From NCBI RefSeq assembly GCF_011064825.1, contig NZ_CP048751.1, positions 620,001 to 684,000 of the forward strand: a DNA stretch of 64,000 bases. The letters are read 5' to 3'. A program made the translations under genes and the position numbers. The notes beneath the pieces were generated by a model. It saw only the letters and a program-made list of their open reading frames with translations, had not been told where the DNA came from and made no database searches. Below, piece after piece: positions 1-64,000 of the stretch. Every line of letters starts with the position of its first letter. The stretch's first letter is position 1. The DNA is from Brevundimonas mediterranea. Lineage in GTDB: Bacteria; Pseudomonadota; Alphaproteobacteria; Caulobacterales; Caulobacteraceae.

Positions 1-1
1 C

Positions 2-1206
2 GAGCTGCCGCCCAGCGATCGGCTATCTGCGTTGGGCCGTCGCGTTCAGTTCAGCCGCGCCGACCTAGCGTTAGCGCGCGCGCCGTATCAGTTGTTGAAG
101 CCATACCTGCTGGACGTGCGGGAGGAGGTCGGCAAACGCGACTCGCTGCGCCGCCAACCGGTGATGACCGACGGGACGACATTCGTAGTCGGCGCGCCAA
201 GTTTCCTGCTCGCCGCGTGGCGCCAGCGCGTCGCCATTCAGGCCGAGACGGCCTCTTGGGGGCCTCGGCTGGCCGAGAAGCGCGTCTTCGCCGAGCTCCG
301 TCGGGTGGCGGAGAGCGGCTTCGAGAAACTTCCGGACCGGTTTGTGATGAAGCCGGTCGGTTCGTTCGTAACAACGTCGGTTCTGCGCGACCACGGCCCC
401 GGTCGATGGGTTCATCTGATGGTCATAGGCGACGGCTTCGCCAATGCATCGGAGGCCAGCCTTGACGAGATGGCACCGAACGCCACCGAGGTCGGCGACT
501 TCCTTATACAACAGGCGGCCCAGGCTGAGTCTTTCGTCTCGACGCAACCCGGTTTCATCGCCGGTGCCCACCTGGTGATCCTGTGTGGGTGGGGTCGCGG
601 TCTGATGTGTCGGCTTCCGGCACCTGCGGCCGGTTGGACGGTGATCCATGCTCCAGCCGCTGATTTCGCGACGATCGGCGCTTTGGGCGTCGACCTCGAC
701 GATCTCTGGCGCATGGAGCAACAGCAGGAGCGTCTGACCGAGGCCGGCATCCGGCTCCTGAATCTGAACGGTACGCTCAATCTGGTTCAGTACTGGCGCT
801 CGACCGACAATCTGCTCACCCCCAATGTCGACGATGGAGCGGTCCCGGTGACCATCTCCGTAGGCACTGACTACGTCCTGCCCGCCCGGCGCGAGGCGTT
901 CAATCGACTCGGCCTCCAATCACTTTCCTGGCGCGAAGACGGCCCCTTCATCCGCGTCCGCCGCAAAGCTACGTCGAGCTGGTTCACCGAACCCGAAGAC
1001 CTGATGCAGTTCATGGCGATGGGAATGGTCATGCAGGGCGAGACTGTCGGTGCGGTCGCTATCGACGGTCTCGCGCCGGTGTGGGTTGAAATTCCCAAGG
1101 CCTGCGGGTCGCACACCTATCGGGTTCCGATGCTGGACATCGTGATCGGCTGGACGGAACGCGCGGTGAAGGCTCTCGCATCCGCCGGTAAAGGGCCAGA
1201 CCAAGT
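2..1206 (+). pseudogene. 5' part of a large gene split by an IS21-family element
   Basis: This is the upstream part of one very large gene. The frame is open from the first bases of the window, so the true start lies further left; the first possible start inside is a TTG at 32. The coding frame stops making sense at 1206, where the IS21 element begins, and the few residues after it are read from the IS end. If the element and one copy of the 7-bp duplication are removed, this frame joins in register to the frame at 3716-5688, giving at least 1046 residues. I recognise no domain in this part. Its base composition is less GC-rich than the core genes further right. It is called a pseudogene because the insertion separates it from its C-terminal nuclease-like domain; a truncated product could still be made. 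Confidence 0.8.
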
Positions 1207-1286
1207 TGTGGATCGGCGTGGAAAAGGGACCCCGTTAGCGGTGTGATCGGCGTCGAATAAGGACCCCTCATTCCTGAGGTCTAACG

Positions 1287-2837
1287 GTGGCGGCTTGGCG
1301 GATGTCAGGCGGCGAGTTCGGGATGTTGGTGTTGGAGACGGTGTTGAGGATTCGGCGCGAGTTTGCGTCCGGGAAGGCGATCAAGGCGATCGCGCGTGAC
1401 CTTCGATTGTCGCGCAAGGTGGTGCGCAAGGCGATCCGGGAGCCGGATGCGGAGTTCGCCTATCGGCGGGCGGTGCAGCCGTTGCCGAGGCTGGCGCCGT
1501 TCCAGGCCAGGCTCGATGAGCTGCTGGAAGAGGACGAGGCGCGGCCGCGGCGCGAGAAGCTGCGGATGACGCGGGTTCATGACCTGCTGGTGCGCGAGGG
1601 GTTCGACGGGTCGTACGACGCGGTCCGGCGCTACGCGGCGGGGTGGCGGCTGAAGCGACGCCGGGGCGTGGCGGACGCGCCATCGTTCATCCCGCTGATG
1701 TTCCGGCCGGGCGAGGCCTACCAGTTCGACTGGAGCCACGAGGACGTGGAGATCGCGGGCAAGCCGATGCGGGTGAAGGTGGCGCACATGCGGCTGTGCG
1801 CCTCGCGGGCGATCTATGTTCGGGCCTATCCGCGCGAGACCCAGGAGATGCTGTTCGACGCGCATGCGCGGGCGTTCGCCTTCTTCGGCGGCGTGCCGAC
1901 GCGCGGGATCTACGACAACATGAAGACGGCGGTGACGACGGTGTTCACGGGCAAGGACCGGGTGTTCAACCGGCGCTTCCTGGTCATGGCGAGCCACTAC
2001 ATGGTGGAGCCGACGGCCTGCTCCCCGGCGGCGGGCTGGGAGAAGGGCCAGGTCGAACACCAGGTCCAGACGGCCCGGGGACGGTTCTTCCAGCCGCGCC
2101 TGCGCTTCACCAGCCTGGAGGAGCTGAACGGCTGGCTGGAGGCGGAGTGCCGGCGCTGGGGCGAGCTGCGTCAGCACCCCGAGCAGAAAGAGCTGACGGT
2201 TGCTCAGGCCCTGGCCGCCGAGCGGCCGGCGCTGCAGCCGATGCTGGGCCCGTTCGACGGCTTCCACGAGAGCGAGCACGCGGTGACGGGGACCTGCCTG
2301 ATCAGCTTCGACCGTAACCGCTACTCGGTGATGGCGAAGGCCGGGCGCCGTACGGTGCAGGTCCGCGCCTATGCCGACCGGATCGTCGTGCGCTGCGAGG
2401 GTGAGGTCGTCGCCGACCATCGCCGGTTCTTCGGTCGTGACCGGACCCTCTACGATCCCTGGCACTACCTCCCGGTGCTGGCGACCAAGCCCGGAGCCCT
2501 GCGCAATGGCGGCGCGCCGTTCCAGGACTGGGAGTTGCCGCCGGGGCTGGCCCGCCTGAGGCGCAAGCTGGGTGCGGGCGACGAAGCCGATCGCCGGTTC
2601 GTGCGGGTTCTGGCGGCGGTGCTGGAAGACGGCCTGGAGCCGGTCGAGGCCGCGGCGCGCGAGGCGCTCGCCGCCGGGACCGTCAGCGACGACGTCATCC
2701 TCAACATCCTGGCGCGCCGGCGCGAACCGCCCCGGCCGCTGAGCATCGTCACGCCCGATGACCTGGCGCTGCGGCATCCGCCTCTGGCGGACTGCGACCG
2801 CTACGACAGCTTGCGAGGCATGCATGCAGCGGCATGA
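1287..2837 (+). CDS. istA: IS21-family transposase IstA
   Basis: This is the DDE-type transposase of the IS21 element, 516 residues and close to family length. The N-terminus holds a helix-turn-helix (residues about 20-50, [20 protein letters not shown]) that would bind the terminal repeats. The integrase core follows, with the typical segment [13 protein letters not shown] around residues 145-158 and [15 protein letters not shown] around 205. An alternative start at 1302 would remove five residues. The 3' end overlaps the start of istB, as usual in the family. Confidence 0.93.
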
Positions 2838-3552
2838 GATGATGGCGGCCCTGACCGGCCTGGGCCTCAAGGGCATGGCCGGAGCCTTCGACGAGGCGGT
2901 CACCACGGGCCTGCAGCGCAAGCGCACGACCATGGAGATCCTCGCCGACCTGCTGCGCGCCGAGACGACCCACCGGCATGCGGCTTCCATCCGTTACCGG
3001 ATGGCGGCGGCCAGGCTGCCCGCCGTGAAGGACCTCGACGCCTTCGTGTTCGACGACACGCCGATCAACGAGGGGCTGGTGCGCTCGCTTCACAGCGGCG
3101 CCTTCCTGGCGAACCGGCGCAACATCGTGCTGGTCGGCGGGACCGGCACGGGCAAGACCCACCTGGCCACCGCCATCATCGCCAACGTCGTGCGGGCCGG
3201 GGCGCGTGGCCGGTACTTCAACACCGTCGACCTGGTGAACCGCCTCGAGGAGGAGACCCGCCTGGGCAAGGCCGGTGCGCTGGCTGCTCACCTCTGCCGC
3301 CTCGACGTCGTGGTCCTCGACGAGCTTGGCTACCTGCCGTTCGCCCGCTCGGGCGGCCAGCTGCTGTTCCACCTGATCAGCAAGCTCTACGAGCGGACCT
3401 CGGTGATCGTCACGACCAACCTCGCCTTCGGCGAATGGCCGACCGTGTTCGGCGATCCCAAGATGACCACGGCCCTGCTCGACCGCATCACCCACCACTG
3501 CGACATCGTCGAGACCGGCAACGACAGCTGGCGCTTCAAACACCGCAGCTAA
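2824..3552 (+). CDS. istB: IS21-family helper ATPase IstB
   Basis: IstB is the AAA+ helper ATPase that works with IstA in target selection and strand transfer. The Walker A motif [11 protein letters not shown] lies near residues 102-112 and a Walker B-like segment [12 protein letters not shown] near 160-171. The start chosen is the ATG at 2824, which overlaps the end of istA by 14 bases and gives 242 residues, close to the family norm. The frame runs further upstream, but residues there look like out-of-frame istA. No damage is visible. Confidence 0.93.
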
Positions 3553-3715
3553 CCCTCCACGAAGAACGCCAGGCGAGGGTTGAGCCTCCGGTCGGGCTAC
3601 GCCCTCCCTACGCCCCAACCCTCGCAAGCGGTGCGCTCGTGACGTCCATCCCGAACCTCAAAAGGGGGTCCCTATTGCACGCCGATAGGGGGTCCCTTTT
3701 AGACGCCGATTGACA

Positions 3716-5688
3716 ACCAAGTCCTGCACCTGACGTTCCAGATCCCCGCCGAAGCCGATGTGGAGGTCTTCGAAACCGCTGGCAACGAAACGGCTCCCGA
3801 CATCTCAGAAACCATCCAGGTCCAGGTAGACGGCAAGTCAGCGACATTCGAGCTGTCTCCCGTCTGGTTCGGTCGATGGCACGACAAGGCTAACACGGCC
3901 GAGCGTGCGTTGGCGGAGCGGATACTACTCGTCGTGAGCGACCTCTCGGACCGACCCGCGACCACGGCTACCTTGGCGCGGCTGGCCACCGTAGTCGTGC
4001 CCGACGATCGCGCCCGCTACCGGCATGCGATCGCGGCCCAAACCTACTACGACCTGATCCAAGGCGTAGACGCACCCGAATATCGGGACCTTCCAGAGTC
4101 TGCGGCGGCCCTAGCAAAAACGGGCCTCGTCTGGGATGCCTTAGGACGCAACATCGTTGGGCGGCTGCCCGAGACCGACGTCCTGCCGACCATCCGCGCG
4201 TCTGTGAACCATCTTCTCCACAAGGTGGCTTCGCGCGCCCTAGCCCTCGATCATGCTGCGCTGGTTCGTCAGATCCTTCGCCGCCTCGAGGGCGCCAACA
4301 TCGACGAACGTCTCTGGAATGACACTGCCGGATCGGCTTTGTCCCTCGCCGATGACAGGGAAAAAGCCGAGGAGGTCTTGCGCGACCGCATCTGGGCCGG
4401 GACCGCCGTGCGCATCGGTTGTCGATTGCTTGCCGAGATCGTTGGATCGGTCCCACTGAATGACGGCGCCAACCCTGAGCCGAGCGTCGTCGATGTAGAC
4501 GAGATGCTCGCTGACACGGTTCTGGCGCTGCACATGGGCGACCTCCACGCCGAGATTGAGAATGGGGTCACGCCGCCGGAGGTCGCGGTGTCGCTTTCCG
4601 GCGAGTTGCTGAGCCAGCAGGACTTCAGCGAAGCGGTGGTTCGGCCAGTGGGTGAGCGGGTCGCCAACCGTAAGATTCGCGCGGACATGCGCCGCTATGA
4701 GAGGCGCGTCGTTCAGCAGGAGGGGATGCCGTCCGTGGATGACAAACTTCCTGCAGAGTATGGCGAAGCCCTAGCTGCCGAGTTCGGCCTCACTATGGAT
4801 GGAATCCGCCACTTTCGGGACGAGCTCGAGAACATCGCGCTCGGGAGAGGCGAGGCCGTGTTCCGGATGCGCCGGTCCGAGGTGGTGAAGCACGTAGTGG
4901 CGGCGCGTGGATTGTCAGAGTCGAGCGTGACGCAGTTTGTCATCCATCTGACGATGCCCGTACGCACCCACTGGAGTGCGCCGCCGCTCGGCTTCTCGCG
5001 CCAGGAAGTCGAACCGTGGCGCTCGGGACGCCGGCTGGCCTTTTACGCTCGTCCGCTGCTCCCTCTCGACGCGAGTGACGACCCAGAGCTGATGATCGCC
5101 CCCGGGGCGGTTGGAACGGGCTTGGAATGGATGACCCGCCGCGCGTTCGACGGCGCGCTGCCCGAGACGTTCTGGACCAGTCCGCAGATGAAGGCTTGGT
5201 CCATCGACGCGGCCGCGCAGGAAGCCGCCGAATTCGCTGAGGACGTCGGCCGCAGGTTTGAAGCGCTAGGATTGGAAGTCGACGTCGGGGTCTACGCCAG
5301 CAAAATTCTGAATGCGAAGGTCCCGCCCGAGCTTGGGGATATCGATGTCTTCGCGCTGGATCGCGCGAGGAACCGCGCCTGGATCGTTGAGGTGAAGGAC
5401 CTTGGTCTCTGCCGGAGCCAGCGCGAGATCGCGCTGCGCCTGGCTGACTATGCCGGCATAGTAAAACCCGGCGGCCGTCCCGACCCCATGATGAAGCATC
5501 TCCGCCGCGTGCGATATGTGCGCGACCAGGCCGCAGCGCTGGCCAAGCACAATCGCCTGACGGCACCCGTCGAGGTCCGGGGTCTTCTCGTGGTCTCCAC
5601 CCCGCAGCCCATGATGGTCGTGGAACCGGCCGACTCGGACGCTCGCGTCGTGCTGCTGGATGATCTTGAGACGGCGATTAAGGATTAG
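3716..5688 (+). pseudogene. 3' part of the IS21-split gene, C-terminal PD-(D/E)xK-like nuclease domain
   Basis: This is the continuation of the frame broken at 1206. The first codons after the duplication read in register with the 5' part, and the only start near the junction is a GTG at 3760, without a clear ribosome binding site. The C-terminal region looks like a restriction-endonuclease fold: GDIDVFALD followed by IVEVKDLG, that is D529, E544 and K546 counted from 3760 (pattern D-x14-E-x-K). The part before it is mostly helical and not recognised. The next gene downstream carries a nuclease-like domain of similar layout, so the two may have worked together. The function is unknown; defence is inferred from the neighbourhood. 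Confidence 0.75.
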
Positions 5689-5850
5689 CATACGCGCAAC
5701 AGGCCTTGCCGATGGGCCAGGACAGTAGCCATGCCACTCACGATTCTGTAGAACATTTGGCGAACAAAAACGCGCGCTTCTGGAGGTGACGTGCCCCTGA
5801 GAATTTCCTCCACGCGGAGCTAGAGTCCGCCCCTTGAAAGGACGGACGGA

Positions 5851-6117
5851 ATGAAACGAGCGAGATTCACGGAAGAGCAGATCATCGGGATCCTGCGGGA
5901 GAACGAGGCCGGCGCGAAAGCGGGCGAGCTGGCGCGCAAGCACGGCGTGTCTGAGGGCACGATCTACGCCTGGAAGGCCAAGTTCGGCGGGATGAGCGTG
6001 TCGGACGCCCAACGCCTCCGGGCCCTGGAAGATGAGAACGGAAAGCTGAAGCGCCTGCTGGCCGACGCCATGCTCGACAAAGCGGCGCTGAACGATCTGC
6101 TCTCAAAAAAGTGGTAG
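5851..6117 (+). CDS. IS3-family transposase OrfA
   Basis: This 88-residue protein is the DNA-binding part of the transposase. It has the helix-turn-helix region typical of IS3 OrfA (FTEEQIIGILRENEAG at the N-terminus, then LARKHGVSEGTIYAWKAKFG) and a C-terminal leucine-rich segment (LRALEDENGKLKRLLADAML) for multimerisation. The sequence A AAA AAG at 6105-6111 just before the stop is a -1 frameshift site that would fuse OrfA to OrfB. Confidence 0.93.
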   Translation: MKRARFTEEQIIGILRENEAGAKAGELARKHGVSEGTIYAWKAKFGGMSVSDAQRLRALEDENGKLKRLLADAMLDKAALNDLLSKKW

Positions 6118-7037
6118 GGCCCGCAGCGATGCGCCAGGCCGTCGCCCATCTGAAGGCGGCGTTCGGCGTCAGCGAGCGGCGGGCCTGCTTCATCATCAAG
6201 GCCGATCGAAAATCGGTGCGCTATCGCTCCTGCCGTCCGCCGGACACGGCGCTGCGGGAGCGGTTGCGCGCGTTGGCCGTGGAGCGGCGACGGTTCGGCT
6301 ATCGCCGGCTGTTCGTGCTGCTGCGGCGTGAGGGCGAGCCTTCGGGCAAGAACCGGATCTACCGGCTCTATCGCGAGGAAGGCCTGACGGTGCGCAAGCG
6401 CCGCTCACGTCGTCGCGCCATCGGCACGCGGGCGCCGATCCTGGTCGAGGTCAGGCAGAACGCCCGTTGGTCGCTGGACTTTGTGCACGACCAGTTCGCC
6501 ACGGGCCGCCGCTTCCGCATTCTCAACGTGGTCGATGACGTCACCCGCGAGTGCCTGGCGGCGATCCCCGACACCTCGATCTCGGGACGCCGCGTCGCGC
6601 GTGAGCTGACCGCGCTGATCGCTCGGCGGGGCCGCCCTGCCATGATCGTCAGCGACAACGGCACGGAGTTCACGTCCACCGCCATACTGGCCTGGGCGCA
6701 GGATCATGGCGTCGACTGGCACTACATCGCGCCGGGCAAGCCGACCCAGAACGGGTTTGTGGAATCCTTCAACGGGCGGATGCGCGACGAACTTTTGAAC
6801 GAAAGCTTGTTCTTTAGCCTCGACCACGCCCGCCAGAAGGTCGCTGCCTGGGCGCTGGACTACAACACCCGCCGGCCGCACTCATCAATCGGCTACCTCA
6901 CCCCGGAGGCTTTTGCCGCCAGTCTGACCGCAACAGGCCGACCCGCTGCGCAGGATGAAAGCTGCGCGGTCCGGCCTGTTGCTCATCCCACGCTGCGAGG
7001 CGTAACTAACCCAAGGACTCTGGTCGCCGCTGGATGA
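6111..7037 (+). CDS. IS3-family transposase OrfB (DDE integrase core)
   Basis: This is the catalytic part of the transposase, with the rve integrase core. Acidic residues of the DDE triad are visible in WSLDFVHDQF, in IVSDNGTEFTS and in GFVESFNGRMRDELLNE, followed by the usual YNTRRPHSSIGYLTPEAF. Its frame is -1 relative to OrfA. The listed start at 6111 is the first codon read after slippage at A AAA AAG, so the working product is most likely an OrfAB fusion. It looks intact. Confidence 0.93.
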   Translation: MVGPAAMRQAVAHLKAAFGVSERRACFIIKADRKSVRYRSCRPPDTALRERLRALAVERRRFGYRRLFVLLRREGEPSGKNRIYRLYREEGLTVRKRRSRRRAIGTRAPILVEVRQNARWSLDFVHDQFATGRRFRILNVVDDVTRECLAAIPDTSISGRRVARELTALIARRGRPAMIVSDNGTEFTSTAILAWAQDHGVDWHYIAPGKPTQNGFVESFNGRMRDELLNESLFFSLDHARQKVAAWALDYNTRRPHSSIGYLTPEAFAASLTATGRPAAQDESCAVRPVAHPTLRGVTNPRTLVAAG

Positions 7038-7055
7038 AAACTCAGGGGCACGTCA

Positions 7056-7060
7056 GAGGA
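7056..7060 (+). promoter_or_regulatory. Ribosome binding site rebuilt by the IS3 target duplication
   Basis: Before the insertion this site read TCTGGAGGAACTATG, a strong Shine-Dalgarno four bases from the ATG at 7064. The IS split it after GGAGG, and the duplicated GAGG at its right end restores GAGGA in front of the same ATG. Translation signals are therefore kept, while any promoter lies on the far side of the element. Confidence 0.75.
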
Positions 7061-7063
7061 ACT

Positions 7064-9220
7064 ATGGACGCGAGGACCGAGACAGAAGTGTTCGCGGACC
7101 TGGCTGACCTTTGCCGGTCACCCGGCTTCATCCATGCGATCGCCTACTTCGACTTTCGCGACAACCTCATCCGGTTTGGGGACCGGCTCGATGCCGAGGC
7201 GATGGAAAGCCAGCACGCAGCGGAGCGGCTAGTCCGTACCGAGATCGCCACCATGATCGGCCTTATGGTTCAGGCCACCATCGACGCCACCCTCCCGGCT
7301 CCCGAGCGGTTTCAGGAATATGTCGATCGCGCGCAGGCGCTTCTCCAGGAGCTCCATTGGGCGATGTCGGCGTCTTGGCGCGACAGCTTCAAGGTCGTGG
7401 ATGGCGTCGCGCAGATTCAGGAGCCCATGTGGGCCGGCCCCAGTCTACGCGAGCCAATCTTCTACTCGGGGGAGTCTGCCTACGGGTTCCAATACCGCGC
7501 CTTGGCGATACGAAAATACGCCGCCGACAATCCTTGGCTCTTAGCAAACAAGGGTTTTGAGATCGGCGACGCCGTCGCGGTCGCGAAAACGCTAGCGGAT
7601 GTGCTTTCGGAACGTCAGATGGCGCTCTCCAAGGCAATGGTGGAGCTTCCGCCCGACGCGTGGACGATGCTGCCGGGATCGGTTTTTTCGGTCGATGACC
7701 TTCAGGCTCGATGCGAGTTGGATCGCTCACGGATTGAGGCGGTGCTGGCGGCGTTCACCTTACCGTCGGGAGATCTAAACCCACGCTTCACGGCTCTCCA
7801 CGAGTTCAACGCCACCAACGCGATGCCCCTCTTGCATTGGGACGATGGGCAGTTCCTGCTGCTCCAGCACTACAGTCTGCTGGAAGCGATCTACGAAAGT
7901 CCGGTGTTCTGGCTGACGGACGACAAGGCATATGCGCCGACCGCCGTGCGTCATCGCGGCGCATTTACCGAGACCTTCGCTGCCGAACGCCTGGAAAAGG
8001 TTTTCGGGAAAGCTCGAGTGTTTCGGAACATCGACATCTATGGCCCTGACCGCAATCGCGTCGGCGAGATTGATGTTCTCGCCATCTATGGCCGCCGGGC
8101 GATCCTCGTGCAGGCAAAATCCAAACGCCTGACCATTGAGGCCCGCAAAGGCAACGACCTGCAGCTCAAGGACGATTTCAAGAAGGCGGTGCAGGATGCA
8201 GCCGATCAGGCGTTTCTCTGCGCCACTGCCTTGCTGGACTCATCCTTCAAGCTGAAAAATGCCGCAGGCGATGAGATCGAACTGCCGCGCCGTTTCGACG
8301 TCATCCAGCCGCTGTGCATCGTCTCTGACCACTATCCAGCCCTCGCCTTTCAGGCGAGCGAGTTTCTCAAACAGAAGACGACTGAGCACATCGTCGCCCC
8401 CTTGGTGATGGATGTGTTCGCCCTGGACGTGATGGCCGAAATGCTCGCCTCACCCCTGCAATTTCTACATTATTTGACGCTACGGGAGCGGTTCGGCGAC
8501 CGGCTTTCGGCCAGTCACGAGCTCACTTTGCTAGGTTATCATCTCACGCATCATCTCTGGTTCGACGACGAATTCAACATGATGACACTGGGGGATGACT
8601 TCAGTATTCCGCTCGATATCGCCATGCTGGCGCGTCGCGACGGACTTCCGGGGCTAGAAACACCGGAAGGCATCCTGACCAAGCTCAAGGGTACGACCTT
8701 TGGCCGTTTGGTCGCACAGATCGAAAGCCACGATGACCCCGACATCGGGGAGTTGGGATTGTTGTTGCTCCAACTCGGTGAGGAGACGGCCAGGTCACTC
8801 AGCTCGGGTATCGATACGCTTGCCGGCGCGGCCAGAAGAGATCGACGTTCCCATGACCTTTCGCTGGAGTTCGGCGAAGCCCAGTCGGGCCTGACTGTGC
8901 ATTGTCGTTACCCGGACACGCCTGACACCATGCCGAGGCTGTTGGCGCATTGCCAGCTCCGCAAGTACGCCAGCAAAGCCGACCACTGGCATGGTCTTCT
9001 CATTCACCCCGATACTCTCGATATCCTGGCCGGTGTCGGATCACGCGAGTCATGGGCGTTCGACGCCAAGATGGAAGAATTGGTGAAGCAGTGGCCAGTT
9101 CGCCCGCAAGTGCCGTGGAACGCCATAAAGCAGCAGATTGCTCAAAAGGTCGGCCGAAACGATCCTTGTCCTTGCGGCAGCGGAAAGAAGCACAAGAAAT
9201 GCTGCCTGGTGAGCTACTGA
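7064..9220 (+). CDS. NERD-like nuclease domain protein with C-terminal SEC-C zinc motif
   Basis: This 718-residue protein is not a named family to me. The middle carries a nuclease-like domain with GEIDVLAIYGRRAILVQAKS, that is E335, D337, Q350 and K352, the layout of NERD and other PD-(D/E)xK-like enzymes. The C-terminus (residues 697-714, GRNDPCPCGSGKKHKKCC) is a SEC-C zinc-binding motif like that at the end of SecA. The first 300 residues and the region 400-690 are mostly helical and not recognised. The ATG at 7064 was chosen because GAGGA precedes it; the earlier ATG at 7034 lies inside the IS. It follows another protein with a nuclease-like domain and may have been co-transcribed with it. 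A role in phage defence is inferred from context. Confidence 0.8.
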   Translation: MDARTETEVFADLADLCRSPGFIHAIAYFDFRDNLIRFGDRLDAEAMESQHAAERLVRTEIATMIGLMVQATIDATLPAPERFQEYVDRAQALLQELHWAMSASWRDSFKVVDGVAQIQEPMWAGPSLREPIFYSGESAYGFQYRALAIRKYAADNPWLLANKGFEIGDAVAVAKTLADVLSERQMALSKAMVELPPDAWTMLPGSVFSVDDLQARCELDRSRIEAVLAAFTLPSGDLNPRFTALHEFNATNAMPLLHWDDGQFLLLQHYSLLEAIYESPVFWLTDDKAYAPTAVRHRGAFTETFAAERLEKVFGKARVFRNIDIYGPDRNRVGEIDVLAIYGRRAILVQAKSKRLTIEARKGNDLQLKDDFKKAVQDAADQAFLCATALLDSSFKLKNAAGDEIELPRRFDVIQPLCIVSDHYPALAFQASEFLKQKTTEHIVAPLVMDVFALDVMAEMLASPLQFLHYLTLRERFGDRLSASHELTLLGYHLTHHLWFDDEFNMMTLGDDFSIPLDIAMLARRDGLPGLETPEGILTKLKGTTFGRLVAQIESHDDPDIGELGLLLLQLGEETARSLSSGIDTLAGAARRDRRSHDLSLEFGEAQSGLTVHCRYPDTPDTMPRLLAHCQLRKYASKADHWHGLLIHPDTLDILAGVGSRESWAFDAKMEELVKQWPVRPQVPWNAIKQQIAQKVGRNDPCPCGSGKKHKKCCLVSY

Positions 9221-9454
9221 ACGGACCCTCCCGGTTTCCGATTTGAGCCAGAAGTGGCTGGGCCTAGGGTCTGAAATGCGCCAGCAGCGGAACTTGGCCC
9301 CGCTCCAAAAACCGGACATTCTGCACCCGGCTACGCAGAGATCTGTAGTCTACCGCGCTGTTATGCGTGTCGTAGGCTGCTCCCAACCGTCCTCAGCGGG
9401 GCCACACCTCCTAACCCGATCAGGTTTGTTCAACTACCTATTGTCAGGATCGCC

Positions 9455-9739
9455 ATGCCGTTTCCCCGAATGGACCAAGCGCTAGCAGAAGCATCACGCG
9501 AAACATCGCCGCCCACGGCGTTTGTGCTTAGCCAGGCCGACTATGCAGTCTTCAAAGTCTCATCGAACGCCGAGAAAACGGTGACGATTTTCCATGGAAC
9601 TCTTCCCGCGGGTGCGAGCTCGCCGGCCGAGTGGATCTACAAGACGACCCCGGTCACTGAGGCGACGGACAGCGGATCGCCATCGCGTCTGCACGTCTAT
9701 AAAGCTCAAGGAGCCTTGTCCGACGTGTTCGAGTTTTAG
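9455..9739 (+). CDS. Small hypothetical protein
   Basis: This 94-residue reading frame has an AGGA five bases before its ATG. The product is soluble, with no signal peptide or membrane segment, and I recognise no family. It stands between the SEC-C protein and the HEPN-like protein. It could be part of a two-gene unit with the latter, but the gap of 208 bases argues against tight coupling. It could also be a chance frame, because the region is not strongly biased. Confidence 0.45.
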   Translation: MPFPRMDQALAEASRETSPPTAFVLSQADYAVFKVSSNAEKTVTIFHGTLPAGASSPAEWIYKTTPVTEATDSGSPSRLHVYKAQGALSDVFEF

Positions 9740-9947
9740 CCGGACCAACGAATGGATCGCCAGCCGTGCCGTTAACTGGGTTCACCTCAGCGTCGAAAGC
9801 AAACATCGGCCTGCTTGCGCGAAGCAGACATTTCGCCAAGATCGCAGATTCGACGATGCCTAAGTTGGGACGATCCGGTGCGGCTCGTCGGCCATCCCAT
9901 CTCCTGTCTTGGGGCCACCCGAGCCGGGGCTTAACGTGAGGCTGTTG

Positions 9948-10838
9948 ATGAACCTTGACTATGGGGTTACCGACCCGTTCGCACCGGCCAGCCAAGTGGG
10001 ATTTGGAGGCGAGGCGCGGACGGTTCACGCGCGGCGGCACACCGATTCAGCCGAGGCGTGGCTGCGATTGCTGGTGCACCGCAAGCTGAGTCCCACGCGC
10101 CAAAATTACATAACGGAAGGAACATGGAAGCAAGCCCTGCGGGACCACGTCGCCGCACGCTATCTCGCCAACCTTGGACAGTTTTCGCGTGAGATCGATG
10201 CGACCACGTTCGACCAGTTGATCGACATGGTATGTCACCCGAACCATTGGTCTGCCTGGTCGGAGGCTCTCGACGAGGCTTATCCGAACGGCCCGAAAGA
10301 GGCGCGCGTATTCCTTGAGCGCCTTCAGGTCATCCGTAATGCTGTCGCTCACGGGCGCATGGCCTCAGAACGGGATCTTGAACGGGCGGTTTGTTACGCC
10401 AACGATCTGGCGGATAGCATCAAATCATACTTCGGGAGGCTAGGTTTGGAGCGCGAGTTTAATGTGCCGACAGTTGTTCGCGCCTACGACAACCTTGGCA
10501 ACGACATCCATGTGGTCGCGGACCCAAACTACTCCTATCGGCCGATAGATTTCTCGTCGCCTCCCGCCCGCTCCCTATCTCCCGGCGATACCCTTATCGC
10601 GGAGGTGGAGGTGGACCCGACCTATGCTGCCGGGACCTATGACGTCGTCTGGCGCGTCAAAACGCACGACATCGGACTGCAACAAGGTTCAAAGGCTATC
10701 CTGGCCATCACAGAACGCCACATCGGCGCGCGATTGGAGATACAGTTCAAAGTCGTCAGCCATCTCGATTGGCATAAGGGTTCGGATGCGGACGACGTTA
10801 TAGACCTCTACTATCGGGTTAGACCGCCGCCAGCCTAA
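9948..10838 (+). CDS. HEPN-like (Swt1/RiboL-type) domain protein, hypothetical
   Basis: The 296-residue product has an N-terminal half that resembles a HEPN domain. The segment FLERLQVIRNAVAHGR contains R130-NAVA-H135, the Rx4H active-site motif of HEPN ribonucleases, set in predicted helices. The second half (residues about 165-296) appears rich in beta strands and is not recognised. The ATG at 9948 is preceded by GTGAGG seven bases upstream; earlier TTG and GTG starts are possible. HEPN proteins in defence islands often cut RNA as abortive-infection toxins. No obvious antitoxin partner is next to it apart from the small upstream frame. Function is inferred only. Confidence 0.65.
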   Translation: MNLDYGVTDPFAPASQVGFGGEARTVHARRHTDSAEAWLRLLVHRKLSPTRQNYITEGTWKQALRDHVAARYLANLGQFSREIDATTFDQLIDMVCHPNHWSAWSEALDEAYPNGPKEARVFLERLQVIRNAVAHGRMASERDLERAVCYANDLADSIKSYFGRLGLEREFNVPTVVRAYDNLGNDIHVVADPNYSYRPIDFSSPPARSLSPGDTLIAEVEVDPTYAAGTYDVVWRVKTHDIGLQQGSKAILAITERHIGARLEIQFKVVSHLDWHKGSDADDVIDLYYRVRPPPA

Positions 10839-11030
10839 GCGGCAGACGGAGCCGGAAAGCGCCATTAGCGGTCACAGTCTTGCGCGCCTGAACCGGACGT
10901 TCACGCAGGTCGCGCTGACAAGCCCTCAAGGACCAGCCGGGCGCTTTCCCGCACTCAGCCTCGGCCACCCGCCGGCTTCTCTCCAAGGGCTTTGAACTAG
11001 CCTGCGCGATTAAGTCTGACTGCGTTGTCG

Positions 11031-11759
11031 CTAGCCGAGCCACTCTTCATGGGCCAACGGCTCGGCGTTGAGCTCGTCACGTAGCAGTCGCCAGTTCGGC
11101 AACGCGCCATCCATCAAGGCGACAAACCGCTCCGAATGTTGCCGCTCCAGAAAATGCACCAGCTCATGCACGACGACATACTCCAGAGACTGGGGGGGCT
11201 TCTTGACCAGCTCCAGATTGAGCCAGATGCGACCGGCATCGACGTTGCAGGCTCCCCACTTCGTCTTCATCCGCTTGATTCCCCATATCGGCAAAGGAAG
11301 GACTAGCTTGGCGGCCCACTTGTCGATGAAGGGCGTTGCCTGCGAGCGAAGTTCTTCCCGATACCAGCTGAGTAAGATGCGCTCTCGGGTTTCCCGGTCG
11401 CTTCCGGTCCTGACAAAGAGATCAAGCGCCTTGCTGCTACGGACGTGCACGCGGCCAGAAGGAGCCCCTTCGATCAGGCGGAGCCGGTAGGGCCGGCCCA
11501 TGAAATAATGGGTCTCGCCTGACACATAGGCGCGCTCGGATTGCCGAGGCTGCGCGGCGAACCGGGCGCGTTGGCGCTTGATCCAGGGCAAACGGGTCAC
11601 CACGGCCAGCCGCACCGCGTCGTCGCTCACGGTAAGCGGCGCGGCCACCCGAACCCGCCCGTGGGGTGGATAGACACCGACGTGCAGGTTCTTGATCGGC
11701 TTGCGTATGACGTCGATACGAAGGCCGCCAACGCTGAGCCTCTGGGCCTCAATACTCAT
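11031..11759 (-). CDS. YgjP-like M48-type metallopeptidase (DUF45)
   Basis: This 242-residue protein is a YgjP-type (DUF45) zinc metallopeptidase. The signature HELVHFLERQHSERF gives the HExxH metal ligands and a downstream histidine. The N-terminal strand-rich part and the segment TKWGACNVDAGRIWLNLELV are also typical. Its start overlaps the last 11 bases of hsdR, so it is the last gene of the hsdM-hsdS-hsdR operon and is probably translationally coupled. Such peptidases are recurrent companions of type I restriction operons, but I know of no firm role; a part in controlling restriction by proteolysis is speculation. Confidence 0.88.
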   Translation of the reverse strand: MSIEAQRLSVGGLRIDVIRKPIKNLHVGVYPPHGRVRVAAPLTVSDDAVRLAVVTRLPWIKRQRARFAAQPRQSERAYVSGETHYFMGRPYRLRLIEGAPSGRVHVRSSKALDLFVRTGSDRETRERILLSWYREELRSQATPFIDKWAAKLVLPLPIWGIKRMKTKWGACNVDAGRIWLNLELVKKPPQSLEYVVVHELVHFLERQHSERFVALMDGALPNWRLLRDELNAEPLAHEEWLG

Positions 11760-14700
11760 GCTGGTTCTTCACCAGATCCATGATGAATTCGGCCTGTTCG
11801 TTGTCCGAAACGTGGAACCGGATCGCATTGCGGACCTCGCGCTCTTTGAAGGTATTTCCCCGCCAATCGTCCTTCTTGACCTTGCGAATTTCCGTATCGA
11901 TCGCTCTGGCCAAGTCCTCGTCCTTGCCGAGGTTGTCGTACAGGGCCCGCCGCGCGGCCGAGTTCATGGCGTCGGGATAAACCGCCCCGGAAGCCGGGCT
12001 GCTCGCCTTCTTCGTGAGCTCTACGATCTCGGCGAGGTATTTCTCGTAATCGATAGCTTGCTGCTTCCGCTGCTCGATCAAGGCGTCGAGGAGTTCCGAC
12101 ATCGTCTCGTAGTATTTTGGATTGATCGGCGTCTCGTCGATGATCAGTTTGCGGACGTTATTCTCGATGGTCTCGGCAACGGCTTCCCGGCTCTCACGAA
12201 TGCCCTTCGGCAAGGCGTCAACCGCGTCCGGGCCGCGTTCGACGATCAACTGGATCAGCGACATATCGTCGAAGGCCGAGATCAATTCGCTTTCCTCGGC
12301 CCGGATGTAGGTGTCGATCAGGTGCCGCATCGCCGGCTCGTACATCTTGAGATCGATGTAGTCGCCGCTGGCCAGCTTCACTTCATTGCGGACCTTCTCG
12401 AAATGGTCGACGTCCGTCTTGATCGTTGTGATGCCGGCATCGGAATAGCCCGCTTCGGACATTTCACCGGCAATGTCCGCATAGGCCCGCACCAGCGAGG
12501 CGGCGAGTTTGTAGAGCGCCAGCCGCTTCGGCTCATTGGCTTTCAGCGCATCTTTGTCGCTGGTGTCCGCTCCGCAGAAGAACCGGATGTAGGCGGGTGT
12601 GTCGCGCGGATACTCGACCGGCTCACATAGGGCTCTGATGGTCTCAAGGGCTTCGTCCAGGCGCTTGCGACCCATCTCCAGCCGGTCTGACAAGAGGCCC
12701 GCGACGTCCTCCTTCGCATAGCCGTCGAGCGCACCCTTGGTGTAATCGTGGATCGAGGTCTCAAGGCTCTGGAACAGGTCCTTGTAATCGATGATGTAGC
12801 CATATTCCTTGTCGTCGCCATCCAGCCGGTTGACCCGGCAAATGGCCTGGAACAGGCCGTGATCCCTCATCTGCTTGTCGATGTAGAGGTAGGTCGCCGC
12901 CGGGGCGTCGAAGCCGGTCAGGAGCTTGTCCACGACGATGAGCAGCTTCATTTGGCCGGGCTCGTCGACGAACTTCTTCTTGGCCTCCTTCTCGAAGGCT
13001 TCGGGATCCTGGCCCCCGAGCATGTTGTTATAGATCTCGAACTTTCGCAGGCGTTCCGTCAGGCCCTCGCCGCTCGCCTCACCCTTGATGTCGTTCGGAG
13101 AGGGTTTGTAGGAGGTGACGATCGCGCACTTGCCGGCGAGGTCGGTCTTGGCGAACAACTCATAGAATTTGCACGCCTGATAGATGCTGCCGGAAACCAG
13201 CATCGCATTGCCGCGACCGCTCTTCAGGCGATCCCGGGTCTCCATGTCGAGCAGGATGTCGGCGACGATTTTCTCAAGCCGCGACTGGCTGGAAAGCACC
13301 TTCTGGAGAGTCCCCCAGCGCTGCTTCAACTGCGCCTTGGCCAGATCGTTCAAGCCCTTGGTCTTGGCCTCGAACCATTGATCGATCTTGGCGGGCGAGG
13401 TGATGTTCTGATCGATGTCCCGCGCCTCGTAGCGCAGGTCGAGCACGACCCCGTCGCTGACCGCCTCGTCGAACTTGTAGGTGTGGATGTAGGGGCCGAA
13501 GACCTCGATGCTGGTCTGCCGGTCGGCTTTCAGCAGAGGGGTTCCGGTGAAGCCAATGAACAGGGCATTGGGCAGCAGGGCCTTCATCGCCTTGTGCAAC
13601 TCCCCGGTCTGGGTCCGGTGACACTCGTCGACAAACACATAGATGTCGCCCTTGGGCGTGAACCCGACCGGCAGCGCCTGTTTCATCGCCTCGATATAGC
13701 CGGTGACATCGCCACCCTGATCGTCGTCCTTGCCGGCGAACTTGTGGACCAGCGAGCAGAGCAGCCACGGGTCGGTCTCGTTGAGTCTGGCGATCAGATC
13801 GGCGCCGCTCTTGGTCCGCACGATCTGTTCGTTCACGCCCTTGAACACCTTCTCGATCTGCTCATCGAGTTCGGTACGGTCGGTGATGATCAGGATCCGG
13901 GCGTCGCTGACATGCTCCCGAATCCATTTGGTCAGCCACACCATGGTCAGGCTCTTTCCCGACCCTTGGGTGTGCCAGATGATCCCGCCCGCACGCCGTC
14001 GGACATGATCCTGCGCGGCCCGCACGCCGAAATACTGGTTGTGGCGGCATAGCTTCTTGATGCCGGAATCGAAGACGATGAAATCGTGGACCAGCTCAAG
14101 GAAGCGGGCCTTGTTACAGGTCTGCAGCAGGGCGCGATCCAGCGGGTTTTCGACCGCGCTCGGCTCCTTCCAGGCGAGATAGTATTTCTCGGGCGTCTCA
14201 ATGGCGCCGTAGCGCATGCCCTCTGTGTCATTCCCCGCCATGATGATCTGCAGGGTGGTGAAGAAGGGCTGGATGAAGATTTTCGTCTGATTGTCGAGGT
14301 TCTGGCGGATGCCCTCCGACACCGAAACGGTTGAGCGTTTCAGCTCCAGAACGCCCAGCGCGATGCCGTTCACATAGATCACGACGTCCGGACGCTTGCC
14401 GTAGGCCTTGGCCGCGTCGGTGCTTGCTGGCTTGACCGCCACCTCTTCGGCGATGGCGAAGTGATTGGCGTCCGGATCAGCCCAATCGATCAGCCAGACG
14501 GTTTGGCTGTTCTCGCCGATCTCAGCTTTCACCTTCACGCCATAGCGCAGCAGCTCGTAGACGTCGCGGTTGATGTCAAAGAGGCTCCGTGATTGGTCGG
14601 TCGCGACCTTGGTCAGATGGGCGATGGCCTTGGTGACCAGAGCCGGCTCGTAGCCCTTCGCTTCAAGGAAGGGACGCAGATAGGCGGGCTCGATATTGGC

Positions 14701-14811
14701 GTTGCCCACCCGGTCGATCCAGTTACCCAGATAGTCGTACCCAAGCTGATCCTGAAACAGACGCACGATCCGCGCCTGCGTCCGCTTTTCGATCTGGCCG
14801 ACCGTATTCAT
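11749..14811 (-). CDS. hsdR: Type I restriction endonuclease subunit R
   Basis: HsdR cuts DNA after ATP-driven translocation by the HsdR2M2S complex. The 1020-residue protein has an N-terminal nuclease domain with RPDVVIYVNGIALGVLELKR (residues about 137-156, D...ExK). The superfamily 2 helicase motor follows, with Walker A HTQGSGKSLT near 278, DECHRTQ near 393 and GFTGTP near 420. The C-terminal part is helical and would contact HsdM. Length is usual for the family and no break is visible. It lies downstream of hsdM and hsdS, separated from hsdS by a 91-bp gap. Confidence 0.95.
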   Translation of the reverse strand: MNTVGQIEKRTQARIVRLFQDQLGYDYLGNWIDRVGNANIEPAYLRPFLEAKGYEPALVTKAIAHLTKVATDQSRSLFDINRDVYELLRYGVKVKAEIGENSQTVWLIDWADPDANHFAIAEEVAVKPASTDAAKAYGKRPDVVIYVNGIALGVLELKRSTVSVSEGIRQNLDNQTKIFIQPFFTTLQIIMAGNDTEGMRYGAIETPEKYYLAWKEPSAVENPLDRALLQTCNKARFLELVHDFIVFDSGIKKLCRHNQYFGVRAAQDHVRRRAGGIIWHTQGSGKSLTMVWLTKWIREHVSDARILIITDRTELDEQIEKVFKGVNEQIVRTKSGADLIARLNETDPWLLCSLVHKFAGKDDDQGGDVTGYIEAMKQALPVGFTPKGDIYVFVDECHRTQTGELHKAMKALLPNALFIGFTGTPLLKADRQTSIEVFGPYIHTYKFDEAVSDGVVLDLRYEARDIDQNITSPAKIDQWFEAKTKGLNDLAKAQLKQRWGTLQKVLSSQSRLEKIVADILLDMETRDRLKSGRGNAMLVSGSIYQACKFYELFAKTDLAGKCAIVTSYKPSPNDIKGEASGEGLTERLRKFEIYNNMLGGQDPEAFEKEAKKKFVDEPGQMKLLIVVDKLLTGFDAPAATYLYIDKQMRDHGLFQAICRVNRLDGDDKEYGYIIDYKDLFQSLETSIHDYTKGALDGYAKEDVAGLLSDRLEMGRKRLDEALETIRALCEPVEYPRDTPAYIRFFCGADTSDKDALKANEPKRLALYKLAASLVRAYADIAGEMSEAGYSDAGITTIKTDVDHFEKVRNEVKLASGDYIDLKMYEPAMRHLIDTYIRAEESELISAFDDMSLIQLIVERGPDAVDALPKGIRESREAVAETIENNVRKLIIDETPINPKYYETMSELLDALIEQRKQQAIDYEKYLAEIVELTKKASSPASGAVYPDAMNSAARRALYDNLGKDEDLARAIDTEIRKVKKDDWRGNTFKEREVRNAIRFHVSDNEQAEFIMDLVKNQHEY

Positions 14812-14902
14812 GCCTGAACCTCATTGCAGGGCATTTGCGGCGCTGGAGCCGGATTCCAGCCGCCGACATCCCAGCCGATGAACACCTGATCGCCGCCTGC
14901 CA

Positions 14903-16090
14903 TTATACCAGCCGCACCCGTCCGGTCAGCAGTTCCTGCATCATGCCCTGCTTGACCGCGCGGGCCTTGGCGGCCTGAGCCTCAAGGGCGGCGAGGTCAG
15001 CGTCCATGTCGGAGAGGGCTTCGGCGATTGCGGTTTGTTCGGCTTTCGTCGGAGGCGCAAGAACTTCAAGGATCAACAGCTTTGAAACCGTCAGAACTGG
15101 TTGGGCAGATGACTCGGCGCGACGATTGAGGCCGAGAGTGTCCAAAATCACTGCCAACCAGCCAATGTCCACCCGATCCAACGCAGTCACAACAATCGCG
15201 TGCTCCGAGGCGAAAAACTTGCCATCGGCGAGCAAGATATTCCCGCAGAGCGCACCAACCCGGCCGATCAATGCGTAGCGCCCCTGATGCGTGAAGCGCG
15301 TTGTGTATCCGCGAAGTCCGTTACCCCCATAGCACGGATACGCTGAGCTTTCGTCGATGCTCTTGGCAGTAATTCCCTCACCGCTTCGCATCGCACACAA
15401 CTCACCGAGCCGCTTCACCTCCCACTCCCCCGAGAACCCCGGCAGGCGGGTTTTACCGGTGAGGAGGTGTTGCATGGCGGCCTGCTTGAGGTCGCGTTTT
15501 TTGGCGATCATCCCCTCCAACGCCGCAATCAACGTATCCGCATCCGACAACGCCTCCGCAATGCCGCGCTGTTCGGGGAGGGACGGAAGAGGAACATTGG
15601 TATCACGAACTTGCACCAAGCTGAGCTGTGGGTATGCCTGACCGGTAGTAATCGAATTATAGAAGACGCGAATTTCCGGCTGACGTAGATAGTGAAAGAG
15701 AAATTCTTCATCAGCTTCTCTCGCGACAATTCTTACTCTGGCGATGTGCTGATTTAAGTTGGCCGCTCCAATGCCCGACAGGCGAACGATTCTTCCTACA
15801 TTGCCTGTAATAGTAACTAAAATGTCGCCATCTTTGACTTCACTCCGCCGCAATGTGCGGTGCGCAGTTTCTGAAATAAACATAGACTTTTCAAGATCAA
15901 GTCCATCTTCAGAAACGCATTCGCTGCGCAAAAAGAGAACGCCTGACTGCACCCAGTCGAAGCCGTAGGTCGTCGGTGTAGAGCCCTTGGTGATAAATTC
16001 AGAAAGGACGCCCAGAGAGCGAACCTCCCAATCCTCAGGAATAACCCCCACCTCCGACTGCTTGTACCCCGGCCTGATCCCGCCCTGCAT
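14903..16090 (-). CDS. hsdS: Type I restriction-modification specificity subunit S
   Basis: HsdS recognises the split target sequence and guides methylation and cleavage. The 395-residue product has the two-fold layout of the family: two target recognition domains, each followed by a conserved helical spacer (LPEQRGIAEALSDADTLIAALE and PTKAEQTAIAEALSDMDADLAALE). The ATG at 16090 lies two bases beyond the hsdM stop and begins MQGGIRPGYKQSEVGVIPEDW, a standard HsdS N-terminus; longer frames run into hsdM. The first recognition domain, about 15,600-15,990, is clearly richer in A and T than the rest, which suggests exchange of this domain by recombination. Confidence 0.94.
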   Translation of the reverse strand: MQGGIRPGYKQSEVGVIPEDWEVRSLGVLSEFITKGSTPTTYGFDWVQSGVLFLRSECVSEDGLDLEKSMFISETAHRTLRRSEVKDGDILVTITGNVGRIVRLSGIGAANLNQHIARVRIVAREADEEFLFHYLRQPEIRVFYNSITTGQAYPQLSLVQVRDTNVPLPSLPEQRGIAEALSDADTLIAALEGMIAKKRDLKQAAMQHLLTGKTRLPGFSGEWEVKRLGELCAMRSGEGITAKSIDESSAYPCYGGNGLRGYTTRFTHQGRYALIGRVGALCGNILLADGKFFASEHAIVVTALDRVDIGWLAVILDTLGLNRRAESSAQPVLTVSKLLILEVLAPPTKAEQTAIAEALSDMDADLAALEAQAAKARAVKQGMMQELLTGRVRLV

Positions 16091-16092
16091 CG

Positions 16093-18534
16093 TCACGCCG
16101 TGAACCCCATCTGCTTCAGATGCGCGGCCACACGGGCGCTCAGCACGTCCAGATCCTCGGCCAGCTTCGGCAGCGGCGTGGCATAGCGTTCCGCCAGAAC
16201 CTTGACGCGCCCTGCCAGCGCCTGGGACACGCGGTCCACCTCGGCCCCGATATCCGCCCGTACCTGCGCCAGCCATTTGTCCTCGACCAGCAGGGCTCTC
16301 ACCCGATCCTCGGTGAGCTTGGCATACTGGGCCACCACCGCCGCATCCAGCGCCGCCTGCGCCGCATTGACCGCCGCATCGGCATCCGCCGCCGCCTGGA
16401 TCAGCGACAGGCAGGTTTTCAGCATCGCCCGCTCCTCGCCCGCGTCATTGTCCAGTCGGATGTCCTTGATCCGGTCCTTGACCGATTTCGCGGTCAGCTT
16501 GCTCTTGCCGGTCTTGGCTTCAAACAGCAGCCCATCCTCACCGCCGTGTTCTTCGTCCAGCTCCTCCACCGCCCGCGCGGCCTCTTCGGCCTTAGCCTCC
16601 AAAGCTTCCAGCGAAGCCTGCTCGGCGGCAAAGAACCGCGCCACGACAAAAGTGGGCGGGATCAGCTCCGCCTTCAACTTGCGCCGCCCCAGCGTGATGT
16701 CGGGGGTTTCCGTGAACTTGCCGTCGGCATTCTTGACCAGTTCGCGGATCACCCGCCCCGCCGCCCAACCGTCCTGGACGAGGATGTAGGTGTCGTCCTG
16801 CATGACCTCGGCCCAATAGGTCATCAGGTGCTGATAGACGTCGTAGCCGTCGATCAGCGGCACGGGCTTGAAGCGATCCAGCAGGTCTTCGGAAATGGTG
16901 GCGATCAGCTCCTTGGGATGGTCGCCGATGGCGATGTGCCGCAACCGTTCGAGATGATCTGCCGCCCATGTCGCGAACACCTCGGTCACCCGCTCGGTGA
17001 AGGCGGCAAACTCGGGGTGGTTCAGGATCGCGCCCTTGACCTCGGCGGCATCGACCAACGGCGTCAGGTAGCCCGGCCGGTCGCCCGGACCGAACAATGT
17101 AGCCCGGACCGCAGGCAGCTCGCGCCAGAAATCAGACAGTGCATCGACGTCGCGGACCGGTATGCCGCCCTTCAGATGCGCTTCGATATCCTGCAGGTCT
17201 TCGGGTTCGGAGGAGTCGATGTAGCGCGGGATGTTGAGGTTGAAGCCGTGCTTTTCGATCTCGGCCAGCGGCACCATGCGGGAATATTTGTCGATCTCGA
17301 CCTGCTTGGTGAAAGCGTCGACAATCTTGTGCAGGTCCTGGGACCGCAGACGGTTCTTGTTGCCGTCCTTCACGAAGCCCTTGGAGGCGTCGACCATGAA
17401 GATGCCGGTCCGGGCGTGGGCGTTTTCCTTGTCGAGCACCACGATGCAGGCCGGGATGCCGGTGCCGTAGAACAGGTTCGCGGGCAAACCGATGATGCCC
17501 TTGATGTAGCCTTTTCGGACGATCTTCTCGCGGATGTCAGCCTCGGCATTGCCCCGGAAGAGGACGCCGTGGGGCAGGATGACCGCGCCCTTCCCGGTCG
17601 TCTTCAGCGAGGCGAGGATGTGTAGGAGATAGGCGTAGTCGCCGTTCTTGGCGGGCGGCACGCCATAGTCGAACCGGTCATAGAGATCGTTGGCCGGATC
17701 GAGGCCGGTACCCCATGCCTTGTCCGAGAACGGTGGGTTGGCGACGACGAAGTCGAAGGTTTTCAAACCGCCGGCCGCGTTCTTGAAATGAGGGCTGGAC
17801 AGGGTGTTGTCGCGCCAGATTTCGGCGGTCGGGCAGTCGTGCAGCACCATGTTCATCTTGGCGAGGGCGCGGGTCGCAACATCCTTCTCCTGGCCGTAGA
17901 TGGTGATGCCGTGGGGGGCCTCATCGCGCGCTTTGAGCAACAGGGACCCGGACCCGCAGGTCGGATCGTAGATCGTCTGGTCCGCGCTCTTCGAGGCGCT
18001 GATGCCGATGGCCTTGGCCATGATCCGCGAGACCTCGGCCGGGGTGTAGAACTGGCCCTTGCTCTTGCCTGACTCAGTCGCAAAGTGGCGCATGAGGTAT
18101 TCATAGGCGTCGCCCAGAATGTCGTCGCCTTCCGCGCGGTTCTTGCGGAAATCCAATTCGGGCCGGTTGAAGATCGCCACGAGACTGGAGAGGCGATCGA
18201 CCATCTCCCTTCCGGAGCCCAGCTTTTCCGGATCGTTGAAGTCTGCGACGTCGATCACGCCCTTGAGGTCGTTAGCCTCGGCGAGCTTGGCGATGATGAT
18301 GTTGATCCTCTCGCCAATGTCCTTGTCGCCCTTGAGCGCGACCATGTCGGCGAAGCTGCCGCCGTCCGGCACTTCGATCAGGCCGTTCGGGTCGCCGGCG
18401 TATTTATCGGAGACGTATTTCACGAACAGCAGCACGAGGACGTAGTCCTTGTACTGAGACGCATCCATACCGCCGCGAAGAGCGTCGCAGCTGGCCCAGA
18501 GGGAGCTGTAGATCTCAGATTTCTTGACTGCCAT
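16093..18534 (-). CDS. hsdM: Type I restriction-modification DNA methyltransferase subunit M
   Basis: HsdM is the N6-adenine methyltransferase of the complex. The N-terminal helical domain (SSLWASCDALRGGMDASQYK) precedes the catalytic domain with motif I YDPTCGSGSLLL near residue 185 and motif IV VVANPPFSDKAWG near 262. At 813 residues it is longer than the common 500-residue HsdM. The extra C-terminal part is rich in Glu, Ala and Lys and probably coiled-coil. The ATG at 18534 was chosen because a GGGGG tract lies just upstream and MAVKKSEIYSSLW matches family N-termini. It is the first gene of the operon. Confidence 0.94.
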   Translation of the reverse strand: MAVKKSEIYSSLWASCDALRGGMDASQYKDYVLVLLFVKYVSDKYAGDPNGLIEVPDGGSFADMVALKGDKDIGERINIIIAKLAEANDLKGVIDVADFNDPEKLGSGREMVDRLSSLVAIFNRPELDFRKNRAEGDDILGDAYEYLMRHFATESGKSKGQFYTPAEVSRIMAKAIGISASKSADQTIYDPTCGSGSLLLKARDEAPHGITIYGQEKDVATRALAKMNMVLHDCPTAEIWRDNTLSSPHFKNAAGGLKTFDFVVANPPFSDKAWGTGLDPANDLYDRFDYGVPPAKNGDYAYLLHILASLKTTGKGAVILPHGVLFRGNAEADIREKIVRKGYIKGIIGLPANLFYGTGIPACIVVLDKENAHARTGIFMVDASKGFVKDGNKNRLRSQDLHKIVDAFTKQVEIDKYSRMVPLAEIEKHGFNLNIPRYIDSSEPEDLQDIEAHLKGGIPVRDVDALSDFWRELPAVRATLFGPGDRPGYLTPLVDAAEVKGAILNHPEFAAFTERVTEVFATWAADHLERLRHIAIGDHPKELIATISEDLLDRFKPVPLIDGYDVYQHLMTYWAEVMQDDTYILVQDGWAAGRVIRELVKNADGKFTETPDITLGRRKLKAELIPPTFVVARFFAAEQASLEALEAKAEEAARAVEELDEEHGGEDGLLFEAKTGKSKLTAKSVKDRIKDIRLDNDAGEERAMLKTCLSLIQAAADADAAVNAAQAALDAAVVAQYAKLTEDRVRALLVEDKWLAQVRADIGAEVDRVSQALAGRVKVLAERYATPLPKLAEDLDVLSARVAAHLKQMGFTA

Positions 18535-19399
18535 GCATGCCCCCGTGCCAACTGCCTGCGCGGCACGCAACTCCGCATGCTTCCCGACTCGCAGGCTCCT
18601 TCACTAGACCGGAATGGCAGTAGGCTGCGAGCGGCAGCTCCCAAAAGATGCTTCAGCCAAGGGTGATGCACCTGTCCTGCAGGGAACTACCCAGCGCGGA
18701 CCGACGCAACGACCCAGCGTTACGGCAACGCCGCCGCTCGCCCGTCGGCTTCCTAGCTAGAGTGCCATGGGAGTGGTGGCGCCGCTCAGGTGACTCGAAC
18801 ACCTGCCCCCGCATTACGAGTGCGACGGTCACTGGCCGACAGCAGACGTTCCTAACTTCGCCCTTGAGTCAGGGTCGGCTATTCGTGACATTTCAGATGC
18901 CCTAAGGCGTATTTCAACTTCCGTCCGGATAGCAAGATCCAGCTCTCTATCTGATCGCCAGTGGGGGCGTTGCCTTAGCGCCAGCCAGGAAGCGCCGGCC
19001 ACGCCGAGCGGATGAAGCAGGAGGCTAGGTGCACCATCGCCAGCGGGTGAGACTGTCAAAGGAGCAGCAGATCGATGAGCATGCCGCTACTGCGCTTGCG
19101 GCCAACGAGCACGTCTTTAAGAGTGACCTCAATCCACTGACGTTAGCAGTAATCCGAAGTATGAGGCCTTGCTATCGTCCCTCCAAGAGCGCCACGGCGC
19201 GCGGGACGAAGCGGCGGAAGACGCAGGCCTGCGGGCCGCATCGATCTCGACACGGCTCACTCCACCGGCCTGCTTCGCCAACCGGCCGATCAAGGGCGCA
19301 GGCTGCGCATCGGACGTTTGGCAGAGGTTCAGACCAGCCCTTCGCCATCAGCGGCGCACCGAACTCGGTGCGTGGCTCCTCGGCGGCGACGGCAGGACA
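18535..19399. other. Non-coding stretch at the end of the R-M module
   Basis: About 865 bases separate hsdM from the integrase gene. The promoter of the hsdM operon must lie at the left edge. A detached tRNA 3' half sits at 18777-18826. The remainder, to 19,399, has frames of up to 140 codons on the plus strand, but none has a good start or recognisable product; it looks like decayed mobile-element DNA. Confidence 0.6.
18777..18826 (-). repeat. Detached 3' half of a tRNA-Thr(CGT) gene, probable attachment-site core
   Basis: Read on the minus strand, this contains a full anticodon arm (TCGCA, loop CTCGTAA with anticodon CGT, TGCGG), a short variable loop, a perfect T arm (AGGTG TTCGAGT CACCT) and a 3' acceptor strand GAGCGGC followed by CCA triplets. 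The bases upstream do not form a D arm or a matching 5' acceptor strand, so it is not a whole gene. A tRNA 3' half standing alone beside a tyrosine integrase gene is the usual mark of an integration site. The intact tRNA-Thr is not in the window. Confidence 0.7.
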
Positions 19400-20827
19400 T
19401 CAATGGGGTTTGCGCGGTTCTGTCGTTCGCTTGGCCCGCGCGGCGCGTTTGATCTGAACTCTTTGTTTTTCCTCAGTCGTGGCCACCGACTCCTGCGGCT
19501 CCCAATCGCTCATGCCCTGCAACACGAGGTCGGCATGTTTGATGGTGTCCACATGGCCGTAATGCTCCTGGATCATCTGCACCGAAGTTCCCATCTGCTC
19601 GGCCAGCAGCAACTCGCTAACGCCTTCGGTCAACCGGATGGTGGCGTAGGTATGCCGGAACGAATAGGTCGAGCGAAGAATGCCGGAGGGGCCGACACGC
19701 AGGTTCGCGTCGTCCAGCAAGTCGGCGATGAAAGCCTTATAGAGGGTGCGTTCTTCCTTGCCGTTAGCGTTGCTGAACACTGGCGTCTCTGGAGCGGTGC
19801 TCACAGCAATGGCGCGGATGCGGTCCAGATATTTCCCGACGTTGCTACTCGGAGCGACAAGCTGGCGGGACTTGCCCTTGCCCCGCACGGACAACACCGT
19901 GACCGGCTGGCCGTTCTTGTCGGTCGCCTCCATCACGTCGCGCCAACGCAGGTTACGCGCCTCTGAGGGCCGCATGCCCGTGTTGCACATGATGAGGACG
20001 AACTGATAAACCATCTCCCGATACCAGCGGGCGGTTTTGGTCTTTGCGGCCCCGACCCATTTGGTGCGGGCGTAGGTGTGAAGGCGGCGGTATTCCTCCA
20101 GCGTGAAGGCATCGCGGCGCTGCTTCTCCAGCGACGGCATCCCCTCGATGCGGTGATGGGGCGGGGCCTCCTGTTTTGAAATCGCGTCATTGATGATGGC
20201 GCGGTAGATCTTCATCTCGAAACGGATGGTGGCGTCGCTGACGATGATCCATTCCGTTTGCTCCGCCTTGGGGTTCGTCTCGGGCGGCTTGCCGTCCCGA
20301 CGAAGCTTTTCCTTGGCCTTGCCTTCGGCGACCTCTTTGGCGGCAGAGCGTTCGACCTCCGTCATCGGTCGCACGTTACCGTGGCGTGTCATCCGCCCTT
20401 GACCGAGCGACCGTCGCCAGGACGGATAGTTCTGCCAGCGATCCAGCGCGATCAGGTCGATCTGGGTCTTGCCGACATAGGGGTTGAGTTGGTTCTTCAC
20501 GACCGACTCGATGAGCTTGACCCGGCCGAGAGTGATCTCGCCTCGCTGCGCGCGCAGTCTCTGCTCTGCGATATAGTCCTTCGCCACCGTCGCAAACGGG
20601 CGGTTGAACACCGGCAGATTGCGCTTCAACGAGAAGCGGATTTCGCTTTCGTGGTCGTATGCCAGGGTGCGCGCCGTCGTGATGTCCGGCGTCTTCAAGG
20701 CGATAGTCTTGTAGCGCGTCGCCTTCGGCAGCCTCACACGGCAGTACCAATCCCGCGTCTGCAAATCACCACGCCGGAAGATGATTAGTCCGGGTTTCAG
20801 TTCTTCCTTGTCCGTGACAAACGCCAT
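19400..20827 (-). CDS. int: Tyrosine-type site-specific integrase
   Basis: This phage-type integrase has 475 residues from the ATG at 20827, which has GGAGG five bases upstream. The N-terminal half would bind arm sites. The catalytic half shows the family residues: arginine in GMRPSEARNLRW near 286, the HxxR-type box in YSFRHTYAT near 389 and the tyrosine nucleophile in IQEHYGHVDT near 422. It is transcribed towards the tRNA-Thr fragment and the R-M genes. On the other side, core genes begin within 300 bases, so the right edge of the island must be close to 20,900-21,100. The AT-rich stretch before it is probably its promoter. Confidence 0.9.
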   Translation of the reverse strand: MAFVTDKEELKPGLIIFRRGDLQTRDWYCRVRLPKATRYKTIALKTPDITTARTLAYDHESEIRFSLKRNLPVFNRPFATVAKDYIAEQRLRAQRGEITLGRVKLIESVVKNQLNPYVGKTQIDLIALDRWQNYPSWRRSLGQGRMTRHGNVRPMTEVERSAAKEVAEGKAKEKLRRDGKPPETNPKAEQTEWIIVSDATIRFEMKIYRAIINDAISKQEAPPHHRIEGMPSLEKQRRDAFTLEEYRRLHTYARTKWVGAAKTKTARWYREMVYQFVLIMCNTGMRPSEARNLRWRDVMEATDKNGQPVTVLSVRGKGKSRQLVAPSSNVGKYLDRIRAIAVSTAPETPVFSNANGKEERTLYKAFIADLLDDANLRVGPSGILRSTYSFRHTYATIRLTEGVSELLLAEQMGTSVQMIQEHYGHVDTIKHADLVLQGMSDWEPQESVATTEEKQRVQIKRAARAKRTTEPRKPH

Positions 20828-20860
20828 GACAGCCTCCATCGTCGTGCAGATTTCGTGCAC

Positions 20861-21114
20861 ATCGCGGCGCTAAGTCATTGATCTACCGTGACGTGCATAC
20901 ATCGTGTAGCAACATCATAGCAAAAAATGTTGTGTTTTTCTAGTTGTTTAGTGTTCTAGCCTTATCCCACCGGGAGAGGGCTTGAGCGCACGGCGGCGTA
21001 AGCCGTCGTTCTGGCGCGAAAGGGTGAGGGGCACGGTGGTGCGAACTGGCCCACCGGCGGAACCCTCATCCGGCCCTTCGGGCCACCTTCTCCCGCAAGG
21101 GGAGAAGGAAGACA
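20861..21114. repeat. AT-rich integrase promoter region and hairpin-rich intergenic repeat
   Basis: Bases 20,865-20,960 are strikingly A/T-rich for this genome and probably hold the integrase promoter; GTGCA repeats at about 20,844-20,857 could be an operator. From 20,960 the sequence becomes GC-rich with nested inverted repeats, including the hairpin CCTTCTCCC..GGGAGAAGG at about 21,086-21,108 and CCGGCCC-TTC-GGGCC just before it. The hairpins may end transcription of the 21115 gene. Confidence 0.5.
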
Positions 21115-21531
21115 TCACTCTTCCTTCTTCCTGCCCCACCGCCGCTTAGGCTCCTCGCCCTTGGCCTTGGCGGTGATTTCTTTCAGCTTGCGGCCTTGCA
21201 TGGCCGACAGGGCCTGACCAGGCGCGCCCTTTTCAGGGTCGGCGAAGGCGCGGCCGTGGGTCTTGACCCGCTCGCCGACTGAATCGAGGAACTCGCCCTC
21301 CCATTCCGACAGAGAAACGCCCGCCTTCTCTGCCGAGCGGCGGGCGCGTTTCAATGCGTTCAAGGCCGCGCGCTTGGCGGCCTCACGCTGGATTTCGAAC
21401 GGGCTAGGCAGCGGCTTCTTGGGCGCGCTATCGCCCTTCGGGCTGCTTGAACGCGTCTTGAAAGCGCTATCGCCCTTCGGCCCGCCTGAGCGCGAAAGGC
21501 CGCCGCCGGGCTTGAAGGGGGTGCGCTTCAA
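21115..21531 (-). CDS. Basic hypothetical protein with in-frame repeat peptides
   Basis: This 138-residue protein is rich in Lys, Arg and Ala and ends in RRWGRKKEE. I do not recognise a domain. Near its N-terminus the peptide PKGDSA occurs twice (GGPKGDSAFK and SSPKGDSAPKK). These come from two copies of an approximately 30-bp repeat that also lies outside genes nearby, so the N-terminal region seems to have been extended by repeat insertion in frame. It is encoded just downstream of gapR, with a 12-base gap. Confidence 0.65.
   Translation of the reverse strand: MKRTPFKPGGGLSRSGGPKGDSAFKTRSSSPKGDSAPKKPLPSPFEIQREAAKRAALNALKRARRSAEKAGVSLSEWEGEFLDSVGERVKTHGRAFADPEKGAPGQALSAMQGRKLKEITAKAKGEEPKRRWGRKKEE
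21425..21494. repeat. Two copies of a 30-bp dispersed repeat inside a coding sequence
   Basis: The copies are at 21425-21454 and 21464-21494 and share the core GCGCTATCGCCCTTCGG. Read on the coding (minus) strand each gives the peptide PKGDSA. Related copies lie at 21940-21969, 22302-22331 and 22342-22371, the last two in the opposite orientation and between genes. Confidence 0.8.
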
Positions 21532-21543
21532 GCCGGGTCAGTC

Positions 21544-21819
21544 TCAGATCTCGCCGAGGGCCGACAGATAGAGGTCCAGGATGGCGTCCTCTTCCTGGCG
21601 CTTGGCCTTGTCCTGCTTGCGGATGCGGATGACCTTGCGCAGGATTTTGACGTCATAGCCCTCGCCCTTGGCCTCGGCGAAGACTTCCTTCATGTCCGTC
21701 ATCACGGCCTGCTTGTCTTCCTCAAGGCGTTCAAGACGCTCGATGATGGAGCGCAGCCGGCCCTGGGCCGTCGCGGTCAGAACATCGGACGAGGCGTCGA
21801 AGGCGGCGTCATCGGCCAT
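21544..21819 (-). CDS. gapR: GapR-type nucleoid-associated protein (DUF2312)
   Basis: GapR binds AT-rich and overtwisted DNA and supports replication and chromosome segregation in Caulobacter. The 91-residue product shows the typical coiled-coil (GRLRSIIERLERLEEDKQAVMTDMKEVFAEAKGEGYDVKILRKVIRI, given here only as its key stretch between residues about 20 and 66) and the DUF2312 core KILRKVIRIRKQD. The start chosen is the ATG at 21819, giving MADDAAFDASSDVL, the usual length; a frame extension to 21840 adds seven residues. The gene is followed at once by the basic 21115 protein. DUF2312 proteins are confined to alphaproteobacteria. Confidence 0.92.
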   Translation of the reverse strand: MADDAAFDASSDVLTATAQGRLRSIIERLERLEEDKQAVMTDMKEVFAEAKGEGYDVKILRKVIRIRKQDKAKRQEEDAILDLYLSALGEI

Positions 21820-21886
21820 GGGGAATACTCCAGAAATCAAGCGCGGACGCTAACCACGCCCAGCGGCGTGGCTCAACCGCCGAACA

Positions 21887-21916
21887 CGAAAAAGGCCGCG
21901 GACAAAGCCCGCAGCC
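21887..21916 (-). terminator. Rho-independent terminator after rpmJ
   Basis: On the minus strand the sequence reads GGCTGCGGGC, loop TTTGT, then CCGCGGCC followed by TTTTT. The GC-rich stem and T run lie about 100 bases downstream of the rpmJ stop. Confidence 0.7.
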
Positions 21917-21939
21917 TGTGGATCGTCAGAGCTTTTGTC

Positions 21940-21969
21940 GCGCTGTCGCCCTTCGGGCGACCTAAGCGC
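21940..21969. repeat. Third copy of the 30-bp dispersed repeat
   Basis: The sequence GCGCTGTCGCCCTTCGGGCG with its downstream arm CCTAAGCGC matches the repeat found twice inside the 21115 gene. This copy lies in the untranslated region after rpmJ. Confidence 0.7.
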
Positions 21970-22015
21970 GGCCCTGCGTGCGCACGCCGCCCGAGCGGCG
22001 CGCCGCGAACGCAGC

Positions 22016-22141
22016 TTAGCCCTGCTTCGCCTTGAAGCGCGGGTCGGTCTTGTTGATGACGAAGACGACGCCCTTGCGACGCACGACCTTGCAGTCGCGG
22101 TGACGGGTCTTCAGGGACTTGAGCGAGCTGCGGACCTTCAT
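22016..22141 (-). CDS. rpmJ: 50S ribosomal protein L36
   Basis: The 41-residue product [40 protein letters not shown] is ribosomal protein L36 of the longer, zinc-motif-poor type (only one cysteine is present) seen in many proteobacteria. It is a structural protein of the large subunit. The gene stands alone, with a terminator downstream. It is a core gene, so it marks return to the chromosomal backbone after the island. Confidence 0.95.
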
Positions 22142-22301
22142 GGTCGGACGTCCTGAGAGAAGCCAATAAGAAAGCCGCTGATCCGGTCGGATCGCGGCGG
22201 AGGCGGTCGTATAGAGAGCGGTCTTCCGAACGTCAACCCGCTACAAGGCAAATGCACGGAAAACCCAATCCCCGCCTGCCCGGCGCGGCGATCCCCGACC
22301 T

Positions 22302-22371
22302 GTGCTCAAGTAGCGCAAAGCGCGATAGCACCCAAAGAGATGTGCTCAAGCAGCCCGAAGGGCGGTAGCAC
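22302..22371. repeat. Fourth and fifth copies of the 30-bp dispersed repeat
   Basis: Copies at 22302-22331 and 22342-22371 both begin GTGCTCAAG and end TAGCACCCAAA. Each can fold as a hairpin with stem GTGCT/AGCAC and an inner CCC-GAA-GGG or similar. They are inverted relative to the copies at 21,425-21,494 and lie just downstream of tRNA-Cys, where they could act as a processing or termination signal. Confidence 0.75.
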
Positions 22372-22382
22372 CCAAAAAAAGA

Positions 22383-22459
22383 TGGAGGCCTGACCTCCGA
22401 GTCGAACGGAGGGTTTCCGGGGTTGCACGCCCGTCGCGTCGCCACTCCGCCATCAGGCC
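22383..22459 (-). tRNA. tRNA-Cys(GCA)
   Basis: On the minus strand the acceptor GGCCTGA pairs with TCAGGCC, and the gene ends in TCCA, the discriminator U being the main cysteine identity base. The anticodon loop CGTGCAA shows anticodon GCA. The T arm is CTCCG TTCGACT CGGAG. The CCA end is encoded. The outer anticodon stem pairs are weak. Confidence 0.9.
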
Positions 22460-22641
22460 GTCAGAGGACCCTGCGCCAATACGCCGCAGTTCGTTAGCGC
22501 GTCGATGAAATTGAGGGTTAACGACGTCAATAGGGGAGTCTCCCGGCGCCGCTTTCGCGCCACAGGCGCTTTGTGGCGCGTGAAAGTCATTCGCGCGGAT
22601 GTCATTTCACCTATTACCTCGGGGGCTGTAGTCTGAATCTC

Positions 22642-23919
22642 ATGCGCTTTTCCTATCGCCTACTCCTCATCTGCTGTGTCGCCGCCTGCGCGCCGATGCT
22701 GCCCGAGCCGCCCGTCAATTTGCCGACGCCGACGCCTGACCCGGGCGCGCCCGTCGCGGCGCCGACGCCCGCGCCCCAGACGCCGCCCCTGGCCGCCTAT
22801 GACCAGCAGGGGTTCGAAGGCTGGAAACAGGGATTCCTGGCGCGCAAGGGCGGGGGCCGTCGCGCCGACTACGAACGCGAACTGGCCGGGCTGACGCCCG
22901 ACGCCTCGGTCGTGCGGCTGGACCGCAATCAGCCCGAATTCTCCAAGCCCGCCGGCGCCTATATCCAGAATGCGGTGACGCCGGTGCGAATCGCCCAGGC
23001 CAAGCAGCGGATCGACCGCGTGCCGTGGCCGGTGGTCCAGCGCTTCGGCGTGCCGTCCGAGATCCTGGTCGGGGTCTGGGCTCAGGAGAGCGCCTTCGGT
23101 CAGGTCCAGGGCGACTATGACGTCATCCGCTCGCTGGCGACCCTGGCCTATGACGGCCGCCGCCGCGACTGGGCCGAGGCCCAGCTGAAGGACGCGCTGG
23201 ACATCGTCGTCGACGGCCGGCGCGAACGCGAGGGTCTAAAGGGCAGCTGGGCCGGGGCCATGGGCCAGACCCAGTTCATGCCCGACAACTATCTGCGCCT
23301 CGGCGTCGATCAGGACGGCGACGGCAAGGTCGACATCTGGGGCGACGACGCGGACGCCCTGGCCTCCGCCGCCAATCTGCTGGCCCAGGCCGGCTGGAAG
23401 CGCGGCCAGGGCTGGGGTTACGAAGTCGTCCTGCCCGCAGGCTTCAACTACGCCGAGGCCGAAGGGCCGAAACACAACTGGGCCCACTGGGCGGCCAGGG
23501 GCGTGCGCCTGTCCCAGGGCGGCACGCCGAACGGCGCCGAGGCGCTGGAAGAGGCGACCATCCTGTTGCCCCAGGGCGCGAACGGCCCGGCCTTCCTGGC
23601 CCTGCCGAACCATTATGTGATCCGGCGCTACAACAACTCGGTCTCCTACGCCCTGGCCATCGGCCTGACGGCGGACGGGATCATGGGCAAGCCCGGCCTG
23701 ACCAAGGCCTGGCCCAACGACGCCTCCATGTCGCGCGAACAGCGGATCGGCGCCCAGGCCGCCCTGACGCGGCTGGGCTATGACACTCAAGGGGTCGACG
23801 GGGTCATCGGAACCAACACGCGCACGGCCCTGCGCCGCTGGCAACAGGCCAACGGCCGCATCGCCGACGGCTATCTGACCGCCGCCCTGGCCGACGAACT
23901 GATCCGCAAGGCGAACTGA
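22642..23919 (+). CDS. Lytic murein transglycosylase lipoprotein (MltB type) with peptidoglycan-binding domain
   Basis: The enzyme cleaves peptidoglycan glycan strands with 1,6-anhydro product formation. The ATG at 22642 starts a lipoprotein signal (MRFSYRLLLICCVAAC, lipobox cysteine 16) followed by a Pro/Ala/Thr linker. The SLT_2 domain includes EILVGVWAQESAFG near residue 150, with the catalytic Glu in AQESAFG, and SWAGAMGQTQFMPDNYL near 215. The C-terminal 60 residues form a PG_binding_1 repeat (QAALTRLGYDTQGVDGVIG). At 425 residues it has the family's usual size. It would act at the inner face of the outer membrane. Confidence 0.92.
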   Translation: MRFSYRLLLICCVAACAPMLPEPPVNLPTPTPDPGAPVAAPTPAPQTPPLAAYDQQGFEGWKQGFLARKGGGRRADYERELAGLTPDASVVRLDRNQPEFSKPAGAYIQNAVTPVRIAQAKQRIDRVPWPVVQRFGVPSEILVGVWAQESAFGQVQGDYDVIRSLATLAYDGRRRDWAEAQLKDALDIVVDGRREREGLKGSWAGAMGQTQFMPDNYLRLGVDQDGDGKVDIWGDDADALASAANLLAQAGWKRGQGWGYEVVLPAGFNYAEAEGPKHNWAHWAARGVRLSQGGTPNGAEALEEATILLPQGANGPAFLALPNHYVIRRYNNSVSYALAIGLTADGIMGKPGLTKAWPNDASMSREQRIGAQAALTRLGYDTQGVDGVIGTNTRTALRRWQQANGRIADGYLTAALADELIRKAN

Positions 23920-23929
23920 GGGGCGACTT

Positions 23930-24103
23930 TACCTCCCCGCGCGCGAAGGCGCGCGGGGAGGACAGGCGATCGCGTCAGCGAGCGCCAGGAGGGGGCGACT
24001 CGGTTTCTGAAGCTGGATCGGTCATCACCACTGTCGGAGTCGCCCCCTCCTGGTCGCAGCGCGACCGGTCCTCCCCGTCGGCCTTCGCCGACAGGGAGGT
24101 GAA
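23930..24103. repeat. Large intergenic inverted repeat between convergent genes
   Basis: A perfect 17-bp inverted repeat, CCAGGAGGGGGCGACTC at 23985-24001 and its complement at 24037-24053, is flanked on both sides by GC-rich hairpins (CCTCCCCGCGCGC-GAAG-GCGCGCGGGGAGG on the left). It fills the space between the transglycosylase and tdh, which converge here, and may serve both as terminator and as a dispersed repeat. Confidence 0.65.
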
Positions 24104-24109
24104 GTTCGC

Positions 24110-25162
24110 TCAGGCCGCCTTGTCCCAGTTCAGCACCACCTTGCCCGACTGGCCCGACTTCATCGCCTCGAAGCCTTCGCGATAGTCGGCGTAATCCAGC
24201 CGGTGGGTGATCAGCGGGCTCAGGTCCAGGCCGGCCTTCAGCAGGCCCAGCATCTTGCGCCAGGTGGTGAACATCTCGCGGCCATAGACGCCCTTGATCG
24301 TCAGGGCCTTCAGGATGATCGCGCCCCAGTCGGTCTCCATGGGTTTGCCGGGGATGCCCAGCATGGCCATGCCGCCGCCCATGATTAGGGTATCGACGCA
24401 CTGTCTGAAGGCGATCGGCGAGCCGGACATCTCCAGCGCCACGTCGAAGCCGACCTTCAGGCCCAGCTCCTTCATGACGTCGTGGATGTCTTCCTTGGTC
24501 GTGTTCACGGTGCGCACGCCCGGCGCCACCTTCTGCGCCAGCTCCAGCCGGAAGTCGTTGATATCGGTCAGGACCACGGTGCGCGCCCCCGCGTGGCGGG
24601 CCACGGCGGCGGCCATCATGCCGATGGGGCCGGCGCCGGTGACCAGGACGTCCTCGCCCAGCAGGTCGAACTGCTGCGCCGTGTGCACCGCATTGCCGAA
24701 CGGATCCAGGATCGAGCCGATCTCATAGGGCACGTCGTCCGGCAGTTCGATGACGTTGAAGGCCGGCGCCACCACGAACTCGGCGAAGGCGCCCTGGCGG
24801 TTGACGCCGATGCCGCGCGTCTTGGGGTCCAAGTGGAAATGGCCGGCGCGGGCCGCTTCGGAGTTCAGGTCGATGACATGCCCCTCGGCCGAGACGCGCT
24901 GGCCGATCTTCAGCGGGCGATCCACATCCTTGCCGACGGCGACGATCTCGCCGGCGAACTCGTGGCCGGTGATCATCGGGGTCGGGACGTTCTTCTGGGA
25001 CCACTCGTCCCAGTTCCAGATGTGGATGTCGGTGCCGCAGACGGCGGTGCGATGGACGCGGATCAGCACATCCTCCGGTCCCGCCTCGGGGATCGGCGCG
25101 TCGATCAGTTCCAGGCCGACGCCCGGGGCGGTCTTGGCCAGGGCCTTCATCGTGTCGGTCAT
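24110..25162 (-). CDS. tdh: L-threonine 3-dehydrogenase
   Basis: Tdh oxidises L-threonine to 2-amino-3-ketobutyrate with NAD+. The 350-residue protein has the catalytic zinc motif AVCGTDIHIWNWDEW (Cys42) and GHEFAGEIVAVG, and the nucleotide-binding segment VTGAGPIGMMAAAVARHAGA near residue 170. It follows kbl, the next enzyme, in one operon with a 104-bp gap. It is odd that the lobe which in E. coli Tdh carries four cysteines for structural zinc reads EGHVIDLNSEAARAGHFHLD here and has no cysteine, so that zinc is missing. Confidence 0.93.
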   Translation of the reverse strand: MTDTMKALAKTAPGVGLELIDAPIPEAGPEDVLIRVHRTAVCGTDIHIWNWDEWSQKNVPTPMITGHEFAGEIVAVGKDVDRPLKIGQRVSAEGHVIDLNSEAARAGHFHLDPKTRGIGVNRQGAFAEFVVAPAFNVIELPDDVPYEIGSILDPFGNAVHTAQQFDLLGEDVLVTGAGPIGMMAAAVARHAGARTVVLTDINDFRLELAQKVAPGVRTVNTTKEDIHDVMKELGLKVGFDVALEMSGSPIAFRQCVDTLIMGGGMAMLGIPGKPMETDWGAIILKALTIKGVYGREMFTTWRKMLGLLKAGLDLSPLITHRLDYADYREGFEAMKSGQSGKVVLNWDKAA

Positions 25163-25266
25163 AGTCTCAACTCCCTGAAATCATGGCCTCGGCTTGTTCC
25201 GAAGCCCGCGGCTGAGGCCCCACGCCTCCTCACCGCTTGTTCTTCGTCGATGGCGCGCGAAGAGGG

Positions 25267-26457
25267 CTAAATGACGCCCAGTTCTCGTCCCGCCTGCGTA
25301 AACGCCGCCACCGTGCGGTCGATCTGGTCGAAGCTATGCGCCGCCGACATCTGGGTGCGGATGCGGGCCTGGCCGCGCGGCACGACGGGGAAGGAAAAGC
25401 CGATCACATAGACGCCCAGCTCCAGCGCCCGCGCCGCGAAGTCCTGCGCCAGTTTGGCGTCGCCCAGCATGACAGGGATGATCGGATGTTCGCCGTTCAG
25501 CAGGTCGAAGCCCGCATCGGTCATGGCCATGCGATAGCGGTGGGCGTTGGCCGACAGGCGGGTGCGCAGGGCGTCGCCCTCCACCCCTTGAGCGATACGG
25601 ATGGCCTCCAGGCTGGAGCCGCACACGGCCGGCGCCAGGGCGTTGGAGAACAGATAGGGCCGCGCCCGCTGCTTCAGCAGTTCGACCACCGACTTCTTCG
25701 CGCAGATGAAGCCGCCCATGGCGCCGCCCAGGGCCTTGCCGAAGGTGCCGGTGACGAAATCCACCTCGACCCCGTGATGGGCGAAGGATCCCTTGCCTTG
25801 CGGACCCAGGAAGCCGGTGGCGTGACAGTCGTCCACCATGATCAGGGCGTCGTACCTGTCGGCCAGCACCCGGATCTGATCCAGTTTGGCGATATAGCCG
25901 TCCATCGAGAAGGCGCCGTCGGTGGCGATGATGATGTCGCGGGCGCCGGCCTCGCGGGCCTCCTTCAGGCGGCTTTCCAGCTCATCCATATCCGAGTTGG
26001 CGAAGCGATAGCGCTTGGCCTTGCACAGCCGCACCCCGTCGATGATCGAGGCGTGGTTCAGGCTGTCCGACACGATGGCGTCGTTCTCGCCCAGCAGGGG
26101 TTCGAACAGGCCGCCGTTGGCGTCGAAGGCGGCGGCGAACAGGATGGCGTCCTCGAAACCCAGATAGCCGGCGATGGCGGCTTCCAGCTCCTTGTGGATC
26201 TCCAGGGTGCCGCAGATGAAGCGGACCGAGGCCGTGCCTGCGCCCCACTTCTGCTGAGCGGCGATCCCGGCCTGGACGACGCGTTCGTCGCCCGCCAGGC
26301 CCAGATAGTTGTTGGCGCAGAAGTTCAGCACGTCGCGGCCGGCGACCTGGATCACCGGCCCCTGACGCGAGGCGATGATGCGTTCGGGCTTGGTCAGGCC
26401 CTGGGCGTCGATCTCGGTCAGTTCGCCGGCGACGCGGTCATAGAAGCTCTGGGTCAT
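25267..26457 (-). CDS. kbl: Glycine C-acetyltransferase (2-amino-3-ketobutyrate CoA ligase)
   Basis: Kbl is a PLP enzyme that splits 2-amino-3-ketobutyrate with CoA to glycine and acetyl-CoA, completing threonine breakdown. The 396-residue protein has the alpha-oxoamine synthase signatures: FCANNYLGLAGDERV near residue 45, MVDDCHATGFLG near 205 and the Schiff-base lysine in TGTFGKALGGAMGG near 240. It lies first in the kbl-tdh pair, the standard arrangement. Confidence 0.95.
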   Translation of the reverse strand: MTQSFYDRVAGELTEIDAQGLTKPERIIASRQGPVIQVAGRDVLNFCANNYLGLAGDERVVQAGIAAQQKWGAGTASVRFICGTLEIHKELEAAIAGYLGFEDAILFAAAFDANGGLFEPLLGENDAIVSDSLNHASIIDGVRLCKAKRYRFANSDMDELESRLKEAREAGARDIIIATDGAFSMDGYIAKLDQIRVLADRYDALIMVDDCHATGFLGPQGKGSFAHHGVEVDFVTGTFGKALGGAMGGFICAKKSVVELLKQRARPYLFSNALAPAVCGSSLEAIRIAQGVEGDALRTRLSANAHRYRMAMTDAGFDLLNGEHPIIPVMLGDAKLAQDFAARALELGVYVIGFSFPVVPRGQARIRTQMSAAHSFDQIDRTVAAFTQAGRELGVI

Positions 26458-26498
26458 GGCCGCGACCTACGCCGATTTCGACCGGGATTCCACCCGTC

Positions 26499-27413
26499 TT
26501 AGGTCGCCATCTCGGGGTCCGCCTCGGCCCGGATCGGGCTGACGCGGATCTTGCCGCCGCACGGCTGGAACTCGAAGGGCAGGCTGACGGCCGCCGTGTC
26601 GCCCGGCGCTGTGGCGCGCAGGGTGGCGACGCTGGGGCAGGTCTTCTGCATCGTCTCGTCCGGCACGACGTTCCACGCCACCTCGAAATAGGCCTTGGCC
26701 CGGGGCGCCAGTTCGACCGGCGCCGGCGCCTGGCCCTGACGGAAATAGCTGCCGGGGCTCTGGTCGGCGCGGATTGAGGTCAGGGGCCGCCCCTGCCCGT
26801 CCAGCAGCGTCACGCCCGGATAGCCGGTCAGGCTGCACGCCTGGGCGCCGAGGTTCTGGAGGCTGAAGTTGCGCACCCGGTTGCCCGCCCCGGCGTCGCC
26901 GCCCTCGGCCGCCAGCTTCAGCTGCGGTCCCTTGCAGGGCGTGGACGCAGGCAGGACTCCGCCCGGCGCGGGCGTGGTCGTCTGGCCCGGCAAGGCTTGC
27001 GGAGCCGGCGCGGCGGTCGCCGCCGTCGCCACCGGCCGCGCGCATTGTTCCAGCACCGCCACCCCGACCTCCTCGTTGGGGCCGAGGCGGCTCAGGGTCG
27101 CCTTCTCCTGGCCGTCGCGGGGGGCGGTCCACCATTCGACGCCCGAGCCGACATAGCGGGCGCCGCTGGCCGCCTCGACCGAGCGCAGATCATAGGTCCG
27201 CCCCTTGTAGGCCAGTTGCGCCGTGGCCGTGTCGGGATAACGCGCCTCGACCATCGCCCCGCTCTCGCAGGCGTAGCCGACAGCCGGAACGGCCGACGCG
27301 GGCGCCGGCTGGGGCTCGACCGGGGCGGTCGGCTGCTCCGGCTCCGCCTGCTGACAGGCGGAGACCCCGGTCAGGGCGGCGAGGACGACGAAAGCGGTCA
27401 GGCGGCGCATCAT
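26499..27413 (-). CDS. Lipoprotein with MliC-like and DUF4232 domains
   Basis: The protein starts with a lipoprotein signal (MMRRLTAFVVLAALTGVSAC), so it is probably attached to the outer membrane facing the periplasm. Residues about 45-105 (YACESGAMVEARYPDTATAQLAYKG.., WWTAPRDGQEKATLSR) resemble MliC, the membrane-bound lysozyme inhibitor. The second half, with CKGPQLKLAAEGGDAG and NLGAQACSLTGYPGVTLLD, is a DUF4232 domain. The ATG at 27413 was chosen because of the signal peptide and GGAAGA upstream. The fusion could both inhibit host lysozyme and bind another ligand; this is inference. Confidence 0.8.
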   Translation of the reverse strand: MMRRLTAFVVLAALTGVSACQQAEPEQPTAPVEPQPAPASAVPAVGYACESGAMVEARYPDTATAQLAYKGRTYDLRSVEAASGARYVGSGVEWWTAPRDGQEKATLSRLGPNEEVGVAVLEQCARPVATAATAAPAPQALPGQTTTPAPGGVLPASTPCKGPQLKLAAEGGDAGAGNRVRNFSLQNLGAQACSLTGYPGVTLLDGQGRPLTSIRADQSPGSYFRQGQAPAPVELAPRAKAYFEVAWNVVPDETMQKTCPSVATLRATAPGDTAAVSLPFEFQPCGGKIRVSPIRAEADPEMAT

Positions 27414-27468
27414 GGTCAGGTCTTCCATTGGCAAACTTAACGGCGAAGCTGGCGAAAGGCTCCAGCGA

Positions 27469-27891
27469 TCAGTGCGCGCCTTTCGGCGTCTCCATCAGCT
27501 CGATCAGCACCCCGCCCATGTCGCGCGGATGCAGGAAGACGACCGGCGTCCCGTGCGCCCCGATGCGCGGCTCGCCCGTGCCCAGGATTGTGACGCCCTT
27601 GGCCCGCATCTCGGCGACGGCGGCGTGGATGTCGGCGACCTCGAAACAGACGTGGTGCTGGCCGCCCTTGGGGTTCTTGGCCAGGAAGCCGACGATGGGG
27701 CTGGTGTCGTCATAGGGTTCGATCAGCTCGATCTGGGCCGTCGGGGTGTCGATGAAACAGACCTTCACCCCCTGCGCCGGCAGGTCGAACGGCTCTCCGA
27801 TCTTCGTCGCCCCCAGAATGTCCCGATACAGTTTGATCGAGTCCGCGATGGAGGGCGTGGCGACCCCGACATGGTTCAGGGCGCCGATCAT
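27469..27891 (-). CDS. mce: Methylmalonyl-CoA epimerase
   Basis: The enzyme interconverts (S)- and (R)-methylmalonyl-CoA between the carboxylase and mutase steps. The 140-residue vicinal-oxygen-chelate protein has metal-ligand histidines in [14 protein letters not shown] (His7) and [11 protein letters not shown], and a C-terminal Glu in [13 protein letters not shown]. Its ATG overlaps the mutB stop by four bases (ATGA), showing translational coupling in the mutA-mutB-mce operon. Confidence 0.94.
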
Positions 27892-30044
27892 GCGGTCTCC
27901 TTAGGCGCGGGCTGAGCGTAACCCAGCCGCTGGTTCAGCTTCTCGATCAGGTCCACCGCCGTATCGGCGATGGCCGACCCGGGCAGATAGACGGCGGCGG
28001 CGCCCATATCGAGCAGGGGCTGGACGTCCGACGGCGGGATCACCCCCCCGACCACGATCATGATGTCAGGCCGGCCCAACTTCTCCAGCTCGGCCTTCAG
28101 CTCGGGAACCAACGTCAAATGCCCCGCCGCCAGGGACGAGGCCCCCACCGCATGGACCCCCTTCTCGACCGCGTCCTTCGCCGCCTCGGACGGAGTCTGG
28201 AACAGGGCGCCAGCGGTGACGTCGAAGCCCAGGTCGCCATAGCCTGTGGCGACCACCTTCTGGCCCCGGTCGTGCCCGTCCTGGCCAAGCTTGGCGATCA
28301 GGATGCGCGGCGGCCCGCCGTCATTCTCGACGAAGGTCGCCACCATCTCGCGGGCGCGAGCGAAGCGGGGATCGGCGCCGGCCTCCTTGGCGTAGACGCC
28401 CGACACGGTCTGGACCGTCGCCACATGGCGCCCAAAGGCGGCCTCCAGCGCGTCGGAGATTTCACCCACCGTCGCCTTGGCCCGCGCCGCCTGCACCGCC
28501 AGCTCCAGCAGATTGGCGCTGCCCCGCGCGCCGTTCGTCAGCGCCTCCAGCGCCGCATCGGTCGCCGCCTGATCCCGCTCGGCCCTCAGCCGTTTCAGCT
28601 TGTCGATCTGGGCGGCCAGCACCGCCGCATTGTCGACCTTCAGCATCGGAATATCGTCGACGACGGGGTTCAGATATTTGTTCACCCCCACCACCGTCTG
28701 CTGGCCGGTGTCGATCCGGGCCTGGGTCTTGGCGGCGGACTCCTCGATCCTCAGCTTGGGGATGCCGGCCTCGATGGCCTTGGCCATGCCGCCCAGGGCC
28801 TCGACCTCGGCCATGTGGGCGCGCGCCCGTTCGGCCAGTTCGTGGGTCAGCCGCTCGACATAGAAGCTGCCGCCCCACGGATCGATGACCTTGGTCAGCC
28901 CCGTCTCCGACTGCAGCAGGATCTGGGTATTGCGCGCGATCCGGGCCGAGAAGTCGGTCGGAAGCGCCAGGGCCTCGTCCAGCGCATTGGTGTGCAGGCT
29001 CTGCGTCTGCCCGCCCGCCGCCGCCATGGCCTCGACCATGGTGCGCGGCACATTGTTGAACACGTCCTGCGCCGCCAGGCTCCAGCCCGACGTCTGGCAG
29101 TGGGCGCGCAAGCTCAACGACTTCGGATCGACCCCGCCCTCTTTCCGCACCGCCTCGGCCCACAGCAGGCGGCCGGCCCGCATCTTGGCCACCTCCATGA
29201 AATAGTTCATGCCGATGGCCCAGAAGAAGCTCAGCCGCGGCGCGAACCGGTCGATCGGCATGCCCGCCGCCACGCCCGCCCGCAGATATTCGATCCCGTC
29301 CGCCAGCGTATAGGCCAGCTCGATATCCGCCGAGGCCCCGGCCTCCTGCATATGATAGCCGCTGATGGAGATGCTGTTGAACTTCGGCGTCTCCTGCGCC
29401 GTCCAGGCGAAGATGTCGGCGATGATCCGCATCGAGGGTTCGGGCGGGTAGATGTAGGTGTTCCGAACCATGAACTCCTTCAGAATGTCGTTCTGAATGG
29501 TCCCGGTCAGGGCCGCGTGCGGCACGCCCTGTTCTTCCGCTGCGACGACATAGAGGGCCAGGATCGGCAGCACCGCCCCGTTCATCGTCATCGACACCGA
29601 CATCTGGTCCAGCGGGATCCCGTCGAACAGGGTCCGCATGTCATAGATGCTGTCGATGGCCACCCCCGCCATGCCGACGTCGCCCTTCACCCGCGGGTGG
29701 TCGCTGTCGTAGCCCCGGTGCGTCGCCAGATCGAAGGCGATGCTCAGCCCCTTCTGCCCCGCCGCCAGATTGCGACGATAGAAGGCGTTGGATTCCTCGG
29801 CGGTCGAGAAGCCGGCGTATTGGCGGATCGTCCAGGGATTGCCCGCATACATGGTCGGATAGGGCCCGCGCACGAAGGGCGCGAAGCCCGGCAGGCCGTC
29901 CTGATGCTCCAGCCCCGCCAGCGCCTCGGCGCCGTATGCGGTCTCGACCGTCAGGCCCTCGGGCGTCAGCCACGGGTCGCGCGTCGGCCCCTGCCCGGTC
30001 GCGTCGAGGTTCAGGGCGATCTTGCTGAAGTCGGGGAAACTCAT
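27888..30044 (-). CDS. mutB: Methylmalonyl-CoA mutase large (alpha) subunit
   Basis: This is the catalytic adenosylcobalamin subunit, converting (R)-methylmalonyl-CoA to succinyl-CoA. The 718 residues comprise the TIM-barrel substrate domain ([17 protein letters not shown] near 90, [12 protein letters not shown] near 235) and the C-terminal B12-binding domain with the cobalt-ligand motif DGHDRGQ near residue 585. It overlaps mutA upstream and mce downstream by ATGA. Length is normal. The neighbouring pccA and pccB genes supply its substrate. Confidence 0.96.
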
Positions 30045-31420
30045 TGAGCCGCCTCCTCGAAGGCCGCCGCAAATCGGATCGGCGTCAGGGGTTCGCAGAC
30101 CCGCTCGACCGGCGACGGCGCCGCGTCAGCCGCTTCGACCGGCGCCGGCCGCACGTCCGCGTCCACATATTTCGTCACCCCGATGATCTGGGCTGCGCCG
30201 TTCGCCAACGCCGCCTCACGCAAAGCGCGGGCGCGAGCGATGCGGGGCTGGATCACCGACCCCTTCAGGGCCTCGACCAAACCGCCCTCGGCCTCGATCA
30301 TCTGGAACTCGGCCCAGCCGGCCTCGGCCAGATCCCGCGTCCGGGCGTCCAGATACCAGCTGCCCGCCGCCGGATCGTCGACCCGGCCCAGATTGGCCTC
30401 CTCCATCAGCACCAGCTGGGTGTTCCTCGCCTGCCGCCTGGCGAAGGCGTCGGACCGTCCGGTCGCGCGGGTGAAACCGTCCAGCACCACCACGTCCGCG
30501 CCCCCCACGGCGCCCGCAAACCCCGCCGCCGTGAGCCGCAGCAGATTGGGCCAGGGGTCGCGCGCCGCCAGCATCCGCCGCGACGACCGCGCCTCGATCA
30601 CCGCCGGCGCTTCAACGCCAAACCCTCGCGTCAACGCCGCCCAGATCAGCCGCATGGCCCTGAGTTTGGCCAGGCTGTCGAAATATTCCGCATCGACCGA
30701 CAGGCCGACGACCGTGCCGCGCAAGGCCGCCTCGACCGACATCCCGGCGTCCACAGCCGCCTTCGCATGGGCCACGACGCTTGAGGCCGCAAAGGCCAGC
30801 TCCTGCGCCGCCGATCCCCCCGCCTCGTGCGCCACGCGCCCGCCGGCCAGGAAGAAGGTCGCGTCGGGATAGGCCCCCGCATGGCGCGCCGCCGTATTGG
30901 CCGCCAGGCTCAGATGCTCTTCCACCGAACGCGGCGCCCCGCCCGCCTCGGCGAAGGCCGAAATCACGTCCATGTGGAACCTCAGCTTGGCGCGCGGCGA
31001 GCCCTTGGCCACGACGGCCAGGGCGTTGGCCGCATCCGGCCCGTCGATCCCGGCCTCCAGCGCGACCGGCGCCAGCTCCAGAGCGACGCCTTCCAGCGCT
31101 CGACCCAGCGGCGCTGAATCCGCCAGCACCCGCCCCTTCAGCACCACCGAGGCGGCCCCGTTCTCCAGATCGGTCAGCACGGCTTCATTGACCGCCTCGG
31201 GATCATCCCCCTCGACCAGGGTCCGCAGATCCCAGGCCCGGCCTTCGGAATCGGACGGACGCGGGGCGAAGATCGGCTGAACGCCCGTCGCCCCGGCGTA
31301 CAGCGGCCGCGTGACCAGCTGGTCCGCGTCGAGGGACATCAACGCCTCAATCGGCCGATCCTTCAACGCCTTCTGGGCCGCCTCGCGCCATTCGAGGGGG
31401 GTGGGGATGGGGAAGCTCAT
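30041..31420 (-). CDS. mutA: Methylmalonyl-CoA mutase small (beta) subunit
   Basis: MutA is the non-catalytic partner of MutB, and its 459 residues cover mainly the barrel domain; no DxHxxG cobalamin motif is present. The ATG at 31420 ([20 protein letters not shown]) gives the expected N-terminus; the frame extends upstream into an intergenic repeat but those residues are low-complexity. The stop overlaps the mutB start by ATGA. It is shorter than the 600-residue MutA of some bacteria because the C-terminal B12-like domain is reduced or absent. Confidence 0.9.
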
Positions 31421-31439
31421 GCGCCCGCCCCCCCTTCTT

Positions 31440-31636
31440 CTTTCGTCATCCTCCGGCAAGCCGCGCAGCGGCGCAGACCGGGGGACCCAGCGGCGCGCGA
31501 AAGCGCGAACCTGCCGCACACGCCGGCCTGCCCGTCGAGGCGCTGACGCGCCGCCCTGCGGGCTTTCGCCTTCGCTTCGCTACGGCGCCGCTGGGTCCCC
31601 CGGTCGCTCCTGCGGAGCGCCGGAGGATGACGAAAG
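31440..31636. repeat. 197-bp inverted-repeat element, copy 1
   Basis: The element begins CTTTCGTCATCCTCCGG and ends with the exact complement, a 17-bp terminal inverted repeat. Inside is a perfect 19-bp inverted repeat, CCGGGGGACCCAGCGGCGC at 31478-31496 and its complement at 31585-31603. A second copy lies at 38423-38596. It sits between pccA and mutA. Confidence 0.85.
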
Positions 31637-31652
31637 AGGAGAAGGGCAGGCA

Positions 31653-33632
31653 TCACCCGAACTCCACCAGCACGTCATCCGCCGCCACCGAATCCCCGTC
31701 CTTGGCCCCCACGGCCTTCACCACCCCGTCGCGCTCGGCCTTCAGGATGTTCTGCATCTTCATGGCCTCGATGATGGCCACCGTCTCGCCGGTCTTGACC
31801 TCCTGGCCGACGACGACCGGGATCGACACCACCAGCCCCGGCATCGGCGACAGCACCATCTTCGAGGTGTCCGCCACCGCCTTCTCCGGCAGGCGCGCAT
31901 ACAGTTCGGCGACATGCGGCCGCAGCACCCGCACCCGCGCCCGCACCGCCCGGTGGCGGATGTCGAAGCCGTCGGCGACGCGCTTGACCTCGGCGGTGAA
32001 GGGCTCGCCGTCCAGCTCGGCCTTGAACTGGGCCAGGCCGGGCCGCCAGTCGATGTCCGACAGGCGGATGTCGCCCCCGCCCGTCAGGGTCAGGATCATC
32101 TCCTCGTCCTCGTCATAGGACAGGCCGACGCCGTGCGGGGTCTTGTCGATCATCACGATCCAGTCGGTGCGGTCCGACGGATCGCCGTCCTGTTCGGCGA
32201 TCACCTCGTGCATGGCCAGGGCCGAGGCGATCAGGATCCGCTCCTGCTCCACCGTCGGCCGCAGGCCGTGGAAGCCGTCCGGGAATTCGTCCTTGATATA
32301 GCTGGTCGACAGTTCGCCCGACTTGAACCGGTCCTGGTCCATCACCGCCGCCAGGAAGGGCACATTATGCCCCAGGCCCGACAGATGGATGTCCTCCAGC
32401 GCCCGGGCCATGCCCGTCACCGCGTCCTCGCGCGTCTCGCCCCAGGCGCACAGCTTGGCGATCATCGGATCGTAGAACATGCTGATCTCGTCGCCCTCGC
32501 GGACGCCGGAATCGTTCCTGACCGTATAATCCCCCTGATCGCCCTCTTCCGGCTGCTCGTAGCGGACCAGCCGCCCGATGGACGGCAGGAAGCCGCGATA
32601 CGGGTCCTCGGCATAGATCCGGCTCTCGATGGCCCAGCCGTTGATCGACAGATCCTTCTGCTCGAAGGCCAGTTTTTCACCCCAGGCCGAACGGATCATC
32701 TGTTCGACCAGATCGACCCCGGTGATCAGCTCCGTCACCGGATGCTCGACCTGCAGCCGGGTGTTCATCTCCAGGAAGTAGAAGCTCTTGTCCTGACCGG
32801 CCACGAACTCGACCGTGCCGGCGCTGTCATAGTTCACCGCCCGGGCCAGGGCGACGGCCTGGGCCCCCATGGCGGCGCGGGTGGCCTCGTCGAGCAGGGG
32901 CGAGGGCGCCTCCTCGATGACCTTCTGATTGCGGCGCTGGATCGAACATTCGCGCTCGAACAGGTGGACCACATGGCCGTGCTTGTCGCCCAGCACCTGG
33001 ATCTCGATGTGGCGCGGGTCGATGATGAACTTCTCTAGGAAGACCCGGTCGTCGCCAAAGGCGTTCAGCGCCTCGGCCTTCACCGCCGCAAACCCCTCGG
33101 CCATGTCGGCGTCCGAATGGGCCACGCGGATCCCCTTGCCCCCGCCGCCGGCGCTGGCCTTGATCATGATCGGATAGCCGATCTGGTTGGCGATCTTGAC
33201 CGCCTCGTCCGGCGTCTCGATCAGCCCCATATGCCCCGGCACGGTCGAGACCCCCGCCTCGGCCGCCAGCTTCTTGGAGCTGATCTTGTCGCCCATGGCC
33301 TCGATGGCCTCGGGGTTCGGGCCGATGAAGGCGATCCCTTCGTCCCTCAGCCGCCGCGCGAACCCGGCGTTCTCGCTCAGGAACCCAAAGCCCGGATGCA
33401 CGGCCTGCGCCCCCGTCTGGCGCACCGCCTCGACGATCTTATCCGCCAGCAAATAGGACTGCGCCGCCGGCGCCGGCCCGATCAGCACCGCCTCATCGGC
33501 CATCTCGACCGCCAACGACCCGGCGTCGGCCTCCGAATAGACCTGCACGGTCTTGATGCCCATGCGGCGGCAGGTCTTGATGATCCGAACCGCGATCTCG
33601 CCCCGGTTGGCGATGAGGATTTTAGAGAACAT
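31653..33632 (-). CDS. pccA: Propionyl-CoA carboxylase alpha subunit (biotin carboxylase and biotin carrier)
   Basis: The 659-residue protein holds biotin carboxylase, linker and biotin-carrier domains of propionyl-CoA carboxylase. The N-terminus MFSKILIANRGEIAVRII and the ATP-grasp loop IKASAGGGGKGIRVA (near residue 160) are typical, as are ERECSIQRRNQKVIEEAPSP (near 230) and MNTRLQVEHPVTE (near 290). The biotin lysine lies in EAMKMQ near residue 622. It forms methylmalonyl-CoA together with PccB, whose gene is 0.6 kb upstream on the same strand. Confidence 0.96.
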   Translation of the reverse strand: MFSKILIANRGEIAVRIIKTCRRMGIKTVQVYSEADAGSLAVEMADEAVLIGPAPAAQSYLLADKIVEAVRQTGAQAVHPGFGFLSENAGFARRLRDEGIAFIGPNPEAIEAMGDKISSKKLAAEAGVSTVPGHMGLIETPDEAVKIANQIGYPIMIKASAGGGGKGIRVAHSDADMAEGFAAVKAEALNAFGDDRVFLEKFIIDPRHIEIQVLGDKHGHVVHLFERECSIQRRNQKVIEEAPSPLLDEATRAAMGAQAVALARAVNYDSAGTVEFVAGQDKSFYFLEMNTRLQVEHPVTELITGVDLVEQMIRSAWGEKLAFEQKDLSINGWAIESRIYAEDPYRGFLPSIGRLVRYEQPEEGDQGDYTVRNDSGVREGDEISMFYDPMIAKLCAWGETREDAVTGMARALEDIHLSGLGHNVPFLAAVMDQDRFKSGELSTSYIKDEFPDGFHGLRPTVEQERILIASALAMHEVIAEQDGDPSDRTDWIVMIDKTPHGVGLSYDEDEEMILTLTGGGDIRLSDIDWRPGLAQFKAELDGEPFTAEVKRVADGFDIRHRAVRARVRVLRPHVAELYARLPEKAVADTSKMVLSPMPGLVVSIPVVVGQEVKTGETVAIIEAMKMQNILKAERDGVVKAVGAKDGDSVAADDVLVEFG

Positions 33633-33746
33633 TCAGGCGGTCCTTGAGGGCAGCGAGGGCGTCGGACGGAAACGGGAGGCGACAAGACCGGCATTACGCC
33701 AGTAAGTTTGGCGGGCTGTAGTTTGGCGGCGGGTCGGGTCAGCGAA

Positions 33747-34247
33747 ATGGCGTCTTTTATTTGTGCGACGTGCGGGAAGGTCCACAACGGTCTTGCCGCT
33801 CTCACTTTCCATGCGCCCGCGCCTTATGACTGGGCGACACCCGAGGAACGCGCGGGAGACTGGGTTCTTCAGAGTGACTTCTGTCGGTTTAAAGACGTGG
33901 ATTTCTACGTTCGCTGCGTTCTTGTTCTGCCCATAATCGGCAGCGATCAAACTTTGGAGTTTGGCGCCTGGTCCACGCTCAGCAAAACCAATATCGACCG
34001 CTATTGGGACACCTTCGAGGATGCCGACCAGTCGAAGCTTGGAGTCATGTTCGGCTATTTCGCGAACGCGATACCGGGCTACCCGCAAACGACTGCACTG
34101 ATGTGCGATGTCGTTCCGCAAGATGATCGGCAGCGCCCACTCATTAAACTGCACGAGGCCGACCATCCGCTGGTTCATCACCAACGAAACGGCATCAGCT
34201 TCGATGAAGCGATGGCCTACTATCACGCACATATGGCTCAGCACTGA
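33747..34247 (+). CDS. DUF2199 domain protein
   Basis: The 166-residue product begins MASFICATCGKVHNGL, with a CxxC pair typical of DUF2199, and contains ERAGDWVLQSDFCRFKDVDFYVRC and FGYFANAIPGYPQTTALMCDV. The family has no assigned function. The gene lies on the opposite strand between pccA and pccB, which normally stand together, and its codons are less GC-rich than theirs, so it looks like a later insertion. The start at 33747 is preferred for its match to the CxxC N-terminus, though the ribosome binding site is weak. Confidence 0.75.
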   Translation: MASFICATCGKVHNGLAALTFHAPAPYDWATPEERAGDWVLQSDFCRFKDVDFYVRCVLVLPIIGSDQTLEFGAWSTLSKTNIDRYWDTFEDADQSKLGVMFGYFANAIPGYPQTTALMCDVVPQDDRQRPLIKLHEADHPLVHHQRNGISFDEAMAYYHAHMAQH

Positions 34248-34268
34248 AACGGCTCCGGGTTTCATCAC

Positions 34269-35804
34269 CTAAAGCGGAATATTGTCGTGCTTCTTCCAGG
34301 GGTTCTCCTGGACCTTGTTCTTCAGCGTCCGCAGCGCCTTCACCAGCCGCCGCCGCGTCCCGTGCGGCATGATGACGTCGTCGATATAGCCCAGGCCCGC
34401 CGCCACGAACGGATTGGCGAACCGGTCCTTGTACTCCGCCTCGCGCGCGGCCAGGGCCGCCGGGTCGCCGGCCTCCTTGCGGAAGATGATCTCGACCGCG
34501 CCCTTGGCGCCCATGACCGCGATCTCGGCGGTGGGCCAGGCGTAGTTGACGTCGCCGCGCAGGTGTTTCGAACTCATCACGTCATAGGCGCCGCCATAGG
34601 CCTTGCGCGTGATCAGGGTCAGTTTCGGCACGGTCGCCTCGGCATAGGCGAACAGCAGCTTGGCCCCGTGTTTGATCAGGGCGCCATACTCCTGCTTGGT
34701 CCCCGGCATGAAGCCCGGCACGTCCACCAGGGTCACCAGCGCAATGTCGAAGGCGTCGCAGAAGCGCACGAACCGCGCGGCCTTGCGGCTTGAATCGATG
34801 TCCAGCACCCCGGCCAGCACCTGGGGCTGGTTGGCGACGATCCCGACCGTCTGGCCGTCCAGCCGGCCGAAGCCGCAGATGATGTTCTTGGCGAAGTCGG
34901 CCCCGATCTCGAAGAAGTCGGCCTCGTCGACCACCTTCAGGATCAGCTCCTTCATGTCATAGGGCTGGTTCGGATTGGCCGGGATCAATGTGTCCAGCGA
35001 CGGTTCGTCCCGCTCGGGCTCGTCATAGCTCTCGCGCACCGGCGGCTTTTCGCGGTTCGACAGCGGCAGGAAGCCGATCAGGCGGCGCACCTCCGACAGG
35101 GCCTCCAGGTCGTTCTCGAACGCCCCGTCCGCCACGCCCGACTTGCCGGCATGGACCCGCGCCCCGCCCAGGTCCTCGTGGCTGACCACCTCGTTGGTGA
35201 CCGTCTTCACCACGTCGGGGCCGGTCACGTACATGTAGCTCGTGTCCTTCACCATGAAGATGAAGTCGGTGATGGCCGGCGAATAGACGTCGCCCCCCGC
35301 GCACGGCCCCATGATCACGCTGATCTGGGGAATGACGCCGCTGGCCAGGGTGTTCTGCAGGAAGATGTCGGCGTAACCGGCCAGGCTCTCGACCCCCTCC
35401 TGGATCCGCGCCCCGCCCGCGTCGAACAGGCCGATGATCGGCGCGCCGGTCGTCAGGGCCATCTTCTGCAACTTGACGATCTTGGCCGCATGGGCGCCCG
35501 ACAGGCTCCCGCCGAACACCGTGAAATCCTTGGAGAAGACATAGACCAGCCGCCCGCCGATGGTGCCGCGCCCCGTCACCACCCCGTCGCCGGGGATGCG
35601 CTGCGTCTCCATCCCGAAGTCGTGGCTGCGGTGCTCGACGAACATGTCGGTCTCCTCGAAGGAGCCCTCGTCCAGCAGAACGTCGATGCGTTCGCGCGCC
35701 GTCAGCTTGCCCTTGGCGTGCTGGGCGGCGATACGCTTTTCCCCGCCGCCCAGTTTGGCGGCGGCGCGACGGCGCTCCAGTTCTTCAAGGATGGCTTGAG
35801 TCAT
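34269..35804 (-). CDS. pccB: Propionyl-CoA carboxylase beta subunit (carboxyltransferase)
   Basis: PccB transfers the carboxyl group from carboxybiotin to propionyl-CoA. The 511-residue protein has the two crotonase-like halves of the family, with [18 protein letters not shown] near 50, [22 protein letters not shown] near 130, and [24 protein letters not shown] near 375. The ATG at 35804 ([16 protein letters not shown]) is chosen; the frame reads further upstream through the promoter. Its promoter region is shared with the divergent regulator gene and holds TTTGCAA motifs. Confidence 0.95.
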
Positions 35805-35871
35805 GATCGGTTTCGGCCTTGTGTTCGAACGGCAAGGAGTGGCGGCTTCATCGCAAAATGGCAAACGCAAC

Positions 35872-35935
35872 TTTGCAAAAGGTGCGGAACTGCGCGGACT
35901 TGCAAAGGTGGGAACGATGAACTGCAAACTTGCGA
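35872..35935. promoter_or_regulatory. TTTGCAA-type operator cluster between pccB and its regulator
   Basis: Within 64 bases there is an exact TTTGCAAA at 35872-35879, a TTGCAAA at 35900-35906, and TGCAAACTTGCGAA at about 35922-35935. PccR of Rhodobacter is known to bind TTTGCAA-based motifs before propionate genes (from memory). The position next to a member of the same regulator family supports autoregulation and control of pccB. Confidence 0.65.
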
Positions 35936-37372
35936 ATGGCTGAGAAGCTTTTCCTGGGCGCCAAGCTGCGCAAGCTGCGCGAGGCGCGCGGCTGGACGCT
36001 GGAGGCCTGCGCCGAGCGGCTGGGCCTGTCGCCCTCCTATCTGTCGCAGATCGAGACCAATCAGCGCCCGGCCACCGCCCGCGTCCTGATCGCCCTGACC
36101 CGCGCCTTCCACATCGACGCCAGCCTGTTCGATCTGGAGGGCGACGCCCGCCTGATCGCCGACCTGCGCGAGGCCACCACCGACATCGCCGGCCCGGTCA
36201 GCGGCGGGGCAGAGCCCCCGACGGCGGCCGAGCTGAAACAGGCCGTCGCCAACACCCCGCGCCTGGCCCATCAGTTCCTGGCCCTGCACCAGGCCTTCCG
36301 CCAGCTGGACGAGCGGGTGAAGGCGCTGGACGACACCCTGGGCCGCGACGAACTGGGCGCCCGCGTCGCCCTGCTGCCCTATGAGGAGGTGCGCGACTTC
36401 TTCCACTACCGCGACAACTACGTCGACAGCCTGGATACGGCGGCCGAGGCCCTGGCCGCGGCGGTCCCCCAGGACGGCCCGATCGAACGGGCGCTGGAGA
36501 CCCTGCTGGCCGACCGGCACGGGGTCCGCACCGTCTATGTCGCGGGTCAGGAGGCCCTGCGCCGCTATGATCCGGCCAACCGGGTGCTGACCCTGGACGC
36601 CTGGCGGCCCGGCGCCACCCGCTCCTTCCAGCTGGCCCACCAGTTGGCCCTGTTGTCCTTCCGCGACCTGATCGAGACCGAACTGGACCAGGCCGCCTTC
36701 CGCACCCAGGCCGCGCGCGACGTGGCCCGCGTCGGCCTGGCCAACTACGCCGCCGGCGCGCTGCTTCTGCCCTACCGCGCCTTCCTGGAGGCCGCGCGGG
36801 CGGAGAAGCACGACATCGACCGGCTGCGCACCCGGTTCCAGGTCAGTTTCGAACAGGTCTGCCACCGGCTGTCGACCCTGCAACGGCCCGGCTGGCGCGG
36901 CGTGCCCTTCTATTTCGCCCGCGTCGACATGGCCGGCAACATCACCAAACGCCACAGCGCCACCCGTTTCCAGTTCGCCCGCTTCGGCGGCGCCTGCCCC
37001 CTGTGGAACGTGCACGAAGCCTTCGCCACGCCCGACCGGATCGGGGTGCAACTGGCCGAGATGCCCGACGGCTCGCGCTACATCTCCATCGCCCGCAGCG
37101 TGTCCAAGCCCAGCGGCTCCTACCTGGCCAACGACCGCCGCTACGCCCTGTCCCTGGGCTGCGAGGTCGAGCACGCCGGGTCTCTGGTCTATGCCGCCGG
37201 CCTGGACCTGAACGGCCCCGCCGCCCGGATCGGCGTCAGCTGCCGCATCTGCGAGCGCACCGACTGCACCCAGCGCGCCTTCCCCCCCCTGGACCGCGCC
37301 CTTCACGTCCCCGAGAACGAGCGCGGCGTGGTGCCCTATGTGCTGGATGGCCCGCGCCCGGACCGCTATTGA
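35936..37372 (+). CDS. pccR: Short-chain acyl-CoA regulator, ScfR/PccR family
   Basis: This 478-residue regulator has an N-terminal XRE helix-turn-helix ([32 protein letters not shown], within residues 8-45), an ImmA/IrrE-like central domain, and a C-terminal DUF2083 domain with cysteines ([18 protein letters not shown]). ScfR proteins sense acyl-CoA esters such as propionyl-CoA. The start at 35936 is used; a TTG two codons upstream is possible. It is divergent from pccB with TTTGCAA motifs between. The next gene starts eight bases downstream. Confidence 0.88.
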
Positions 37373-37379
37373 TCGGGGC

Positions 37380-38417
37380 ATGACCTCACACGCACCCATC
37401 GGCGTCGCCGTCGTCGGCTACGGCCTGGCGGGCCAGACCTTCCACGCCCCCCTGATCGCCGCCACCCCCGGCCTAACCCTGACCGCCGTCGTCTCGTCCC
37501 GCCCTGAAGCCGTCCACGCCGACCTGCCGGACGTCGCGGTCCTGCCCAACCTGGACGCCGCCCTGGCCCGCGACGACATCGGCCTGATCGTCGTCGCCAC
37601 CCCCGACGCCCTGCACGCCGAACAGTCCATCGCCGCGCTGAAGGCCGGCAAGTCGGTGGTGGTGGACAAGCCCTTCGCCGCCACGCTTGAGCAGGCCGAA
37701 GCCGTCGCCGCCGTCGCCGCCGAAGCGCCCGGCGTGTTCAGCGTCTTCCAGAACCGTCGCTGGGACGCCGACTTCCTGACCCTGCGCCGCCTGATCGACC
37801 AGGGCGACCTGGGCGAGATCGCCGTGTTCGAAAGCCACTACGACCGCTTCCGCCCCACCGTCACCGACCGCTGGAAGGACCAGCGCGACGGCGGCGTCTG
37901 GGCCGACCTGGGCCCGCACCTGATCGACCAGGCGGTGCAACTGTTCGGCCCGCCCCTGGCCGTCTACGCCGACCTCCAGGCCCAGCGGGTCGGCACCACG
38001 GCCATCGACTACGCCCACGTCCTGCTGCGCTACGACCGGCTGCGCGTCATCCTGAACATGAGCCACCTCGCCGCAGAGGCTTCGCTCCGCTACGTCGTCC
38101 ACGGCACAGGCGGAAGCTTCATCAAGCACGGCCTCGACGCCCAGGAGAGCCAATCCAAAGCCGGGCTCCGCCCCGGCCACCCCGACTGGGGCCTGGACCC
38201 CTCGCCCGGCGTCCTGACCGAACAGATCGACGGCCAAACCCTCCGCACAACCCCCACGCCCGAACGCGGCGACTACCCCGCCTTCTACGCCGCCGTCCGC
38301 GACGCCATCCGGGGTGAAGGCCCGCCTCCCGTCCCCGCCGCCCAGGCCCTGACCGTCATGCGCATCCTCGACGCGGGTCTCCGCAGCGCCGCCGAGGCCC
38401 GCGAGGTTTCGCTCTAG
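37380..38417 (+). CDS. Gfo/Idh/MocA family oxidoreductase
   Basis: The 345-residue protein has an N-terminal Rossmann fold (GVAVVGYGLAGQTFHAPLI) and the family's catalytic-site motif VDKPFAATLEQAEAV, with the lysine of the EKP-like box (VDKP). The C-terminal dimerisation domain (GDLGEIAVFESHYDRFRP) is typical of the YdgJ/YhhX-like group that acts on sugars or inositols with NAD(P). The substrate cannot be read. It follows the regulator by eight bases but need not be related to propionate use. Confidence 0.88.
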   Translation: MTSHAPIGVAVVGYGLAGQTFHAPLIAATPGLTLTAVVSSRPEAVHADLPDVAVLPNLDAALARDDIGLIVVATPDALHAEQSIAALKAGKSVVVDKPFAATLEQAEAVAAVAAEAPGVFSVFQNRRWDADFLTLRRLIDQGDLGEIAVFESHYDRFRPTVTDRWKDQRDGGVWADLGPHLIDQAVQLFGPPLAVYADLQAQRVGTTAIDYAHVLLRYDRLRVILNMSHLAAEASLRYVVHGTGGSFIKHGLDAQESQSKAGLRPGHPDWGLDPSPGVLTEQIDGQTLRTTPTPERGDYPAFYAAVRDAIRGEGPPPVPAAQALTVMRILDAGLRSAAEAREVSL

Positions 38418-38422
38418 CTTTT

Positions 38423-38596
38423 CTTTCGTCATTCCGGGCGAAGGGCCGCTTGGCCCGAAGACCCGGAACCCAGCGGCGCCGAAGGCGAAATGGGTCCGCC
38501 GCTCGATGTTCGAAGGTCAGAGCCCGCGACAGGTTCGCGCTCTCGCGCGCCGCTGGGTTCCGGGTCTCCGCTGCGCTCCGCCCGGAATGACGAAAG
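38423..38596. repeat. 174-bp inverted-repeat element, copy 2
   Basis: The ends are CTTTCGTCATTCCGGGCG and its near-complement CGCCCGGAATGACGAAAG, which pair exactly. A perfect inner 19-bp inverted repeat lies at 38461-38479 and 38547-38565 and shares the core ACCCAGCGGCGC with copy 1 at 31440-31636. It fills most of the gap between the oxidoreductase and the BlaI-like gene. Confidence 0.85.
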
Positions 38597-38705
38597 CGTG
38601 GACGCCCCACCCTACCGCGAGTTCATCCCCCCGCCTCATTCCCGCCCCAATCCGCTACGCATGTAGCGCTACAGGTGTAACGTCAACAGCCACGGGAACA
38701 GCCTC

Positions 38706-39080
38706 ATGATCGAATCCCTGCCCCGCCGCGAACGCGAGGTCTTCGAGACCCTGTGTCGGCTCGAGAGGGGCTCAGCCGCCGCCGTCCGCAACGCTCTGTC
38801 CGACCCGATCAGCGACTCCGCCGTCCGCACCCTGCTGTCGCGGCTGGAGGCCAAGGGTCTGATCGAACGCGCCCCTGGCCCCGACGGCTATGTCTACAGC
38901 CCGGTCCAGCGCACCGAGGCGGTCGCCGCCGGCGCCCTGCAACGGATGATCGACACCTTCTTCGCCGGCTCGGCCGCCAGCGCCGCCACCGCCCTGCTGG
39001 GCCTGGGCCAGAAGCTGACGCCGCAAGAGGCCGCCGCCCTCGAACGCATCATCGACGAATCCGTGGAGCGCGAGTCGTGA
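38706..39080 (+). CDS. BlaI/MecI/CopY-type transcriptional repressor
   Basis: The 124-residue protein carries the winged helix of the family (LPRREREVFETLCRLERGSAAAVRNALSD..TLLSRLEAKGLIER) and a C-terminal dimerisation and cleavage region. Such repressors are released when a membrane metalloprotease partner signals. Its TGA overlaps the GTG start of the M56 protease gene by four bases, so the pair is translationally coupled. Confidence 0.9.
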   Translation: MIESLPRREREVFETLCRLERGSAAAVRNALSDPISDSAVRTLLSRLEAKGLIERAPGPDGYVYSPVQRTEAVAAGALQRMIDTFFAGSAASAATALLGLGQKLTPQEAAALERIIDESVERES

Positions 39081-40759
39081 CCTGGGCCCTTCTGCTTTCG
39101 CTCCTGGTCAAGTCCAGCCTGATCGCCGGCGCCGGCCTGGCCTGTTCGCGCCTGCTGGCCCAGCGGCCGGTGGACCGGGTCGACATCCTGCGCGGCGTGA
39201 CCTGTCTGTTGCTGGCCCTGCCGGTGATCATGGCGGTCCTGCCGTCGCTGGAACTGGCGCTTCTGCCCGCCGCCGAGCCGCTCGTGACGCCGCAAACCCT
39301 TCCCATGTGGCAGGGCGAGGTCGGCCCCGTCGCCGGGGTCGAGATCTCCGGCGCCCTGCCCTGGCCCACCCCCGCCCTGATCGTCGGCCTGATCTGGCTG
39401 ATCGGCGTCGCGGCGGTCGCCGGACGGCTGCTCTTGGGCCTGCACACCCTGGACCGCTGGACCCACGAAGGCCGCGCGGTCAAATGCCCCGCCTGGCGCA
39501 CCGCGCTGGACACCCAGACCACCGGCCGACCGCCGCGCCTGATCGCCAACGACCGGCTGTCTGGCCCGCTCAGCTGGGGCGCCGCGCCCGGCGTCATCCT
39601 GGTCGATCCGACCAGTCTCGCCGAACGCCAGGCCGCCCCGGCCATCCTCGCCCACGAACTGGCCCATCTGCGGCGCAAGGACTGGGTTTTCCTGGTTCTG
39701 TCGCGGCTCAGCCTGGCCCTGTTCTGGTTCAATCCCCTGGTCTGGGCCCTGCACCTCGACCTGGTCGCCCGCTCCGAAGAGGCCGCCGACGCCGACGCCC
39801 TGACCACCGTGGACCGTCAGGTCTATGCCCGCGCCCTGGTCCGCCTGGCCGCACATCCCGTCCCCCGCTCCATTCCCTGCGCCGCCAGCCCCATGGCCGC
39901 CGACGCCCGCACCTTGAAGACAAGGATCGCCTGCATCATGTCGAACACGCCGTCCCGCCGTCGCCCGCTGACCGTCGCCCTGACCGTCGCCGCCCTCGCC
40001 GCCGTCGCCACGCCGCTGGCCGCCCTGGAGCTGAGCCGTCAGGACTGGGCCAACCCGCCCCCGCCTGCCCCGCCGGAACCGCCCACGCCCCCGTCGATGG
40101 TCGTCGCGCCCCCGCCTGCTCCTCCTGCTCCGCCTGCTCCTCCTGCTCCGCCTGCGCCTCCCGCTCCCCCGGCGCCGACCATTTTCAGCTCAAGCTCCAC
40201 CTACACCTACAGGGGCGCCCCCTTCCCGGAAGCGGATCGCGCCGCAGCCGACATCCGCGCCGAAGCCGATCAGGCCCGCGCACGCGCTGACGAGACCCGT
40301 CGCGGCGCCGATCAAGCCCGCGCGCGAGCCGATGAAAGCCGCGCCCAGGCCGAGATCGCCCGACGCGGCGCCGACCAGGACCGAGTCCGCGCCGAGCTCG
40401 CCCGCCTCGCCGGGGCCCAGGCCCGCGCCGCCGCCGCCCAGGCCCGCGTCGAAGGCGAAAAGGCGCGACGCATGGGTGAACAGGCGCGGCTCCAGGCGGC
40501 GAGCGCCCGCGTGGACGCCCGCCGCCAGATGGCCCAGGGCGCCGAACAGATGCGCAAGAGCGCCCAGGACCTGCGGTCGGAGGCCGTCCGCCTTCGCGAC
40601 CCCGCCTATCGCGCCCGCCAGATCGCCGAGAACCGCACGCGCGGCAACCGCGTCACCGACGCCGAACTCCTGGCCGTCGCCGCCAGCCTGCCCGCCCAGG
40701 CGGACGAGATGGACCGTGACGCGGCCCGCTTGACGCGCGACGCGCGCCGTCAGGATTGA
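39077..40759 (+). CDS. M56 family (BlaR1-like) membrane metalloprotease with proline-rich linker and coiled-coil
   Basis: The 560-residue protein starts at the GTG overlapping the BlaI-like stop. Four hydrophobic segments surround a zinc protease motif HELAHLRRKDW (residues about 193-203), as in BlaR1 and MecR1. After another membrane segment near residue 305 comes a run of PPAP repeats (about 330-370), then a long Ala/Arg/Glu/Gln-rich coiled-coil to the end. In BlaR1 this place holds a penicillin-binding sensor domain, which is absent here. The inducing signal is therefore unknown; a mechanical or cell-wall stress signal is a guess. Confidence 0.82.
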   Translation: MTWALLLSLLVKSSLIAGAGLACSRLLAQRPVDRVDILRGVTCLLLALPVIMAVLPSLELALLPAAEPLVTPQTLPMWQGEVGPVAGVEISGALPWPTPALIVGLIWLIGVAAVAGRLLLGLHTLDRWTHEGRAVKCPAWRTALDTQTTGRPPRLIANDRLSGPLSWGAAPGVILVDPTSLAERQAAPAILAHELAHLRRKDWVFLVLSRLSLALFWFNPLVWALHLDLVARSEEAADADALTTVDRQVYARALVRLAAHPVPRSIPCAASPMAADARTLKTRIACIMSNTPSRRRPLTVALTVAALAAVATPLAALELSRQDWANPPPPAPPEPPTPPSMVVAPPPAPPAPPAPPAPPAPPAPPAPTIFSSSSTYTYRGAPFPEADRAAADIRAEADQARARADETRRGADQARARADESRAQAEIARRGADQDRVRAELARLAGAQARAAAAQARVEGEKARRMGEQARLQAASARVDARRQMAQGAEQMRKSAQDLRSEAVRLRDPAYRARQIAENRTRGNRVTDAELLAVAASLPAQADEMDRDAARLTRDARRQD

Positions 40760-40853
40760 TCCGGACACGACCCTATCGCGAACCTTCACGACCTAAGATT
40801 GACTTCGCCGCCCAGATGCGACACTTTAAGGTTGCACACAGGGAGCAAACACT

Positions 40854-41684
40854 ATGTCAGTCATCGTTACGCTTCACATCTTCTCTGGTCGTCCGGACCC
40901 GGTTTGGGAATTGGCGGAAGACCAGGTGCTTCAACTCACGGAACGGCTCCGATCCACGCAGGAGCGGTCACTTCTTCGCCCCCCCGGCATCGCCGGCGCC
41001 CTGGGCTATCGGGGCTTCAGCATCCTCAGCACGGGCGAGAAGGCGCTGGATTCGCACATCTTCGTCCACCAGGGCCTGGCCGAGATCGGTGGCCTCAATA
41101 TCTCGCTCAACCTCGGATCGCCCGAAACCGAACTGTTCCTGCTCGAAACCGGCCGGGCGGCGCTTCCGGACGATCTCTACGACTATGTCTCGGAGGAAAT
41201 CGGCGGCGAGGGTTTTAAGGCGGAGGCCGCGCCCACGGTGTTCGCCGCGCCGCCCTATGATCCCGGGAAGTGGAACAACAACCCCTACATCATGGCGAAC
41301 AACAACTGCTACAACTACGCCAACGACAAGATCACCAACAGTTTCGCACAGCCCGGGCGCGGGTCCGGTCAGATGTACACGACGTTCAGCTGCGACAACG
41401 TCGGCGCCGCCTCGCAGCGCGACGGCCAGATCCTGATCCCCAATCCCAACGTCACCCCGGCGGCGGGGCAGATCATCTGCCTGGTCATCTGGCCCGGAAA
41501 TGACTTCCACTGGTACCGAAGGGACAGCAACGGCCTGTGGTCTCACAAACCCGGCAGCACGCCGGCCAAGAACACGGACAACTCCGGAAACCTGATCCAG
41601 AGCCCGGCCACCTGCAATCGCGGCCCGTATGTGAACCTCTGCAGCTATTTCAACAGCATTCCCGCCCAAACCCAGATCTGGTGA
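40854..41684 (+). CDS. Hypothetical protein with possible cysteine-protease-like C-terminal domain
   Basis: The 276-residue product has no signal peptide. Residues about 140-165 read NNPYIMANNNCYNYANDK, and FHWYRRDSNGLWSHKPG follows near residue 220, with KNTDNSG after it. A cysteine in an N-rich helix start followed by a histidine in a strand and a polar residue recalls papain-like or NlpC-like folds, but this is only a pattern judgement. The N-terminal 120 residues are not recognised. No neighbour explains it. Confidence 0.6.
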   Translation: MSVIVTLHIFSGRPDPVWELAEDQVLQLTERLRSTQERSLLRPPGIAGALGYRGFSILSTGEKALDSHIFVHQGLAEIGGLNISLNLGSPETELFLLETGRAALPDDLYDYVSEEIGGEGFKAEAAPTVFAAPPYDPGKWNNNPYIMANNNCYNYANDKITNSFAQPGRGSGQMYTTFSCDNVGAASQRDGQILIPNPNVTPAAGQIICLVIWPGNDFHWYRRDSNGLWSHKPGSTPAKNTDNSGNLIQSPATCNRGPYVNLCSYFNSIPAQTQIW

Positions 41685-41689
41685 AGAGG

Positions 41690-41885
41690 GCGTGGCGCCT
41701 GGACGGCTCGGGCCTTCGTCCCGCGCCGTCCAGGCCTCAGCCTTGGGTCAGCCGACGAAATGACCGACCCGCCCTGACGGTCCCAGAACCCAGAGGTCGT
41801 ATCGTCCTCCATCGGGCGCCAGCGCCCATACGCCCGTCAGGCTCTCGCCCGCCCCCGATCGCAAGATCGGGGGCGGGGCGGCGCT
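41690..41885. terminator. Two intergenic hairpins between convergent genes
   Basis: One hairpin pairs GCCTGGACGGC with GCCGTCCAGGC at about 41,698-41,735. The other pairs CGCCCCCGATC with GATCGGGGGCG at about 41,855-41,879. Neither is followed by a clear T run. They lie between the plus-strand hypothetical gene and the minus-strand TonB receptor, which converge. Confidence 0.5.
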
Positions 41886-41896
41886 TCGTCTTCAGA

Positions 41897-44803
41897 TCAG
41901 TAGGAGTAGGCCAGGCGGACCAGGAAGTTCCGACCGGGCTCCATATAGTCCTTCTGGTACGAGGGGCTCTCGCCCTTGGTGGTGTAGTAACGATGGCCGT
42001 CCAGGATGTTCTGGACGTCGAAGTCCATCGTCAGACCGGGGCGGAAGTTGTAGCGCGAGTGGAAGTCCAAGCTCTTGTTCGGCTGGACCCATTTATCGAC
42101 GGCGTTGTCGCGCAGGTCTTCGATATAGGCGCCCTGGTACTGATAAGACAGGCGGGCTTCGAAGCCGTATTTCTGATAGGTCAGAGAGGCGTTGTAGATC
42201 AGATCCGGCGCCTGGATGAAGGAGATCGACCGACCCTTGCGATAGTCCAGGCCGGTCTCCGCCTCGCTGACCTGACGGGTCAGGTTGGCCTCGACGCCGA
42301 AGCCGTCGAAGGGCGCGCCCATGCCCTCGAACGACTTGATCAGGTTCAGTTCGACGCCGGTGATCTTGGCCGTCTCGCCGTTCTTGGGTTGGCTGATGGT
42401 GATCACGCCTTCCTGGGTGTCGGCGTCGACCGCGCTGCCGTTGGTGAAGATGAAATGGTCGATCTTCTTGTGGAAGACGCCGATGGAGACCAGGCTGGAA
42501 CGGTCCGGGTAATATTCAGCCGAAACGTCCAGGTTCAGGGCCTCGGCCGGTTTCAGATCGGGATTGCCGCGGCTGATCGAGACGATGTCGCCCAGGGTCT
42601 GGCCAGGACGCGGCGGTGCCCGGCCGACGCTGACGCCCCGCGAGATATTGCTGAACTCGGGCCGGGAGAAGCTGGTCCAGATCGCGCCGCGATAGACGAA
42701 GTTGTCCGACGGGCGATAGACCGCCGTCACGCTGGGCAGGACGTTCGTGTAGTTGCTGTCGGTGTCGCCGAAGCCGGTCTGGGCCTCGTCCTCGATCCAG
42801 TTGGTGTTGCTGACCTCGGTGTGCTCGACCCGCACCCCGGCGACCACGTCCAGATCGTTGAACTGGAAGCTGGCCAGGCCGTAACCGGCGTAGATGGTCT
42901 CTTCGCCGCTCTTATCGCTGGAGCTCAGATCAGCGTAGGAATAGGTGACCGGATTGGCCTTCTGGGCGGCCTCAATGGCGGCCGTCACCCGATCGCGGTT
43001 CAGGATGGCGCCATAGTAGTAGCGGCCGTTCAGAACGGAGCCGACCTCGCGGTCGATCAGACCCGACTGACCCAGGCTCTTGCCCTCCAGGGGCGTGTTG
43101 TCGAACGAACCGCCCCAGATCGGGGTGGCGTCGTATTCGCGCTCGGACCGCAGGACCTTCACGCCCGCCTTCAGATGACGGACCACGCCTTCCATCTCAT
43201 AGACAGCGTCGAACTTGAACGCCGTGCGCGCGTCGGTCTGCTTGTCGCGGCTGCGGCCGCCCCCGTCATAGGGCAGCAGATTGGGATCGTTCTGCGCGTT
43301 CTGGGCGAAGGCCGGCAACTGCGGCATGGGGAAGCGGGGGTCGTAGGACGACCACAGCAGACCCGTCTGATTGAACGGCGCCGAACAGGCGTCGCAATTG
43401 TAGCCGATCGAGAAGCTGTCCGGTCCGCCCTTCTCACCCGCGCTGTAGCTGAGGTCGTAATCAAGGGTCAGGCGGTTCAGACGGCTCTGGCCGCCCAGGT
43501 TGATCGTGCCCAGGGTCGAGACCTGGTCCAGGGTCTGGAAGGTCCGCGCGAACTGGAAGGTCTCGGGCTTCCACACACCGGAACGACCGAACAGCGACCA
43601 ATAGGACGAGCCCGAAATGCGGTCTTCATCGGTGATTATACCATCCCCGACCATCACCTCTTTACCGTCAATGATCTTTTTGATGGTGAGTTTATCGACG
43701 ATCTGATCGGTGGTGTAGCTGTAGACGCGGCCCTTCTCCTCGTCGTAACCGACGATGGCGTTTTCCGGCTGAATCAGGCTGGTGTCGTCCAGATTTCTCT
43801 GCTGCAGGCGCTTGGTCTTGCGACTGCGGAAATCGGTGTAGTCGTTGGTGCCCGTCCGTTCCAGACGGCTGTACTGGCCGCGCAGATAGAAGTCGTTCGC
43901 CTGACCTTGATAATCCAGCGAGAAGTTGCCGCCGAAACGCTCCTGTTCGATACGGCGGTAGTCGAGGTCGATCCCCGGCAGATACATCGAGCGTTCGTCG
44001 ATCGCCTCTTCGCTGTCCTTGCGCCAGCGATAGGGCTCCCACTCGCCGTCGTTTTCGGTTTCTTCGTTCAGGCTGTTGCTCTTGCCGTAGTTGAACGAGA
44101 CGAAGGCGCCGAAACGGCTGTCGGACGACAGGCGGCTGGCGAAGTCCATTTGGATCTGGCCAGAACCGTCTTCTTCGCCCTGTTCCTGGGCGCGGTCATT
44201 GACGCCGTAGCTGAGGAAGGCGCGCGCAACCGGCTTGGTGAAGTCGAAGGCCGTCGGGGTCTGGAAGTTGACCGAGCCGCCGATGGCGTCCCCGTCCATG
44301 TCCGGCGTCAGGGTCTTGGAGACGGTGATGCTCTTCAGACCGTTGGGCGGCAGGACCGTCATCGACATCTTGCGGCTGTCGGGGTCGGTCAGGGCGACGC
44401 GGACGCCGTTGATCGAATAGGCGTTGAAGGTGCCGGCCAGCCCTCGGACCGAGACATATTCGCCCTCGCCCGTTTCCTGGTTCACCACCACATTGATGCC
44501 GGGCGCGCGCGCCAGGGCGTCGGCGACGTTGGCGTCGGGCAGTTTGCCCAGGTCGTCAGACGAGATCACGCTCGAGACCACGCCCGACCGGCGTTGGGCC
44601 TCGATGGCGTTGGCGGTGCTGAGACGCTGACCCGTGACGACGACCTCGTCCACCTCGGCCGCTGCAGGGGCCTGAACTGTCTGGGCGTGGGCGGACGAGG
44701 CCGCCAGAACGGCGGAACCCGCAAGAAGGACCGTGCGCAGATCGGCGCCGGCGAAGATTTGACGATGAACGGCCCGCGCACGGGCGATGACATGACGCGA
44801 CAT
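41897..44803 (-). CDS. TonB-dependent outer membrane receptor
   Basis: The 968-residue protein has a signal peptide ending in SSAHAQ, a plug domain (VDEVVVTGQRLSTANAIEAQR, DDLGKLPDANVADALARAPGINV, SVRGLAGTFNAYSINGVR) and a long beta-barrel ending in an aromatic residue (NFLVRLAYSY). The start at 44803 has GGAG six bases upstream; an ATG at 44815 is also possible. It belongs to the large group of TonB receptors common in Caulobacterales. It lies downstream of the phospholipase and PhnZ-like genes on the same strand after a 242-bp gap, so a role in importing their substrate is possible but unproved. Confidence 0.92.
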   Translation of the reverse strand: MSRHVIARARAVHRQIFAGADLRTVLLAGSAVLAASSAHAQTVQAPAAAEVDEVVVTGQRLSTANAIEAQRRSGVVSSVISSDDLGKLPDANVADALARAPGINVVVNQETGEGEYVSVRGLAGTFNAYSINGVRVALTDPDSRKMSMTVLPPNGLKSITVSKTLTPDMDGDAIGGSVNFQTPTAFDFTKPVARAFLSYGVNDRAQEQGEEDGSGQIQMDFASRLSSDSRFGAFVSFNYGKSNSLNEETENDGEWEPYRWRKDSEEAIDERSMYLPGIDLDYRRIEQERFGGNFSLDYQGQANDFYLRGQYSRLERTGTNDYTDFRSRKTKRLQQRNLDDTSLIQPENAIVGYDEEKGRVYSYTTDQIVDKLTIKKIIDGKEVMVGDGIITDEDRISGSSYWSLFGRSGVWKPETFQFARTFQTLDQVSTLGTINLGGQSRLNRLTLDYDLSYSAGEKGGPDSFSIGYNCDACSAPFNQTGLLWSSYDPRFPMPQLPAFAQNAQNDPNLLPYDGGGRSRDKQTDARTAFKFDAVYEMEGVVRHLKAGVKVLRSEREYDATPIWGGSFDNTPLEGKSLGQSGLIDREVGSVLNGRYYYGAILNRDRVTAAIEAAQKANPVTYSYADLSSSDKSGEETIYAGYGLASFQFNDLDVVAGVRVEHTEVSNTNWIEDEAQTGFGDTDSNYTNVLPSVTAVYRPSDNFVYRGAIWTSFSRPEFSNISRGVSVGRAPPRPGQTLGDIVSISRGNPDLKPAEALNLDVSAEYYPDRSSLVSIGVFHKKIDHFIFTNGSAVDADTQEGVITISQPKNGETAKITGVELNLIKSFEGMGAPFDGFGVEANLTRQVSEAETGLDYRKGRSISFIQAPDLIYNASLTYQKYGFEARLSYQYQGAYIEDLRDNAVDKWVQPNKSLDFHSRYNFRPGLTMDFDVQNILDGHRYYTTKGESPSYQKDYMEPGRNFLVRLAYSY

Positions 44804-45057
44804 GACTGTCTCCATTGATCCTGATGTGATTTCGGTTCGACCGATCAGGGTCGGCGCAAGGCAGCCGTCAGCGATCAGCGACGCGCGTGCGCGCCCTGTC
44901 GGTGTCGATCACCCTGTTGCCCCCCCGGCCGATCGTGTTCGGCTGTAACGACGCCGCTTCAGGCGACGTCGGTCATTCTCTCGCTGGTCCGCCTATCCGG
45001 ACCGGCGACGATTGAAACGCTCACTCATTCAACAACCCCCATGCGTTGAAATGAAAA

Positions 45058-45633
45058 CTAGGCTTCCGCCCTGCGGTTGATCAGGTCGCAGAGAAGCTCG
45101 CGATAGGCCTCGAAGCCGTCGACCTCGACGCCCTGGGCCTTGCCCAGTTCGTCGTAGCGCCGCAGCCGCAGCGCGGCCTCGGCCGCCGGCAGGGCCATGA
45201 ATTCGTCCACCTCGGCCGGGCTCATCGGCCCGCCCTGCAAGGCCAGGCTCTGAAGCGAGGCCGCGCTGAGCCGATCCACATAGCCGGGCGCGGTGGCGGC
45301 CAGACAGCGTTTGGCCGCGACGTGCAGCCGGACCGGCTCGGTCACCTCCGGGCCAAAGGCGCGCGACAGGTAGCCGGCGCTGATATGTTCGTGGCGGGTG
45401 TCGATGCCGCGGTCGGCGGCGTCCTCGCCCGCCTTCTGCATCATATGGCCGACGTCGTGCAGCAGGGCCGCCGCCACCAGGGCCGGCGGCGCCCCATCGA
45501 CGCGCGCGTGATGCGCGGTCTGCAGCGCATGCTCCAGTTGGCTGACGTCTTCGCCGTAATGCAGTGCACCCAGTCGGCTAAACAGGTCCGACAGTTCGGT
45601 GAAGAAGGCGTCGGCATCCACGGGAGAAGTCAT
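45058..45633 (-). CDS. PhnZ-like HD-domain protein of phosphonate loci
   Basis: This 191-residue HD protein is like PhnZ, the mixed-valent diiron oxygenase that cleaves 1-hydroxy-2-aminoethylphosphonate to glycine and phosphate. Metal-ligand positions fit: His35 in SQLEHALQ, His59-Asp60 in LLHDVGHMM, His81 or His83 in TRHEHIS and His104 in RLHVAAKR. YGED before the first histidine fits the PhnZ cap segment. A GTG at 45690 that overlaps the phospholipase stop by GTGA is an alternative start and would imply coupling. No PhnY-type hydroxylase lies in the window, so the substrate may differ. Confidence 0.82.
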   Translation of the reverse strand: MTSPVDADAFFTELSDLFSRLGALHYGEDVSQLEHALQTAHHARVDGAPPALVAAALLHDVGHMMQKAGEDAADRGIDTRHEHISAGYLSRAFGPEVTEPVRLHVAAKRCLAATAPGYVDRLSAASLQSLALQGGPMSPAEVDEFMALPAAEAALRLRRYDELGKAQGVEVDGFEAYRELLCDLINRRAEA

Positions 45634-45686
45634 CGAAAGTCCGTCTGTAAACTGGGTCGAAATCGGGTGGGCGGGCGTGGCGTCGG

Positions 45687-47825
45687 TCACAGGCGCATGC
45701 GTCCGATGGCCGGGTCGGTGCGGCTGGGACGACCGGTCTCCACATGACCGGCCAGGCGCTGGATGAAGGTCGGATCGTCCGCCAAGGTCACGGTCAGATC
45801 GTACCAATGGTCGCTGCCGCGCAGATCCCAGACCGAATGCGCCGCCGTTCCGGGACGAAGGGTCAAGCGGCGGCGCGCCTCCCCTTCGGACAGGGGATAG
45901 GCGGCGTCCATGTCCAGCACCGCCTGCGCCGTCCCCTCCTGCGCACCGGTCAACTCGACGGTCAGAAGACCCTTGGCGTCGGTGGAGATCGTCACCTGGG
46001 GTTGGGGCCGCGTGGCGTCGCCGGCGAACCGACGATAGAAGCCGTTGGGACCGTGAACCGTCAGATCATAGACGCCGGGCCGGCCGTCGTTCCAATGTCC
46101 GGCCGCATAGGTCTCCCCGGATCCCAGGGTGAAGCGCCACGGCCCCGCGCGGTCGGTGTTGTCGAACACCTGGAAGACCGCGCCCGTCCGCCCGCTGTTG
46201 ACCAGATCGATCAGGACCGCCCCATCCGCGACGCGGGCCGCGGCGGCCAGGTCATAGGGCAAGGGACGTGCGCCGCGCTGGGGGCCGTCCTGGAAGGCCG
46301 GCGTCTGGCGCTCCGGAATCCGCAGACTGGGCGCGGCCTTGGAACGGGCGACGCGCTGCATGTAGTCGGCCGTGGCCGGCAGGGACAGGGCCGACCAGTC
46401 CTGGTTCGGGCGCGCGAAGTCGAAGGCCGAGGTCAAGTCGCCGCAGACGGTCCGACGCCAGTCGCTGATGTTCTCTTCCCTGACACCGAAGCGTTTTTCC
46501 AGGAACTGAAGCGTGGAGGTGTGATCGAACACCTCCGAACAGACAAAGCCGCCACGGCTCCAGGGCGAAACCACGATGGCCGGCACCCGGATGCCGAGGC
46601 CCAGCGGATGGGCGCCGTGGTGGGGCCGTTCCGTATCCTGCCCATAGTCCTTGGCCTCGCCGGCGACGGACACGGTGCTGTACCCCTGGTCGGGCGTCAG
46701 CGGCGGCATGGGCGGCTGGACATGGTCGTAGAAGCCGCCGGCCTCGTCGTAGTTGACGATGAAGACCGTCTTGGAAAACACCTCGGGATGATCGACCAGG
46801 GCCTCGATCAACTTGGCGCAGACATGCTCGCCCTTGGACGGCTCGGCCGATGGATGTTCGGACAGATCCGCCGCCGTGACGATCCACGACACCTGGGGCA
46901 ACCGCCCGCCGGCGATGTCGGCGCGGAAGGCCTCCACCAGCTGTTCGCCGTCCGAGCGGGTGCGATCCGCGCCGGTCTTGTCCTCCGACACCCAGGCGCG
47001 GCCGCGCTGATACAGGGGCGAGTCCTTCGGGCAGGGCCGGAACGGCTTGAAAACCGACAGGATGTTGTCGCCGAAATTGTCGTATTCCTGATAGACCTTC
47101 CAACTGACGCCCGCCGCCTGGAGCCGTTCGGCGTAGGTGGTCCATTCGTGCGGACCGCGGGCCATCGGCCTGTCCTCGGCCATGTCGGCGCTGGGCGTCT
47201 CGTCCTCGCCGTAGTTGCTCATCTCCGGATCGCCGCCGACTTTTCCGCCGCCGTTGCATCCGGTCCAGAGGTGCAGGCGGTTCGGATAGGTCTGGGTCAG
47301 GGTCGAGCAGTGGTAGGCGTCGCAGACGGTGAAGGCGCCGGCCAGGGCGTAGTAGAAGGGCAGGTCGGAGGCCTTGTAATAGGCCATCCGCTTGTGCAGC
47401 TCGAGCGAATGGCCCCACTGGTCATAGCGGCCGCCGTTGACGATGGTGATCGCCGCCGTATGGCCCTGATCCGCGCCATCGACCGTATAGGCGTTGGTGG
47501 TGCGGGAATCGCCGTGGAAGGGGGCGACGAAGCCGTCAGGATGCTCGGCGCTGGGCTGGCGCCAGACAGAGGCTCCGCCCGGCAGGCGCTGCGGCCGGGG
47601 GTCGCCGAAGCCGCGCACCCCGTTCAGGGCCCCGAGATAGTGATCGAAGGCGCGGTTCTCCTGCATGAAGATGACCACATGCTCGACATCCATGATCGTG
47701 CCCGTGGCGTTGTTGGCGGGAATGGCCATCGCCTTGCGCACCGTCGCCGGCAACAGGTTCAACGCCGCTCCAGCCGCCACGCCGCCCAGAGCGCCCCGCA
47801 GGAAAGACCGCCGATCATTTGACAT
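45687..47825 (-). CDS. Phosphocholine-type phospholipase C (Tat-exported)
   Basis: The 712-residue enzyme begins with a Tat signal (MSNDRRSFLRGALGGVAAG) and the phosphoesterase domain of PF04185, with VVIFMQENRAFDHYLGALNG near residue 50 and PQVSWIVTAADLSEHPSAEP near 305. Two C-terminal DUF756 domains follow, the hallmark of the PlcN/PlcH group. These hydrolyse phospholipids to diacylglycerol and a phosphorylated head group. An operator-like palindrome TGGTATAGACCA lies 25 bases before the start. It is the first gene of a unit with the PhnZ-like gene. Confidence 0.92.
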   Translation of the reverse strand: MSNDRRSFLRGALGGVAAGAALNLLPATVRKAMAIPANNATGTIMDVEHVVIFMQENRAFDHYLGALNGVRGFGDPRPQRLPGGASVWRQPSAEHPDGFVAPFHGDSRTTNAYTVDGADQGHTAAITIVNGGRYDQWGHSLELHKRMAYYKASDLPFYYALAGAFTVCDAYHCSTLTQTYPNRLHLWTGCNGGGKVGGDPEMSNYGEDETPSADMAEDRPMARGPHEWTTYAERLQAAGVSWKVYQEYDNFGDNILSVFKPFRPCPKDSPLYQRGRAWVSEDKTGADRTRSDGEQLVEAFRADIAGGRLPQVSWIVTAADLSEHPSAEPSKGEHVCAKLIEALVDHPEVFSKTVFIVNYDEAGGFYDHVQPPMPPLTPDQGYSTVSVAGEAKDYGQDTERPHHGAHPLGLGIRVPAIVVSPWSRGGFVCSEVFDHTSTLQFLEKRFGVREENISDWRRTVCGDLTSAFDFARPNQDWSALSLPATADYMQRVARSKAAPSLRIPERQTPAFQDGPQRGARPLPYDLAAAARVADGAVLIDLVNSGRTGAVFQVFDNTDRAGPWRFTLGSGETYAAGHWNDGRPGVYDLTVHGPNGFYRRFAGDATRPQPQVTISTDAKGLLTVELTGAQEGTAQAVLDMDAAYPLSEGEARRRLTLRPGTAAHSVWDLRGSDHWYDLTVTLADDPTFIQRLAGHVETGRPSRTDPAIGRMRL

Positions 47826-47849
47826 GGATCAAATCCCCCTCTTCAATTT

Positions 47850-47861
47850 TGGTATAGACCA
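47850..47861. promoter_or_regulatory. Probable GntR operator upstream of phospholipase C
   Basis: TGGTATAGACCA is a palindrome with one mismatched pair and matches the perfect palindrome TGGTCTAGACCA at 50699-50710. It lies between the divergent phospholipase and GntR-regulator genes. HutC-type GntR proteins typically bind GT-N-TA-N-AC sites, which this fits. Confidence 0.7.
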
Positions 47862-48009
47862 GATAAAGGGATATCTTCGGCGAAGTTTTCGTGAAGCTTG
47901 AGCGGCGAATGTCTGAACCGTCAGGGGGCTGATCCGGTTCACTTGACCCCACAGACACGACTTCTCATCCTTCGGTGGGGCGGGAATCGACCGTCGATCG
48001 AGCGATCCC

Positions 48010-48729
48010 ATGACTCAGCCGGACAGCCTTCACTATCTCGGAGTGCGCGACGCCATCGCCACACGGATCGCGGGAGGAGAGTTGAAGCCCGGCGAACGCC
48101 TGCCCTCCGAACGTCAGTTGCAAGTGGGCGGCGGGGTGGCGCGCGGCACGATCCGGGAGGCCCTGTTCCAGCTGGAGGCCGAGGGGATCATCTATCGCAA
48201 GGACCGCAGCGGCTGGTACGTCTCGCCCCCGCCGGTGGTCTATGATCCGACCCGGTGGGAAGGCTTCATGTCCTATGTCGAGGCCCAGGGCCGCCGCCCG
48301 GAGACCGAGACCCTCAGCAAGACGGAAATCGCCTGCACCCCCGCCCTGGCCCCCATCTTCGGCCGCCCGGTCGGCGCGCCGATGTATCGCATTCGCCGAC
48401 GGCGTTCAGTCGATGGCCGCGCCGTACTGGTGGAGACCATCGTCGTCGACGCGGCCCTGGCCCCGGACCTGCTCAGCCACCCGCTGGACGGTTCGCTGAC
48501 CAGCGTCCTGAAGTCCGCCTATAATATCGCCGTGGCCCGCAACCGGGTGGACATGCAGCCGTGCGCCCTGACCCGCGGCGAGGCCGAGGCGCTTCAGGTC
48601 AAGTCGGGACTGCCGGGGCTGAATGTGGTCCGCACCAGTTATGACGCCCAGGGTCGCGTGGTCGAGTTCGACCGCGAATACTGGCGCCACGACGCCCTGA
48701 AGATCAGCGTCGATATCCGGGTGCGTTAG
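48010..48729 (+). CDS. GntR-family (HutC/UTRA) transcriptional regulator
   Basis: The 239-residue protein has an N-terminal GntR winged helix (residues about 5-75: YLGVRDAIATRIAGGELKPG, LPSERQLQVGGGVARGTIREA) and a UTRA ligand domain (YRIRRRRSVDGRAVLVETIVV, VVRTSYDAQGRVVEFDREYWR). UTRA regulators of phosphonate genes sense aminophosphonates or related compounds. It is divergent from the phospholipase and convergent with phnX, overlapping its stop codon by four bases. It probably represses the genes that carry the TGGTCTAGACCA palindrome. Confidence 0.9.
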   Translation: MTQPDSLHYLGVRDAIATRIAGGELKPGERLPSERQLQVGGGVARGTIREALFQLEAEGIIYRKDRSGWYVSPPPVVYDPTRWEGFMSYVEAQGRRPETETLSKTEIACTPALAPIFGRPVGAPMYRIRRRRSVDGRAVLVETIVVDAALAPDLLSHPLDGSLTSVLKSAYNIAVARNRVDMQPCALTRGEAEALQVKSGLPGLNVVRTSYDAQGRVVEFDREYWRHDALKISVDIRVR

Positions 48730-49535
48730 GAAAGGCCGGCGCGTCGGGCCGCCTCGGCCTCCAGGGCGGGGATCAGGTCGGCAACAGTGCCGATGACCAG
48801 ATCGGCGCCGGCGTCACGCAGCCGGTCGGCGGCGGCCTTCAACAGAACGACGCGTTCATCGCCGTCCAGATCGGCCAGGGCCTGGGCGGTCAGACCGACC
48901 ATATTGCCTGAGGCGGCCACGCCGATGGTGAAACAGCCGGCATTGCGCCCCTCGGCGACGCCCACCTCCGCATCGTCCACCTTGACCACGCGCGACAGGG
49001 GCCAGACGCCCAGATCGGCGCAGGCCTTGTAGATCATCAGCGGCGAGGGTCGCCCCTCCGGCGTCTCGTGGGCGCAGACCACCAGGTCGGGTGCGTACCC
49101 CTGAGCGGCGGCGCGCGGCAGGATCGCCTGCATCATCTCGCGGGTGTAGCCGGTGCAGGACGCGATCTTCAGACCCTGGCTGCGCAGATGCGCCACGGCG
49201 TCCGCGGCGCCGGGGATCAGATCCGCCGTCTCCTCGGCCAGACGGATCATCGGCGCCTGGAGTTCGGCCATGACCTGATCGACAGCCTGCTGGTCCGGCG
49301 CCGCGGCGTGGGCCGCCATCCAGGCCTGGTTGATCCGGGGCTGTTCGAACAGGGCGCGGACGTGGTCGGCCTTGGCCCGGCCCATGTCGCGGCGGGCCTC
49401 CTCTTCACTGACGGGCGCGCCGAGGACGGCGAAGGCCTCCATCAGGGCCAGCACCGGGGCGCGGCTGCCGAAATCGACCATGGTGCCGGCCCAGTCGAAA
49501 ACGACCATGTCGAAGCTGTCGCGGATGGAGGTCAT
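48726..49535 (-). CDS. phnX: Phosphonoacetaldehyde hydrolase
   Basis: PhnX cleaves the C-P bond of phosphonoacetaldehyde to acetaldehyde and phosphate. This 269-residue HAD enzyme has the nucleophile Asp14 in VVFDWAGTMVDFGS and the Schiff-base lysine Lys55 in DMGRAKADHV, the distinctive phosphonatase pair. Conserved SCTGYTREMM and VKVDDAEVGVAEG follow. The ATG at 49535 overlaps the stop of the FAD oxidoreductase gene (ATGA), so they form one operon: the oxidase makes phosphonoacetaldehyde and PhnX uses it. Confidence 0.95.
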   Translation of the reverse strand: MTSIRDSFDMVVFDWAGTMVDFGSRAPVLALMEAFAVLGAPVSEEEARRDMGRAKADHVRALFEQPRINQAWMAAHAAAPDQQAVDQVMAELQAPMIRLAEETADLIPGAADAVAHLRSQGLKIASCTGYTREMMQAILPRAAAQGYAPDLVVCAHETPEGRPSPLMIYKACADLGVWPLSRVVKVDDAEVGVAEGRNAGCFTIGVAASGNMVGLTAQALADLDGDERVVLLKAAADRLRDAGADLVIGTVADLIPALEAEAARRAGLS

Positions 49536-50686
49536 GGTTCGAACGTCTCCTGAAACAGGTCTGCGATCACCTCTTCGCCAAAGGCGAAGGCGGTGGAGGC
49601 GCCGTTGCCGGCGGTGATGAGGGCGAGGCGAACGCAGGGGTGCGGCGCGGCGACCAGGTCGGCGTGCGGACCGCGGGCATAGGTCCCCGTCCAGCGTTGC
49701 AGGACGGGCGGCGCGGGCCGGCCGGTGGCGGCGCGCCATTCATCCAGGATCAGTTGATCGACCGCCTCGTCGGCGAACGGATCGGGCGTGGCGGCGTCGT
49801 GATGGCTGTCGCCCACGACCAGGGCGCCGTCGGCGTCCTGCACCGCGATCAGGTGGACCCCCTCGGCCAGGGCCCGGCCCTGCTCCGCCTCCAGCCGCGT
49901 GCGCAGGGCGGCGGCCTCCGGCAAGTCGGCGTAGCCGCCGTAGCGAACCAGACCCAGGTCGGACATGACCGGCGCCGGCAAGTCGAAGCCAGGCGACGCC
50001 AGCCGCATCATCTGCAACTTGCAGCGCGCCAGGCCGGCGTCAGCCAGGCAATCCGGGAACAGGCTGACCATATCGTCTCCGGGACAGACCACCACCCGCG
50101 CGGCCTCCACGACGCCCCGGCCCGTGACGACGCGCGGCGGCTCGACCGCCTGGACGACGGTCTGACGCAGAAACTCGACCCCGAAACGCCCCTCCAGCCA
50201 CGCGGCCAGTCGCGGGATGGCCGTGCGGGAGTCCACACGCAATTCATGGGGGCTCCAGAGGGCGGCGACCGTGTCGGGTCCGGTCGTTTCCGGCGACCGG
50301 GCCCGCGCCTCGTCCGGCGTCATCAGCCGACAACCTTCGCCCATCTCGGTGGCCATGAAGGCTTCCAGCACGGCCGCGGCCTCGGGCCTGCGCACGGGCA
50401 GCCAGAGGCCGTGTTGCAGGATCGGCACGCCCGCCTCGCCCGCGACCTCGTCCCAGACGGCGCGGCTGCGATGCGCGCGGCGCCACACCCGGCCGCGCGG
50501 CTGGCCGGTGACTGTGACGAAACCGAAGTTCCGGATCGAGGCGCCGTTCGCCTGGGCGTCACGGTCGATCACCACCACCGAAAGGCCGCGCCGTGCAGCG
50601 GCCAGGGCGCAGGCCAGGCCGACGATTCCCGCCCCCACCACGGCGACGTCGTACCGTCCCATCATCCCATCATCCTCGTCATTCAA
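49532..50686 (-). CDS. FAD-dependent aminophosphonate oxidoreductase (TIGR03364/PbfD-like)
   Basis: The 384-residue protein is a DadA-like flavoenzyme with the dinucleotide motif YDVAVVGAGIVGLACALAAARRG near residue 12 and the segment ASIRNFGFVTVTGQ near 50 that is typical of the TIGR03364 group linked to phosphonate use. Members of that group are reported to oxidise aminoethylphosphonate or its N-methyl form to phosphonoacetaldehyde; I take that from memory. No PhnW transaminase is present, which fits an oxidase doing that step. The start at 50686 or the ATG at 50665 is possible. It lies divergent from the transporter gene. Confidence 0.85.
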   Translation of the reverse strand: MNDEDDGMMGRYDVAVVGAGIVGLACALAAARRGLSVVVIDRDAQANGASIRNFGFVTVTGQPRGRVWRRAHRSRAVWDEVAGEAGVPILQHGLWLPVRRPEAAAVLEAFMATEMGEGCRLMTPDEARARSPETTGPDTVAALWSPHELRVDSRTAIPRLAAWLEGRFGVEFLRQTVVQAVEPPRVVTGRGVVEAARVVVCPGDDMVSLFPDCLADAGLARCKLQMMRLASPGFDLPAPVMSDLGLVRYGGYADLPEAAALRTRLEAEQGRALAEGVHLIAVQDADGALVVGDSHHDAATPDPFADEAVDQLILDEWRAATGRPAPPVLQRWTGTYARGPHADLVAAPHPCVRLALITAGNGASTAFAFGEEVIADLFQETFEP

Positions 50687-50698
50687 GCGTCGCAGCAG

Positions 50699-50710
50699 TG
50701 GTCTAGACCA
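50699..50710. promoter_or_regulatory. Probable GntR operator in the oxidase/transporter promoter
   Basis: TGGTCTAGACCA is a perfect palindrome, with flanks extending it to GTGGTCTAGACCAC (50698-50711). It lies 12 bases before the oxidoreductase start and 28 before the transporter start, so one repressor could close both promoters. The near-copy at 47850 precedes the phospholipase gene. Confidence 0.75.
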
Positions 50711-50738
50711 CGTGGGTGCAACAGGATGATGTCAAACG

Positions 50739-52052
50739 ATGAACCGGATGCGGCTCTGGCTGGCGAAGGCCAACCCCGTTGTCTTTGTGGCGTTCGCGGG
50801 CCTGGCGGGATTTTGCGCCTATTTCTCCATGTACGCCTTCCGCAAACCCTTCACCGCCGCGACCTTCGATGTCGTGGCAGGTTGGGATTTCGCCCTGGAC
50901 TACAAGATCGCCCTCGTGATCGCGCAGGTGGCCGGCTACGCCCTGTCCAAGCTGATCGGGATCAAGGTGATCGCGGAGATGCGGCCCGAACGCCGAGCGG
51001 CCGCTATCATCCTGCTGATCGGCGTCTCCTGGATCGCTTTGGTCCTGTTCGCGGTCGTGCCTGCGCCATGGAATGTCGCGGCCCTGTTCCTCAACGGTCT
51101 GCCGCTCGGTCTGATCTGGGGCCTCGTGTTCGGTTTCATGGAGGGGCGACGCACCAGCGAGGTGCTGGGGGCGATCCTGTGCGCCAGCTTCATTCTGTCT
51201 TCCGGCGTCGTGAAATCGGTCGGCAAGGCCTTGATGGAGAACTGGCAGGTCAGCGAGTTCTGGATGCCGGCGGCCGTCGGGGTGGTCTTCATGCCTCTGC
51301 TGGCCGTTTCGGTGCTGGCCCTCGCCACCCTGCCCGCGCCCAGTCCCGCTGACGAAGCCGAGCGCGTGGCGCGTCGGCCGATGATGGCCAGAGAGCGCGC
51401 CGCCTTCCTGGCCGCGCACTGGCCGGTGCTGCTTCTGCTGGTCGCCGCCTATGTGATGCTGACGGCCTTCCGCGACCTGCGCGACAACTTCGCCGCCGAA
51501 ATCTGGCAGGCGCTGGGCTACGGCGACGCCGCCTCGGTCTTCACCGCCAGCGAAGGGCCGGTGGCGGCCCTGTCGCTGGTGGCGATGGGCGTGTTGATCG
51601 CGGTGAAGAACAACGGCCGGGCCCTGCTGTTCATGCACGGCGTCATTCTGGCCGGGTTCGCCATCCTGGGCGCCTCGACCCTCGCCTTTCAGCAGGGCCT
51701 GCTGTCGCCGATCGTCTGGATGATCGCCGGCGGCGCGGGCCTGTACCTCGCCTATACCCCCTTCAACGCCATGCTGTTCGACCGGATGATCGCCTATTCG
51801 GGCACGGTCGCGACCGCCGGTTTCCTGATCTATGTGGCCGACTCCACCGGCTATCTGGGCAGCGTGGCGCTGCTGCTGTTCAAGAATTTCGGCGCTGTGG
51901 ATCTGCCTTGGCTGCCCTTTTTCGTGGGCGCCGCCTACGCCACCAGCCTGGCCGGCCTCATATTGGTCGGAGGCGCCGCAATCCTGTTCCTGCGAGGACG
52001 TGGAGATGGATCTCCCTCTCCCAAGGGCTCGGAGGGCCAAGAGCGCCCCTGA
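50739..52052 (+). CDS. DUF5690 family membrane transporter
   Basis: The 437-residue protein has about twelve hydrophobic segments and looks like a major-facilitator-type permease of the DUF5690 group (FSMYAFRKPFTAATFD near residue 30, FGFMEGRRTSEVLGA near 130, AYTPFNAMLFDRMIAYS near 345). Its divergent position next to the phosphonate oxidase and the shared palindrome suggest that it imports an aminophosphonate or a related metabolite. The substrate is inferred from context only. Confidence 0.82.
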   Translation: MNRMRLWLAKANPVVFVAFAGLAGFCAYFSMYAFRKPFTAATFDVVAGWDFALDYKIALVIAQVAGYALSKLIGIKVIAEMRPERRAAAIILLIGVSWIALVLFAVVPAPWNVAALFLNGLPLGLIWGLVFGFMEGRRTSEVLGAILCASFILSSGVVKSVGKALMENWQVSEFWMPAAVGVVFMPLLAVSVLALATLPAPSPADEAERVARRPMMARERAAFLAAHWPVLLLLVAAYVMLTAFRDLRDNFAAEIWQALGYGDAASVFTASEGPVAALSLVAMGVLIAVKNNGRALLFMHGVILAGFAILGASTLAFQQGLLSPIVWMIAGGAGLYLAYTPFNAMLFDRMIAYSGTVATAGFLIYVADSTGYLGSVALLLFKNFGAVDLPWLPFFVGAAYATSLAGLILVGGAAILFLRGRGDGSPSPKGSEGQERP

Positions 52053-52069
52053 GGGCGACGGCGGTTAAA

Positions 52070-53194
52070 CTAGTCGTGGTCTTCATCCACCGGCTGGTGA
52101 GTGAAGCCTTTGACGCCGCTCAGTGGTTTGGCGTCGCGGCCGATCTCGACGTCGCTTTCGGCATAGGCGACCAGAAGGCGCGCCAGGTCCGTTAATGCGC
52201 TTTCGTGGATGCGTTCATAACCGTGGCTGGCGTCGATGCCGAAGGTGACCAGGGCCGTCCGGATGTCGGCGCCCGATTCCAGCGCCGAGGCCGAGTCCGA
52301 GCGGTAATATCGAAAGACGTCCTTCTGGTGCGGGATGTCATGCTCGCGCGCCAGCTGAACCAGTTTGCGCGACAGGTGCCAGTCGAACGGGCCCGTCTGG
52401 TCGGCCATGGCGATGGTGACGCCGAACTCGGACGAGTTCTGGCCCGGCGCGGTCGTGCCGTTGTCGACGGTGACCATGGCCGCCACGTCCGGGATCAGCA
52501 CGGACGAAGCGCCCAGCCCCACCTCCTCGGCGATGGTGAACAGCCACCAGGTGTCGACCGTCGGGATGCGCTCCTCGCGGATCATGCATTCCAGCGCGGC
52601 CAGCAGGGTGGCGACCCCCGCCTTGTCGTCCAGATGGCGCGAGACGATGAAGCCGGTGTCCATGAACTCGGGCTGGGGGTCGATGGCGACGATGTCGCCG
52701 ACGTCCACGCCAAGCGCCAGGGTGTCGTCCCGACCATGGGTCACGGCGTCGATGCGCAGCTCGATCTGGCGCCAGCTCACGGGCTGGGTGTCCACCTCCT
52801 CGTTGAAGGTGTGGCCCGAGGCCTTCAGCGGCAAAATGGTCCCGCGCCAGGCGCCGCCCTCGGAGAAGATCGTGGCCCGCGCGCCCTCGGCGAAGCGGGA
52901 CGACCAGTGACCGATGGCCACCAGCTCAAGCCTGCCATTGTCCTTCACCTGTTTGACCTGGGCGCCCAGGGTGTCGACGTGGGCGACGATGGCGCGGGCG
53001 GGCTTGGCGGTCCGGCCCGGCAGCCGGGCCCGGATGGCGCCGCGCCGGGTCAGCTCATAGTCGAGCCCGAGCCGCTCCAGCTCGCGGCACAACTGCCACA
53101 CCGCCTCGTCCGTATAGCCGGTGGGGCTGGGCGTGTTCAGAAGGTCGGCGAGGCGGGACTTGAGATAATCGAGATCGATCGCAGGACGGGCCAA
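52070..53194 (-). CDS. M42-type peptidase of the NAGGN osmoprotectant operon
   Basis: The 374-residue metallopeptidase belongs to the group found with N-acetylglutaminylglutamine amide genes. Metal-binding parts are visible in RAIVAHVDTLGAQVK (near residue 70), FIVSRHLDDKAGVATLL (near 182) and FTIAEEVGLGASSVL (near 215, Glu-Glu). It is the last gene of the asnO-ngg-peptidase operon, 11 bases after ngg. It may hydrolyse or recycle the dipeptide product, which is inference. Confidence 0.88.
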   Translation of the reverse strand: MARPAIDLDYLKSRLADLLNTPSPTGYTDEAVWQLCRELERLGLDYELTRRGAIRARLPGRTAKPARAIVAHVDTLGAQVKQVKDNGRLELVAIGHWSSRFAEGARATIFSEGGAWRGTILPLKASGHTFNEEVDTQPVSWRQIELRIDAVTHGRDDTLALGVDVGDIVAIDPQPEFMDTGFIVSRHLDDKAGVATLLAALECMIREERIPTVDTWWLFTIAEEVGLGASSVLIPDVAAMVTVDNGTTAPGQNSSEFGVTIAMADQTGPFDWHLSRKLVQLAREHDIPHQKDVFRYYRSDSASALESGADIRTALVTFGIDASHGYERIHESALTDLARLLVAYAESDVEIGRDAKPLSGVKGFTHQPVDEDHD

Positions 53195-53204
53195 GGGGCC
53201 TCCT

Positions 53205-54974
53205 TCAGACGTCGGCCCGGACCACGGCGCGCGCCGAGGTCGGGGCGGACAGGGGAAACAGCAGATCGACGAAACGCTCGGCCGTCGGCTGGGGTTCGTG
53301 ATTGGCCAGGCCGGGGCGTTCGTTGGCCTCGATGAAGGCGTAGTCGGCCTCGCGCGGCGACTTCACCATCAGGTCGACGCCGGTGACGGGGATGTCGATG
53401 GCGCGGGCGGCGGCGACGGCGGCGCGGATCAGGGTCGGGTGCACCTCCTCCGTCACATCATGGATGGTGCCGCCCAGGTGCAGATTGGCCGCCTTGCGCA
53501 CCAGCACCTCCGCCCCCTCCGGCGCGACGTCGTCCAGCCGATAGCCGGCCTCGGCCAGCGTCCGCTCGGTCTCGCCGTCAATGGGAATGGTCGATTCCCC
53601 GCCTGTGGCGGCGGCGCGGCGACGGCTCTGGTGCTCGATCAGGGCGCGCAGGGTGGAGCGACCGTCGCCGATGACGCGCGGCGGGCGACGCAGGGCGCAG
53701 GCCACGACCTTGTAGTCGATCACCACCAGACGCAGGTCCTCGCCCTGGACCTGTTCCTCGATCAGCACCTCCGAACAGATGCGACGCGCGCGGACCAGGG
53801 CCGTCTGGACCTCGTTCATCGTCGTCAGGCCGACGGCGACCCCCTGGCCCTGCTCGCCCCGCGCGGGCTTGACCACCAGGGCGCCGAACCTGGCCAGGGC
53901 GGTGTCGATGGCGGACGGGTCGCCGGGGTCGATCCGTTCGGGCACGCGCACCCCGGCCGCCTCGACGATGCGCCGCGTCATCCGCTTGTCGTCGCAGATG
54001 CTGAGCGCCACGGCCGAGGTCAGCTCCGACAGGCTCTCGCGGCACCGCACCGACCGGCCGCCCCAGTTCAGGCGGAACAGCCCGCCCTCGGCGTCGATGA
54101 TCTCGGTATGGATGCCACGCCGCCGCGCCTCGTTGACGATGATCCGGGCATAGGGGTTCAGGTCATGGTCGTCGGTCGGACCGACGAACAGGGCCTCGTT
54201 GATCGGATTCTTGCGCTTGACCCCGAAGAAGGACACGCGGCGAAACCCCAGCTTCTCGTACAGGGCGATGGCCTGATCGTTGTCGTGCATGACCGACAGG
54301 TCCATGTGGGCCAGACCCTGGGTCTTGAAATGCTCGGCCAGACGCCGGACCAGGGCCTCCCCGACACCCGGCTGGGTCGCCTGGGGATCGACGGCGAGAC
54401 ACCACAGGGACGAACCGCATTCGGGATCGTCGAAGGCGCGGACATGATTGACCCCCGTCACGGTGCCGATCACCGCTCCGGTGGTCGTGTCCTCGGCGAC
54501 GAAATAGGTCAGGGTCCGGTCGTCGCGATGCGACCAGAAGAAGTCGGGCGGCACCGGCACCATCTTGCGCTTGGCGTAGATGTCGTTGACCGCCTGGGCG
54601 TCCATCTCGGACGTCAGTCGCCGGACGGTGAACCCCCTCGGCTGGCGGCGGCTGGCGCGATAGGTGGCCAGTTCCAGCCGATAGGTGTGCGACGGATCCA
54701 GAAACAGCTCCTGCGGCGCCTGGGCCAGCAAGACATGCGGATTGCGGACATAGAAGGCGATGTCGCGGCGGTCCGGCCCCTCGGCGCGCAGGGCGTCGAC
54801 CAGGGGCTCGGCCGTGTCGAAGGTCTGGGCGAACAGCAGCCGCCCCCAGCCGCAGTCCAGCACGGCGTTGGGGCTGGGCCCCTCCCCCGTCCGCACCGGC
54901 GGCTTCAGCCCCTCATGACGCAGCCGCTTGAGCCGGTGCGCCTTGGACCGTTCAGGTCGGACGTCAGACGCCAT
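53205..54974 (-). CDS. ngg: N-acetylglutaminylglutamine synthetase
   Basis: Ngg makes N-acetylglutaminylglutamine. The 589-residue protein joins an N-terminal GNAT acetyltransferase (residues about 100-260, with VDPQATQPGVGEALVRRLAEHF) to a C-terminal ATP-grasp ligase (VVKPARGEQGQGVAVGL near 385 and ITGVDLMVKSPREADYAFIEANERPGLANH, shown only in part, near 550). It overlaps asnO by 11 bases and precedes the M42 peptidase. The product is an osmolyte intermediate. Confidence 0.92.
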   Translation of the reverse strand: MASDVRPERSKAHRLKRLRHEGLKPPVRTGEGPSPNAVLDCGWGRLLFAQTFDTAEPLVDALRAEGPDRRDIAFYVRNPHVLLAQAPQELFLDPSHTYRLELATYRASRRQPRGFTVRRLTSEMDAQAVNDIYAKRKMVPVPPDFFWSHRDDRTLTYFVAEDTTTGAVIGTVTGVNHVRAFDDPECGSSLWCLAVDPQATQPGVGEALVRRLAEHFKTQGLAHMDLSVMHDNDQAIALYEKLGFRRVSFFGVKRKNPINEALFVGPTDDHDLNPYARIIVNEARRRGIHTEIIDAEGGLFRLNWGGRSVRCRESLSELTSAVALSICDDKRMTRRIVEAAGVRVPERIDPGDPSAIDTALARFGALVVKPARGEQGQGVAVGLTTMNEVQTALVRARRICSEVLIEEQVQGEDLRLVVIDYKVVACALRRPPRVIGDGRSTLRALIEHQSRRRAAATGGESTIPIDGETERTLAEAGYRLDDVAPEGAEVLVRKAANLHLGGTIHDVTEEVHPTLIRAAVAAARAIDIPVTGVDLMVKSPREADYAFIEANERPGLANHEPQPTAERFVDLLFPLSAPTSARAVVRADV

Positions 54975-56739
54975 GCTGTTGCATCCACATCTCGAGCACG
55001 GCGACCTGCCACAGCTCCGAGCCGCGTAGGGGCGTGATATGTTCGGTCGGATTGGCGAACAGGGTGTCCAGATAGGCCGTATCGAACAGGCCCCGGTCGC
55101 GGGCGGCCTGATTGGTCAGGGCCTCGCGCACCATCTCCAGATACGGGCCCTGGATGTATTTCAGCGCCGGGACAGGGAAATAGCCCTTCTTGCGGTCGAT
55201 CACCTCGGACGGGATCACCAGACGCGCCGCCTCCTTCAGCACCCCCTTGCCGCCTTGGGCCAGCTTGTGTTCGGGCGGAATTCGGCCGGCCAGCTCGACC
55301 AGTTCGTGGTCGAGGAAGGGCACGCGCGCCTCCAGACCCCAGGCCATGGTCATATTGTCGACCCGCTTCACCGGGTCGTCGACCAGCATCACCTGGCTGT
55401 CCAGGCGCAGGGCCTGATCGACCGGCGTATCGGCGCCCGGTTGAGCGAAATGGGCCTCGACCAGAGCGCGGCTGACGTCAGTGTCGGCCATATAGGCGCC
55501 GTTCAGCTGGGTCTTCAGCGTCGCATGGCTGCGGTCGAAGAAGGCCTTGGCGTAGGTCTCGACCGGATCGGCCGCCTCCAGCATCGGCGGGTACCAGTGA
55601 TAGCCGGCGAACACCTCGTCCGCCCCCTGCCCCGACTGCACCACCTTGATGTGTTTCGAGACTTCCTGGCTCAGCAGGTAGAAGCCGACATTGTCATAGC
55701 TGACCATCGGCTCCGACATGGCCCCGATGGTTCCCGGCAGGGCCTCCATCAGCCGCTGGTGCGGCACGAAGATCTGGTGGTGCTTGGTCCCATAGTGTTT
55801 GGCGATCAGGTCGGAATAGACGAACTCGTCGCCCTTCTCGCCATTGGCCGCCTCGAAGCCGACCGAGAAGGTCATCAGATCCTTCTGGCCCAATTCCGCC
55901 AGCAGGCCGACGATCAGGCTGGAATCGACCCCGCCCGACAGCAGCACGCCCACCGGCACATCGGCGACCATGCGGCGCTTCACCGCCTCGCGCAGACTGT
56001 CCAGCACCCGGTCGCGCCAGTCCTCGGCGGTCAGGGCCGCGTCCTCGGCATGGCGGGTCATGTCGGGCTGCCAGTACAGCCGGTCCTTCGCCGTCCCGTC
56101 CGCCTCGATCACCCGGATCGTCGCCGGCGGAAACTTCTTCACCCCCTTCAGGATGGTGTGCGGCGGCGGCACCACGGCGTGGAAGGTCATGTAGTGGTGC
56201 AGGCCGACCGGATCGATGGTCTTGTCCACGTCCCCCGCGGCCAGCAGGGCGGGCAGGGTCGAAGCGAACCTCAGCCGCTTGCCGCTTTCGGCCAGATACA
56301 GCGGCTTGATGCCGAACCGGTCGCGGGCGATGACGGTGCGGCCGCTGTCGCGTTCGTGCAGGACGAAGGCGAACATGCCCTTGAACCGCTCGACGCAGGC
56401 CTCGCCCCAGGCCTTCCAGGCCTTGATGATGACCTCGGTGTCGCCGTGCGAGAAGAAGCGGAAGCCTAGCCCCTGCAGCTCTTCGCGGAGTTCAGGATAG
56501 TTGTAGATGCAACCATTGAAGGCCAGGGTCACGCCCAGGTCGGCGTCGACCATCGGCTGCTGCGCCGCCTCCGACAGGTCGATGATCTTCAGCCGGCGAT
56601 GCCCCAGCCCCACCGGGCCGCGCATCACTATGCCGGACCCGTCCGGTCCACGGGGCGAGAGCGCATCGGTCATGCGTTGGACAGCCCCGGCGTCGGCCGG
56701 CCGTCCATCGAAATTGATCTCGCCGCTAAGACCGCACAT
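54964..56739 (-). CDS. asnO: N-acetylglutaminylglutamine amidotransferase
   Basis: This asparagine-synthetase-like enzyme amidates N-acetylglutaminylglutamine to the osmoprotectant NAGGN. The 591 residues start with the amidotransferase nucleophile Cys2 (MCGLSGEINFDG) and contain HRRLKIIDLSEAAQQP in the glutaminase half and LLSGGVDSSLIVGLLAELG, the PP-loop of the synthetase half, near residue 265. The ATG at 56739 has AAGGAGG six bases upstream; upstream frame residues are discarded. It heads the operon. Confidence 0.94.
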   Translation of the reverse strand: MCGLSGEINFDGRPADAGAVQRMTDALSPRGPDGSGIVMRGPVGLGHRRLKIIDLSEAAQQPMVDADLGVTLAFNGCIYNYPELREELQGLGFRFFSHGDTEVIIKAWKAWGEACVERFKGMFAFVLHERDSGRTVIARDRFGIKPLYLAESGKRLRFASTLPALLAAGDVDKTIDPVGLHHYMTFHAVVPPPHTILKGVKKFPPATIRVIEADGTAKDRLYWQPDMTRHAEDAALTAEDWRDRVLDSLREAVKRRMVADVPVGVLLSGGVDSSLIVGLLAELGQKDLMTFSVGFEAANGEKGDEFVYSDLIAKHYGTKHHQIFVPHQRLMEALPGTIGAMSEPMVSYDNVGFYLLSQEVSKHIKVVQSGQGADEVFAGYHWYPPMLEAADPVETYAKAFFDRSHATLKTQLNGAYMADTDVSRALVEAHFAQPGADTPVDQALRLDSQVMLVDDPVKRVDNMTMAWGLEARVPFLDHELVELAGRIPPEHKLAQGGKGVLKEAARLVIPSEVIDRKKGYFPVPALKYIQGPYLEMVREALTNQAARDRGLFDTAYLDTLFANPTEHITPLRGSELWQVAVLEMWMQQHGV

Positions 56740-56778
56740 GGGTCCTCCTTGAATTGTGGAAGCAGCGTGTACAAATGG

Positions 56779-56790
56779 TTCGTGCACGAA
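56779..56790. promoter_or_regulatory. Palindrome between asnO and the MarR gene
   Basis: TTCGTGCACGAA is a perfect 12-bp palindrome in the divergent promoter region. A nearby TGTACA at about 56,768-56,773 adds a second dyad. MarR-type regulators bind such sites and often control the gene next to theirs. I saw no second copy in the window. Confidence 0.5.
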
Positions 56791-56803
56791 AGAGTTCAAC
56801 CGG

Positions 56804-57286
56804 ATGAGCGATATTTCTCCCGACGCGGCCGAAGACCTGTCCACGTCCCTGCTCCGCTCGGTGCGCCGGATCGCCCAGGCGATCGACGTCCGGTCGCGCG
56901 AGATCGCCCGGCTGACAGGCCTGACCCTGCCGCAACTTCTTGTGCTGCAATCGATCCGCGCGATGGGCGAGGTGAGCACCAGCGCCATTTCGCGCGACGT
57001 CTCCATGTCGGCGCCCACCGTGGTGGCCGTTCTCGACAAGCTGGAGGCCAAGGGGATGGTCGTTCGCTATCGGTCCAGCATCGACCGACGTGTGGTTCAC
57101 GCGCGCCTGACCGAGCCTGGCCGCCAGGCGCTGGCGGCGTCGCCGGGCCTGCTGGGCCAGAATTTCACGACCCGGTTCGACGGCCTTTCGCGCATGGATC
57201 GAGAGACGATGACCGCCGCAGCGGATCGCCTCGCCACGATGATGTCCGTCCGTAGCGCCGCCCCCGAGGATCCATCCTCGACCTGA
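56804..57286 (+). CDS. MarR-family transcriptional regulator
   Basis: The 160-residue protein has the MarR winged helix: LTLPQLLVLQSIRAMGEVSTSAISRD, VSMSAPTVVAVLDKLEAKGMVVR and the wing SIDRRVVHARLTEPG. The ATG at 56804 is used. It is divergent from asnO with a perfect palindrome between, so it probably regulates the NAGGN operon; the inducer is unknown but osmotic stress is plausible. Confidence 0.88.
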   Translation: MSDISPDAAEDLSTSLLRSVRRIAQAIDVRSREIARLTGLTLPQLLVLQSIRAMGEVSTSAISRDVSMSAPTVVAVLDKLEAKGMVVRYRSSIDRRVVHARLTEPGRQALAASPGLLGQNFTTRFDGLSRMDRETMTAAADRLATMMSVRSAAPEDPSST

Positions 57287-57316
57287 CCCGGCCCCGCCGA
57301 ATGGCGAGACCCGGCC

Positions 57317-58159
57317 TTACCCCGGCCGCCACTCGCTGAGCCCCTGGCCTTGGGCGTCCTCGAAGGCGACCCGGTCCAGTTGGACCGCGCCGATACAGAC
57401 CGGGCGCTGATCCGGTCCGGCGGCGCGACAACGAATGGCGCGGCCGTCCGCAAAGGCCGTCATCCGCCCCTCCAGCACCAGTCGATACCCGTTCGTCGGC
57501 GCGACCGGGGCCTGGTCGCCCTCGGCGCGGACGGTGAATTCATAGGCCCGGCCGTTGCGGCGGCCGAGGCGCGAACCGTCTTCCTCGAACACGGCCGCCA
57601 GACCAAAGGTCTGGGGCGAGACCGCCGTCGCGCCGTCCGCCGCCGGATCGCTCGGAACGCCCGGACAGCCGTCCGTGCGCAACCACGGGCGCGGCAGCCA
57701 GAACCCCTCGGCCGCTTCCCAGCTGTCGGCGCCGCCCGCGACCATCGGCGAACCCGTCCAATCGGCCGGCGCCAGGGTCAGTTTCAGGCTCTTGCCCTTG
57801 TCGCCCCAGGACCAGGCGGCCAGCCCGTCGCCCCCCGGCGCCCCAACCGTCGACCGACCCGCCGGCGCGGGCCCGGCGCAGCCGAAGGCCTGACGGATGA
57901 CGAAGCGGCGACCGGCCAGGGTGGCCCCGCCCGGGTCCTTGCCGGCGGCAAAGGCCGAGGCCGCGACATCCATGGCCTGCAAGAGCCCGGTCCGGTCCAG
58001 CACCGGCGCGGGACCGATGGCGACGACCGGCGGCGCGCTGACGGCCGGGGCCGGCGGCGGAGCGGGGGCGGCCTCCTCGCGCTGGCAGGCGGCGAGGAAA
58101 ACAAGGGACGCCGCAAGCGCGACGACCGACGGGCGAGGCGACACGGTCGGTTCCAGCAT
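57317..58159 (-). CDS. Hypothetical lipoprotein
   Basis: The 280-residue product has a lipoprotein signal (SVVALAASLVFLAAC) followed by a Pro/Ala linker. The mature part contains FVIRQAFGCAGPAP and SWGDKGKSLKLTLAP, and four further cysteines that could form disulfides in the periplasm. I recognise no domain. It is convergent with the MarR gene and divergent from the permease gene. Confidence 0.7.
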   Translation of the reverse strand: MLEPTVSPRPSVVALAASLVFLAACQREEAAPAPPPAPAVSAPPVVAIGPAPVLDRTGLLQAMDVAASAFAAGKDPGGATLAGRRFVIRQAFGCAGPAPAGRSTVGAPGGDGLAAWSWGDKGKSLKLTLAPADWTGSPMVAGGADSWEAAEGFWLPRPWLRTDGCPGVPSDPAADGATAVSPQTFGLAAVFEEDGSRLGRRNGRAYEFTVRAEGDQAPVAPTNGYRLVLEGRMTAFADGRAIRCRAAGPDQRPVCIGAVQLDRVAFEDAQGQGLSEWRPG

Positions 58160-58247
58160 GAATCCACCCTAGCATGGGTTCGCGCTTTCGGGGGCCATCG
58201 TGCGAAAAAGGTTGACGAAAGCTACGGAGACCGGTCTGCACAGGGTC

Positions 58248-59657
58248 ATGACCTTCGATCAGATCGCCGCCCTGGCGGTGCTCATCGGCGTGGTCGGCGT
58301 GCTGATCCACGGCAAGCTTCGCGCCGATGTCGTCGCCCTGACTGGAGCCGCCGTCCTGCTGCTGCTGGGGGTGGTGCGGCCGGTCGAGGTGCAGAGCGCC
58401 TTCGCCAGCCCCGCTGTCATCGCCCTGGCCGGCCTGTTCGTCATCGCCTACGCCATCGAACTGTCGGGCCTGTTGGGCCTGCTGATCCGCCAGGCCACCC
58501 GACTGGCGGCCCGGATCGGGGCCATGGGCATCTGGATCGTCATCGGCCTGTGCGGCGCCGTCGGCGGTTTCCTGAACAATACGCCGGTGGTGGTGCTGGC
58601 GGCGCCGGTGATCCGCGACGTCGCCCAGTCCCTGCAGTTGTCGCCCAAGCGGTTCCTGATGCCGCTCAGCCATGTGACGGTGATGGGCGGCCTGCTGACC
58701 CTGATCGGCACCTCGACCAATCTGCTGGTCAACGACATGGCGCGCAATGCGGGCCAGCCGGTCTTCGGCCTGTTCGAGATCACGCCCGTGGGTCTGTTCA
58801 TCGCCGTGATCGGCGGCCTGTGGCTCTATTTCGTCGGCGCGCGACAGCTCGGCCGGTCGGTGGCCAAGGACGAGGCCCAGGCCGCGCGCCTGGCCGAGTT
58901 GGAAGGCGCGCGTCGCCGCGCCGAGGCGGAGGCGGCCGGACGCCGCCGTCGCGCCCTGCCCTTCGGCCTGCCGCGCCTGGGGGAATCGCGCAACCAGTCG
59001 GACGGCTCGGGCGACGCCCATCTGGGCGACGTCGCCCTGTTCGGCGCGGCGGATCGCCCCTTCCGGCTTCGGCCCGCGCTGATCTCCCTGGCGATCTTCG
59101 CTCTGGTGATCGCCTCTGCCGCGCTCGGCTGGGCCCCGATCGCGGCCTCGGCCTTCGCCGGGGCGGTGGCGCTGATCCTGCTCAGGGTCATCACCCCCGA
59201 AGAGGCCTATGCCGGGCTGCGGCCCGAAATTCTGCTGCTGATCGCGGGCATGGTGGTGGTCGGCACCGCCATCGAGGTGACGGGCCTGGCGTCCGCCGGG
59301 GCGGACCGGCTGATCGACGTGATCCGGCCGATGGGACCCCTGGGCGCGCTGATCGTGCTTTACGGCGTGACCCTGTTCGCGACGGAGCTCCTGTCCAACG
59401 CCACCGTCGCCGTGTTGATCACCCCCATCGCCGTGGCCCTGGCCGAAAGCCTGGGCGTCGATCCCCGCCCGTTCCTGGTGGGCGTGATGATGGCCGCCTC
59501 AGCCGCTTTCGCGACCCCGTTCGGCTATCAGACCAATGTGCTGGTCTTCAACATGGGCGGCTACAGCTACATGGACTTCGTCCGTGTCGGCCTGCCGTTG
59601 AACCTGGTCACCTGGGTCGCCGCGATGATCGCCATCCCGGTCTTCTTTCCGTTCTGA
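58248..59657 (+). CDS. SLC13/DASS-family permease
   Basis: The 469-residue protein has about ten membrane segments. Two signature hairpins mark a dicarboxylate/sulfate-type (DASS) sodium symporter: MGGLLTLIGTSTNLLVNDMA near residue 155 and SAAFATPFGYQTNVLVFNMG near 425. A charged loop lies near 215-260. The ATG at 58248 gives a clean first helix; a GTG at 58200 is possible. Substrate cannot be read from the sequence. Confidence 0.85.
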   Translation: MTFDQIAALAVLIGVVGVLIHGKLRADVVALTGAAVLLLLGVVRPVEVQSAFASPAVIALAGLFVIAYAIELSGLLGLLIRQATRLAARIGAMGIWIVIGLCGAVGGFLNNTPVVVLAAPVIRDVAQSLQLSPKRFLMPLSHVTVMGGLLTLIGTSTNLLVNDMARNAGQPVFGLFEITPVGLFIAVIGGLWLYFVGARQLGRSVAKDEAQAARLAELEGARRRAEAEAAGRRRRALPFGLPRLGESRNQSDGSGDAHLGDVALFGAADRPFRLRPALISLAIFALVIASAALGWAPIAASAFAGAVALILLRVITPEEAYAGLRPEILLLIAGMVVVGTAIEVTGLASAGADRLIDVIRPMGPLGALIVLYGVTLFATELLSNATVAVLITPIAVALAESLGVDPRPFLVGVMMAASAAFATPFGYQTNVLVFNMGGYSYMDFVRVGLPLNLVTWVAAMIAIPVFFPF

Positions 59658-59716
59658 CCCGACCAACGCGCTTCGGCGCCGGTCTGGCGGGCACGACGCA
59701 TGGATCCTTCAAGATC

Positions 59717-59803
59717 TGGTGCGGGCGGCCGGGGTCGAACCGGCAAGGGCTTGCGCCCGGCAGATTTTAAGTCTGCTGCGTCTACCAGTTTCGCCACGCC
59801 CGC
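59717..59803 (-). tRNA. tRNA-Leu(TAA)
   Basis: On the minus strand the acceptor GCGGGCG pairs with CGCCCGC and the gene ends ACCA. The anticodon arm GCAGA CTTAAAA TCTGC shows TAA. A long variable arm (CGGGCGCAAGCCCT) marks a class II tRNA. The T arm is CCGGT TCGACCC CGG-type. The CCA is encoded. Confidence 0.94.
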
Positions 59804-59851
59804 GAGCCGGTCCGGCTCTATAGCCAGAACCGGACCGTGTGGCCAAGCGAC

Positions 59852-61303
59852 CTAGTGTGCGGCCGGCGTCGCTGTCGTCGTCGCCGGTCGCATGGCGCGG
59901 AAATCGACGTCGGAATCGGCGATCAGCCAGAGCAAGCCCGCCCAGGCGGCGACGTTCTGGCTCAACTGCGCCGGGTCGATCTTGTCCAGGGTGTCGTTGG
60001 CGGTGTGGTGCAGGTCGAAATAGCGGGTCCCGTCCTGCGCCAGACCGAAGAAGGGCACGCCCAGCGGCCCCATGGGCCCGACATCGACCCCGCCGTCGGT
60101 CTCGACCTGGTCCGACGCCAGGACGCCGAGCGGATAGAGGACGCGGGTCGCCGCCTTCTGGAAGTCCGAGCCCTGGGCGCCGGCGGGCAGGCGCAGCGCA
60201 TAGACCCGGTCCGCGCCGAAGTCGCTTTCGCCGGCGATCACGTGTTTCTCCAGGGCGGCGCCCTGGTTGCGGGCGTAGACGCCGCCGCCGTTGCCGGTCT
60301 GGGGCGTGGGCTGGGCCACTTCCTCGGAGCCGTAGAAGATCACCCGCAGGGTCCGCGCGGGGCGTCTGCCGCTGTCGGCGATGGCCTTGGCCGCCGCGAC
60401 CGTGATGGCGCCGCCCGCCCCGTCGTCGATGGCGCCGGTGCCCAGATCCCAGCTGTCCATGTGCGAGCCCAGCACGATGACCTCCTCTGGCCGGGTCGCG
60501 CCAGGCAGATCGCCGATGACGTTCTGGCTGTGGGTCTCATAGGTGCGGGCGGTCGAGGTCAAGCGCATCCGCACCGGCTCGCCCAGGGCGATCAACCGGC
60601 TGACCTGGTCGGCGTCCGGCGCGGACAGGGCGAAGGACGGAAGGGTCGGCTTGCCGTCGACATAGCGGGTGGTGCCGGTGTGGGGCATGCGGTCCTCGTC
60701 CGATCCGACCGAACGCATGATGAAGGCCGCCGCGCCCTTGGCCGCCGCCACGCCGGGACCGGCGCCGCGCACCCGGGTCTGGGGTCCGTATCCCGAGCCG
60801 TCCTGCATCGGGTGCATCTGACCCAGATCGACATAGACGATCTTGCCGCGAACGGTCGCCGGATCGGCCGCCTGCAGGTCTTCAAAACTGGAGAATCGCA
60901 CCACGTCCGCCTCGACCCCGCCGCGCGGCGTGGCGGGCGAATGGCCCAGGGCGGCGGCGACCAGCGACTGGGCGTTCCTGCCGACGATGGCGGCCGAGCC
61001 TTCGCCCCGCTCCCAGCCGACCAGCGGGAATTCTTCGATGCGGACGTTCTGGAAGCCGTGGGCGCGCAGATAGTCGGCGGCCCAGGCGGCGGCGTCCTGC
61101 TCGGGCTTCGACCCGGCCGGCCGCGCGCCGAAGCGGGTGGTCAGCTGGGTGACATAGTCCAGGGCGATGTTCGACGTCAGCGCCGCGTCACGAACGGCGA
61201 TGGCGCGCTCCACCGTAACTGCGTCCTGGGCCCTGGCCAGCGGAGCAACGGCGGCGACGAGGCCGAGCGCGAGCGCGCTGACGGTCAGCAGACGGAAGGA
61301 CAT
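59852..61303 (-). CDS. M28 family exported peptidase
   Basis: The 483-residue protein has a signal peptide (MSFRLLTVSALALGLVAAVAPLARAQ) and the M28 zinc exopeptidase domain: GSHMDSWDLGTGAIDDGAGG (near residue 280, His and Asp ligands) and VIFYGSEEVAQP (near 320, catalytic and ligand glutamates). A PA domain appears to be inserted near residues 140-230. It would release amino acids from peptides in the periplasm or outside. Confidence 0.9.
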   Translation of the reverse strand: MSFRLLTVSALALGLVAAVAPLARAQDAVTVERAIAVRDAALTSNIALDYVTQLTTRFGARPAGSKPEQDAAAWAADYLRAHGFQNVRIEEFPLVGWERGEGSAAIVGRNAQSLVAAALGHSPATPRGGVEADVVRFSSFEDLQAADPATVRGKIVYVDLGQMHPMQDGSGYGPQTRVRGAGPGVAAAKGAAAFIMRSVGSDEDRMPHTGTTRYVDGKPTLPSFALSAPDADQVSRLIALGEPVRMRLTSTARTYETHSQNVIGDLPGATRPEEVIVLGSHMDSWDLGTGAIDDGAGGAITVAAAKAIADSGRRPARTLRVIFYGSEEVAQPTPQTGNGGGVYARNQGAALEKHVIAGESDFGADRVYALRLPAGAQGSDFQKAATRVLYPLGVLASDQVETDGGVDVGPMGPLGVPFFGLAQDGTRYFDLHHTANDTLDKIDPAQLSQNVAAWAGLLWLIADSDVDFRAMRPATTTATPAAH

Positions 61304-61346
61304 CGGCAGGCTCCAGACTCGGGGAAGAGCCGCAGCCTAGAAAGAC

Positions 61347-61586
61347 TCAGCCGTTCTGGAAATAGGGTTCGACCAAGCCCTGCAGTTTGACCGTCAGGGC
61401 CTTGCCCTTGCGGTCCACCCGATTGCCCAGCGCCAGCCGCACCCAGCCCTCCGAGACGCAATATTCCTCGACATTGGTCTTTTCCTCGCCCTTGAAGCGA
61501 ATGCCGACGCCGCGTTGCAGCACGTCCGCATCATGGAAGGGGCTGGAGGGATCGACGGAGAGGCGGTCGGGGGGCGTGTCGGACAT
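61347..61586 (-). CDS. DUF3297 family protein
   Basis: The 79-residue product matches DUF3297 throughout (PPDRLSVDPSSPFHDADVL, GVGIRFKGEEKTNVEEYC, RKGKALTVKLQGLVEPYF). The family is a small conserved cytoplasmic protein of unknown function. It follows the M28 gene's promoter region on the same strand. Confidence 0.88.
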   Translation of the reverse strand: MSDTPPDRLSVDPSSPFHDADVLQRGVGIRFKGEEKTNVEEYCVSEGWVRLALGNRVDRKGKALTVKLQGLVEPYFQNG

Positions 61587-61662
61587 GATCGTTCGGCGGC
61601 TCGGATATCGGGAAGGCGCGGTGATAGCCGCGCCCGGCCCTCATGCCAACCGAAACCGGCGA

Positions 61663-61776
61663 TCAGCCCATGTAGTGATGAACAGCGGCGCCGACCCAGA
61701 TCAGCCCCGCAGCGGGCACGACCAGGATCAACACCCGTCGCAGGCGGTGCGCGATATACAGAACCTCGCCCATCAT
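61663..61776 (-). CDS. Possible small membrane protein, 37 residues
   Basis: The frame MMGEVLYIAHRLRRVLILVV..GLIWVGAAVHHYMG has one hydrophobic segment flanked by arginines on its N-terminal side and is preceded by GAGGG at a fair distance. It could be a small inner-membrane protein. It lies in the gap between the DUF3297 gene and the MotE-like gene. Support is only the frame and composition. Confidence 0.4.
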   Translation of the reverse strand: MMGEVLYIAHRLRRVLILVVPAAGLIWVGAAVHHYMG

Positions 61777-61886
61777 GGCGGACACCCTCGATATGATCGT
61801 CGCCCTGTATCTGGGCGTGAGGGATATGATCCGCCAGTAGGGTTATCGTCGGGAAATCGTCAGGCTACGCATCAATGCGGATGCGC

Positions 61887-62789
61887 CTACTGCACCGTCT
61901 GGCGCGGCGGGGCGTCTGTAGCGGCAGGCTTGTAAGGCTGCGGGCCGGCGGCGGGCGCGGCGGCCGGGCTCGCCGCAGGTCGGCTGGCAGGGCGGCTGGC
62001 GGGCCGACGGGCCGGCTGGCGGGCGGCGGGACGAGGCGTGGGCCGCGCCTGGGGCGCTGTCGCGACGGCGGGCGTGGGCGAAGGCGTTGCGGCGGCGGGC
62101 TGGGCCACAGGCTGTGCGGCCGGGGTCGCGGCGGGCGGCGGCGTCGCGGCTTCGGCGGCGGCGGCGCGGGCGGCCATCTGCTGGGCCTGGAACCGGGCGG
62201 CCAGTTTCTCGGTCAGTTCCTTGGCCTGGGGCGCCGTCATCTGGGCCATGATGGCGGCCAGGGTGCGCGGACGCATGGCGGCGGCGACGGGCAGGCGGAC
62301 CCGATCCTCCAGGCTGGCCATGACCGGCGCGGCCTCCTTGGGGCGCATGGCGGAATAGACCTGGACCAGCCGATCGATCTCGGCCTTCTCGCGCTCGTCG
62401 ACCTGGCCCAGCATCTGTTTCATCTCGGCCTTCAGCGCCGCTAGGGCCTGAACCTTGGCGTCCAGTTTCTGCTCGGCGGCGACCATCAGCGGCAGGGTGG
62501 TCGCGAAATCCTGGTCGCGCGCGTCCAGTTCGGTGCGGCGCTGCGACAGCGACTGGATGATCTTCAACTCGGCCGGCGAAATGCCCGCCTGCTGGGCCAG
62601 TTGTTCGGGCGACAGGGCGCAGGTGCCGGGCAGGGCCGGCTTGGCCGGGGCGCCGGCGGCGGCCGGCGCCTCTTCCGCCCAGGCCTTGGCGCCCTCGAAC
62701 AGGCCGGGCGCGACGCCGACGGCGCGCACCGCGACAACCCCGCCAATGGCGACGGCGATCAGGGGCAGAAGGCGGGGTATGCGAGCCAT
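61887..62789 (-). CDS. motE: MotE-like flagellar protein (MgtE intracellular N domain)
   Basis: The 300-residue protein has one N-terminal membrane segment (PRLLPLIAVAIGGVVAVRAV), a coiled-coil (ELDARDQDFATTLPLMVAAEQKLDAKVQALAALK, shown by its ends) and the MgtE_N-like helical segment VYSAMRPKEAAPVMASLEDRV. The C-terminus is a Pro/Ala/Arg-rich tail. MotE is a periplasmic chaperone for MotC in rhizobia. The neighbours DUF6468 and FliM support a flagellar role. The assignment is by family pattern. Confidence 0.8.
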   Translation of the reverse strand: MARIPRLLPLIAVAIGGVVAVRAVGVAPGLFEGAKAWAEEAPAAAGAPAKPALPGTCALSPEQLAQQAGISPAELKIIQSLSQRRTELDARDQDFATTLPLMVAAEQKLDAKVQALAALKAEMKQMLGQVDEREKAEIDRLVQVYSAMRPKEAAPVMASLEDRVRLPVAAAMRPRTLAAIMAQMTAPQAKELTEKLAARFQAQQMAARAAAAEAATPPPAATPAAQPVAQPAAATPSPTPAVATAPQARPTPRPAARQPARRPASRPASRPAASPAAAPAAGPQPYKPAATDAPPRQTVQ

Positions 62790-62805
62790 GAATGGGGTTC
62801 CGAAC

Positions 62806-63396
62806 TCAGGCGGCGAACAGATCGTCGTCGAGATTACGACGCGCGGCGTTGAGGCTTTGTTTGGCGGAATGGTTAGCGGAGCCGACGGAGGTCAGGGCCT
62901 GGACGATGGCGGCGACGTTGTCGCGCCCCGCCGGCGCCCCGGCTCGCGACGTCGCGGCGGGGCCGGACATGCCCTGAATGCGCTGGGCCAGGGCGGCCAT
63001 GCGCCGGGCGCGCTCGTCATCATCATTGACCACGGCGGCGGGCGAAGGCGCGGACGCGACCGGCCGAACGATTTCGGGGCGCGGGGCCGTCTCTTCCTGT
63101 TGCAGCCGCAGCGGCGCCGCGACGGGGGCGCGGGCGATCAGGGCTTCCAGCTGTTGCTTCACCTCGCGCGCCTTGATGATGCGGTCGTGCAGCAGGTCCG
63201 TCTCCTGGCCCGAGGCGCGCAGGGTCGCCAGGGCGGCCTCGGCGCGACCGGCGGCGGCGTTCAGTTCCGTCACCGCCTGGGCGAAGGCGACCTGCCCGGT
63301 GCGTAGGGCCGACAGCTTGCGTTCCAGCTTGATCCCGTAGCCCACCGCCGCGACGAGCAGCAGCATCAGCACCGCATCCATGATCATGCCGGTCAT
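62806..63396 (-). CDS. DUF6468 flagellar-cluster membrane protein
   Basis: The 196-residue protein has one N-terminal membrane segment (MDAVLMLLLVAAVGYGIKLE) and a coiled-coil to about residue 90, then a low-complexity tail. The pattern LERKLSALRTGQVAFAQAVTELN is that of DUF6468 proteins, which occur in alphaproteobacterial flagellar loci. Its start overlaps the fliM stop by one base, so the genes are translationally coupled. Its role is not known to me. Confidence 0.8.
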   Translation of the reverse strand: MTGMIMDAVLMLLLVAAVGYGIKLERKLSALRTGQVAFAQAVTELNAAAGRAEAALATLRASGQETDLLHDRIIKAREVKQQLEALIARAPVAAPLRLQQEETAPRPEIVRPVASAPSPAAVVNDDDERARRMAALAQRIQGMSGPAATSRAGAPAGRDNVAAIVQALTSVGSANHSAKQSLNAARRNLDDDLFAA

Positions 63397-64000
63397 CAGC
63401 GGGGTCCTCTTATGCGGGCGGCGATTTCCGGGTTCACCGGGCCTTCGATGCGGACGGCGATATGCTGACCCTTGCGGCCCATTCGCCCAGTCGTCAGGGG
63501 GATGGCGCCGGCGCGGATCGAGACTTCCGAATCCGGCGTGGCGTTCAGCATCATCGTATCGCCGACCTTCAGGTTCAGCACGGTGGACAGGGGCATCATC
63601 TGCTCGTCCAGAACGGCGCGCACCTCAGTCTCGGTCGTCCAGAGCTCGGTGGCCAAGTGGCCTTCCCAGATGTTGTCGCGGCCGAACTTCTCGCCCATGA
63701 ACTGCTGCAGCAGCATTTTCCGGATCGGTTCCAGCGTCGCATAGGGCAGAAGAAGCTCGATTCGCCCGCCGCGGTCTTCCATGTCGATGCGAAGCTTGAT
63801 CAGGATGGCGGCGTTGGCTGGCCGGGCGATGGCGGCGAAGCGCGGATTGGTCTCCAGCCGGTCCAGGTTGAAGGTGACGGGCGTCAGGGGTTCGAAGGCC
63901 AGGCGGGCGTCGTTCAGCACCACCTCCACCATCCGCTGCACCAGCACCCGTTCGATCGTGGTGTAGGGGCGCCCCTCGATCCGCAGCGCCGCCGTGCCCC
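63396..64000 (-). CDS. fliM: Flagellar motor switch protein FliM, C-terminal part (cut by window edge)
   Basis: The frame continues past position 64000, so only the last 201 residues are present. They cover the end of the CheC-like middle domain (IEGRPYTTIERVLVQRMVEV, IKLRIDMEDRGGRIELLLPYATLEPIRKML) and the C-terminal SpoA domain (LSTVLNLKVGDTMMLNATPDS). FliM forms the C-ring and receives CheY-P. The internal starts near 63,947 are not the real start. It heads a fliM-DUF6468-motE-like unit. Confidence 0.94.
   Translation of the reverse strand, partial: GTAALRIEGRPYTTIERVLVQRMVEVVLNDARLAFEPLTPVTFNLDRLETNPRFAAIARPANAAILIKLRIDMEDRGGRIELLLPYATLEPIRKMLLQQFMGEKFGRDNIWEGHLATELWTTETEVRAVLDEQMMPLSTVLNLKVGDTMMLNATPDSEVSIRAGAIPLTTGRMGRKGQHIAVRIEGPVNPEIAARIRGPR

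What the first reader, a model, noticed from the sequence alone, without database searches (positions are those of the whole stretch)
3716..9220. Two adjacent large proteins each with a nuclease-like active site: candidate undescribed defence pair
The IS21-split gene ends in D-x14-E-x-K within GDIDVFALD...IVEVKD, and the next gene carries E-x-D...Q-x-K within GEIDVLAIYGRRAILVQAKS plus a C-terminal SEC-C zinc motif. I see no annotated defence family with this pair. They sit upstream of a HEPN-like protein, a type I R-M operon and an integrase, which is typical of a defence island. The C-terminal layouts look alike, which hints at a shared mechanism.
Basis: partly seen in the sequence, partly recalled or inferred. 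Interest (0 to 1): 0.78.

Follow-up and report, generated by a model that had tools for sequence, protein, structure and literature searches.

The report
Broken Upx gene beside related nuclease
One of the two genes is an insertion-broken copy of the known anti-phage gene upx; the other is a widespread, unnamed nuclease gene that looks like a shorter distant relative of Upx and sometimes sits near defence genes, but the two rarely travel together.

The parts
1..1206 (+). Gene A (upx relative), piece 1; the gene begins about 550 bases before the window
   Evidence: PADLOC Upx 2.7e-23, NCBIfam NF042954 8.5e-25; 9wuf 9.4e-16; upstream ORF in L002
1200..1206 (.). Target-site duplication ACCAAGT, left copy (right copy 3716-3722)
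   Evidence: sequence, compared with the empty site in G127
1207..3715 (+). IS21-family element splitting gene A (transposase ORF 1287-2837, ATPase ORF 2758-3552)
   Evidence: ORFs and ends TGTGGATCGG...CCGATTGACA; family named by reading, not from a search
3716..5688 (+). Gene A (upx relative), piece 2 with the C-terminal PD-(D/E)xK nuclease
5344..5397 (+). Gene A catalytic motif D529-x14-E544-x-K546
   Evidence: 42 of 42 aligned sequences keep D, E and K
5787..7055 (+). IS3-family element between gene A and gene B, inserted in gene B's ribosome-binding site (GAGG duplication 5783-5786 / 7056-7059)
   Evidence: integrase ORF 6111-7037 with rve/HTH_21; inverted ends; empty site in G127
7064..9220 (+). 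Gene B: NERD-type PD-(D/E)xK nuclease with SEC-C tail, 718 aa
7955..8236 (+). NERD domain of gene B
   Evidence: PF08378, 3.8e-6
7970..8119 (+). Gene B catalytic residues E303, E335-x-D337, Q350-x-K352
   Evidence: 130-131 of 131 conserved
9155..9205 (+). SEC-C zinc-binding motif at the C-terminus of gene B
   Evidence: PF02810, 3.8e-8
9909..10838 (+). Swt1-like HEPN protein (neighbour; sub-threshold)
   Evidence: PF18731 1.1e-5, 26.1 bits vs cut-off 27.5
11749..18570 (-). Neighbouring type I restriction-modification-like ORFs (11749-14811, 14903-16276, 16093-18570)
   Evidence: ORFs; named by reading the sequence, not searched
19400..20860 (-). Tyrosine-recombinase-like integrase ORF
   Evidence: ORF; named by reading, not searched

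Best explanation
[not shown]
Against: No activity was measured here or found in print for gene B. Many B loci have no confirmed defence neighbour (individually scanned ORFs of L004, L006, L043, L059, L060, L074, L077, L078, L088 gave none). The defence-neighbour contrast (97 against 25 PADLOC families) is inflated by overlapping models, was not resolved per locus for all loci, the controls hold defence genes too, and the sample is plasmid-heavy. The B-Upx link is remote: 10-11% identity, B alone against Upx only p 0.0006-0.0016, TM-score 0.39. VIA aligns B with the Upx N-half while the profile match hits the C-half, so the exact correspondence is unsettled.
Confidence: 0.6

Rival explanations
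1. A and B form one two-gene defence system (a Upx variant with a second nuclease subunit), transcribed together, with the two related proteins forming a complex.
For: Co-directional with a 97-nt gap in G127; a divergent Upx relative in G743 has a SEC-C nuclease of the same superfamily on the same strand about 1.9 kb downstream; A and B look homologous.
Against: 0 of 13 other genomes with B or a B relative have Upx; 1 of 10 other Upx genomes has full-length B; 13 of 14 other Upx loci have no B/C relative in the held flanks, which are short for L080, L082 and L119. In both genomes with the close pair, upx is broken.
Confidence: 0.12
2. Gene B is not a defence gene but a nuclease for mobile-element maintenance, DNA repair or RNA processing that travels on plasmids and islands.
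For: Some copies sit beside integrases, mobilisation or plasmid genes (L046, L083, L085) or near filamentous-phage-like genes (L050; L075 and L076 by reading), and some beside what read as ordinary chromosomal genes.
Against: Close neighbours elsewhere include Avs2, Mokosh, Borvo, a CBASS effector and type I restriction genes; the closest solved fold is a defence protein.
Confidence: 0.22
3. The likeness of A and B is only the common PD-(D/E)xK core, a convergence of design and not a closer kinship.
Against: The profile match (B 149-374) starts about 150 residues before the nuclease core, and the structure match covers 399 residues against 177 for the next best.
Confidence: 0.25

Closest known systems
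Upx (PADLOC PDLC02221; NCBIfam NF042954; PDB 9wuf 'Cryo-EM structure of Upx')
   Same: Gene A: nearly whole-length family match in two pieces, C-terminal D/ExK conserved. Gene B: significant fold match and B+C profile match to the C-terminal half.
   Different: Gene A is divergent (86 and 324 bits against a 1,900-bit equivalog cut-off) and IS-split. Gene B is 718 aa against about 1,250, has Q-x-K in place of E-x-K and carries a SEC-C tail.
NERD-domain nucleases (PF08378), in Mokosh type I and Nhi-like systems, PglW, DndF and TALON
   Same: Gene B carries a NERD domain with the E/D...QxK site.
   Different: In PglW and DndF the NERD is fused to kinase or P-loop domains, and TALON pairs it with a helicase (passages in PMC12839542, PMC10853773, PMC12458937; PMC10952713 lists NERD for Mokosh I and Nhi-like). 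Pfam finds none of these in gene B, which ends in SEC-C.
N.BspD6I/R.BspD6I, Can2/Card1 and McrC PD-(D/E)xK nucleases
   Different: Shorter alignments (123-182 residues); Pfam finds no CARF domain in B.
PADLOC candidate PDC-S12 (SEC-C)
   Same: SEC-C tail only (2.2e-8, 26 residues).
   Different: No match to the rest of gene B.

Membership tests
Upx (gene A) | Full-length profile match | tested here: met
   Two pieces cover profile 244-602 and 665-1248 of 1271; the part outside the window matches too (NF042954 24-583 in G000).
Upx (gene A) | NCBIfam equivalog cut-off of 1,900 bits | tested here: not met
   86 and 324 bits for the two pieces. Of the genomes searched with this model only G938 passed. 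So family relative, not equivalog.
Upx (gene A) | Conserved C-terminal PD-(D/E)xK site | tested here: met
   D529, E544, K546 in 42 of 42 aligned sequences.
Upx (gene A) | Phage protection | not testable with these tools
   The gene is split here; no bench test possible.
Upx (gene B as a member) | Upx family profile match of gene B itself | tested here: not met
   No Upx hit for gene B in PADLOC or NCBIfam at E<=1; no 9wuf hit by sequence profile at E<=1.
Upx superfamily (gene B, works-like) | Shared fold beyond the nuclease core | tested here: met
NERD nuclease (gene B) | PF08378 above gathering cut-off | tested here: met
   27.8 bits vs 22.1.
NERD nuclease (gene B) | Conserved catalytic E...D...Q/E-x-K | tested here: met
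   130-131 of 131.
SEC-C zinc-motif protein (gene B) | CxC...CC/HC at the C-terminus | tested here: met
   PF02810 33.5 bits vs 20.4; 125-129 of 131.
Obligate A-B pair | Repeated co-occurrence | tested here: not met
   Both in 2 of 131 genus genomes; 0 of 13; 1 of 10. One further vicinity in L121.

The most novel reading that the evidence does not exclude
Upx and the NERD/SEC-C nucleases form one unrecognised superfamily of stand-alone defence nucleases built on a common module (helical N-part, winged-helix-like piece, PD-(D/E)xK core). Upx would be two fused modules whose N-terminal nuclease has died, while gene B and its sister family C are single active modules. In a few lineages the two are kept side by side and may act together.
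Probability: 0.25. Interest if true: 0.65.

Novelty: new variant of a known kind. Interest (0 to 1): 0.45.

Why it matters
My searches found no open paper explaining how Upx works. A compact relative with an intact active site and some 2,000 database matches would offer a smaller protein in which to test the mechanism. Members with a SEC-C tail carry uninformative or wrong names in public records ('prepilin peptidase', 'preprotein translocase') and have no model of their own in the 2023 PADLOC library tested, so such surveys would overlook them.

Tried and rejected
Pair as a conserved unit: rejected by genus, family, class, phylum and plasmid searches; in viral contigs 6 B and 3 Upx loci were found, none with both in the held flanks. 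Recurrent neighbour of B: all-against-all of 198 neighbour ORFs found only a Mokosh pair shared by two rhizobial plasmids, apart from near-duplicate loci and one pair of genes shared by L003/L067 and L068. B in annotated phage records: no match. Viral structure library: no match below 0.001. Internal duplication of Upx by profile of N-half against C-half: 0.14, no better than its reversed control 0.22; B+C against N-half 0.0035 (controls 0.06 and 0.055). Equal contig lengths of one Upx protein (P0125) and one family C protein (P0182) were noticed; by my rough estimate such coincidences are expected among the listed rows, so not used. Defence-neighbour test: 102 ORFs near B from 27 loci gave 97 PADLOC families at 1e-10, 105 control ORFs from 21 windows gave 25. 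At least 9 of 27 loci have a match seen or 129 (L045's inferred from a two-member count); further matches (PDC-S58, DrmD, ApeA) were not assigned to a locus, nor were all control matches. Literature: no paper holds NERD, SEC-C, phage and defense together; one search listed 8 papers on NERD and defence, 4 read in passages; one search gave two unrelated papers by title; one search listed 15 of 294, of which one was read in a passage. Gao et al. 2020 is not held and is cited from recall.

Full report
What is there. The window lies in a 3.38-Mb single-contig genome of the same genus as G127. G127's contig length equals that of the longest contig holding P0002, a protein 91% identical to gene B and labelled Brevundimonas naejangsanensis, so the host is inferred to be a Brevundimonas. 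Upstream of gene A, outside the window, are ORFs that I read as a relaxase-like protein and a TraG-like coupling protein (L002; named by reading, not searched). Downstream are a Swt1-like HEPN protein (sub-threshold), type I restriction-like ORFs on the minus strand and an integrase-like ORF (by reading). The two genes are therefore probably cargo of a mobile element.

Both genes bear insertions. The IS21-family element (1207-3715) splits gene A. An IS3-family element (5787-7055) sits in gene B's ribosome-binding site, leaving a GAGG copy before the ATG at 7064. G127 has both sites empty and a 97-nt gap between upx and gene B. In G127 upx is also broken, by a change of frame near residue 280, which could be a real lesion or a sequencing error.

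Are A and B homologous? B alone against the Upx C-half gives p 0.0016 and 5.7e-4 with more sequences. A distant sister family C (L066:7066-9321 and relatives) is clearly homologous to B (99.1%, 8.6e-19, 496 columns). Family C alone against Upx is weak (0.009 to 0.017). A combined profile (51 of the 131 B sequences and 37 of the 120 listed C sequences) against the Upx C-half reaches 91.3% and 9.6e-7 over B 149-374, aligning B's EID...QAK with Upx's GDIDV...EAK. Reversing one side gives 0.42 and 0.72; reversing both sides, which keeps the true pairing, gives 1.4e-4. The same profile against the Upx N-half gives 0.0035 (one side reversed 0.06 and 0.055, both 0.011). Upx N-half against C-half gives 0.14, no better than its reversed control of 0.22.

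Do they travel together? Genus: B (E<=1e-20) in 4 of 131 genomes, one of them a fragment, and Upx (E<=1e-5) in 4 of 131; both in G000 and G127 only. Family: B over most of its length in 6 of 199 (two pieces in G040; the other 32 matching genomes have short SEC-C or weak partial matches), Upx in 3 of 199. Class: B (E<=1e-40) in 4 of 385, two of them partial relatives of about 30% identity, Upx in 3 of 385; only G000 is in both. Phylum: Upx in 5 of 398, two of them weak (1.2e-6, 7.9e-4). Upx was not found in 13 of 13 other genomes with B or a B relative, one a fragment (that call rang nowhere, but the same model rang). B was full-length in 1 of 10 Upx genomes, G127, with a remote match on another contig in G982. 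Plasmids: B in 35 of 72,556 records, Upx in 6, no accession in both. In the flanks of 14 other Upx loci, one, L121 (G743), has a B/C relative: a Upx-like gene (HH 97.3%, 1.6e-11) and, two ORFs on, a SEC-C nuclease (99.8%, 6e-28 to B+C) on the same strand. Three of these loci have short flanks (L080 on one side, L082, L119). None of 21 control windows has a clear B/C member; one has a 17-bit match.

What B sits next to. Seen: Avs2 directly downstream (L046), Mokosh MkoA and MkoB (L044; L045 by similarity and member count), a type I methylase (L049), PDC-S39 and PDC-S02 (L047), PDC-S20 (L050), PDC-M54A over part of a 1,709-aa protein (L048), a CBASS SAVED-TM effector (L003), an OLD/AriA-like ATPase (L086), and Borvo BovA in G127. 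Against: the individually scanned ORFs of L043, L004, L006, L059, L060, L078, L088, L074 and L077 gave no match. The control set has defence genes too: Hhe and Kiwa at L109, and single or double matches to mad3, mad8, DndC, PtuA and ThsB models. The association is suggestive, not proven.

How it most likely works. Inferred from fold and residues: B is a metal-dependent nuclease whose N-terminal half recognises or positions invader nucleic acid and whose zinc tail docks a partner. Nothing shown here says what triggers it. NERD nucleases are known as parts of larger defence systems (passages of PMC10952713, PMC12839542, PMC10853773, PMC12458937). In one Vibrio pangenome study a NERD-domain nuclease falls into a gene cluster associated with a phage (one table passage of PMC12409351); it was not compared with gene B.

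Verdict. The motif observation is correct. The 'undescribed pair' becomes one known, broken defence gene and one widespread undescribed nuclease that is probably its distant relative.

Noticed in passing
   Followed up: yes
L058:4777-8516: The G127 copy of upx is also broken, by a frame change near residue 280, so both copies seen close beside gene B are defective.
   Followed up: partly
L066:7066-9321 and 14963-17140: Two members of sister family C (about 750 aa; no Pfam domain found in the first) flank a 1,313-aa protein with a weak STAND-NTPase match: a possible undescribed defence locus.
   Followed up: partly
L121:5922-13977: Very divergent Upx relative, two small ORFs and a SEC-C nuclease on one strand in a genome listed only as 'same phylum'.
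   Followed up: partly
L118:3236-7075: A 1,280-aa nSTAND3 protein stands on the opposite strand next to an intact Upx.
   Followed up: no
L050, L075, L076: Gene B relatives near filamentous-phage-like (Zot-type) genes.
   Followed up: no
22383-22459: ARAGORN calls a tRNA of unclear type near the integrase-like ORF; possibly an integration site.
   Followed up: no
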